IMG/VR virus record: IMGVR_UViG_3300017788_000088
Span: 1 to 34,440 of that record
DNA length: 34,440 nt
Origin: a virus
Reading direction: 5' to 3' (one strand)
Position numbers and translations under genes: made by a program. This document shows positions 1 through 34,440 of the stretch, piece by piece. The notes below the pieces were generated by a model, which was not told the DNA's origin, made no database searches, and was given only the letters and a program-made list of their open reading frames with translations. Each line of letters starts with the position of its first letter. Within the stretch, counting starts at the first letter, position 1.

Positions 1-350
1 CCTAGATAACTTTGCCATGTTATTGGCGATACCCTGCCAATTAAAGAAATACCAGATAAGCCAGCACCACCAAGAATTGCTCCTTGAACTAGTGCAAGAT
101 CTGCTGCAGTTTTTGGGGAATTCATAAAAACAGTATGCTCAATAACAATACCCTTTATCATATTATAGTGATCAAACAAAGCTTTAGTTTTAGCAGTAGC
201 ATCTATTACTTTTTCATATATGTTATCACCCTGAAAATTTATTTTTCCATGTCCAGTCAAAGTTTTGTGGGTATAAAAGGCAAACGCAAGACTATTAGTA
301 CTAGCATCAATAGCACAAATATGTTTTGGTTGATCAGTTGTCTTGTTCAT
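1..350 (-). CDS. RuvC-like Holliday junction resolvase (C-terminus cut by window edge)
   Basis: The first 116 residues are visible and the gene runs off the left edge. An RNase H-fold start, AIDASTNSLAF, places the first catalytic Asp at residue 15. A second strand, IVIEHTVFMNS, places the catalytic Glu at residue 71, followed by a helix (DLALVQGAIL) like RuvC's LGQARG region. VSPITWQSYLG at the edge fits the strand before the last acidic residues, which are outside. RuvC-family enzymes cut Holliday junctions or branched DNA; in a phage this would resolve recombination and replication intermediates before packaging. ATG at 350 has AAGGAT about ten bases upstream. It overlaps the 3' end of the zinc-finger gene by 17 bases, so the two are probably translated together. 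The family is clear from motifs; exact substrate is inferred. Confidence 0.85.
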   Translation of the reverse strand, partial: MNKTTDQPKHICAIDASTNSLAFAFYTHKTLTGHGKINFQGDNIYEKVIDATAKTKALFDHYNMIKGIVIEHTVFMNSPKTAADLALVQGAILGGAGLSGISLIGRVSPITWQSYL

Positions 351-627
351 AATTAAAATATCCTTTAATTTGTTTTAACATTTTATCCACTGCCTTTTTA
401 CTGACATTACAGTTAGAGCAAAATCCAGAATCATTATAAATGGATAGAGATTGATCACAACCGCCTAAGCATTTTCTAATTTTACCTTTGCGTTTTTGTC
501 TGCGTGTTACCTTGTAGCGCTCAGCAATTTTTTCTCGTGTAGCTTCATCTCTACACCTTTCGCTACAATAGATTTGATAAGTTACTTTTGGAGAAAAGCG
601 CTCATCGCATCTTTCACACTGTTTCAT
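334..627 (-). CDS. Small double zinc-finger protein
   Basis: A 97-residue protein with two cysteine clusters: CERC with CSERC (C-x2-C-x15-C-x3-C) near residues 4-25, and CLGGC with CSNC near residues 53-74. They are joined by a very basic linker (RRQKRKGKIRK). This looks like a nucleic-acid-binding zinc protein, but I cannot name the family. The frame is open to a TTG at 630; I chose ATG 627 because AAAGGA lies six bases before it. It sits between the Cas4-type nuclease and the RuvC-like resolvase and overlaps both (about 14 bases with the former, 17 with the latter), so it probably belongs to the recombination module. Confidence 0.8.
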   Translation of the reverse strand: MKQCERCDERFSPKVTYQIYCSERCRDEATREKIAERYKVTRRQKRKGKIRKCLGGCDQSLSIYNDSGFCSNCNVSKKAVDKMLKQIKGYFNYEQDN

Positions 628-1447
628 CAAATCCTTTCAAAGAATCAATCTTCACTACACCTGGCTCTGCAAGTGCACATGCTGTTTTTACTGGACAGCC
701 TTTGCATATCTTAGCGTTCGATCTATAGTTTTTTTGTGGAAGATTTTTATCTTTCCAAGATTTATAAACAACTCGCATCCAATCAAAAGCGGTATTGACC
801 CAATTCTTATATTGCTCAGTTACTTCTATTGGAAATACAACAAGGTCATGATTATTTTTATTTTCATAAATCAAAACACCTTTTGCTTTACCCAACACCT
901 TCATATAAATAATCAACTGCTTAACATGATAGTCTGCTGGCTCTCCCTTATTTTTGAAATATTCAAATGATTCAGATTTCATTGTTTTGATTTCACCAAC
1001 GACTTCTTCATTTTCTATTTCAAGCATGGCGTCTCCCCAACCAAAGATTGGCGGATCTGATTGAGCAACCTTAAACTCTGTTGTATCTCTTTCCTTGCCA
1101 GTTTCTTCAAAATACTTCTCATCTAGAAACTTCTTTGCTACTCCAGAATCTAGCATAGCCTGCTGAATTCTATCGTGAGACATTGTTCCAGCAGTCATAT
1201 TAGCAACATCATATGGTTCATTGTCGCTTTCAAATATATTTCCTTCAAAAGCAAGATACCAATATCTTGGACACTCTCCATGTCCATAAACTAGGCCAGA
1301 CGGTGCAAATGTTTTCTTTTTGGTAAACTTGGGCTCTTGTTTTGCTATATACCCACTATTGATTTTTTCTATAAGGGCATCGGAATCAAGTATATGAGAT
1401 TTCTCATCTACTTTTTTCATCATCTGCTTTATCAAGTTTTTAGTCAT
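614..1447 (-). CDS. Cas4-family PD-(D/E)XK exonuclease
   Basis: 277 residues with the RecB/Cas4 nuclease core: His91 in the MSHDRIQQ helix, Asp139 in GWGDAML, Glu152-x-Lys154 in VVGEIKTM, and the QxxxY motif (Gln177, Tyr181 in KQLIIYMKV). Cys59 (GECPRYW) plus Cys248, Cys251 and Cys257 (CKGCPVKTAC) match the one-plus-three cysteine pattern that holds a 4Fe-4S cluster in Cas4 and AddB. Such enzymes degrade single-stranded DNA from ends. There is no CRISPR array or other cas gene here, so the likely role is phage recombination or DNA-end processing beside RecA and RuvC. ATG 1447 has AAAGGATT upstream, and a candidate extended -10 lies in the gap before it. Confidence 0.9.
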   Translation of the reverse strand: MTKNLIKQMMKKVDEKSHILDSDALIEKINSGYIAKQEPKFTKKKTFAPSGLVYGHGECPRYWYLAFEGNIFESDNEPYDVANMTAGTMSHDRIQQAMLDSGVAKKFLDEKYFEETGKERDTTEFKVAQSDPPIFGWGDAMLEIENEEVVGEIKTMKSESFEYFKNKGEPADYHVKQLIIYMKVLGKAKGVLIYENKNNHDLVVFPIEVTEQYKNWVNTAFDWMRVVYKSWKDKNLPQKNYRSNAKICKGCPVKTACALAEPGVVKIDSLKGFDETV

Positions 1448-1464
1448 TATAATCCTTTTACTCT

Positions 1465-1473
1465 ATTATATCA
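1465..1473 (-). promoter_or_regulatory. Candidate extended -10 promoter before the Cas4-type gene
   Basis: The minus strand reads TGATATAAT in the short gap just after the upstream gene's stop codon and about 18 bases before the Cas4-type start. The TGn extension is present, but no good -35 hexamer is found at 15-18 bp spacing. The same element recurs in other gaps of this genome. Confidence 0.4.
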
Positions 1474-1474
1474 G

Positions 1475-1789
1475 TTAGCGAATTATGTACTTGAGGGCAG
1501 ATACTAAATCATTAATGGCTTCTGCTGCAGTATAGTATATATTCTTTTTGCCTCTGTCTGACTTGTCCACATTAGTCATCCATGTTGCTTTAAAAGACAT
1601 TTTAGCTGCAATAGCTTGTAGTCTTACTATTTCTACCGTCGCCACATTAAGCGGTATGTCTGGCTTAAGAATAATCTTAGCAATAAAGGTGAGTGCAGCA
1701 GTTAGCTCCTCATCTTGCATATAATCTGCTATTTCAGATAGTCCGCTGACCATCTCAATAGTTGTTTTATTTTGTTCCTTCTGTTCCAT
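1475..1789 (-). CDS. Small helical protein of unknown function
   Basis: 104 residues with no recognised family. The sequence is mostly amphipathic helix: an acidic N-terminal part (IADYMQDEELTAALTFIAKII), then IVRLQAIAAKMSF and a C-terminal helix EAINDLVSALKYI. It has no cysteines, signal peptide or membrane segment. ATG 1789 follows a strong GGGAGG seven bases upstream, one of the better ribosome sites in this module. The start overlaps the end of the preceding nuclease-like gene by 23 bases. Its position between two nuclease-type genes suggests a role in replication or recombination, perhaps as a partner protein; that is context only. Confidence 0.8.
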   Translation of the reverse strand: MEQKEQNKTTIEMVSGLSEIADYMQDEELTAALTFIAKIILKPDIPLNVATVEIVRLQAIAAKMSFKATWMTNVDKSDRGKKNIYYTAAEAINDLVSALKYIIR

Positions 1790-2081
1790 TTTTTTCCTCC
1801 CACGTAAGTTGATCTAATAAATCAAACTCTATAATCGCTAAACGAGTTTTACTATTTCCTTCTCCTAATATTACCACTATGGCTGGAGATTTATTAGTAC
1901 CCGCCTTAATAGCATCTGTTACTGCTTTTGCCCAAACGTCTTTATTGAGTGTAAAAGATTTTGATGATTCTTTAAAATCAACAACAAAGTCTCTCCATGT
2001 AGCATCACCCTTTTTGGTATTTCTACCAGAGTTTTTATGCTGCTTGGCACCTATTCTTTTGCTTTCATTCTTCTCGCTCAT
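1767..2081 (-). CDS. Putative small PD-(D/E)XK nuclease (Holliday-resolvase-like)
   Basis: 104 residues. After a basic N-terminus (KRIGAKQHKNSGR) comes KKGDATW and then FVVDFKESSKSF. This resembles the pattern of small resolvase-type PD-(D/E)XK nucleases, with Asp26 as the first acid and Asp35-x-Lys37 replacing the usual Glu-x-Lys. A helix and a final strand (PAIVVILGEG, RLAIIEF) follow as in that fold. The frame is open up to a TTG at 2105, but ATG 2081 has AGAAGGA five bases before it and was chosen. It overlaps the zinc-ribbon gene by 17 bases. The assignment is by motif only: the active site is plausible but not proven. Confidence 0.65.
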   Translation of the reverse strand: MSEKNESKRIGAKQHKNSGRNTKKGDATWRDFVVDFKESSKSFTLNKDVWAKAVTDAIKAGTNKSPAIVVILGEGNSKTRLAIIEFDLLDQLTWEEKNGTEGTK

Positions 2082-2250
2082 AATCCTTCTTCTTTTTATA
2101 TCCAACCTGAAAAACCTGAACTTCGCTTAAATGTTTGTTAGGACAAAGCCAAGTCCCCATTCCAGTGTCTTCATATATTCTTATAGACTTTACTTCTTCT
2201 TTGCAGGTTTTACAAGGAAACTTGCCAGGATATGTTGTAAAGTTAGACAT
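2065..2250 (-). CDS. Small zinc-ribbon protein
   Basis: 61 residues with CKTC at 13-16 and CPNKH near 36-40, a C-x2-C-x19-C-x3-H pattern expected to bind one zinc. The C-terminus is basic then acidic (YKKKKDYEREE). ATG 2250 overlaps the end of recA by eight bases (ATGTCTAA) and lacks a strong ribosome site, so translation is probably coupled to recA. Function is unknown; position suggests a recombination accessory. Confidence 0.75.
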   Translation of the reverse strand: MSNFTTYPGKFPCKTCKEEVKSIRIYEDTGMGTWLCPNKHLSEVQVFQVGYKKKKDYEREE

Positions 2251-3259
2251 CGAATAGCTTGGTTCTTAGTTGATCTTGCAAGTCCAAATCCTCTCTTACT
2301 CTGTTTACTAATCCATCACGACCTTGAACTTTTGTGCCATCTTCTAACTGATACCATGCGCCAGTTCTGCTAACAAGACCAGCAAGCTCAGCGGTGTCAA
2401 CAAGGTCGCCAATAGTATCAATGCCAAGATTATCACCTCTAAAATAGAAATCGTACTCACCACTTTGGAAGGCAGGCGAAGTTTTAGAGAATTGTAATTC
2501 CCAACGAACTTTGCGACCAATCTTTTCCTCAATGAGTTTGTCTCCGACATGTATTTTTCCTTTAATTGCCTGATTGTCTGATTCAGATGAAAATAGTTTG
2601 ATTACTGTAGATGAATAAAACTTTGTAGCCTGTCCACCTGTAGGCTGTTGGCTAGTGTACATGGCATTGATATTATTTCTTGATTGACTAATTAGTACAA
2701 ACAGTGTTGGCTTTACTTTGTTGTTTGCATAGTTAATCATTTTCCATGCATTGCTAAAGTCACGAGACTCTGCACCAATCTGTTTTGTATTCTCTAGTTG
2801 CTTAAGCTCATCTGAATCTTTTTCAAAATAAATGGCAGGAAGCAAAGATGTTATAGAATCAACAACAATCATATTAACTCCAGCCTCCATTAAATTAATT
2901 CCAACATCAACCATCTCATTAATAGTTCGTGCCTGAGACACTATTAGATTAGATGTATTAACTCCAAGTTTTTCTGCCCAATCTTTATCGTATGACATTT
3001 CTGCATCAATCCATGCACATACCTTGCCTTCTTTTTGTGCTAAGGCAATCATCTGTAAACACAGAGAAGACTTTGCACTAGACTTACTACCCCAAATAAG
3101 CACTTGTCGTCCATATGGCAAGCCACCGTTTAGTGCACGATTAAGACCAAAGCTAGGAGTTGCTGCATATTCGGTCTTTGGAACTTCATCTCCAACAAGA
3201 ATATTCTTTCTTAGTTTAGGATTTAGTTGTGCCAATACCTCTTCTACTGTTACTGTCAT
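2243..3259 (-). CDS. recA: RecA-like recombinase
   Basis: 338 residues, slightly shorter than bacterial RecA (about 350). The ATPase core is clear: Walker A at 57-65 (GSKSSAKSS), the catalytic Glu in IDAEMSYD (Glu87), Walker B at 130-135 (MIVVDSIT), and a DNA-binding loop L2 like RecA's (QQPTGGQATKFYSS, 204-217). It would form filaments on single-stranded DNA and drive strand exchange using ATP. The glycine before the Walker A lysine is replaced by alanine, which is unusual. The start ATG shares one base with the MazG stop (TAATG). It sits upstream of Cas4-type and RuvC-like genes in one likely operon, giving end processing, strand exchange and resolution together. Confidence 0.92.
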   Translation of the reverse strand: MTVTVEEVLAQLNPKLRKNILVGDEVPKTEYAATPSFGLNRALNGGLPYGRQVLIWGSKSSAKSSLCLQMIALAQKEGKVCAWIDAEMSYDKDWAEKLGVNTSNLIVSQARTINEMVDVGINLMEAGVNMIVVDSITSLLPAIYFEKDSDELKQLENTKQIGAESRDFSNAWKMINYANNKVKPTLFVLISQSRNNINAMYTSQQPTGGQATKFYSSTVIKLFSSESDNQAIKGKIHVGDKLIEEKIGRKVRWELQFSKTSPAFQSGEYDFYFRGDNLGIDTIGDLVDTAELAGLVSRTGAWYQLEDGTKVQGRDGLVNRVREDLDLQDQLRTKLFDV

Positions 3260-3576
3260 TAGAATCTTACCCCATGCTTCTTTGGTCTATGGGAATTCTT
3301 TTCCATCTTTTCTTTAACTGCATAGTCAAGAGACTTGGTTACATACCCCGCCTCTGCGATGCCAGCATACAGGTCAAGAGTACGAATAAGAATATCTGCA
3401 AACTCATCTGATATTTGATCTGCATCCATATCTTTACGAAGGGCTTCCATGGCCTCTGATACCTCAGACACAATCATCATCATCTGCTTTGCTATAAAGA
3501 TAGGGTCTACTGTTCTATCCCAAAAGCCTTTGTCTACTGCGTTTTTATGTATTTCTTCTGCTAGTTCATCAAACAT
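3259..3576 (-). CDS. mazG: MazG-like nucleotide pyrophosphohydrolase
   Basis: 105 residues, one all-alpha MazG domain. The metal-binding motifs are visible: Glu38, Glu41 and Glu44 in SEVSEAMEALR, then Glu58 and Asp61 in DEFADILIRTLDL. Family members hydrolyse NTPs or dNTPs to monophosphate and pyrophosphate. In phages they are proposed to adjust nucleotide or alarmone pools; which substrate applies here cannot be read from sequence. The start overlaps the end of the polymerase gene by eight bases (ATGTTTGA) and the stop overlaps recA by one, so it is translationally linked to both. Confidence 0.88.
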   Translation of the reverse strand: MFDELAEEIHKNAVDKGFWDRTVDPIFIAKQMMMIVSEVSEAMEALRKDMDADQISDEFADILIRTLDLYAGIAEAGYVTKSLDYAVKEKMEKNSHRPKKHGVRF

Positions 3577-6500
3577 TTACTACATCCTCCATTATTACTG
3601 TTCCATCTTTTGTTTTACCAAATTCAAATTTATAAACATTACCCGCTTCTACATGCATATATGCTTTAGGAAATGCTGTTGGAAATACTGTTACTGCATG
3701 TAATTCTCTGCTTGCATCGGCCAGAGTAAGAGATGCCATCTTCTTGCCAGTCTTTGTTGCCCTAGGCTTAAATGAAACAACAAACATTTCATCATCTTTA
3801 TATGGCAACATCTTGTAATTTAAAAACTTAACAAGTGCGTCTTTAGATTCTTTTATTTCATCCACAGGGACTGCAGATACAACCCTATTATCGTTTGCAA
3901 GAATAATATAAGAACGACCAGCCTCAATAGTGGTATTTTCTTCATCAAATATACCTACGCTTCCTGTCTTATCTAACAACTCTACCCTTGACCATCCTTT
4001 TGATCTCTTAATTGATTTTACCATACCCATCAAAATGAATGCGCCCTTTTCTTCATATTCTTCAATATCATTTATGTACGCATAATAGTGTTGTGGTATA
4101 GATATATTAAATTCAGGAAGATTGAGATACTCATATAAGTTCTCTTTAACCTTTACTGCATCCCCTGGATTATCTGGGAAAGTTAGTGCACCAACAGCAT
4201 TCATTGCCTGAAGTGCACGGCTATTAACTCCGTTACCTTTTGTAAAAGTAAACTCTTCTACTTCTTTAAACGTTTTAAAAGGTCTTGCTTCAATATATCT
4301 CTCTGCAATTTTGTCAGATATAAACTTGATAGCACTGAGTCCAAACCTAATGCCCTTACCCTCAATTTTAAAATCTTTATCCGAATCATTAATATGAGGT
4401 AGTTTAATTGGAATGCCCATTCTTTTTGCTTCAATTAAGTACTCCGTTCTTGCATCTTTATCCTTCTCATTTTTGAGAAGAGCAAACATAAATTCTATTG
4501 GATAATAATATTTTAACCACGCCGTCCAATACGAGAGCGTAGAATAAGCAACCGCATGACTCTTGTTGAACGAATATCCTGCATGTGCTTCAAAGTCATG
4601 CCATAAATCAAGAGCATCATTAGGAGCAACATAACGAGAAGCACCTTTAATAAACTGATCTTGGAAAACATCAAACTCTCTTGCGTCCTTCTTTTTACCA
4701 ATGATTTTACGAACCTTGTCTGCCTCTGCCATTGTCATACCACCAAGTTCAACGCAAGCCTGCATAACCTGTTCCTGGTATAGGATACACCCATATGTTT
4801 CTTCAGTAAATGGCTTTAATATCTGATGAATATAATCAATATTTTGTCTACCATGTTTACGAGCAATATAATCTTTACCAATAGTATTCATAGCACCAGG
4901 TCGGACGAGAGCGTTTGAAGCAGCTAATTCAGAAAGATTTTTTACACCCATCTTTATTAGTAGGTTAGTATATGGGGCTGCTTCGCACTGAAATACACCT
5001 TTTGTATACCCATCAGATAACATCTGATATACATTTTTATCATCCATATCAATATTAAGGATATCTATTTTCTTTCCGTGTCTATCTTCAATAATATCAA
5101 GAGTATCTTTAACAACACTTAAAGTCTTTAAACCAAGTGCATCAATCTTAATTAGACCAATGCGTTCTGCTTCTTCCATATCTACCGCCACAACTGGGAT
5201 ACGCTCATCTGCACCAGTTACATTACGAGTTTCCATAGGAGCATACTTAAAGATTGGCTCCTTGCTAGTTACTACACCTGCAGCGTGAATACCAGTTCCA
5301 CGGATGCGACCACGAAGTTGTTCACCATACGCTACGACTTCTGGATATTTATCACGAAACCAAGAAGAGTTTTTAGATGTACAGAAATCATCCCATGTAT
5401 CTACAGTCTTTAATACTTTATTTACATCTGGCAACGGTATGTTCAAAGCACGAGAAACATCTCGTACAACACCCTTATCTTTAAATTCTAGAAATGTAGC
5501 AATAGATGCAACATGCCGATATTGTCTAACTAGATAATCTTTTACTTCATCACGGCGTGAATCTTGAATATCTGAATCAATATCAGGGAAGTCGTTACGC
5601 TCAGGATTAATAAAACGAAAGAACAAAAGTCCGTGCTCAATTGGATCAATATCTGTAATACCAATTGAATAACAAAGAAGCGAACCAGCAGAAGATCCAC
5701 GACCTGGACCAACCATAATTCCTTCCTTCTTTGCCCAGTTAAGCATATTACGAACAACCAAAAAGTATGGGGCAAAATTCTTTTGATTAATAATTTCTAG
5801 TTCTTCATCAAGACGATCTAAGTATTCTTTGTTTGTATCAAGACCACGCTCTTTTAATCCTTCAAGTGCAAGTTTGCGTAACTCTTCTCCTGGCTTACGA
5901 TACTGCACTGGCAGTAGATTTAATCCAGATTGTATATCATATTCTTCAACCTTGTTACAAATCTCAAGTGTAGATGTAAACATTTCTTCATTATCAATAC
6001 CATGCTTTAGCATTGCATCTTTCATTTCTTGATAAGACAAAAGATGAATATCAAATGATTGGAATGACATTTGACGATCTGCACCATAAAGATAGTTAAG
6101 TCTTTCCATCATATCTTTATGCTTCTTAGACTTGTCGTATGTAGCATTTTTCTGTAATTTTGCGTGGGTATTCAGGATAAGCATTAGTTCCTGAATCTCT
6201 TTTTGGCTGGTATCAGAATGATGACAATCAGGAGTAACTACTAGCTTTACCCCCATAGATTTTGCTAATTCTACTAACCCTTTATTTACCTTTTCAGGGT
6301 TATGGGGCATTACCTCAATATAATAATCATCTCCAAAAGTTTCTTTAAACCATTTAATATGTTTCTTTGCAACTGCTAGTTCATCTAGTTCTACCGCTTT
6401 TGCTACCCAGCCACTTAGGCAGGCAGAGGTTACAATAATTCCTTCTTTATATTTTGCTAGTGTTTCAAAATCAAACCTTGGCTTACTAAAAAATCCTTCA

Positions 6501-6844
6501 GTCCAAGCAATCTCATTAATCTTGTTTAGATTTTCTAAACCTTGTTGGTTCTTGGCAAGAAGGACTATATGATGATAATTTTGATCAAGAGGATCTGTGC
6601 GGTCTACTTTTGCTCTCTTGTCAGCCATATCTGTTGTCATATAGCCCTCCACGCCTAATATGGGCTTTATGCCTGCTTCTTTTGCAACACGGTACATCTC
6701 ACGATGACCTGATAGAGTTCCATGATCTGTAATTGCAATTGCTTGCATACCAAGCTCTACGGCTCTATTTACATATTCCTGCGGAGTAGCCACACCATCC
6801 ATTAACGAGTAATGTGTGTGGACATGAAGCCCAACGTAATTCAT
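3569..6844 (-). CDS. dnaE: DNA polymerase III alpha subunit (DnaE-type, C-family)
   Basis: 1091 residues, near the length of bacterial DnaE. An N-terminal PHP domain (1 to about 215) keeps its likely metal ligands: His7 and His9 (LHVHTHYS), Asp40-His41 (ITDHGTLSG), Glu66 (GVEGY), His91/92 and CHHSD at 207-211. The polymerase core has GPGRGSSAGS at 379-388, the catalytic pair Asp421/Asp423 in PDIDSDI, and the third Asp568 in LIKIDALGLKTL. The C-terminal 200 residues contain an OB-fold stretch (ILMGMVKSIKRS) and a second beta-rich segment. It is the replicative polymerase; an intact PHP may supply proofreading. ATG 6844 lies right after the preceding gene's TAG TAG, with a weak ribosome site, so coupling is likely. 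Confidence 0.95.
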   Translation of the reverse strand: MNYVGLHVHTHYSLMDGVATPQEYVNRAVELGMQAIAITDHGTLSGHREMYRVAKEAGIKPILGVEGYMTTDMADKRAKVDRTDPLDQNYHHIVLLAKNQQGLENLNKINEIAWTEGFFSKPRFDFETLAKYKEGIIVTSACLSGWVAKAVELDELAVAKKHIKWFKETFGDDYYIEVMPHNPEKVNKGLVELAKSMGVKLVVTPDCHHSDTSQKEIQELMLILNTHAKLQKNATYDKSKKHKDMMERLNYLYGADRQMSFQSFDIHLLSYQEMKDAMLKHGIDNEEMFTSTLEICNKVEEYDIQSGLNLLPVQYRKPGEELRKLALEGLKERGLDTNKEYLDRLDEELEIINQKNFAPYFLVVRNMLNWAKKEGIMVGPGRGSSAGSLLCYSIGITDIDPIEHGLLFFRFINPERNDFPDIDSDIQDSRRDEVKDYLVRQYRHVASIATFLEFKDKGVVRDVSRALNIPLPDVNKVLKTVDTWDDFCTSKNSSWFRDKYPEVVAYGEQLRGRIRGTGIHAAGVVTSKEPIFKYAPMETRNVTGADERIPVVAVDMEEAERIGLIKIDALGLKTLSVVKDTLDIIEDRHGKKIDILNIDMDDKNVYQMLSDGYTKGVFQCEAAPYTNLLIKMGVKNLSELAASNALVRPGAMNTIGKDYIARKHGRQNIDYIHQILKPFTEETYGCILYQEQVMQACVELGGMTMAEADKVRKIIGKKKDAREFDVFQDQFIKGASRYVAPNDALDLWHDFEAHAGYSFNKSHAVAYSTLSYWTAWLKYYYPIEFMFALLKNEKDKDARTEYLIEAKRMGIPIKLPHINDSDKDFKIEGKGIRFGLSAIKFISDKIAERYIEARPFKTFKEVEEFTFTKGNGVNSRALQAMNAVGALTFPDNPGDAVKVKENLYEYLNLPEFNISIPQHYYAYINDIEEYEEKGAFILMGMVKSIKRSKGWSRVELLDKTGSVGIFDEENTTIEAGRSYIILANDNRVVSAVPVDEIKESKDALVKFLNYKMLPYKDDEMFVVSFKPRATKTGKKMASLTLADASRELHAVTVFPTAFPKAYMHVEAGNVYKFEFGKTKDGTVIMEDVVNV

Positions 6845-6847
6845 CTA

Positions 6848-7501
6848 CTACCAATCAATGTTTGTAGCAGTTGTTGATGGAGTATCAAATCCAAAGTAAA
6901 ATGCTTCTTGCTCTGGATATGGAACTTCACGGACTACCTTTTCAAGATTAAAATATTCATTACCTTCCCATTTAAATGGTTCAGTATCAGGTGTTGATGG
7001 AATAAGTGTGTAATTTGTTTCAGTACCCTGGCCATTACGCTTTAGTTTCCATACTAAGTTTGAGATACTACCTGTTTCAAGTGCATACTCACGAATTGTA
7101 TTAAATGCAGACTGCTTACTAATACCCTGCGACCATACTGCAATATATGGATCTTCTGTTCCATCATCTACAAGTACATTTGTGTAGAAACGAAGACGTG
7201 CTCTCCAGCCACTCTTTGGCTCTTTACGTGCCATTTCGCAACCAAAGCAACGACCCTCAGATTCCATAGTACATGCAGCCTTACGCTTATAGTCTTTTGG
7301 ATTTGTATGTTCTGAGCATACTACTGCCAATCCACGATCCTCATTATAGTTTGCCGAATCTTGGTCTAACTCGTTAACGAATCTAATCTTTGCTGCTTGT
7401 CCGTCAGCTAACTTAACCCAACGAACCTTTGTTCCTGTGCTTTCATATTTTGGCTTTTCAACTAATGCGTTGATGTTCTTAAGCCCTTTAACTATTGCCA
7501 T
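6848..7501 (-). CDS. Single-stranded DNA-binding protein with gp32-like zinc site
   Basis: 217 residues. A basic, beta-rich N-terminal half is followed by a metal site (Cys62, His65, Cys77, Cys85, Cys88). The His-x11-Cys-x7-Cys-x2-Cys part is close to the zinc site of T4 gp32 (His-x12-Cys-x9-Cys-x2-Cys). The C-terminus ends in a flexible acidic-aromatic tail (GFDTPSTTATNIDW), as tails of SSB-type proteins that recruit partners often do. It would coat single-stranded DNA at the fork. ATG 7501 has AAGGAG at good spacing and the near-consensus promoter at 7528-7557 lies just upstream, so this gene and dnaE may be the most strongly transcribed replication genes. The family is inferred from motif and context. 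Confidence 0.78.
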   Translation of the reverse strand: MAIVKGLKNINALVEKPKYESTGTKVRWVKLADGQAAKIRFVNELDQDSANYNEDRGLAVVCSEHTNPKDYKRKAACTMESEGRCFGCEMARKEPKSGWRARLRFYTNVLVDDGTEDPYIAVWSQGISKQSAFNTIREYALETGSISNLVWKLKRNGQGTETNYTLIPSTPDTEPFKWEGNEYFNLEKVVREVPYPEQEAFYFGFDTPSTTATNIDW

Positions 7502-7525
7502 TGTTTTCTCCTTATATAAGTTTTT

Positions 7526-8458
7526 CTATTTTAGCATAGAAATGATGGAGTTGTCAAATGAGTATTCCAGTTGTCTAATAGCATCATCATTCATATCGCC
7601 TATATCTTTATATTGTTTATCTAATTTAACTATAGTAACTAGTGACCCTAATTTCTCAACTAGGCGGTCAGCCATAATTGAGCCTGCTTCATCATTATCT
7701 GCCACAAGCACAACATTTGTGAAGTACTTTTCTAATAGTTTCATCTGGCTTGATGAAACATTAGCCCCCAGCGTGGCAACTGCGGGTAATCCTACTTGGT
7801 CTAATCTAATAGCATCAAAAGAAGACTCTACGACATATACTGTACTAGAAGACTTTACTCTGTGCAAATTAAATAATATCTTACTCTTGGGTAATCCTGG
7901 TGTATTTTTAAATTCTTTTCCTTCTACCGTTCTTGCTACAAACCCTATACACATACCGTCGGGAGAATGCATTGGAACAATAACTGAATCCTGTTTTTCA
8001 GAATAGCCTAAATCAAATTTAAACATTGACTCTTTGTTTATTTTACGACCCTCAAAATATGATGTAGCTCTTGGGCTGTCAGTAGCTTGTTTTGCCAATC
8101 TCTTAATTAATAGTTCGTCATATTGCACAAAGTCGAGGGCAGCATAAAGAGCCTTATTAATTACATCTTCTAAATTAGTCTCAGTCTCCTTGCTTTTAAT
8201 ATATCTGATAGATTCAAAATAAGATCTACCAGTCATATGCATAATTAATTCAGTTAAATTCTTGGTTGTTTGACATCCAAAGCAAAAGAATAATCCAGAC
8301 TCTTTAGATACTTCACCAGCAGGGGTTCTGTTGTTATTGTGATATGGACAAAATATAATATAATCAGTACCGTATTCTGCTTCTATATCTATTCCAGCAC
8401 CAGTCAGTACTCGTTGTATTTGTTGTTGTGTGTATATATCGTTATTTTTTGTCTTCAT
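7526..8458 (-). CDS. dnaG: DNA primase (DnaG-type, CHC2 zinc finger and Toprim)
   Basis: 310 residues. The N-terminal CHC2 zinc finger uses Cys37, His40, Cys59 and Cys62 (FCPYH, FCFGC). The middle part carries the primase basic segment (DSVIVPMHSPDG). The Toprim domain has Glu211 (VVESSFDAIRL) and Asp254/Asp256 (LVADNDEAG). It is about half the length of bacterial DnaG because the C-terminal helicase-binding domain is missing; the helicase is a separate overlapping gene. It makes RNA primers for DnaE. The frame is open to a TTG at 8488, but ATG 8458 has AAGGA five bases upstream. The last codons overlap a promoter for the next gene: the TAG stop is inside its -10 region. Confidence 0.93.
   Translation of the reverse strand: MKTKNNDIYTQQQIQRVLTGAGIDIEAEYGTDYIIFCPYHNNNRTPAGEVSKESGLFFCFGCQTTKNLTELIMHMTGRSYFESIRYIKSKETETNLEDVINKALYAALDFVQYDELLIKRLAKQATDSPRATSYFEGRKINKESMFKFDLGYSEKQDSVIVPMHSPDGMCIGFVARTVEGKEFKNTPGLPKSKILFNLHRVKSSSTVYVVESSFDAIRLDQVGLPAVATLGANVSSSQMKLLEKYFTNVVLVADNDEAGSIMADRLVEKLGSLVTIVKLDKQYKDIGDMNDDAIRQLEYSFDNSIISMLK
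7528..7557 (-). promoter_or_regulatory. Near-consensus sigma70 promoter before the ssDNA-binding protein
   Basis: On the minus strand, TTGACA (7552-7557) is followed after 18 bp by TAAAAT (7528-7533), with a TGC extension directly before the -10. Transcription would start near 7521 and give a leader of about 20 bases with a good AAGGAG site before the ATG at 7501. The promoter lies inside the 3' end of the primase gene and covers its stop codon. Confidence 0.65.
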
Positions 8459-9665
8459 AATCCTTGTATCTGTAATATCCCTTATCAAAGTCTGCTTGTA
8501 CTAAAAAGTCTCCCATAAATCCATTACGGTTTTTTCTAAACGCACATTCAATTATATCACTATTCGTCGCCCTACCAAGAGCTAAAACCCAGTCAGCGTC
8601 GTATGCAATCTGACGTGACCAAGCCGTTTGACCTAGCGTTGGGACTGTGCTCATATTGGTAACATCATCTGGTGTCGCAGATGAAATTGCAATAATAGGA
8701 ACTTCTTCACTAATAGACATAAGCTTTAATTCACGAGACAGATTTTTCATGCGTACCGTTTCGTTGTCAGACTTTTGGTTTGGTGCCATAAGTTGTAGAT
8801 AATCTACAATTACAAAGTCTGGGCGGTACTGATCAATCTTTCCACGAATAACTGATGGATTAATTTCTCCACCACTATCATTTGAAATAATATGAAAGGG
8901 TGGCTTGCCAGCAATTTTACTGTCGTGCCACTTCTTAAGCATATCTATTTCAATGTCGCCATTAGAAATCTTGCGATGTGACCATAGACCTTCACCCATA
9001 ATCGCAAACACACGATTACGAACTTCTGTCTCAGACATTTCAAGACTTATAATCATTGGTGTCTTGCCCTGTTTCCATGCTTGTACAGCAAAGTAAAGAG
9101 CAAGCCAAGATTTGCCAATACCTGGATATGCTAAGAAAATCCCCAATTGTCCTGGCATGATTCCTGAAGGGAGGTAATTGTCAAACCCTGGCAAGCCTGT
9201 CTTAATTCCAATCTTACCTAGTTCTTGTTGCTTTTTTACATTTTCAAAATATGCAACTGCAGACTGAATATCGGTAGCATCAATATCACGGATAGCGGAT
9301 GTATTCTTCTTTAACTCAGAAGTCTTTGTAATTAATTGTTCTAATGCTTTTACACCCTGCCCACCCTGAACCTCTGTAGCAGCATTACGAATAATATCTT
9401 TTAGACTATCATTTAAATAGTCTGCTTGAAATTCTTCAAGATGATGCTTTGTAGATCCTATTCCTTGAGTTGGGACAAAGTCTCTAAACTTTTCTACTAC
9501 TAAAGATACAGGTGGTACCGTCCCGTTGTTTTCTGCATACCGCTTGATAAAATTCCAAACATCTCCATGCGTTCTAAGCATTGAGTCAATATTTGCCTGA
9601 AGCAATACATGTACCTGCTTGTCTTCTAGTACAGCCGATATTAACTTAGATTCTGAATTATTCAC
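8442..9665 (-). CDS. dnaB: DnaB-type replicative helicase
   Basis: 407 residues, shorter than bacterial DnaB (about 470) mainly at the N-terminus. The RecA-like helicase core has Walker A at 179-187 (AYPGIGKSW), the catalytic Glu region SLEMSETE (207-214), Walker B at 292-298 (FVIVDYLQLM), and a C-terminal basic FRKNRNG that matches the arginine-finger area. It would unwind the fork as a hexamer. The start is GTG at 9665, overlapping the end of the 102-residue gene by eight bases, with AGGAAG nearby; no better ATG exists. It overlaps the primase start, so helicase and primase are made together. Confidence 0.93.
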   Translation of the reverse strand: MNNSESKLISAVLEDKQVHVLLQANIDSMLRTHGDVWNFIKRYAENNGTVPPVSLVVEKFRDFVPTQGIGSTKHHLEEFQADYLNDSLKDIIRNAATEVQGGQGVKALEQLITKTSELKKNTSAIRDIDATDIQSAVAYFENVKKQQELGKIGIKTGLPGFDNYLPSGIMPGQLGIFLAYPGIGKSWLALYFAVQAWKQGKTPMIISLEMSETEVRNRVFAIMGEGLWSHRKISNGDIEIDMLKKWHDSKIAGKPPFHIISNDSGGEINPSVIRGKIDQYRPDFVIVDYLQLMAPNQKSDNETVRMKNLSRELKLMSISEEVPIIAISSATPDDVTNMSTVPTLGQTAWSRQIAYDADWVLALGRATNSDIIECAFRKNRNGFMGDFLVQADFDKGYYRYKDYEDKK

Positions 9666-9966
9666 TTAACCACTTCCTAGCCAATTCTCTACGCTCTTGT
9701 CTTTCAGCTATATCTCTTTCAGTAGCAGATCTACCGTTTAATATTTCTTGTGCATTATAAGCAAAAAAGTTCCAAGTAGGATTTTGTGCTACCTCAAAAT
9801 AATAATCTAATAAATCATAGCAGGCATTTAGCCCATAAGATTCTACAAGGGCATCTGCAGCCCACTGTTCAACATTAAGATTGAGATTAGACTTTTGCTC
9901 GTATCTCTGCAAATGAAGCTTATTGTAGCGACTGAGCAAAGCCATTCGGTCTTTGCGATCAGCCAT
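9658..9966 (-). CDS. Unknown 102-residue protein, possible helicase partner
   Basis: No family is recognised with certainty. The protein is helical and charged. It has an aromatic core (YDLLDYYFEVAQNPTWNFFA, then YNAQEILNGRS) and a basic/acidic C-terminal helix (ERQERRELARKWL). The pattern of a residue pair Pro-Thr-Trp followed by Phe-Phe and an Asn-Ala turn recalls small replication-initiation or loader proteins of phages, but this is an impression. ATG 9966 is used; the gene overlaps the helicase start by eight bases. Position directly before a helicase gene with a shortened N-terminus suggests a helicase loader or partner. Confidence 0.78.
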   Translation of the reverse strand: MADRKDRMALLSRYNKLHLQRYEQKSNLNLNVEQWAADALVESYGLNACYDLLDYYFEVAQNPTWNFFAYNAQEILNGRSATERDIAERQERRELARKWLSE

Positions 9967-9968
9967 GA

Positions 9969-10181
9969 CTACTCTTCTACAATCTCGGCTTTGGCTTCTT
10001 GAACCTTCTCAACTACCTTGCTTTCAACAAAAGCATATATACGATCCATTGCATCGTTTGTAGTCTCACCGTCACGAGTATAATCTACAACTCCTAGATC
10101 AACTCGCAAAGATTGAAAGTTTCCTAAATTAAGTGTGTATCCAAGTGTTACAGATACCTTTGTATCATTACGTTCTTCCAC
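9969..10181 (-). CDS. Short conserved-looking phage protein of unknown function
   Basis: 70 residues from the preferred start. A beta-rich first half (VSVTLGYTLNLGNFQSLRVDLGV) leads into an acidic amphipathic helix rich in Val, Glu and Lys (FVESKVVEKVQEAKAEIVEE). The NLGNFQS stretch resembles a motif I have seen in small phage proteins, but I cannot assign a function. An in-frame ATG exists at 10196, but a perfect AAGGAGG occupies 10187-10193, inside that longer reading frame, five bases before GTG 10181; I therefore choose GTG. The gene sits between the helix-turn-helix gene and the helicase block. Confidence 0.75.
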   Translation of the reverse strand: MEERNDTKVSVTLGYTLNLGNFQSLRVDLGVVDYTRDGETTNDAMDRIYAFVESKVVEKVQEAKAEIVEE

Positions 10182-10186
10182 TGCTG

Positions 10187-10193
10187 CCTCCTT
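10187..10193 (-). promoter_or_regulatory. Ribosome binding site deciding a GTG start
   Basis: AAGGAGG on the minus strand, followed by CAGCA and GTG at 10181. It overlaps the second to fourth codons of the longer ATG frame starting at 10196, so it argues against that ATG as the real start. Confidence 0.7.
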
Positions 10194-10199
10194 CATAGG

Positions 10200-10745
10200 C
10201 TAATTAATGCTCTCTCCCCAAACAGGTATAAATCTACCATCTTCAGTTCTTGTATAAACCAGTATACCATTACCAGTTTTTCGTGTCAACTCCTGTGCTG
10301 TAGGAGTCATATTATTTGTTATTAAGTTGTCTTTTCTTGGTCTTCCAATATGTATACTTGCTAGTATATCACGTATCTCTTTTACTTGCGACTCAGAGTA
10401 ATATGCTCTTATTTTCCATTCTCGTGTACCGCCGACTTGTGCACCTGTCGGTGGTGGAATAATTCCACGTTTAATTAGTGATGGAAAATATTTACGATGC
10501 CTATTGACAAGTCGTGCTGTATCTGCTACAGTGTATGCCCTTTGTCTATTTTTTCTAAAATCGGTACGCAAACAAGTTTCTAATCTATCTTTAGTTATAT
10601 TATAAACAGTAACCATTCCTGTAGAACGAGAACTATGATGATATCTAACAAGATCACCATTTAAAAACCAAATTTTTTTATTGGCTTTTATTACAGGCTC
10701 GTTATTGTATGCTTGACTCTCAATTTTTCCTTTTCCAGTAGCCAT
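10200..10745 (-). CDS. MerR-like helix-turn-helix DNA-binding protein
   Basis: 181 residues. The N-terminal part (WFLNGDLVRYHHSSRSTGMV) is beta-rich and basic. A MerR-type helix-turn-helix follows at about 70-97 (AYTVADTARLVNRH, then FPSLIKRGIIPPP), with a wing and a YYSESQVKEIRDIL helix at 115-128. The C-terminus (ILVYTRTEDGRFIPVWGE) is probably a small beta sheet. It would bind DNA; it could regulate the replication operon, recognise an origin, or both, and the sequence does not say which. ATG 10745 has GGAGGGAAG directly upstream. It overlaps the zinc-ribbon gene by 55 bases in another frame. Confidence 0.85.
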   Translation of the reverse strand: MATGKGKIESQAYNNEPVIKANKKIWFLNGDLVRYHHSSRSTGMVTVYNITKDRLETCLRTDFRKNRQRAYTVADTARLVNRHRKYFPSLIKRGIIPPPTGAQVGGTREWKIRAYYSESQVKEIRDILASIHIGRPRKDNLITNNMTPTAQELTRKTGNGILVYTRTEDGRFIPVWGESIN

Positions 10746-10879
10746 CTTCCCTCCAAAGATTGAGACGGTGGATGAAAAAACTTTCTAGCTCCACACATTA
10801 TGCAAAAGGTCTCTATGTGATCAATACTAGAATATTGACGGTCTATAAAAACTCTACCCTTGCATTTTCTACAAAACAT
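10691..10879 (-). CDS. Small zinc-ribbon protein
   Basis: 62 residues with CRKC at 3-6 and CIMC near 26-29, a C-x2-C-x19-C-x2-C zinc ribbon, followed by a basic C-terminus (LLEKEKLRVKH). ATG 10879 shares one base with the stop of the upstream coiled-coil gene (TAATG). The 55-base overlap with the next gene is longer than usual here, but the intact cysteine pattern and start coupling support a real gene. It probably binds nucleic acid or a protein partner; function is unknown. Confidence 0.7.
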   Translation of the reverse strand: MFCRKCKGRVFIDRQYSSIDHIETFCIMCGARKFFHPPSQSLEGRWLLEKEKLRVKHTITSL

Positions 10880-11073
10880 TATTGCTCTATATCTAATCCA
10901 ACTTTAGATGATATTTGTTCAGAGTACTCTTGTGCAGCCTTATCTTTTTCATTTTTTTCATTAATAAGACTTGTTATTTCTGCTCTTAAAATAGCAACCT
11001 GAGTCTCATAGTTAGAGACTAGTTCGCCTATGCGTTGTTGCAAGGCGGTAATTACTAACTCTGCCTTTTCCAT
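10879..11073 (-). CDS. Small coiled-coil protein
   Basis: 64 residues with heptad-like spacing of hydrophobic residues throughout (ELVITALQQRIGELV, then VAILRAEITSLINEKNEK). No cysteines or membrane segment. ATG 11073 follows a run of G (GGGGGGG) a few bases upstream and ends in a TAATG junction with the zinc-ribbon gene. Function unknown. It is one of three very small coiled-coil proteins encoded in a row. Confidence 0.7.
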   Translation of the reverse strand: MEKAELVITALQQRIGELVSNYETQVAILRAEITSLINEKNEKDKAAQEYSEQISSKVGLDIEQ

Positions 11074-11091
11074 TTTACCCCCCCTATATTA

Positions 11092-11304
11092 TTATGACAG
11101 AGATGCTAGCTCAGCATCTAATGCTGTAATCTTTTTATTAATCTCAGTAATCTTATCATTTAGTGCATCAATAGCATCTTGGTCTGGGCTGGTTACAGCA
11201 TTTTCCTCAATCAATGATACCTGCAAATTATATTTGCTGTACTCAACATTTCTCTTATGTTGATTTACAATTGATATTTTATCTTCATTCGTTAGTATAG
11301 TCAT
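11092..11304 (-). CDS. Small coiled-coil protein
   Basis: 70 residues. The N-terminal part (MTILTNEDKISIVNQHKRNV) and middle (YNLQVSLIEENAV) look like a short helical hairpin, and the C-terminus is a coiled coil (DALNDKITEINKKITALDAE). Small phage proteins of this look are common but without known function. The frame is open up to a TTG at 11334; ATG 11304 is chosen because GGAGG lies five bases before it. The strong promoter at 11320-11347 lies immediately upstream. Confidence 0.75.
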   Translation of the reverse strand: MTILTNEDKISIVNQHKRNVEYSKYNLQVSLIEENAVTSPDQDAIDALNDKITEINKKITALDAELASLS

Positions 11305-11319
11305 TTTTCCTCCTTTCAT

Positions 11320-11347
11320 ATTATAGCATATCAAGCAAATTAGTCAA
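11320..11347 (-). promoter_or_regulatory. Near-consensus promoter driving the replication-side genes
   Basis: On the minus strand TTGACT (11342-11347) is separated by 16 bp from TATAAT (11320-11325), with a TGC extension before the -10. The predicted start, about seven bases on, falls near 11313, on the ribosome site of the gene starting at 11304, so the leader would be very short or nearly absent. The promoter lies inside the 3' end of a 52-residue gene. It is well placed to start transcription of the genes from 11304 leftward. Confidence 0.65.
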
Positions 11348-11479
11348 TGCCTGAATTTTAGCCTGAAGATCTTCTAAAGACTCTCCAGAATCCTCTTCTG
11401 TCCCTATACAGTTTATTTGTCCATTTAAGTCTTTAAGTCTAGAATTAATTAAATACTCTTTATATTCTTTATCTATCAT
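11321..11479 (-). CDS. Tiny coiled-coil protein (52 residues)
   Basis: A short open frame from ATG 11479 to TAA, acidic, with a C-terminal heptad pattern (LEDLQAKIQALTNLLDML). Its start overlaps the stop of the giant tail gene by four bases (ATGA), the coupling typical of this genome, though no strong ribosome site is visible. Its last codons contain the -35 and -10 of the promoter at 11320-11347, which could constrain the sequence. Function unknown. Confidence 0.6.
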   Translation of the reverse strand: MIDKEYKEYLINSRLKDLNGQINCIGTEEDSGESLEDLQAKIQALTNLLDML

Positions 11480-14400
11480 GCTGAAACCCATTCAGAGTAG
11501 GTGCCATTATAAGTATTTCCATCTGTTCCTAGCATAACAACTCTTGCACGAGCCCATCTGGTAGATGAGCTAAATGAAATATCTCCATCACTGGTACCGC
11601 ATCTAAATGCCCAGTTTGTTCCTGCTGCAAAATATGGGTATGTAAAAGCTCCTGGATATGACCTAGTGCCACTTGCTAACAATGTTCCTCCGCCTGCTGT
11701 TGTTCTAATTTGAAATTGCATACCAGTTATAGAAGATACGCTTCCAGAAACTGAGGGGTAGTCGCAGTACCATCTTACGATTGAAGAAGTTCTTTGAGAT
11801 GCTAAACTGGGGGCAGGAGCTGATGGTGTTACAAAATTAGATTGCCATCTTGCCCAAAATGTTATATTACCTGTAGGAGTAAATGTACCCCCATTATTTA
11901 CTTGATGCAAAAAATCTCCAGATGCGCTGTCTCGCCAATATAAAAATGTAAATCCAGAACGTGTTCCTGGTGAAGGAGCCGTATGTGCAACTCCTGCGTT
12001 TTGGGTTGTGGATCCACCACCAGAGCCGCCATTTGCATTCCAAGTTATTGTATATTGTACTGTAGACGACGTACCGCTTGCAGTTATATCTACAGAATTA
12101 TATCCAGATAATGAGTATCTAACAGTTACTGTTGATGATGCACCATTTCCTAATCCAGATACTGACAATGCACCAGTAGACGAGTTTATTGTAGGTGTTC
12201 CAGCGCTCTGTGTTACTACCGAATATGTGCCACCTGTTGGATTTGGATTTGTAGAAATAGTTGCACTCCATCCACCAGTTGTTGGTGTAGCAGTTCCGTA
12301 CGCAGGATTTGTTGTTAAGTTGGATAAAGCTTGGCCAGTTGCTGTTATATTAACAGGATTATATCCAGATCTATTGTATTGTATGGTTACTGTTGAGGAC
12401 TGTCCTGCAGTTAGTCCACTTGCAGTTAATGCTCCAGTAGACGAGTTTACTGAAGCACTACCAGCAGTTTGAGATACAACAGAATATGTTCCTCCAGTTG
12501 GGTTTGGCGCTGTTGATATAGTTGCACTCCATCCGCCAGATGCTCTTGTGGCAGTTCCGTACGCAGGATTTGTTATTAAATTGGGCAAAATATATGTTAA
12601 AGAGGTACTATTGGATCTTGAAGAAGATTTTTCAGTTGGAGTAATTGCACTTAGTCCAGTGCTAAATGTATTGGACGTTCCAGTTCCATTAGCACCGCTC
12701 CACAATGTTACAGATTGAAAGGTAAAACTGCCCATACCTGAGCTCCAGCCGATATCGTGATTAACAGAAGATCCGCTATTATTTATAATAGCAGTTTGAT
12801 CTGAACCGAAAGCGCTACTTGAATAATTAACTTGATAACTTTGTGAATTAGATTGATTCCATGAAGCTCTAACCTGCAAGCTATTATTAAAATTAGTTAC
12901 AGTTGCTGTATATGTACCGCTAGAGGAATAATTTGATAAATCAGATGTTATGAACGGCGCAGAGGTATCTGTGTAACTTGTGTTAACTCCTGCTCCGCTT
13001 GCTGCAAAACTAACCGATGTTATTGGAGATCCGTTTGTCCAGCTAGTTGTTACTTGATTATTGCTTGAAGAAAAACTTAATGTGCTTGGCTGTGAGGGGG
13101 TGGCTGTAGAATCTGACCTGGCAAATCCAGATGCTGTTGGTGGGCTTGTTACTACTATGTTTGTAACCGTTTCAACATCGGATCTAAATCCTCCATTAAC
13201 GGAGTTAAAAATAAAGACTCTAAAATCATATGTGCCAGCAGCCACTATTTGTTGTCCAGATGTTGATGGATTTGTTATTGGGGTGTATGTGGAGCTAGAT
13301 GAAAGTTTGTATTCTAGATCCATAGTCACAACTGGATCATCTGCGGTGAATGAAAAATTCCATATAAGCAATCCCGCACCACCAGTAACAGTAAGAGAAG
13401 TTATAATTGGAGATGTATAAAATACAGTCAATAAATTGCTTGTTAGTGGACTTACTGCTGCACCTGTTTGATTTCTTCCAAATACCCTTAACCTTATTAG
13501 TTGTGTTTTTTGACTTACCGCATCATAATTTGGTATAGTTGTAACTTCTGTTCCAGAACTTCTTGTAGTCCAGTTGGAACCACCGTCCGAACTCGTTTGC
13601 CATTGATAATCATACGAGGTTGCACTATTTGACCATGTGCCATATTCTGTAATTTGAAATATATAATTTGATGCAGAGTCTGAAGCAATTGTAACTGATC
13701 CACTACCAACTGGGGCGGGTAGCTGAGGTGTTACTGAATTTGATGCAATAGATTCTACAGAATAACCATTTGCATTTCTTGCTGCAACAGTAAATGTATA
13801 TGCAGTATAGTTTATAAGTCCTGTAACTGGTATTGGAGATACAGTATCAGATCCTGCTATACCCCCTGGAGCAGATGTTGCTCTATAATCAATTAAAGAT
13901 TTGCCTCCAGTTAAGGTGGGCGGTGTAAATGAAACATCTGCAGATGCATTTCCAGCAACTGCAGAAACACCTGTTGGAGCAAAGGGTACTGTGGTAATAA
14001 GAACAGCATTGCTATCTTCAGACCTATTCGATGTTTCTAAAGACCCAATTGCACTTACATTAAATTTATAACTTGTATTTGATAATAATCCAGTAAAAGT
14101 TCCAGAGGTTGTATTACTTCCAGTATCAGAAACTAAGGTTTGATATGTTAAGAAGTTAGGTCCTTGTTGATATTCAATTTTATATCCAACTATCGTTGCT
14201 CCATTATCCGCTTGTGTCCAAGATAAATTTACAGCGCCATTATTATATGCCCTATTAGTTCCAACATCTGTAGCAGTTACATTGGTTGGTATAGCTGGTG
14301 TTGCTTGTGCAGTTGTAAAAGATTGTTGATCTGTTTCTATTGTTCTTAATGCAACCGTTGAGTTTGATGCCCAACCATCTTGCATAGTTGCTTTTATAAC

Positions 14401-15264
14401 TATAGTATATTGTGTATTAGGGCTTAAGTTTGCACTTGTAAAAGTAACAGTTGTATTGGGTGAACTTGTTCCTGTTCCAGGAAATATCGTTGTACTATAA
14501 AGAGGACTTGCAGATGTATTATTATATGGATATACTAAAAACTGTTGCTCGGATATATCTTGTGCCTGTATAGTAGAATTACCGCTATAAGACCAATAAA
14601 ATGTTCCACCATTTGTTTGTGGATCACCAACATAAGAACCTATTGTTGCCTGATTAAAAACAACATTAGCATACATTCTTGGTAAAACGACTTCTGTCGA
14701 GTATTCACCTGTACGATCAAGATTATTGGTTGCTTCTATATACCCCCTAAAATAATAGCCATCTCTAACATCGGCCTTTGTTATTGTATATCTGTTTGTA
14801 GAACTTAATGGAACTTCATCTGCATAGTTAGAATCTGAATATGATGAGTATGTTCTGGTTACTGACGATGATGAATTAACATTTGTAACACCAGAGCTAA
14901 AGCCAGCGCTTTGAGACTTCTGTATCCTCATAAAAAACGATATTGGTTCTTCATTCCAGTTTCCTCTTATTAAAAATATTTTATCTCCATCATATGCTGC
15001 TGGAGATGTTAAAGTAGAACTTGTAGCAGAAAAAATTTCTGAAGATGCTGTTTCATAACCCCCACCATCTCTAAAATACAACAATGGTCTGGTTGCTGTT
15101 TTTACACTTGGAGTTAACAAAGATGCAAATATTCTTTTAAATGTTCCAGAATCATTTAATCTATATGCGTTAGATATTTTTTTTAAAACGCCGCTATTAT
15201 TAAGGCGATATACGCCAGTTATTTTTTTAAAAACCCCACTAGTATTTAATCTATATATTGGCAC
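11476..15264 (-). CDS. Giant tail tip/fibre protein with FN3, tandem Ig-like and InlB-type repeats
   Basis: 1262 residues. The start has three 15-residue repeats (YRLNxSGVxKKI, residues 4-48). Two fibronectin-III-like domains lie at about 325-425 and 426-514, then Ser/Thr-rich beta domains. A tandem 87-residue repeat (895-981 and 982-1064, each starting NLxTNPAYGTAT) has a GG-T-YSVV core. An InlB/Listeria-Bacteroides-type repeat spans about 1071-1140 (TITWNANGG, GFTFLYWRDSASG, FWARW). There are no catalytic motifs. It is probably an adhesin-like fibre on the virion tip that binds the host surface. The start is GTG 15264, with AGGAGG eight bases upstream inside the previous gene's end. It is the last virion gene before the replication side. 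Confidence 0.85.
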   Translation of the reverse strand: MPIYRLNTSGVFKKITGVYRLNNSGVLKKISNAYRLNDSGTFKRIFASLLTPSVKTATRPLLYFRDGGGYETASSEIFSATSSTLTSPAAYDGDKIFLIRGNWNEEPISFFMRIQKSQSAGFSSGVTNVNSSSSVTRTYSSYSDSNYADEVPLSSTNRYTITKADVRDGYYFRGYIEATNNLDRTGEYSTEVVLPRMYANVVFNQATIGSYVGDPQTNGGTFYWSYSGNSTIQAQDISEQQFLVYPYNNTSASPLYSTTIFPGTGTSSPNTTVTFTSANLSPNTQYTIVIKATMQDGWASNSTVALRTIETDQQSFTTAQATPAIPTNVTATDVGTNRAYNNGAVNLSWTQADNGATIVGYKIEYQQGPNFLTYQTLVSDTGSNTTSGTFTGLLSNTSYKFNVSAIGSLETSNRSEDSNAVLITTVPFAPTGVSAVAGNASADVSFTPPTLTGGKSLIDYRATSAPGGIAGSDTVSPIPVTGLINYTAYTFTVAARNANGYSVESIASNSVTPQLPAPVGSGSVTIASDSASNYIFQITEYGTWSNSATSYDYQWQTSSDGGSNWTTRSSGTEVTTIPNYDAVSQKTQLIRLRVFGRNQTGAAVSPLTSNLLTVFYTSPIITSLTVTGGAGLLIWNFSFTADDPVVTMDLEYKLSSSSTYTPITNPSTSGQQIVAAGTYDFRVFIFNSVNGGFRSDVETVTNIVVTSPPTASGFARSDSTATPSQPSTLSFSSSNNQVTTSWTNGSPITSVSFAASGAGVNTSYTDTSAPFITSDLSNYSSSGTYTATVTNFNNSLQVRASWNQSNSQSYQVNYSSSAFGSDQTAIINNSGSSVNHDIGWSSGMGSFTFQSVTLWSGANGTGTSNTFSTGLSAITPTEKSSSRSNSTSLTYILPNLITNPAYGTATRASGGWSATISTAPNPTGGTYSVVSQTAGSASVNSSTGALTASGLTAGQSSTVTIQYNRSGYNPVNITATGQALSNLTTNPAYGTATPTTGGWSATISTNPNPTGGTYSVVTQSAGTPTINSSTGALSVSGLGNGASSTVTVRYSLSGYNSVDITASGTSSTVQYTITWNANGGSGGGSTTQNAGVAHTAPSPGTRSGFTFLYWRDSASGDFLHQVNNGGTFTPTGNITFWARWQSNFVTPSAPAPSLASQRTSSIVRWYCDYPSVSGSVSSITGMQFQIRTTAGGGTLLASGTRSYPGAFTYPYFAAGTNWAFRCGTSDGDISFSSSTRWARARVVMLGTDGNTYNGTYSEWVSA
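12070..12582 (-). repeat. Tandem 261-bp repeat inside the last tail gene
   Basis: Two direct copies with a period of 87 codons (12582-12322 and 12321 to about 12070) encode Ig-like units starting NLITNPAYG and NLTTNPAYG. Long identical runs remain between the copies, for example around GCAGTTCCGTACGCAGGATT on the plus strand, so the duplication is fairly recent or kept uniform by recombination. Confidence 0.8.
15121..15255 (-). repeat. Triple 45-bp repeat encoding YRLN-SG motifs
   Basis: Three consecutive 15-codon units at the N-terminus of the 1262-residue tail protein: YRLNTSGVFKKI, YRLNNSGVLKKI and YRLNDSGTFKRI. Being at the extreme N-terminus, where fibres usually attach to the tail, they may form the docking element. 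Confidence 0.8.
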
Positions 15265-15267
15265 TCT

Positions 15268-18200
15268 CTAAGCCTCCTGAATAAAGACTATATCTCCAGA
15301 TTTTATTTTTTTAGTTCCATTTCCAGTTGCATAGTCTCCTTCAACGCCATCAAAACTTGTAACAGTTCCAGGACCACTGTTACCAGTATACAAGCTTTGA
15401 TATATAAATCTACGACCCTTTACAAGCTTCTTTGATACATCATCAATTGTTATTGTTGGATCTCCCGCCCATCCATTAAAATCTGCAGATGGCATATTAT
15501 TAAATGTTATGTCTTTGCTACCATCTCCTAAATCAAAAGCTACAGACGTGGTAGTACCAGAAATTATATCTGCAAGCTTAAAGGCTCCAGTATCATACCA
15601 ATAATTATTAGCAGATATATAGAGGCCATCATTTGTTCCATCTACATTATCTCCAAACTTCATGTCTCCACCAGAAACAGCAAGAGTACCAGTTAAATTA
15701 GCTCCCTGTGCATTTAAAATACCACTTCTAGTTATGTAAAAATTAGGAGTTAATCCATCTAATCCAGCCTCAAATATATTTGTAGTGCCACTACCAGATC
15801 CAGTTAAATCTGTTCCAAACCTTACACGATAATTAGTAGAAACATCAATAACACCCGTAATAGATATTCTCTTATCATCTGAATCAAGAATAAACTGTTC
15901 TGATCTATCTCTTATAGATGTGCTATTCACTACCCATCCACCTATTAATGCTGCTTTTGTAAAAAATGTAATTGCTGTAGGTAATGAACCAACTGCTGGA
16001 TTATCTCCAATAGGAATATTTCCAGAGCTTATTGGAGTATTAACAATTGCTGTTAATGTATTATTACTTGATCCAATAGAAGCTAAACCCTTATCATTAA
16101 TAATAACACTTGTATCAGTTGGGCTTGTACCAGTATAAAATGATCCAGATACTACCTGGAAATTTCCTGTTATGCTTCCAGAGGTAGCAGTTATAGCACC
16201 ATTAACCTGTGCTTCAGTAGCATACATGGTTCCGTCAGTTAAAACATGGAACCCAGATGTTAGGTTAGACGATGTTGCACCTATATCTAATGTTCCTCCA
16301 GAAATCTCAACAGATTTTGCCCAAACTTTTCCAGTTCTATCTACTGCAAATTGTGTAGTATCTCCGCCAGAAGATGTGCTGCCAGAATAAAACTTATAAA
16401 GTCCAGTTGATGATAGCCCTGCATATTTTGTTGAAACAGGATCAAGTTTTTCTATTTTGCTAGAAGATATTGCCCAGTCTGCAATATTTCCAGCATTGGC
16501 TGTAATGGCTCCATTAGTTGTGTCTAAAGATACCTGGTTACTGCCTTTTCTAATTAACAGCCCATCGACATTAAATATAAAACCATCACCAGTTAAATTA
16601 TCTGGGCTTGTTGTAACATCTCCACTGTATATAGACGCTCCAGATGTAGTGAGAGCTATGTTTCCTGCAAATGATCCACCCTTTGCGGTTATATCTCCAT
16701 CTACAGTTAGTTTAGTTCCATTCCACTCTAAATAATTAGCAGATGATCCGCCAACCTTAAACTGTGCAGAGTTTGCAGATGTTAAATACCAATAATTACT
16801 ATTACTTAAATATATACCTTGTGCAGATGCATTTTGTGCACCTGTTTTATCTTTAATTCCTGATCCAAATTGAAATCCTGCAGCTCCAGACTCTATATAA
16901 TTTGATAAAGCTGGAGTACCCGTTATTGTTACGTCTGCAAAAGACGTATATGCAGAAGAAGTATTGTTGTATTCATCATACGTTGCAACTCCTATTTTAT
17001 ATGTTGCGCCTACAGCCAACCCAATAAGCTTATATGATATTGTTCCTGTAGGAGGATTAGCCTGATCTATTGGAAAATCAACATGTGAATAAACTGGACT
17101 AGATGTGTCTGTAGTAAATCTAATTCTATATCCACGCAGAGTTGTGTCGGATACTGCGGTCCAATTTAAATTAATATAACCATTGAATCCTAAAGTCCCT
17201 GATGTATCTATGCCGTTTGTTGATGCAGCAACAGTGGCAACATTTGCAGGACCAGTTACGTCAACTGTTACTGGAGAAAGCGGTACAACAATTTGTTCTG
17301 CAGAATAGTTTGACGAATTTCCAAAATCATCAGAATATCTAACAAGAAGATATGTGTTTTGATATAAAGTAGAAGATATGTTGGCTGGACTTCCTCCAGA
17401 ATATACTATTCCATATCCTGTTACTGATCCAGATACTTGTGAAGTAAAGTTATTATTTACTGTTATTTGACCTCCAGATACAGCAGTTATATAAGTATTT
17501 TCTGGAATGCCAGTACCAATAACTATGTATCCAACAAGTGGCGATACTGAAGCACCTGTATTAGAAACAATACTTGATAATGTAACTGTATTTGTTCCAG
17601 ATGCTCCGCCAGATGAGTATGTTCCAGTGAATGAATCGTATGGCGTTACTCCTGACCAACTTGTATATTTTTGATATATCTTTGCATAAACAGCACCTGC
17701 TGGTAATGTATATGAAACGTTATATCCATTTACTAATGCAGTTGTTGTAAATGTTGGGGTAACTCCAAGAAGAGGATTTGCTCTTGCTGCAACACTAAAT
17801 GATACTCCGTTTGATCTATTGTCTGCTGCGTCTATACTTTTAAAAACTCCAGTATATGAAGAATAGTGTGATCCAAATTGTGCAAACAAATCTGCCTTAG
17901 TTATAATATATGTTTGATTTAAGGATGTTCCAGATGGGAATGCATAAAAATATCCTACAGAATAGTTTGGTGCAGTAAGAGCAACTTGGAATCTAGCACC
18001 TGCATCTGATGCTGGTAATGTATAGCTAATAACAATATTGTCTCCAGACCATGCTGCTGATACTGAAGCAACTTCTGCTGGTGGAATTAAATCTACAGAA
18101 ACTGGATTAGTTGGAGTTACTTTTACTGCATTTGAGTATGGCCCATATGTCCCAGCTTTATCAGTAAATCTTGCCTTTACCCAACGAGCCTCTGTAGTTG

Positions 18201-18972
18201 GAGTTAGAACTACTGCAGGCTTTATAGTATTTAAATATACTTGCTGATATCCAGTAGACGGAGCTGTTCCTGCATCTGATACTATTTCTTCTACAGATAT
18301 GTACTGATATGTTTGTGCTACTGTATTCCAATCAACAGAATATCCCATTGGAATACTTGTTACAGTAATTACTGGAGCAGGAAGACTATTAGAATACGAT
18401 GGTATAGATGTAATCGTTGTAACTGGTCCATTATTACCAAAACTATCATATGCTGCTATTTTTAATTCTGTAAATGATGTTTGAAAAATACCGTAGTATT
18501 GTGTATTAAGTGCATATGTAAATTCTACTCTTTGAGAAGTGCTATCTTTGTTTAAGGTAATGCTTTCTATAAGTGGTGTTGTTTCACTGTTACCTGTTAA
18601 CGTATATCCAAAACTAGATACATATTTATTGTCGGGATCATTAAAATCAAAATCAAAAGATATTACAAGTGCTGGTCCGCCTGAAAGTTCTTCCCATGCT
18701 AAAGAAACGTTACTTAGTCCAGATGGGGTTGTAAAATTTTCACCTTTTGGATTTAAAACTCCATCTTTCTGATTTTTAGAAGAAAATCTAATGTTTGATA
18801 GTCTTCCTGCTTGACTTAATGTATTTATTCTAGAATCTATAATAACAAGTTCTGCACCAAGTCTTGCAGCTGTAATGTTTGCCTTAAAGCCCTGAACTCG
18901 TGGGTCAGCAGCATCTATATAGACAGTCTTTCTTTTACCAACGGTAAACGGTGATCTATATTGAGACTGCAC
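15268..18972 (-). CDS. Large minor tail protein with FN3-like domains, probable tail tip
   Basis: 1234 residues. An N-terminal helix-containing segment (ADPRVQGFKANITAARL) may pack on the hub. Fibronectin-III-like domains lie at about 190-290, 291-395 and 570-690 (KARFTDKAGTYGPYSNAV, GYRIRFTTDTSSP). From about 695 to 1140 the chain is a beta-rich, Gly/Ser/Thr fibre with repeated elements: GIYLSNSNYWY (719-729) recurs as GLYISANNYWY (1116-1126), and ITAKGGSFAG, ITANAGNIADW and ITATSGSITG mark repeating turns as in central tail-fibre shafts. A small C-terminal domain ends GDIVFIQEA. It probably forms part of the host-contact tip. The start is GTG 18972 with AGGG upstream; no nearby ATG competes. 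Confidence 0.83.
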   Translation of the reverse strand: MQSQYRSPFTVGKRKTVYIDAADPRVQGFKANITAARLGAELVIIDSRINTLSQAGRLSNIRFSSKNQKDGVLNPKGENFTTPSGLSNVSLAWEELSGGPALVISFDFDFNDPDNKYVSSFGYTLTGNSETTPLIESITLNKDSTSQRVEFTYALNTQYYGIFQTSFTELKIAAYDSFGNNGPVTTITSIPSYSNSLPAPVITVTSIPMGYSVDWNTVAQTYQYISVEEIVSDAGTAPSTGYQQVYLNTIKPAVVLTPTTEARWVKARFTDKAGTYGPYSNAVKVTPTNPVSVDLIPPAEVASVSAAWSGDNIVISYTLPASDAGARFQVALTAPNYSVGYFYAFPSGTSLNQTYIITKADLFAQFGSHYSSYTGVFKSIDAADNRSNGVSFSVAARANPLLGVTPTFTTTALVNGYNVSYTLPAGAVYAKIYQKYTSWSGVTPYDSFTGTYSSGGASGTNTVTLSSIVSNTGASVSPLVGYIVIGTGIPENTYITAVSGGQITVNNNFTSQVSGSVTGYGIVYSGGSPANISSTLYQNTYLLVRYSDDFGNSSNYSAEQIVVPLSPVTVDVTGPANVATVAASTNGIDTSGTLGFNGYINLNWTAVSDTTLRGYRIRFTTDTSSPVYSHVDFPIDQANPPTGTISYKLIGLAVGATYKIGVATYDEYNNTSSAYTSFADVTITGTPALSNYIESGAAGFQFGSGIKDKTGAQNASAQGIYLSNSNYWYLTSANSAQFKVGGSSANYLEWNGTKLTVDGDITAKGGSFAGNIALTTSGASIYSGDVTTSPDNLTGDGFIFNVDGLLIRKGSNQVSLDTTNGAITANAGNIADWAISSSKIEKLDPVSTKYAGLSSTGLYKFYSGSTSSGGDTTQFAVDRTGKVWAKSVEISGGTLDIGATSSNLTSGFHVLTDGTMYATEAQVNGAITATSGSITGNFQVVSGSFYTGTSPTDTSVIINDKGLASIGSSNNTLTAIVNTPISSGNIPIGDNPAVGSLPTAITFFTKAALIGGWVVNSTSIRDRSEQFILDSDDKRISITGVIDVSTNYRVRFGTDLTGSGSGTTNIFEAGLDGLTPNFYITRSGILNAQGANLTGTLAVSGGDMKFGDNVDGTNDGLYISANNYWYDTGAFKLADIISGTTTSVAFDLGDGSKDITFNNMPSADFNGWAGDPTITIDDVSKKLVKGRRFIYQSLYTGNSGPGTVTSFDGVEGDYATGNGTKKIKSGDIVFIQEA

Positions 18973-18981
18973 AGGACTACC

Positions 18982-19473
18982 CTATCTTCTGCCAACTGCA
19001 ATAAAGTTAAGCTCTACATCTGTAGTAATTAAATCTTTATTGTTTGTTTTAATTCCAGCCCTATATATTCTGGCAGTAAATCCTGTAGTACTGGCATTAT
19101 GAATAGATGCAACTATATCAAGATTTCCAGATATTGAATTATCAATATTATTGTTTGTTATGATAACATTTGGAATTTCAGAAAATGAAATACCTGTATC
19201 AAATGTAACATCTTTAGAATAATACGTTCTGCCGCTAGTTGGCACTGTGGCATCATCATCTGGTGTAATAGTTGCCTTGCCATAAATAATATTACTTGTT
19301 GCTATGTCAAAGTTAGCCTGAACATCTGGCTGTGTCCAATCTGGTATATAGTTTGCCCCAAATCTATTTACTAGGGCATTTAAATAATCGCTATGTTGAT
19401 TAACGACGTTAATAATTTGTTGAATTCCCGACAAGTCCATGATTGCTGGGTCTGATATTTTTACGTAAGCCAT
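18982..19473 (-). CDS. Minor tail protein with lectin-like C-terminal beta domain
   Basis: 163 residues. A short helical start (IMDLSGIQQIINVVNQHSDYL) may assemble with neighbours, then a beta-rich part from about 65. The pattern of GISFSEIPNVIITN followed by TGFTARIYRAGI and LNFIAVG resembles H-type-lectin-like beta sandwiches found at the ends of phage tail proteins. It may bind sugars on the host, or simply be a structural knob. ATG 19473 follows AAGGAGA. It lies between the hub and the two giant fibres, which supports a tail-tip role. Confidence 0.72.
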   Translation of the reverse strand: MAYVKISDPAIMDLSGIQQIINVVNQHSDYLNALVNRFGANYIPDWTQPDVQANFDIATSNIIYGKATITPDDDATVPTSGRTYYSKDVTFDTGISFSEIPNVIITNNNIDNSISGNLDIVASIHNASTTGFTARIYRAGIKTNNKDLITTDVELNFIAVGRR

Positions 19474-19492
19474 TTATTCTCCTTTGTATGTA

Positions 19493-19501
19493 ATTATATC
19501 A
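19493..19501 (-). promoter_or_regulatory. Candidate extended -10 promoter before the lectin-like tail gene
   Basis: Minus strand TGATATAAT in the 39-base gap after the hub gene, directly following a stable hairpin. No good -35 hexamer. Transcription would start about 13 bases before the ATG at 19473. Confidence 0.4.
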
Positions 19502-19503
19502 TT

Positions 19504-19529
19504 ACGGGGTGCCTAATATGATACCCCGT
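19504..19529 (-). other. Stem-loop spanning the hub gene stop codon
   Basis: Perfect 7-bp inverted repeat (ACGGGGT at 19504-19510, ACCCCGT at 19523-19529) with a 12-base loop that contains the TAG stop of the hub gene. On the minus strand it is followed by AATGATATAAT, not by a U-run, so it is a poor intrinsic terminator. It may pause polymerase, protect the 3' end of the hub message, or shield the next start. Confidence 0.5.
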
Positions 19530-22500
19530 CGGTTATCATATTTAAAACCAAGTTAGTAGAAAGACCATTATCAAAATTTTGGGATACAGAATGAACTATA
19601 TACTTTTGACTATTTAGCCCTCCTAGATTATATGAAAGCTGTACTACATCTCCAACCTGTATTAGTGGATTTCCAAACATTTGAATTGATACATCTTTAG
19701 AAAATATCTCTATACCCTTGGAAATTATATTGATAAGTTTGTTTGCTGCGTCTTTTGATTGTATCCAGTTTGAGTCTAGCTGAACTACCTCTGATATGTT
19801 TGAATAGTCTAATACCTTCTCCAATACCTCTGGATCAGATGGAGCAATGATCTCGTGTGTCCAGATATTAAGAGAAATGTCAAAAGGCATTATTTCGCTT
19901 GGATCTTTTTTAAGAAATATCATATGTGATGCATTGTTTGCTATTGCAAATTTTGATCTGAAGCCAGTATTGAGGATGGTTGAATAAGACAGGGAATATT
20001 CATCTACCAGTTTCTCCTGTAAGTATTGTTGATCAACGACCTCATTACCTGGAAAATATTTCATTAAATATTCTACTGGAGCAATATCTGCAATTACTGC
20101 TGCTGGAGTTGTATATTGAACATCATAGGTGTTAATACCAATTACCTCTGGCTTTGTTTGCATGAGATATGTCTTTGAGTTTGAAAAAATGTTTTGATTT
20201 TGTATTAAACCATTCAAGAATTCTCTGTCTTGGAAATAATAGTTAACGCTTCTTTCTTTTAATGTCTTATGTGTTGCATGTATCTCTCTTATGCCGCCAG
20301 CATCTGTGCCCGATTGTGAAGGATATGTTATTCCATCAATAGCAACTGGATCAGTAGAAATAAAAGATCCAAAGATAGTTCCCGCATTTAATGTATGCGT
20401 AAAGTGCAATTTCTTTGGCAGTGAAGTAATTGTATTTAACTCAATAGGAATCCAATTATCACCACTCTTAGTCTTCCATCCACCAATCTCAACATTATTT
20501 ATAAATACTGACATTAGATTTTTAACTGATATGCCTTCTCCATCTGTTCCAGTAGATTCATATAGTGCAACACGCAGATTAAGTGAGGCATATCTAAAAT
20601 CAATAGTTGGAGTATAAACTACCTCTCCATCTACTATGCTTTTTTCTAATACCTTTTCAAAATTATTTATAATATTGTTAATGATAGATGTTACATCAGA
20701 ATATGAAATAATATCTGCATTAGACCCATTACATCTATAAAATACCAGCATGTATCTAAATATTGGAGGAGAATTTAATTCTGATCCATCTGCCTTCATT
20801 GTATTAAATCTAACCAACTCAACAAAGAGTGCTCCATTAGCATCTGTTTCATCACTATCCATATTAAAGAATAGTCCGCCAGAAACTTTTTGTGTACCAT
20901 CTTTAAAATTAAACTTAGTTGAATATGTTTTATATGGATTTGTGCCAGAATCAGTAGCTACTGAGCTTCTTTCTGTTGTTGGATAAAAAATAGTTTTTCC
21001 AGTATTTTGTGTAGTGGGAGTAAACTGGTTATAAGATGAAGAGCTAAAAGTTCCATTCCCAGTAATTGAATATGAGGAAGAAAGATTCTTACATGTTATA
21101 TTTTTTGATGCTTGATTTCCACTAGCTAAAACTGTATGGTCTGCAACTTTTGTTCCAAACATTCCTCGTTGAATGTTTGAGATTTTACCTGTTGGAGTTA
21201 TCGTAGTATTATCTTCAACCTTTGTTGATCCGTCACTAGTTGCTAAACCAACATTATATTTTCTATTAAATCTATTTATTTCTCCGTACAACTCTATATC
21301 ATTTTTTATAGAGACCAGGGTAATATTGCTGCTTTCATCTTCTAAGGTATATTCTTTATATAAGAAAGATACAATTTCATTTTCAATAAATGCATATCCG
21401 TTACTGTTTAGATTATATGTATGGAATACATCTAATGGATCATTAGGATCTAGCATAAAATAATTTTGACGATTATTCATGCTTTCTGCTAAATAGTTCA
21501 TGCCAACAGAATCTGAGTTTTGCTGAGACCATAAAATATCATTTGATGTTGTTAAAATAAATGATGGAGAGTTGGCGTCAAGAGAAAGGTTTTGCATTGA
21601 TAGCGACTGTTTTATCTTTGGAGCTTGATACCTTAAAGATATCTTTCCTGGCTTAGCCTTAGTTGTGACAGAGTATCCATTATCCAATAATGTTGATTCA
21701 TTAATGGTAAGGTCAGAGGTTGTCTTTGATAAAACTCCTGATAGACTTAGGAACTTCATTACACCATATTCGTCAATATATGCACTTATTTGATATGGCA
21801 AAAATATTTGATTTAGTGCGTCTATAATCGTTGAGTCTTGTGAGTTAATATAAAAATATGCTACATCTAGTGGTATATTTTTGCTAGTACAAACGGTATG
21901 CAAAGAGTCATAATCATAATCTGTAAAACCAGACAGATCGAGCATATTTGTAATAACTTCTAATACACTTCTTAGGCTTGATACATAGTCTGACACTTGT
22001 ACTGCCTGTAAATACCGCCCAATATCAAATGCCTGAATTGTTACCTCATTAACATCTGATTCTTCCCAAGTATCTGAATAATATACCCCACCAGGTATCA
22101 GGGTATTAGAAGTAACTAAAGCCTTTGTTGTATTATTAAAATAGTTATCTAATAAATAGTTAACATAGATCTTAACATTTTTTCTTAACATATTTTTTAA
22201 TATTACGCCAGACTTGTTACTCTGGCTTGAAAATATTGCAATTGGAGCTGATATAGTACCAAGTGGAATTCCAGAAAGCACAATGCTTGCATCGTCAGCA
22301 TTTATAGAAGACACTGGAAGATATGTATCTTGGCCGTCAAAAGATTTATTTACTGAGTAGTTAATAACATAATTACTTAAATTAACTTCAATTCTTGGAG
22401 ACACCTCAATAATTTGCATTCTAGATGCATCATCTAAAAACTGATCTGATGTATATGAAGATAGTTCTGACCTAACTGAATTAGATACCTGTGTAACAGT

Positions 22501-23640
22501 TATTTTATTTAGCGTTGTTATTTTATCTATAGATCCAGATGAGGTGAACTCTGGCATATTTGTCCAGCGTGTTCTAGTCCATGCAGTACCGCTCCAATAT
22601 AGAGTAAGAACTCCAGCGTCCTCAATAACTCCACCCCTCTCCTTACTTATATTAGTAGATAGACTAATAGATGTTGAACCGTCGACGGTAATAAGAGATC
22701 CATCAATATAAATATTAATAGTTGGAACAGCCATTAAAGTATTAAACTTTATAACTAGCTTATTAGTATAAATATTAGCCTTATCATATAAACCAGTAAT
22801 TGACTTGTTATCCACATCAGAGACAAAGTATTTATAGTTATTGATGTCACTAAGCATACTATTTTTATAAAACGGCACTGGTGGAGAAATATTAAATAAT
22901 TGTGGGTTATGAATAATAGGAGTTACTGGCATAAATACATCTGAGGCATACCCGTCAAGAATAGAGGTATTAACTTTTCTAAAGTTTGTAGGAAATGAAA
23001 ACTTAGAACTTCCAGTATTAACATAGGATTCTCCTGGACGGAAGCTAGTGAATACTGAATCCGAAGGCCACATAGAATTATATTGATAATCAAAATAACT
23101 TACAGCGTATACTTCTGGGACGGTAAATAAAAAATCAAGCGGTAGATCATCTTCTAAACTTAGTCTATTTAAAACAATGTCATATGTAAAACTTGATATA
23201 TCGTCTGAAGAAGATGAACCACCAATATATGTTTCTACCTTTACCCATCCAAAAGAATTAACTTCTAGGCTAGATGATCCAAACTGGCTTGCACTTCCAG
23301 ATGCGGATATGTTAGCTATGATTGGATAGTCTTTATTTGTCTTGACATATGTGATAATTTTAAATGCAGCACTAGTAGCAGATGGTGTAACAGTATATGT
23401 TATTCTATCTTCATTATCTACCATCTCATATTTTTTAGTTGTAAATCCTGCTTTAGCGTCTGATCCAGTTACTGATGTTAATGTTGTAGATGTTGTTAGG
23501 CTATTTTGAATTGCACCATCTCCAGCTACCGTCGCATAAGGCGGATTAAATATATTTTGATTCCACTCAGCAGATACTGCTGGTGACATTTTTATTGATC
23601 TGGAATCAGAAAAAATAGAAGAACTAACATTGGAAAGCAT
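19513..23640 (-). CDS. Baseplate/tail hub-type minor tail protein with embedded lectin-like domain
   Basis: 1375 residues. The first 400 or so are beta-rich with no clear family. The middle (about 600-830) has QAPKIKQSLSMQNLSL, GYAFIENEIVSFLYK and GKISNIQRGMFGTKVADH, a pattern I associate with large hub proteins of phages. Residues from about 890 to 1090 (STKFNFKDGTQKVSGGLFF, then FINNVEIGGW) look like a concanavalin/glucanase-type sandwich. The C-terminal segment (IQVGDVVQLSYNLGG, KYIVHSVSQNFD) resembles the beta-barrel of gp27-like hubs. It would sit at the tail end and perhaps bind carbohydrate. The ATG shares one base with the preceding stop (TAATG). Confidence 0.78.
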   Translation of the reverse strand: MLSNVSSSIFSDSRSIKMSPAVSAEWNQNIFNPPYATVAGDGAIQNSLTTSTTLTSVTGSDAKAGFTTKKYEMVDNEDRITYTVTPSATSAAFKIITYVKTNKDYPIIANISASGSASQFGSSSLEVNSFGWVKVETYIGGSSSSDDISSFTYDIVLNRLSLEDDLPLDFLFTVPEVYAVSYFDYQYNSMWPSDSVFTSFRPGESYVNTGSSKFSFPTNFRKVNTSILDGYASDVFMPVTPIIHNPQLFNISPPVPFYKNSMLSDINNYKYFVSDVDNKSITGLYDKANIYTNKLVIKFNTLMAVPTINIYIDGSLITVDGSTSISLSTNISKERGGVIEDAGVLTLYWSGTAWTRTRWTNMPEFTSSGSIDKITTLNKITVTQVSNSVRSELSSYTSDQFLDDASRMQIIEVSPRIEVNLSNYVINYSVNKSFDGQDTYLPVSSINADDASIVLSGIPLGTISAPIAIFSSQSNKSGVILKNMLRKNVKIYVNYLLDNYFNNTTKALVTSNTLIPGGVYYSDTWEESDVNEVTIQAFDIGRYLQAVQVSDYVSSLRSVLEVITNMLDLSGFTDYDYDSLHTVCTSKNIPLDVAYFYINSQDSTIIDALNQIFLPYQISAYIDEYGVMKFLSLSGVLSKTTSDLTINESTLLDNGYSVTTKAKPGKISLRYQAPKIKQSLSMQNLSLDANSPSFILTTSNDILWSQQNSDSVGMNYLAESMNNRQNYFMLDPNDPLDVFHTYNLNSNGYAFIENEIVSFLYKEYTLEDESSNITLVSIKNDIELYGEINRFNRKYNVGLATSDGSTKVEDNTTITPTGKISNIQRGMFGTKVADHTVLASGNQASKNITCKNLSSSYSITGNGTFSSSSYNQFTPTTQNTGKTIFYPTTERSSVATDSGTNPYKTYSTKFNFKDGTQKVSGGLFFNMDSDETDANGALFVELVRFNTMKADGSELNSPPIFRYMLVFYRCNGSNADIISYSDVTSIINNIINNFEKVLEKSIVDGEVVYTPTIDFRYASLNLRVALYESTGTDGEGISVKNLMSVFINNVEIGGWKTKSGDNWIPIELNTITSLPKKLHFTHTLNAGTIFGSFISTDPVAIDGITYPSQSGTDAGGIREIHATHKTLKERSVNYYFQDREFLNGLIQNQNIFSNSKTYLMQTKPEVIGINTYDVQYTTPAAVIADIAPVEYLMKYFPGNEVVDQQYLQEKLVDEYSLSYSTILNTGFRSKFAIANNASHMIFLKKDPSEIMPFDISLNIWTHEIIAPSDPEVLEKVLDYSNISEVVQLDSNWIQSKDAANKLINIISKGIEIFSKDVSIQMFGNPLIQVGDVVQLSYNLGGLNSQKYIVHSVSQNFDNGLSTNLVLNMITDGVSY

Positions 23641-24146
23641 TAGATCTCCGTAAACTCTAGAGTGATATCTAGGAAGTCCGTTACAGGGTTTCTCTTTCTA
23701 ATTGTTTTTGAAAATCCAGTCATGAATACCTGATATGTTTTTTCTCCTGTTGAAGCAGAGACATATGTATTATCTGCTGGTACTGCCCCCGTTGATGGAT
23801 CTGTGTGTTTTGCAGCAATTATTTTAAGATAAATAGGTATGCCAACGTTTGCATTATAAAATGATTGCATCCAAGATCCTGCATAATTTGCATCAACTAT
23901 AGTAAACTTGGCATCATTTGTTGCATTACCAGTGCTAGCTGGCTTAGATGGTAAAAAATCCCATGATACAGAAATAACATCTTTCTTAGCAACAACAAAT
24001 TTTCTTAAAGTTCCATTTGCCATTCTTGATTCTTTTTCTATCAATAATGGAGAAATATCAATCTCTCTTCTATTGTGATCTGTTAATTTATACCAAGTAG
24101 TTCCATTAATAGAAACATGAACTCCAGATTGTAGTGCGTATGCCAT
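23640..24146 (-). CDS. Distal-tail-like minor tail protein
   Basis: 168 residues, beta-rich and without signal peptide. HVSINGTTWYKLTDHNRREI at the start and LDITLEFTEI at the end are typical of small tail proteins placed between tape measure and hub, such as distal tail proteins. The middle (FVVAKKDVISVSWDFLPSKP, then MQSFYNANVGIPIYLKI) is a likely sandwich core. The position directly after the tape measure, with TAATG junctions on both sides, supports a tail-end adaptor ring. The assignment rests more on order than on motif. Confidence 0.7.
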   Translation of the reverse strand: MAYALQSGVHVSINGTTWYKLTDHNRREIDISPLLIEKESRMANGTLRKFVVAKKDVISVSWDFLPSKPASTGNATNDAKFTIVDANYAGSWMQSFYNANVGIPIYLKIIAAKHTDPSTGAVPADNTYVSASTGEKTYQVFMTGFSKTIRKRNPVTDFLDITLEFTEI

Positions 24147-27100
24147 TATAGTGGTATCCTATTTGTCTTATTCATTTTGCTATCCATAAGCTTTATCTTT
24201 GCCAATACCTTGGTTGAAATTTCTTCAGCATTAGATCCAGTAACGTTCATTGTTACATTATACACTGAACTAGATCCCGTTACAGCTGCTGTATTTCCTG
24301 GCCCAGTTGCTCCAAATCCAACATTTGGTGTTTTGGGCAAGGCAGCAATATCTCCATAACTTCCTGTACGCAACTTCTTTAATAGCTTTTGATCTACAGG
24401 TGCTAACTTCTTTGTATCTGCAACAATTCCACTTCTTTCTTGTGCCTGATCAATTATTCTATCCATTTGAACAATTCTGCTTTCACGAGCAAATTTAGCT
24501 CCTTCTAGCATTGATTGTTGCTGCAAACTTGCTGCCCCTAAATAATCCCCAGTCATTTTAGCTTTAGCAGCTTGGTTAATAAGGCTAATTTGTTTCATTT
24601 GATATTGATTTTGTCTATCTAATTCATCATTTACTTCTTTAAGGGCATCACGTTTTTTATTTAAAAGTTTTATTTCTTTTTCGTATGGGTTAACAAATTT
24701 ACCATCGCTTGTTACACTATTTTTATTTACATTATCTGAATCAAGGTCTCCTTTTTGATTAACTTTTAAAGCATCTTTTTCTGCTTTTAGTGCAGCAACA
24801 AGGTCTGCAGCAAGCTTAGATCTTTGCTCTAGTAGTTTTGCTCTAGTGCTCATATCTGATGTTGCTTCTATTTGTTTATCAAGTGCGCTTAGTCTGCCCT
24901 TGATCATTGCAGCAGACATTGTTCCCTTAGCTCCAGTAGTTAGATCTGAATCTGCAATTATTTTTAATGCAACCTCTACACTTTTACCATCTATTTGACT
25001 TAATATATCTGGAATTCTTGCAACATCAAGTATTGTTAGGCTACCCTTTGCATATCCCATCATAATGTCAATTTGTGCAGCTCCATCTAAATCTTGTAAC
25101 GATTTAGTTATTTTCTTAAATAGTGCTGGATTTGATTTCTTTAAAGCTGCAAATGCTTCATTGCCAAGCCCCTTAAGAGCATCTGCAGAAGACTTTCCAG
25201 ATGGATCTATTTTATCTAGCTCTTTTACTAACTCTTTTGTACTATCGCTAAGACTTGTAAAGTTGGCCAATGATATATCAATTCCTGCATTATATTCTTC
25301 TTCAGTTATAAGACCATCTGCATATTGTGCATTTAATAAAGCAAGCGATTCTTTTTGTTCTGTGAATGCTAAAGAAACTTGTAGTCCTGCAGACTGTATT
25401 TGTTTTTGAATGTTTGTATATTCTTTGACAACATCAATATCACTTCCAAATCTACCCTGTCCAAAAAATGTACTACTTATTTGTGCGCCAACTTGTTGTA
25501 AAGCACCAAAGGTATTTCCAAGAGCACCACCAGAATATGCTTTATTTATATTTCTTTGTGTTCCAGCAGCCTCTTGTAATCTTTCAAATGTAAGACCGCT
25601 TGTTTTGCCACCAGACTTTAAACCTGCTATATCTATTTTAGATATGCCCTCTACAGTTTTTTTGATTGATTCTGCATTTTTAGTAGATTCTTTTGTTAAG
25701 AAATCCATTCTTGCTTTAATAGTTAAAGGCTCTTTTGTAATATCTTTACCATCTGGAGCAAGAAGAGTTTGTATTTTTGCTTTAAGCTCTACCTGATCCG
25801 CTGCTATTAAATCTGCTGCTGCCTTTATATTTGCAGCAATATCTGCTGGTCCAAGACCAAAAATTGCTGCTCTTTGTGCAACATCTATTGCGGCTGCTTG
25901 CATTCCTGCTTCTGGGCTACGCATTGCTGCAGCGTTAATAACCTGTGTTGCTCTGTTTCCTTTTTGTCCATAAAACTCTGCAAATCTTTTTACTGCTTCT
26001 CCACTTGCAGATATTAGTTGTCTATTATTTCTGCTAAATTCTCTAGCACTTGGTAATGCTCTTCCAGTAAATTCTGCATACTCTTCTATTGCTTTTATGC
26101 TACCATATCTTGCTTCCGCTTCCATTTTTGCAGCATCAGCAATTTCTTGTGCTGCTTTATGTGCACTTCTATTTAGCATAAATAATCCAGCACCAACGGC
26201 AAGCAAAAGAGTTGGCCATCCACCTAAAATTCTAGTGATCATTCCTAGAGCTTGTAAACCAAATACAACTGGCATTATAGATTGTGCCATTTGTCCAAGT
26301 TTTCCTGGGAGCATTGACAATGCAAAAAATAGTCCAGATAGTCCAAATCCTCCACCAGCACCAGCAGCACGACCTACACCACGACCAACAGCTCCTTTGA
26401 CTTTACCAAATCTTTTCTTTCTTTCTTGTGGTTGTTCTGGAAATGAAGGCATACCCAAAAATACTGGCCCTCTGCCTGCGTTAGAAGCCATATTTGCAAC
26501 CTTTGATCCAGATACTCTAGTAGCATCTGCAATCTCTTGCTCTGTAAATGGCCTTCCAGTTCTTGGATTAATTAGTGCAGTTGCAGCAGATGATGTGCCC
26601 CCAGCAACGTTCATTGCTTTAATTCTAGCCTGTTGATATGCCCTTCCATCACTAGCACCGTCTTTAGCAGCTAATGGATGTGGGCTTCTTCTATCTCTTG
26701 ACTGCTCATAAATATCTGTGGTACTTTTTTCTATTGTTTCCTGATATGTTTTAGCATCTTTTTGTGCTCTTAATACTAATGCTGATCTTATTTCTGTTGA
26801 GCTATATGTGCCTGCTGCTAAACCACCCTTAGCCTGTATAGCAGCAATCATTCTAGATCGTTCTTCTGGGGCAACTGCGCCTGGTGCCATTGCTCCACCA
26901 CTTATTGGCATTACTGGACCAAGCATTCTTGCATCATTAAGATGTGCATATGAAACTGGCAAATTAGCTAGTTCTGGTTTTTCTCTTGTTAAAAGTTTCC
27001 ACGTTTTTTGTACTCTTACTTGGAAAGGAGATCTTCTTAATCTTCTAAATGAGGTGTCTGATGCACGTTGACCTTCTTTAATAGATGGTGCTCTGGTTTC

Positions 27101-29761
27101 ACCATATGTTCCTCCCATTTCGGCTGCTGTTGGAAACATTCCATGTTTTTCCATTGCCTCTGCAGCAAAAGCAGCCTTGCTACTAGCATTTCTCATTCTT
27201 CCAAAAATATTATCCAAATCATCTCTAGAATTATCAAGAATTCTATTCATTGTTACTGTACTATTTTCTACACCACCAAGATTTTTTGCCGATGTTCTTA
27301 AAGTGCTTGCTATTTCTTCAGCATATCCAGATAATTCATTAGCATATTCTTGTCTAACAACATCTGTCATGCTTCTTCTTGTTTCTACCCCTGCACCTCG
27401 GCCTAAAGTAAATGATCCTCCAGCTAGTCCAGATAGCAAAGATAAAATAAATCCATCGTCTGCAGCAGCAGTGCCTGGTGTTCCTGCAAAAAATGACGGA
27501 GACATACCCAATCTATTTGAACTTGTGTTTCCTGGAGCTGGAAGACCAAGACCACTATAAACAACAGACTGACCACCAGTCATTGAAACTCTTCCAGACC
27601 TACTATTTTGATATCCTGGAATATTATCTGCAATAATTCCCTGTACTAATGGAGCATATTTCTTATTCATTGCTGTAGAAATAATTGCTTCGCCTGGAGA
27701 TACCATAGCAGGAACTATATCGCCAGCTCCTTTTGGTCCAGGGACACTCATAATTCCATTTGCATATCCCTTTGCTTTAAATCCTGGAACCATCATTCCT
27801 GGGAATCTTATAGCAGAAGTATTTTGTGCAGCAATCATTCTTTGATATTCTGCTATAAGTTGTCTTACTGCACCAGCTTCTCCAGTAAATGCCTGCTGTA
27901 ATCTTATATGTGATTGTTCAAGAGATGCTGCTGCAGCTACTGCATTTTGTTGTTCCACAGTCAAATACTGCGTTTGTTCTCCTAAGACCTTTGACTGACC
28001 TGTTAATCTTAAAAATCCATTTCTAAGAAGATTTAGCCCCTTAATGCCATTGGCAACAAAGTTTGCAAGCAGACCTATTGTCATAAGAAGAACTGGTGCT
28101 AGTCCACCCAAATATAATGTAACTTTTGCTATTGCTTTTTTTGTAGAGTCTGGCAAACTATTAAACCACTGTAAAAGACTATTTAATTTATCTAGTAAAG
28201 GAGTTACAATTTGTAAAAATACTTCTCCAACTGGAGCCAGCGATAACTTTAATTGCTCAACAGAAGAACGGAATTTGTTCATTGCACTATCTGCAGTTAA
28301 TCCTAATTCTTTTTCAGCAAGGGAGGCTAGATCTTCCATAGATGCTGAGGCAAGATCAAGGACACGAGATGCCTGATTTCCATCACGAATTACGTTGTCA
28401 AATAATGCAGACAAACGTGCCTGTTGGAACTTACCAAATAACTGTTCAATTGCTCTCTGTCTCTGAAGATTAGAAAGTCCGTCTAATGCTTTAGCAAATT
28501 CAATAACTGTTGCTTTAAGATTTCCAACATTGCTTTCTACAATTCTATCAATGTCAATGCCCATATCATTGAGCATTCCTTTTGCTTTATCTGTTGGATT
28601 AATAAGTGATGCAAGACCAGACTTTAAAGCGTTTGCGCCTTCTGATGCATTAATACCGCCTTCTTTCATGGCTGCCATAAAGAATGCTAAATCTTTTACA
28701 TCTCCACCAAGCTGACGAACAATTGGTGCGGCTTTTGGAATAGCTGTCGTGATATCATCAAGAGAAACAACAGTCTGGTTTTCAACTGCGTTTAAAAAGT
28801 TAATAGCATCTGCTAGCTCAGTGGAAGAAATTCTAAAAGCATTTTGCAATGAGATAGTTGTTTCAAGCGCTTTCTGCTGATCAACTTGTCCTAGAACTTG
28901 AAGCCTTGTTGCTTGTGTTACTTGTGCTTGTAAGTCTGCCCCAGCAAAACCAGCTGCTGCCGCTTCTGCTGCTAGTCCAACGGTATCTGCTACAGCCATT
29001 CCATACTTAGTAAATTCTTGACCAAGCATCTGTATAGATTCAAGTGCAAATTGTGTTTCTTCTGGTGCAGTAAATAAATCTCCATATACTTTCTTAAATT
29101 TAATTGCTGCTGTTTCCATTTGCATAAATGTTTTTGTTGCAACTGCGCCAAGCCCCATTAATGGAATTGTAAAACCAACCATAAGCTGACGACCAGCCCA
29201 TTGTGTATTCTTACCAAAATTTAAAAGATTAGTTGATCCTTGTTTAACAAGCTGATTAAATATAGCTTGTCTTTGTGCAGCCAACTGCGTTTGTGTGGTT
29301 AGATTGGTCATATCAAGCTTAGTTGGCATAACTGCAATTGCCTTCATAGCGCCAGTTGCGTCACGGCCCATCTTGATATATTGTGTCTGTAGCCTCTTTA
29401 CATTTTCTACGGCTACCTTATTTACTGTATCTAATTCAGAAGAAAACATCCTACCAAATGTTTTGGTGGATGCCATGGAATATCTGAAGTATTCCCGCAT
29501 AGAAAATTTATTACGTTCTAAAGAATCTGTAAAATTTTCAGCAGTTGTTTTTACTGTTCGTAACTCTGCAGAAAAACCTCTAATAGCGCCTACACCATTA
29601 ATAAAGTTCTTCTGCAGATCACGTTGTGCTAATGCAGCTGCATCGCTGCTTTTTGCAACTGAGGTGTGAAATCTAGATATTTCTCTTTGTAGAGCTTTAA
29701 GCTGTGCTAATGCACCAGACGTATCTATATTTACGTTAATCTCGGCATTTACATCAGCCAA
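24146..29761 (-). CDS. Tail tape measure protein
   Basis: 1871 residues, the largest gene. The TP901-type core lies at about 180-500 (QLMVGFTIPLMGLGAVATK; LGGDVKDLAFFMAAMKEGG with EGANALKSGLASL at 351-387). Hydrophobic clusters at about 541-572 and 1137-1197 could form membrane passages during DNA entry, and VPAMVSPGEAII at 683-694 is a motif seen in several phage tape measures. C-terminal helices (about 1700-1800) are coiled coil. At about 0.15 nm per residue the tail would be near 280 nm. No peptidase or lysozyme motif was recognised. The start is TTG 29761, with GAGGTG (29768-29773) six bases upstream and no suitable ATG nearby. Residues 715-1135 look like an inserted segment. Confidence 0.93.
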   Translation of the reverse strand: MADVNAEINVNIDTSGALAQLKALQREISRFHTSVAKSSDAAALAQRDLQKNFINGVGAIRGFSAELRTVKTTAENFTDSLERNKFSMREYFRYSMASTKTFGRMFSSELDTVNKVAVENVKRLQTQYIKMGRDATGAMKAIAVMPTKLDMTNLTTQTQLAAQRQAIFNQLVKQGSTNLLNFGKNTQWAGRQLMVGFTIPLMGLGAVATKTFMQMETAAIKFKKVYGDLFTAPEETQFALESIQMLGQEFTKYGMAVADTVGLAAEAAAAGFAGADLQAQVTQATRLQVLGQVDQQKALETTISLQNAFRISSTELADAINFLNAVENQTVVSLDDITTAIPKAAPIVRQLGGDVKDLAFFMAAMKEGGINASEGANALKSGLASLINPTDKAKGMLNDMGIDIDRIVESNVGNLKATVIEFAKALDGLSNLQRQRAIEQLFGKFQQARLSALFDNVIRDGNQASRVLDLASASMEDLASLAEKELGLTADSAMNKFRSSVEQLKLSLAPVGEVFLQIVTPLLDKLNSLLQWFNSLPDSTKKAIAKVTLYLGGLAPVLLMTIGLLANFVANGIKGLNLLRNGFLRLTGQSKVLGEQTQYLTVEQQNAVAAAASLEQSHIRLQQAFTGEAGAVRQLIAEYQRMIAAQNTSAIRFPGMMVPGFKAKGYANGIMSVPGPKGAGDIVPAMVSPGEAIISTAMNKKYAPLVQGIIADNIPGYQNSRSGRVSMTGGQSVVYSGLGLPAPGNTSSNRLGMSPSFFAGTPGTAAADDGFILSLLSGLAGGSFTLGRGAGVETRRSMTDVVRQEYANELSGYAEEIASTLRTSAKNLGGVENSTVTMNRILDNSRDDLDNIFGRMRNASSKAAFAAEAMEKHGMFPTAAEMGGTYGETRAPSIKEGQRASDTSFRRLRRSPFQVRVQKTWKLLTREKPELANLPVSYAHLNDARMLGPVMPISGGAMAPGAVAPEERSRMIAAIQAKGGLAAGTYSSTEIRSALVLRAQKDAKTYQETIEKSTTDIYEQSRDRRSPHPLAAKDGASDGRAYQQARIKAMNVAGGTSSAATALINPRTGRPFTEQEIADATRVSGSKVANMASNAGRGPVFLGMPSFPEQPQERKKRFGKVKGAVGRGVGRAAGAGGGFGLSGLFFALSMLPGKLGQMAQSIMPVVFGLQALGMITRILGGWPTLLLAVGAGLFMLNRSAHKAAQEIADAAKMEAEARYGSIKAIEEYAEFTGRALPSAREFSRNNRQLISASGEAVKRFAEFYGQKGNRATQVINAAAMRSPEAGMQAAAIDVAQRAAIFGLGPADIAANIKAAADLIAADQVELKAKIQTLLAPDGKDITKEPLTIKARMDFLTKESTKNAESIKKTVEGISKIDIAGLKSGGKTSGLTFERLQEAAGTQRNINKAYSGGALGNTFGALQQVGAQISSTFFGQGRFGSDIDVVKEYTNIQKQIQSAGLQVSLAFTEQKESLALLNAQYADGLITEEEYNAGIDISLANFTSLSDSTKELVKELDKIDPSGKSSADALKGLGNEAFAALKKSNPALFKKITKSLQDLDGAAQIDIMMGYAKGSLTILDVARIPDILSQIDGKSVEVALKIIADSDLTTGAKGTMSAAMIKGRLSALDKQIEATSDMSTRAKLLEQRSKLAADLVAALKAEKDALKVNQKGDLDSDNVNKNSVTSDGKFVNPYEKEIKLLNKKRDALKEVNDELDRQNQYQMKQISLINQAAKAKMTGDYLGAASLQQQSMLEGAKFARESRIVQMDRIIDQAQERSGIVADTKKLAPVDQKLLKKLRTGSYGDIAALPKTPNVGFGATGPGNTAAVTGSSSVYNVTMNVTGSNAEEISTKVLAKIKLMDSKMNKTNRIPL

Positions 29762-29767
29762 TTACTT

Positions 29768-29773
29768 CACCTC
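29768..29773 (-). promoter_or_regulatory. Ribosome binding site for a TTG start (tape measure)
   Basis: GAGGTG on the minus strand, six bases before TTG 29761. The next in-frame ATG would be far into the conserved N-terminal part, so the TTG is preferred. A rare start may hold down the amount of tape measure relative to the chaperones. Confidence 0.6.
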
Positions 29774-29786
29774 ATCTTAAATTGTA

Positions 29787-30110
29787 TTACTCGGCAGGAG
29801 ACATTACATCTGGCATACCGCCAAGCGTAACACCCGATGCTGCTTCAACGATCTTGTAAACTGTTGGAAGATCCAATAGCTCTTCAAGTTTTGCTAGATC
29901 TTCTGCAATTTCAGGCTTGTATTGCTTCATTGCAATTTGAGCACACTCCACAAGAAGAGTCATAGACTTTTCGTTATCTTCAGCCACTGCCGCAACACCT
30001 TCAAACTTCTTCAAAAACGGACGAAGAAGTGATATTTTTAGAGGACGAACCTTAATCTCTGTTCCATCAATTAGAGTAAGAGTCTTTTCCTCATGTATAG
30101 TTGTTGCCAT
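29787..30110 (-). CDS. Short tail assembly chaperone (G-like)
   Basis: 107 residues. It is homologous to the N-terminal half of the next upstream gene: both share the MAT start, a DGTEI turn, PLKI, a long helix with ECxxxAMxQYxPE and a DLPT/DMPT segment. Chaperones of this type coat the tape measure during tail assembly. There is no T-like extension and no slippery heptamer that I can see near its end, so it should be made only in short form. ATG 30110 has a strong GGGAGG, and a candidate extended -10 precedes it. Position directly before the tape measure gene fits the role. Confidence 0.85.
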   Translation of the reverse strand: MATTIHEEKTLTLIDGTEIKVRPLKISLLRPFLKKFEGVAAVAEDNEKSMTLLVECAQIAMKQYKPEIAEDLAKLEELLDLPTVYKIVEAASGVTLGGMPDVMSPAE

Positions 30111-30138
30111 TATTTTCCTCCCATATAGGCTAGTATAA

Positions 30139-30147
30139 ATTATATCA
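30139..30147 (-). promoter_or_regulatory. Candidate extended -10 promoter between the two chaperone genes
   Basis: Minus strand TGATATAAT in the 45-base gap between long and short chaperone. The best -35 is poor (TTTAAG at 15 bp). If active it would transcribe the short chaperone and tape measure without the long chaperone. Confidence 0.42.
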
Positions 30148-30155
30148 TAGAAGGG

Positions 30156-30848
30156 CTATCTTAAATCCTCATAATCTAAGCCCATTCCAATACCAAATCC
30201 TGCTTTTACTGCATTTTGTCCTTGTAAAGCAAGTATGTCTTTACTATCAGTTGTTTGTCCCTTGCTAAATACCCTTGCCTTTAAATCTTCCCATTCTTTT
30301 TGTCCACGATCTTGATTTTTATCTATATCTACACCCTGTATTGCTGCCAAAAATTTCTTTTCTTCATAATCTAGTTCTCTTCTTCCAGAGATTATTGCCA
30401 TTAATTCTGGCATAGAAATAGAAGATTCTAGATCATCATAATTTTTCCAAATGCCCAATGTGAACACTTCTGATTCTAGTTTTACTAGATCTATGTCCTC
30501 CCATGTATTTTTAGACTCATTCTTTTCTACCTGTTGTTTTACTGTATCAGATGAGTCTTCTGTTATTTTTATACCGCCTGCAATTTCTAATATTTCATGT
30601 ATAGTGGGCATATCGATTGCATCTTCTATGTCTAATGTAGATTTTGATAATTCTGGGCGATACTGTTGCATTGCAACTCTTACACACTCAAGCAATAATA
30701 ATATAGAGTCATCATCATTATCGGCTTTGTTAATGAGTGAAAATGTATCCATAAACTCACGAAGATATTTTATTTTTAATGGTGATATTTCTATCTCTGT
30801 GCCATCAAATAAACAAATTTTTTTAGTTGAATATACTTTAGTAGCCAT
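30156..30848 (-). CDS. Long tail assembly chaperone (G-T-like, in one frame)
   Basis: 230 residues. Residues 1 to about 100 are homologous to the short chaperone downstream. Residues about 115-200 form the T-like extension (LESEVFTLGIWKNYDDLESS, MPELMAIISGRRELDYEEKK, FLAAIQGVDID). In most long-tailed phages this extension is added to the G protein by a -1 ribosomal frameshift; here it is continuous in a single reading frame. The T part is expected to bring the tape measure-chaperone complex to the major tail protein. ATG 30848 has AGGGG a few bases upstream, a weaker site than that of the short gene. It follows a terminator and a candidate promoter. Confidence 0.85.
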   Translation of the reverse strand: MATKVYSTKKICLFDGTEIEISPLKIKYLREFMDTFSLINKADNDDDSILLLLECVRVAMQQYRPELSKSTLDIEDAIDMPTIHEILEIAGGIKITEDSSDTVKQQVEKNESKNTWEDIDLVKLESEVFTLGIWKNYDDLESSISMPELMAIISGRRELDYEEKKFLAAIQGVDIDKNQDRGQKEWEDLKARVFSKGQTTDSKDILALQGQNAVKAGFGIGMGLDYEDLR

Positions 30849-30863
30849 GATACCCCTAATACC

Positions 30864-30872
30864 ATTTTAGCA
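30864..30872 (-). promoter_or_regulatory. Candidate extended -10 promoter before the long chaperone
   Basis: Minus strand TGCTAAAAT, identical in its nine bases to the -10 region before the ssDNA-binding gene, located just after the terminator hairpin. The -35 position falls in the hairpin and has no match, so any activity would rest on the extended -10 or on a phage factor. Confidence 0.4.
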
Positions 30873-30877
30873 TACAG

Positions 30878-30904
30878 AAAAGCCCACCCCCGTAGGGATG
30901 GGCT
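30878..30904 (-). terminator. Rho-independent terminator after the major tail protein
   Basis: On the minus strand AGCCCATCCC and GGGGTGGGCT pair over 10 bp (one G-U) around a TACG loop, giving a C(UACG)G tetraloop of the very stable UNCG class. A short T-run (TTTT) follows. It starts about 20 bases after the stop of the major tail protein gene and would end most transcripts there. Confidence 0.85.
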
Positions 30905-30925
30905 AACTGCAATCTAAATATTAGA

Positions 30926-31570
30926 TTATGAACCTGGTGTCCAGGTACGATCTACGATCTTACCATAGGATCCAGATGTATCTTCAGGAAGAAGACGGAA
31001 AGAAACTTCAAACATTGATGCCTCATCACGCTTTGCAGATACGGTTACATTCTCAATTGAGAGTGCACGGTATGCTGAGTAAACACGTTCTACGTACGCT
31101 GAGTCTTCGCAGTCTCCAGTTCCAGGTCCAACAGCAACGATTCCTCGTTCTACTGGACATTCTCCAATTTCACCTGCAGAAAGGTTAAGGACCTGTCCAT
31201 TAGATGTTGACTTTGAAGAGCTAGTTCCTGAGAGTTGATTGTCATTATATGCTAGAGCCAAGAGAAGATTCTCAAGTGTTGCTTCAGCAAAAGCAGTAGC
31301 AAGATTTACTTGCATACCTTGCTTGTATAACTTAGCAACGTCTAGAATCTGATCAACCTGTACTTCTCCGAAGTCAGGCTGAAACTGAAGCTCAAGACCA
31401 TTCATGGTGTAACCCACATTTGTATAATCTGCTTCGTCAGCCAAAGTTTCTTTGAATGACTCGGAAGATACAAAGTTCTCCAATGTTGATGGAGTTAGGG
31501 TTGTGTCTGCTACGAAAAGTGCAGCAGCGCCAACGATAATGTTGGTCGATGTACCACGACTATATGGCAT
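30926..31570 (-). CDS. Major tail protein
   Basis: 214 residues, acidic and beta-rich. The N-terminus (NIIVGAAALFVADTTLTPST) and middle (GYTMNGLELQFQPDFGEVQV, then AKLYKQGMQVNLATAFAEAT) match the look of tail-tube proteins of actinophages, and the C-terminal strand FEVSFRLLPEDTSG closes the sandwich. Copies stack as rings to form the tail tube around the tape measure. ATG 31570 has AGAGGTG upstream. Gene order (tail terminator before, terminator hairpin and chaperones after) is what is expected of the tube gene, which needs high expression; the strong terminator right after it fits. Confidence 0.85.
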   Translation of the reverse strand: MPYSRGTSTNIIVGAAALFVADTTLTPSTLENFVSSESFKETLADEADYTNVGYTMNGLELQFQPDFGEVQVDQILDVAKLYKQGMQVNLATAFAEATLENLLLALAYNDNQLSGTSSSKSTSNGQVLNLSAGEIGECPVERGIVAVGPGTGDCEDSAYVERVYSAYRALSIENVTVSAKRDEASMFEVSFRLLPEDTSGSYGKIVDRTWTPGS

Positions 31571-31630
31571 TTTTTCACCTCTACTTTCAATAAGTATGTA
31601 TTAAGTTTTTGGCGGGTTTCCTCAGATATA

Positions 31631-31639
31631 AGTATAACA
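31631..31639 (-). promoter_or_regulatory. Candidate extended -10 promoter before the major tail protein
   Basis: Minus strand TGTTATACT in the 74-base gap upstream of the tube gene. No -35 hexamer fits at 15-18 bp. Transcription from it would give a leader of about 55 bases and a short message ending at the terminator after the tube gene. Confidence 0.35.
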
Positions 31640-31644
31640 GATTT

Positions 31645-32229
31645 TTATACGGTGATTTTATCGTCACCAGTGAGCTTTGGCTCTGAAGACCATAGATTTG
31701 AGGTCAACTCAGGCATCTGATGATAATCAAAATCTATAATAATCTTATTTCCAGCATAGGTTCTTGCTGTTCCAAAATCTATAATATCTCTAGTTTCCTC
31801 TAACTGGTATACCCTGAAATTATGGAAATAGAAAACATTATCGACCAATCCAGCGTCGTCTAGATCTACCCTGCGATTTGAGCACCAGCTATTTATTTCT
31901 TCTGCTGATTCATCAAAACGGTCTAACAGTCTATATATAATCTCTGTAACCTGAATCATATTTGTAATAGAGTTTTCTTGGGTAGCATAAAAATAGTATA
32001 ATAGTTGTTCGCACTTTATATGTGGAAAAGATTTTCTATTCATTTTAAACATACGGTCATATGTTGCCATTACCCCATTATTTTCTACAAATGACTGGGT
32101 TAGGTTATCTATTGTAGATGGAGCAGTTGGGAAAAATGGAACACTATCAAATCCAAAATCAGCAAGCTTAGATTGTAAATATCTGTTTATCCATAAAACT
32201 GGAGTATTGAGTGGTGTATCGTTAGCCAT
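31645..32229 (-). CDS. Tail terminator / head-tail joining protein
   Basis: 194 residues. An N-terminal helix (VLWINRYLQSKLADFG), a long middle helical part (CEQLLYYFYATQENSITNMI, then IIYRLLDRFD) and C-terminal strands (FHNFRVYQLEETRDI, KIIIDFDYHQMP) match the mixed fold of tail terminator proteins of siphoviruses. Such proteins cap the finished tube and join it to the head. It overlaps the end of the gp10-like gene by eight bases and lies directly before the tube gene. Assigned by position and general pattern, not by a catalytic motif. Confidence 0.72.
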   Translation of the reverse strand: MANDTPLNTPVLWINRYLQSKLADFGFDSVPFFPTAPSTIDNLTQSFVENNGVMATYDRMFKMNRKSFPHIKCEQLLYYFYATQENSITNMIQVTEIIYRLLDRFDESAEEINSWCSNRRVDLDDAGLVDNVFYFHNFRVYQLEETRDIIDFGTARTYAGNKIIIDFDYHQMPELTSNLWSSEPKLTGDDKITV

Positions 32230-32905
32230 TTATTCTTGCTCCTACATTAGTAATCCATGCATAACCTGTTGATATTCCAACTTGTCTACCGCCAGATTTT
32301 CCTTTTTGTAAATTTCTTTTATATAATACTGGATTCTTAAAATACTCTGCCACTCCACTTGTTCTTAAAAATGCCTGTGTAAAATACCTGCTAAAAAATA
32401 AATCAACTGTTCTTTCAAATGAACCTTGTACTTGTGCGCCACCTGGATTTAAAACCTCTACTGGAGATTTTGTAAATACAGTTTCTCCATTTTGCTCAAA
32501 TGCTAAAACAGTAGATCTTTTTGGAGTAATAACTACTGGAATTCCTTCTTCCATAATTTTTGCCTTATTATAAAATGGAACAGACGAACCTTGCTTTATA
32601 CTATTAGATTGTCTAAAAGAAGAAGAGAACGATAGCCCAAGATTACTAACGGTATAATTAATATCAAATAATCTTGCATCTGGACTACCTACTCTTGACC
32701 ACTCATAAACGTGGTGAAGCATTTGAGGATTAGATCTTGCATTTGCATCTATAAATGCCTCTAGTATCTTCTTTACTCCTGCGCCCAAATTTCCTAAAAA
32801 TACTCTTTTACCCTTTTTAATGCCGTCTAAAAATCCAAGAGAATACTGAACAACATTATTCATATCACTAATAAATTTAGCTTGATTTAATTTAACGGAT
32901 ATCAT
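32222..32905 (-). CDS. Neck protein, HK97 gp10-like
   Basis: 227 residues. The N-terminal helical half (FISDMNNVVQYSLGFLDGIK, then VKKILEAFIDANAR) and a central HHVYEWSRVG element are typical of gp10-type head-tail joining proteins. A beta-rich middle (VPFYNKAKIMEEGIPVVITP) and a C-terminal helical part follow. It is longer than HK97 gp10. It overlaps the head-closure gene by four bases (ATGA) and the tail terminator by eight. The role in the neck is inferred from order and the HVYEW pattern. Confidence 0.72.
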   Translation of the reverse strand: MISVKLNQAKFISDMNNVVQYSLGFLDGIKKGKRVFLGNLGAGVKKILEAFIDANARSNPQMLHHVYEWSRVGSPDARLFDINYTVSNLGLSFSSSFRQSNSIKQGSSVPFYNKAKIMEEGIPVVITPKRSTVLAFEQNGETVFTKSPVEVLNPGGAQVQGSFERTVDLFFSRYFTQAFLRTSGVAEYFKNPVLYKRNLQKGKSGGRQVGISTGYAWITNVGARING

Positions 32906-33354
32906 AGGTCTGATGCCTGATTCTCTGATCTACGAACAACAAGTTTATAATACTCTACCTCTCCAAATGGACCAACAATTGGTTCATTGGATGCTATTTC
33001 AAAAATAGTAGATCGGCCAGAACGAGGTCCAGCAGTCTCTAAATATACGGGTGTTTCTGAATGTGTTCTTATGTTTGTAATCACTACATTGGTTATAGAT
33101 TCTCTAGAATAGCTTGATCCAATTCTTACATCATTTTTTGTTCTACCCAGCAAATTTACATCAATATTAATTTTTGGATTTGGCTTAACCTCTTCCTGTC
33201 CAGCAGTACCGACTGGAGCAAAACTGCAGGTTATAACTCTATCCAAAACCCATTTCTTTTGAACATTTCCATAAGCTCCTTGCTCAACAATAGGATAAAA
33301 TACATCAGCTTTAAGCGGATATAAAAAATCTGTTTCTAAGCAAGAGTCTACCAT
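32902..33354 (-). CDS. Head-closure-like (stopper) protein
   Basis: 150 residues, beta-rich, with VFYPIVEQGAYGNVQKKWV and VITCSFAPVG near the start, as in small connector proteins that close the portal channel after packaging. The middle (LLGRTKNDVRIGSSYSRESI) is basic and the C-terminus is a short strand and tail (YYKLVVRRSE). The start shares one base with the adaptor stop (TAATG). The call depends mainly on its place between adaptor and gp10-like genes. Confidence 0.68.
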   Translation of the reverse strand: MVDSCLETDFLYPLKADVFYPIVEQGAYGNVQKKWVLDRVITCSFAPVGTAGQEEVKPNPKINIDVNLLGRTKNDVRIGSSYSRESITNVVITNIRTHSETPVYLETAGPRSGRSTIFEIASNEPIVGPFGEVEYYKLVVRRSENQASDL

Positions 33355-34322
33355 TATAATACTCCTGGTTTGCCAATATTGGTTATATACCTATCTAGAA
33401 TTTTATCAACCAAAAGATTTCCTGTTCCTTCAAACAATCCCTTATCAAATTGAAGGCGGTATTGATCTGTAGAATAACTTGATACATATCTCTTATAGTA
33501 GTCAAGCTTTCCACACTTAATATCATTAATTAACATTGTTATAGCATCTTTAATATCAATTGGTACTACTCTATATCCTGTTTCAAGTAGGAATATATAA
33601 TCCATACCCTCGCCAAAAACAACTCCAGGCTGAACGGTTAGCGTATTTCCACTATCTTCTGTATCAAACATAAATATAGAATCAGATGCTGCTAAGGCCA
33701 TTCTTGGCGGCTTGCGTTCTGATCTATTCATAGAATCTACTGCTGCAACTGGGTCTTTTGTAATTGCAGTTTTGTCTTTTGTAATTAAATAATTCCAACT
33801 GCCTAGTGCGGGACCATCTTCATCATCAACATCATAAACTAATTCTGCATTTTCATATACTTTTAAAACTTTATATGCTTTTTCCCATAATGGCATATAG
33901 TCTGTCCCTTGTCCAACTACTTCCATGTAGCATGTTTTGTAATAAAATCCGCCAGTAACTGAATCAATAATTGCTCTTGCAAGTAACTCATATTCTTTAT
34001 ATTCTTTAATTTCACTTGCCGTAGTTCCAAGGGTATTTGGATCAACATAAGGTCTTTCAATATTTAAATTATCTTCAATTACTAAATCCCCTACTTCGCC
34101 TTCTGGGTATTCGTAAATTTCTAGATGATAAGACCCATCATATTTTGAAAAATATGCTGGCAACTCAAATGTAATGACTGATCCTGCTGTAGAGGTAACT
34201 TCTTCCTCAACACGAACTATATCTCTATCAGAATCTTTAATTACTAGCCAATAATCAGATGAAGCAAATCCAACATTATAAGATATTGATAGTGGATATG
34301 GTGAAAGTCTTAGTATATTCAT
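33354..34322 (-). CDS. Head-to-tail adaptor
   Basis: 322 residues, larger than simple adaptors such as HK97 gp6. The N-terminal 90 residues are a beta domain (YWLVIKDSDRDIVRVEEEVT, then YHLEIYEYPEGE). A helical connector-like part follows (YKEYELLARAIIDSVTGGFY), and the C-terminus has a helical stretch of adaptor type (IKDAITMLINDIKCGKLDYY) with GLFEGTGNLLVDKILDRYI. It probably binds the portal ring and receives the stopper. The start overlaps the upstream stop by four bases (ATGA). The extra N-terminal beta domain is unusual and may decorate the neck. Confidence 0.75.
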   Translation of the reverse strand: MNILRLSPYPLSISYNVGFASSDYWLVIKDSDRDIVRVEEEVTSTAGSVITFELPAYFSKYDGSYHLEIYEYPEGEVGDLVIEDNLNIERPYVDPNTLGTTASEIKEYKEYELLARAIIDSVTGGFYYKTCYMEVVGQGTDYMPLWEKAYKVLKVYENAELVYDVDDEDGPALGSWNYLITKDKTAITKDPVAAVDSMNRSERKPPRMALAASDSIFMFDTEDSGNTLTVQPGVVFGEGMDYIFLLETGYRVVPIDIKDAITMLINDIKCGKLDYYKRYVSSYSTDQYRLQFDKGLFEGTGNLLVDKILDRYITNIGKPGVL

Positions 34323-34440
34323 TTCTTCTTTTTACCGTAAAATTTTGCTACTTCGTCAGGTGTCGCTATGCGAACATCTTTACGAAACAACCACTTTTCG
34401 GAATCCTCCTTAGATACTATGTTATAGCCTCTTTCAAGGC
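34319..34440 (-). CDS. C-terminal end of a small head-region protein (start outside window)
   Basis: Only the last 39 residues are present: a basic segment with KEDSEKWLFRKDVRIATPDE and AKFYGKKKK before TGA. The pattern of a Trp-Leu turn, Val-Arg and a Pro-Asp-Glu-Val helix is like the ends of small proteins found near the capsid gene in several actinophages. The function cannot be told from this fragment. Confidence 0.7.
   Translation of the reverse strand, partial: LERGYNIVSKEDSEKWLFRKDVRIATPDEVAKFYGKKKK

Follow-up and report, generated by a model that had tools for sequence, protein, structure and literature searches.

A conserved extended −10 element at a phage tail/replication boundary, predicted to start its message on a Shine-Dalgarno sequence

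Extended −10 promoters of the sigma-70/sigma-A type carry a TG one base before TATAAT (TGN TATAAT), a weak or absent −35 element and a purine 6-7 bases downstream. Leaderless mRNAs make up 33% of the mRNAs in C. glutamicum, where a −35 element was found for 704 of 2,522 promoters (PMC3890552); leaderless mRNAs whose −10 adjoins the ORF are described for Deinococcus-Thermus (PMC12340547), and mycobacteria likewise have leaderless mRNAs whose −10 lies close to the gene (PMC4633059).

The window, that is the whole stretch of DNA analysed, is a virus record of 34,440 bases with a G+C content of 0.32-0.41 per kilobase. According to its longest-ORF list, the minus strand holds nearly all ORFs. Probable structural genes occupy about 34 to 11.5 kb on this strand and are followed by a replication module with matches to DnaB helicase, primase, single-strand binding protein, DNA polymerase, UvsX-like recombinase and Cas4-like exonuclease. 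By polymerase the closest named phages were Streptomyces phages, with identity of at most 55%, and megablast of 11.5 kb of the window against named phages gave no match. A host or prophage copy was sought in genome contigs, where none of 17 pattern matches was confirmed and no relative was found. WhiB, which has been described as an indicator of actinophages (PMC10202952), was found in five of 12 related records. Sigma-70 region 4 was not found in the 13 records searched; as these may be fragments, the gene for a phage sigma factor might lie elsewhere. Taken together, the two results fit a host sigma factor in an actinobacterium, and freshwater actinobacteria are the presumed hosts of the phage group.

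The boundary between the two modules carries TTGACT-16-TGC-TATAAT upstream of a gene for a 70-aa protein (Table 1), as a sequence-only reading had claimed. TATAAT itself lies at 11325-11320 of the minus strand, and the last letters of the 16-nt spacer AATTTGCTTGATATGC are TGC; in the resulting TGCTATAAT, TGN adjoins a TATAAT-like hexamer, as in extended −10 promoters. Five bases (ATGAA, 11319-11315), not the seven counted before, separate the −10 from AGGAGG, which is followed by AAAA and the ATG (11304-11302) of the 70-aa ORF. With this ATG 15 nt after the −10 and AGGAGG between them, the layout in the window is not that of a leaderless gene. The 70-aa protein had no match in Pfam or PHROGs.

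Table 1. Features at and downstream of the boundary (positions in the window).
Feature	Position	Strand	Remark
Probable tail gene, end of structural module	11476..15264	−	fn3 and List_Bact_rpt domains; tail assignment presumptive
52-codon ORF, end overlapping the promoter	11321..11479	−	Start ATG overlaps the tail-gene stop (ATGA)
−35-like hexamer TTGACT, optional element	11342..11347	−	16-nt spacer to the −10
Extended −10 TGCTATAAT	11320..11328	−	Conserved upstream of the same gene family and at the equivalent junction
Shine-Dalgarno AGGAGG, predicted 5' end of message	11309..11314	−	Position of GGAG core kept in relatives
Predicted transcription start, A 11314 or G 11313	11313..11314	−	Base preferences in relatives and leaderless-type siblings
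70-aa protein gene, first after the promoter	11092..11304	−	36 loci in IMG/VR
Second downstream gene, 64 aa	10879..11073	−	phrog_10610 (no function assigned), E 0.00011
181-aa protein gene with two embedded promoter-like sites	10200..10745	−	Streptomyces phage homologues annotated as helix-turn-helix DNA-binding proteins
Second embedded extended −10 TGATATACT in the 181-aa gene	10363..10371	−	CGT 46/46, ATA 45/46
Embedded promoter-like site TTGACA-17-TGGTATACT in the 181-aa HTH-like gene	10261..10289	−	64 nt before the next start codon

A general −35/−10 consensus scan of positions 5000-20000 returned 64 sites against 58.2 ± 8.6 in shuffles; since there is no excess of sigma-70-like sites, a sigma-70 match by itself means little, and the scan was set aside as uninformative on its own. 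The extended motif TGNTATAAT occurred five times on the coding strand of the window and not on the other, against a mean of 1.9 in shuffles, with five or more reached in 21 of 500. One window site combined it with a −35 matching at 5/6 or better, and 34 of 500 shuffles held at least one such combination. Four of the five TGNTATAAT sites stand 15-28 nt before a start codon and one lies inside the helicase gene. The latter, TGATATAAT at 8559-8551 (−), was rejected as a promoter and is probably a chance occurrence, since only 15 of 57 retain its ATA codon. Judged from the window by itself, the boundary match is therefore borderline, near chance level. This and the lack of excess would suit a chance origin, favoured by the A+T-richness of the genome and by the TAA stop codon contained in TATAAT, and the helicase-gene string looks like a case of that kind.

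The evidence that carries the promoter comes from relatives. A search with a three-sequence alignment of the 70-aa protein listed 36 loci, giving 37 places including the window; seven of the 37 upstream regions, identical to an earlier row, were set aside, leaving 30 distinct ones. TGNTATA[A/C]T was present within 75 nt upstream of the 70-aa gene in 28 of these 30, and the two exceptions had TGGTACAAT and TATAAT without TG, respectively. In the 28 rows, the ATG followed the −10 at 15 nt (15 rows), 16 (5), 17 (3), 18 (1), 20 (1) or 28 nt (3), hence at 15-17 nt in 23, and the seventh base after the −10 was G in 25. One relative, L154, has an additional AGGAG immediately 3' of the −10. A non-redundant set of 22 (window included) was obtained by requiring less than 70% similarity between rows in the 30 nt preceding the −10; the letters of the −10 are conditional here because all rows were chosen for having it. 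Bases 1-5 after the −10 were variable in this set, the sixth was A in 22/22 and the seventh G in 19/22, and the GGAG core started at base 7 in 18, at base 8 in three and at base 20 in one. The −10 is conserved and so is its spacing to the Shine-Dalgarno sequence, with diverged flanks. The site is taken as real because its place and spacing are conserved in relatives, and the retained distance supports the earlier claim that the start point falls on the Shine-Dalgarno sequence.

A −35 matching at 5/6 or better was found in five of the 22 non-redundant relatives, compared with 4% of random 30-mers, and in a wider set in 11 of 80 promoters, compared with 3 of 80 at a shifted position. The −35 thus appears to be above background but not required, and the extended −10 to be the conserved part; by conservation the −35 looks dispensable, 17 of the 22 keeping the −10 without a good −35. 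What had been called a near-consensus promoter is conserved in its extended −10 but not in its near-consensus −35, which could still matter in the window.

The overlap of the promoter with the 3' codons of the upstream ORF, also pointed out from the sequence, is present in the window, where the stop codon TAA of the 52-codon ORF (11323-11321) lies inside the −10 and the −10 extends one base beyond the ORF, but it is not general in relatives. In L130 and L131, the TAA of a small upstream ORF is likewise inside the −10; the stop sits elsewhere in other relatives, and the overlap is therefore regarded as incidental. A tblastn search with the 52-codon ORF (query without the first Met) found no match in the best 80 of at least 599 helicase loci, and its best similarity was to a small ORF in the same slot of L132 (phmmer E 0.0024, set of 13). 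This slot between the tail gene and the 70-aa gene (11321-11479) holds fast-changing small ORFs, also in several of L130-L156; they are perhaps distant copies of the 70-aa gene.

The same element also served to gauge where transcription starts. Across 32 records, TGNTATAAT was counted 168 times on the helicase strand and 21 times on the other, and the reversed pattern 53 and 69 times. Among 96 non-redundant sense occurrences (15 records), 43 stood before an ATG with a Shine-Dalgarno sequence, three were classed as other and 21 as none, and 29 had an ATG 5-10 nt downstream without a Shine-Dalgarno sequence, where about four were expected from the base rate. The commonest distance in these 29 was 6 nt (14 cases); on the opposite strand four of 16 occurrences had such an ATG, each at 6 nt. 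Controls gave 11/269 for TATAAT without TG and 2/38, 2/51, 1/48, 2/64 and 1/31 for altered motifs. If the AUG is the 5' end at these leaderless-type siblings, the start would be the seventh base after the −10, here 11313, which agrees with the start near 11313 proposed from the sequence.

Counted on both strands with TGNTATA[A/C]T, there were 39 ORFs of this leaderless type. Ten of them were compared with PHROGs: five matched from within their first six residues, including a head maturation protease matched from residue 1, four matched only further in and one had no match. Of ten scanned in Pfam, four matched (ferritin-like and glutathione-peroxidase domains among them) and six did not. The genes at L088:4526-5818, L096:13166-14491, L104:1761-3065 and L118:16500-17831 have their ATG 9 nt after TGNTATAAT without a Shine-Dalgarno sequence; the L088 gene matches head maturation protease, the other three are similar by eye, and all four are candidate near-leaderless structural genes. 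The phrog_10504 gene has the leaderless-type form in L110 and, judged by similarity, also in L115, and in the window its ATG stands 15 nt after TGCTAAAAT.

Strong Shine-Dalgarno starts gave a complementary count. Of 148 non-redundant starts (15 records), 32 have TGNTATAAT within 45 nt of the Shine-Dalgarno sequence, compared with 0, 0 and 0 for three anagrams and six for TATAAT lacking the T of TG. Between −10 and Shine-Dalgarno sequence lay 4-9 nt in 15 of the 32, 11-17 nt in 16 and 26 nt in one, and never fewer than 4 nt; junctions with 8-9 nt between −10 and ATG (GGAG at gap 0) fall outside the strong-site definition of this count. These results bear on the possibility that the conserved string works at another level than transcription, for example by providing an A+T-rich region free of structure ahead of the ribosome site, or as a tandem stop (TAATGA). 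Many relatives do have a stop codon directly before TGATATAAT, as this would predict; however, anagrams of the same composition are absent before strong Shine-Dalgarno starts, L041 has a −10 without a directly preceding stop, and the element also precedes ATGs that lack a Shine-Dalgarno sequence. We consider such a function very improbable.

The place of the promoter was also compared at the equivalent junction of relatives found through the helicase. The counts in this paragraph refer to the best 80 of at least 599 helicase loci and describe near relatives only. In the 73 places with at least 1800 nt available upstream of the helicase (window included), TGNTATA[A/C]T occurred at least once 2400-1150 nt before the helicase in 64, and nine were without the motif; a few of the occurrences lie within a gene or precede a different one (L047, L060, L062). 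The 70-aa protein was found in four of these best 80 loci, and a different first gene of about 147 aa in 68. After removal of two partial and 22 repeated upstream regions, 44 distinct ones remained from the best 80 of at least 599 loci; the extended −10 was present in 35 and absent in nine. In the 35, the ATG followed the −10 at 8-9 nt in 26 and at 15-18 nt in nine. The 8-9-nt junctions mostly have GGAG directly after the −10, which would place it outside the promoter's own message, and those of L015, L046, L070 and L074 are without any Shine-Dalgarno sequence, so that the leaderless layout is met with in relatives by sequence, e.g., in L015 and L046. Where the gene of about 147 aa has the Shine-Dalgarno form (e.g., L041, L033), the sequence again begins five bases after the −10. 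Place and spacing are thus shared by junctions whose first genes differ and whose stop codons have another placement or lie elsewhere, and an origin of the boundary string by chance is scarcely credible.

In the reading we favour, with a probability of about 0.75, the site would be an extended −10 promoter of the host housekeeping polymerase at the tail/replication boundary, with a message that starts on the Shine-Dalgarno sequence. The host housekeeping sigma factor would read the extended −10 at the border of the tail gene and the replication module, and transcription would begin 6-7 bases downstream of it. The message would open with the Shine-Dalgarno sequence, (A)GGAGGAAAAAUG, and its leader of 9-10 nt would be roughly the ribosome-binding site alone, from which the 70-aa gene would be translated. 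The promoter would drive the 70-aa gene and the genes behind it. The same Shine-Dalgarno sequence would also be internal to read-through messages from the tail gene, one site thus probably serving two transcripts. An almost leaderless message had been envisaged for the first gene: the predicted leader is indeed very short but not absent, since 9-10 nt with the Shine-Dalgarno sequence are kept, and it is at the equivalent junction of relatives that the leaderless type is common. A leader this short may be translated poorly.

A different emphasis, in which a real promoter serves chiefly the genes lying further left (181-aa regulator, helicase, primase and polymerase), had been offered as well; the 70-aa gene would then be translated almost only by coupling on tail-gene read-through, and the short leader would be a tolerated by-product. 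Consistent with this are the location at a module boundary, the fact that in 4/4 Streptomyces phages the last large gene ahead of the small genes has TTGACA-18/19-TATAAT at its end, and a promoter position that apparently persists while the first gene changes. However, the distance from −10 to Shine-Dalgarno sequence is kept in divergent relatives and would be free to drift if only distant genes mattered, and a strictly conserved promoter-like site stands nearer the helicase (10289-10261). We judge this reading unlikely, and serving the left genes and serving the 70-aa gene are not mutually exclusive.

For the helicase and primase genes, the embedded site at 10289-10261 is the better candidate promoter. 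The synonymous codons of its TTGACA-17-GGTATACT are frozen (TTG 46, ACA 45, GGT 46 and ATA 46 of 46 non-redundant sequences), and the spacer codons are free. At the second embedded site, the middle codon changes the amino acid (GAT 24, GCT 22), yet TGNTATACT is kept. A further stretch of synonymous constraint follows TGNTATACT at 10371-10332 (−), codons 131-138, and is possibly an operator. Elsewhere in the window, TTGACA-18-TGCTAAAAT (7557-7528, −) lies across the 3' end of the primase gene, ahead of the gene for single-strand binding protein, and the primase-end codons TTT GAC are kept in 43/43 aligned relatives (46 sequences). Hairpin-like sequences, judged by eye, are followed directly by TGCTAAAAT or TGATATAAT at 30902-30864 and 19531-19493 (−); module borders may consist of a terminator plus a promoter.

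A broader and more tentative proposal, which we hold as possible rather than probable, concerns the favoured promoter and its relatives together. The extended −10 and the translation start may form one compact module that interchanges in evolution between two states at the equivalent junction, −10 + 6-9 nt + AUG or −10 + 5 nt + AGGAGG + AUG. The second state would be a selected design, its Shine-Dalgarno sequence working internally on read-through and terminally on its own short message and allowing different translation during infection. Such junctions would form a natural set of cases for studying the minimum leader that a ribosome requires, and would supply a rule by which starts and promoters of these phages could be annotated.

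Neither extended −10 promoters nor leaderless genes are new in themselves. On a conserved layout with the Shine-Dalgarno sequence as the predicted 5' end, no paper was found among the matches listed in the literature searches. The Streptomyces phages examined were Circinus, Comrade and Wakanda (Stanwilliamsviridae) and the similar Francob, whose record carries no family. They share with the window a related polymerase, helicase and HTH protein, and their last large gene ahead of the small genes also carries a consensus promoter at its end, that gene being annotated as a minor tail protein in three and as hypothetical in Circinus. Unlike that of the window, their promoter has a full −35/−10 whose spacer measures 18-19 nt, and the annotated start follows after 29-35 nt. 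In the HTH genes of the Streptomyces phages, TTGACA-17-TGGTATACT was not listed as an embedded site, the closest being TTGAGA-17-TATGGT in Francob, and in the two phages compared the first small protein showed no detectable relation to the 70-aa protein. Because all four carry a boundary promoter, a promoter at this boundary is wider than the clade of the window, with a differing form.

Extended −10 promoters share with this locus the TG and TATAAT, a −35 that by conservation looks dispensable and the downstream purine, to which a near-fixed distance from −10 to Shine-Dalgarno sequence is added here. The leaderless mRNAs of Deinococcus-Thermus, mycobacteria and C. glutamicum have a −10 close to the gene, and relatives of this phage show this layout without a Shine-Dalgarno sequence. 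Compared with those mRNAs, the window differs in that its predicted leader of 9-10 nt keeps a full Shine-Dalgarno sequence at the 5' end, and the set described here differs in being a group of phages in which short-leader and leaderless-type forms occur at the equivalent junction.
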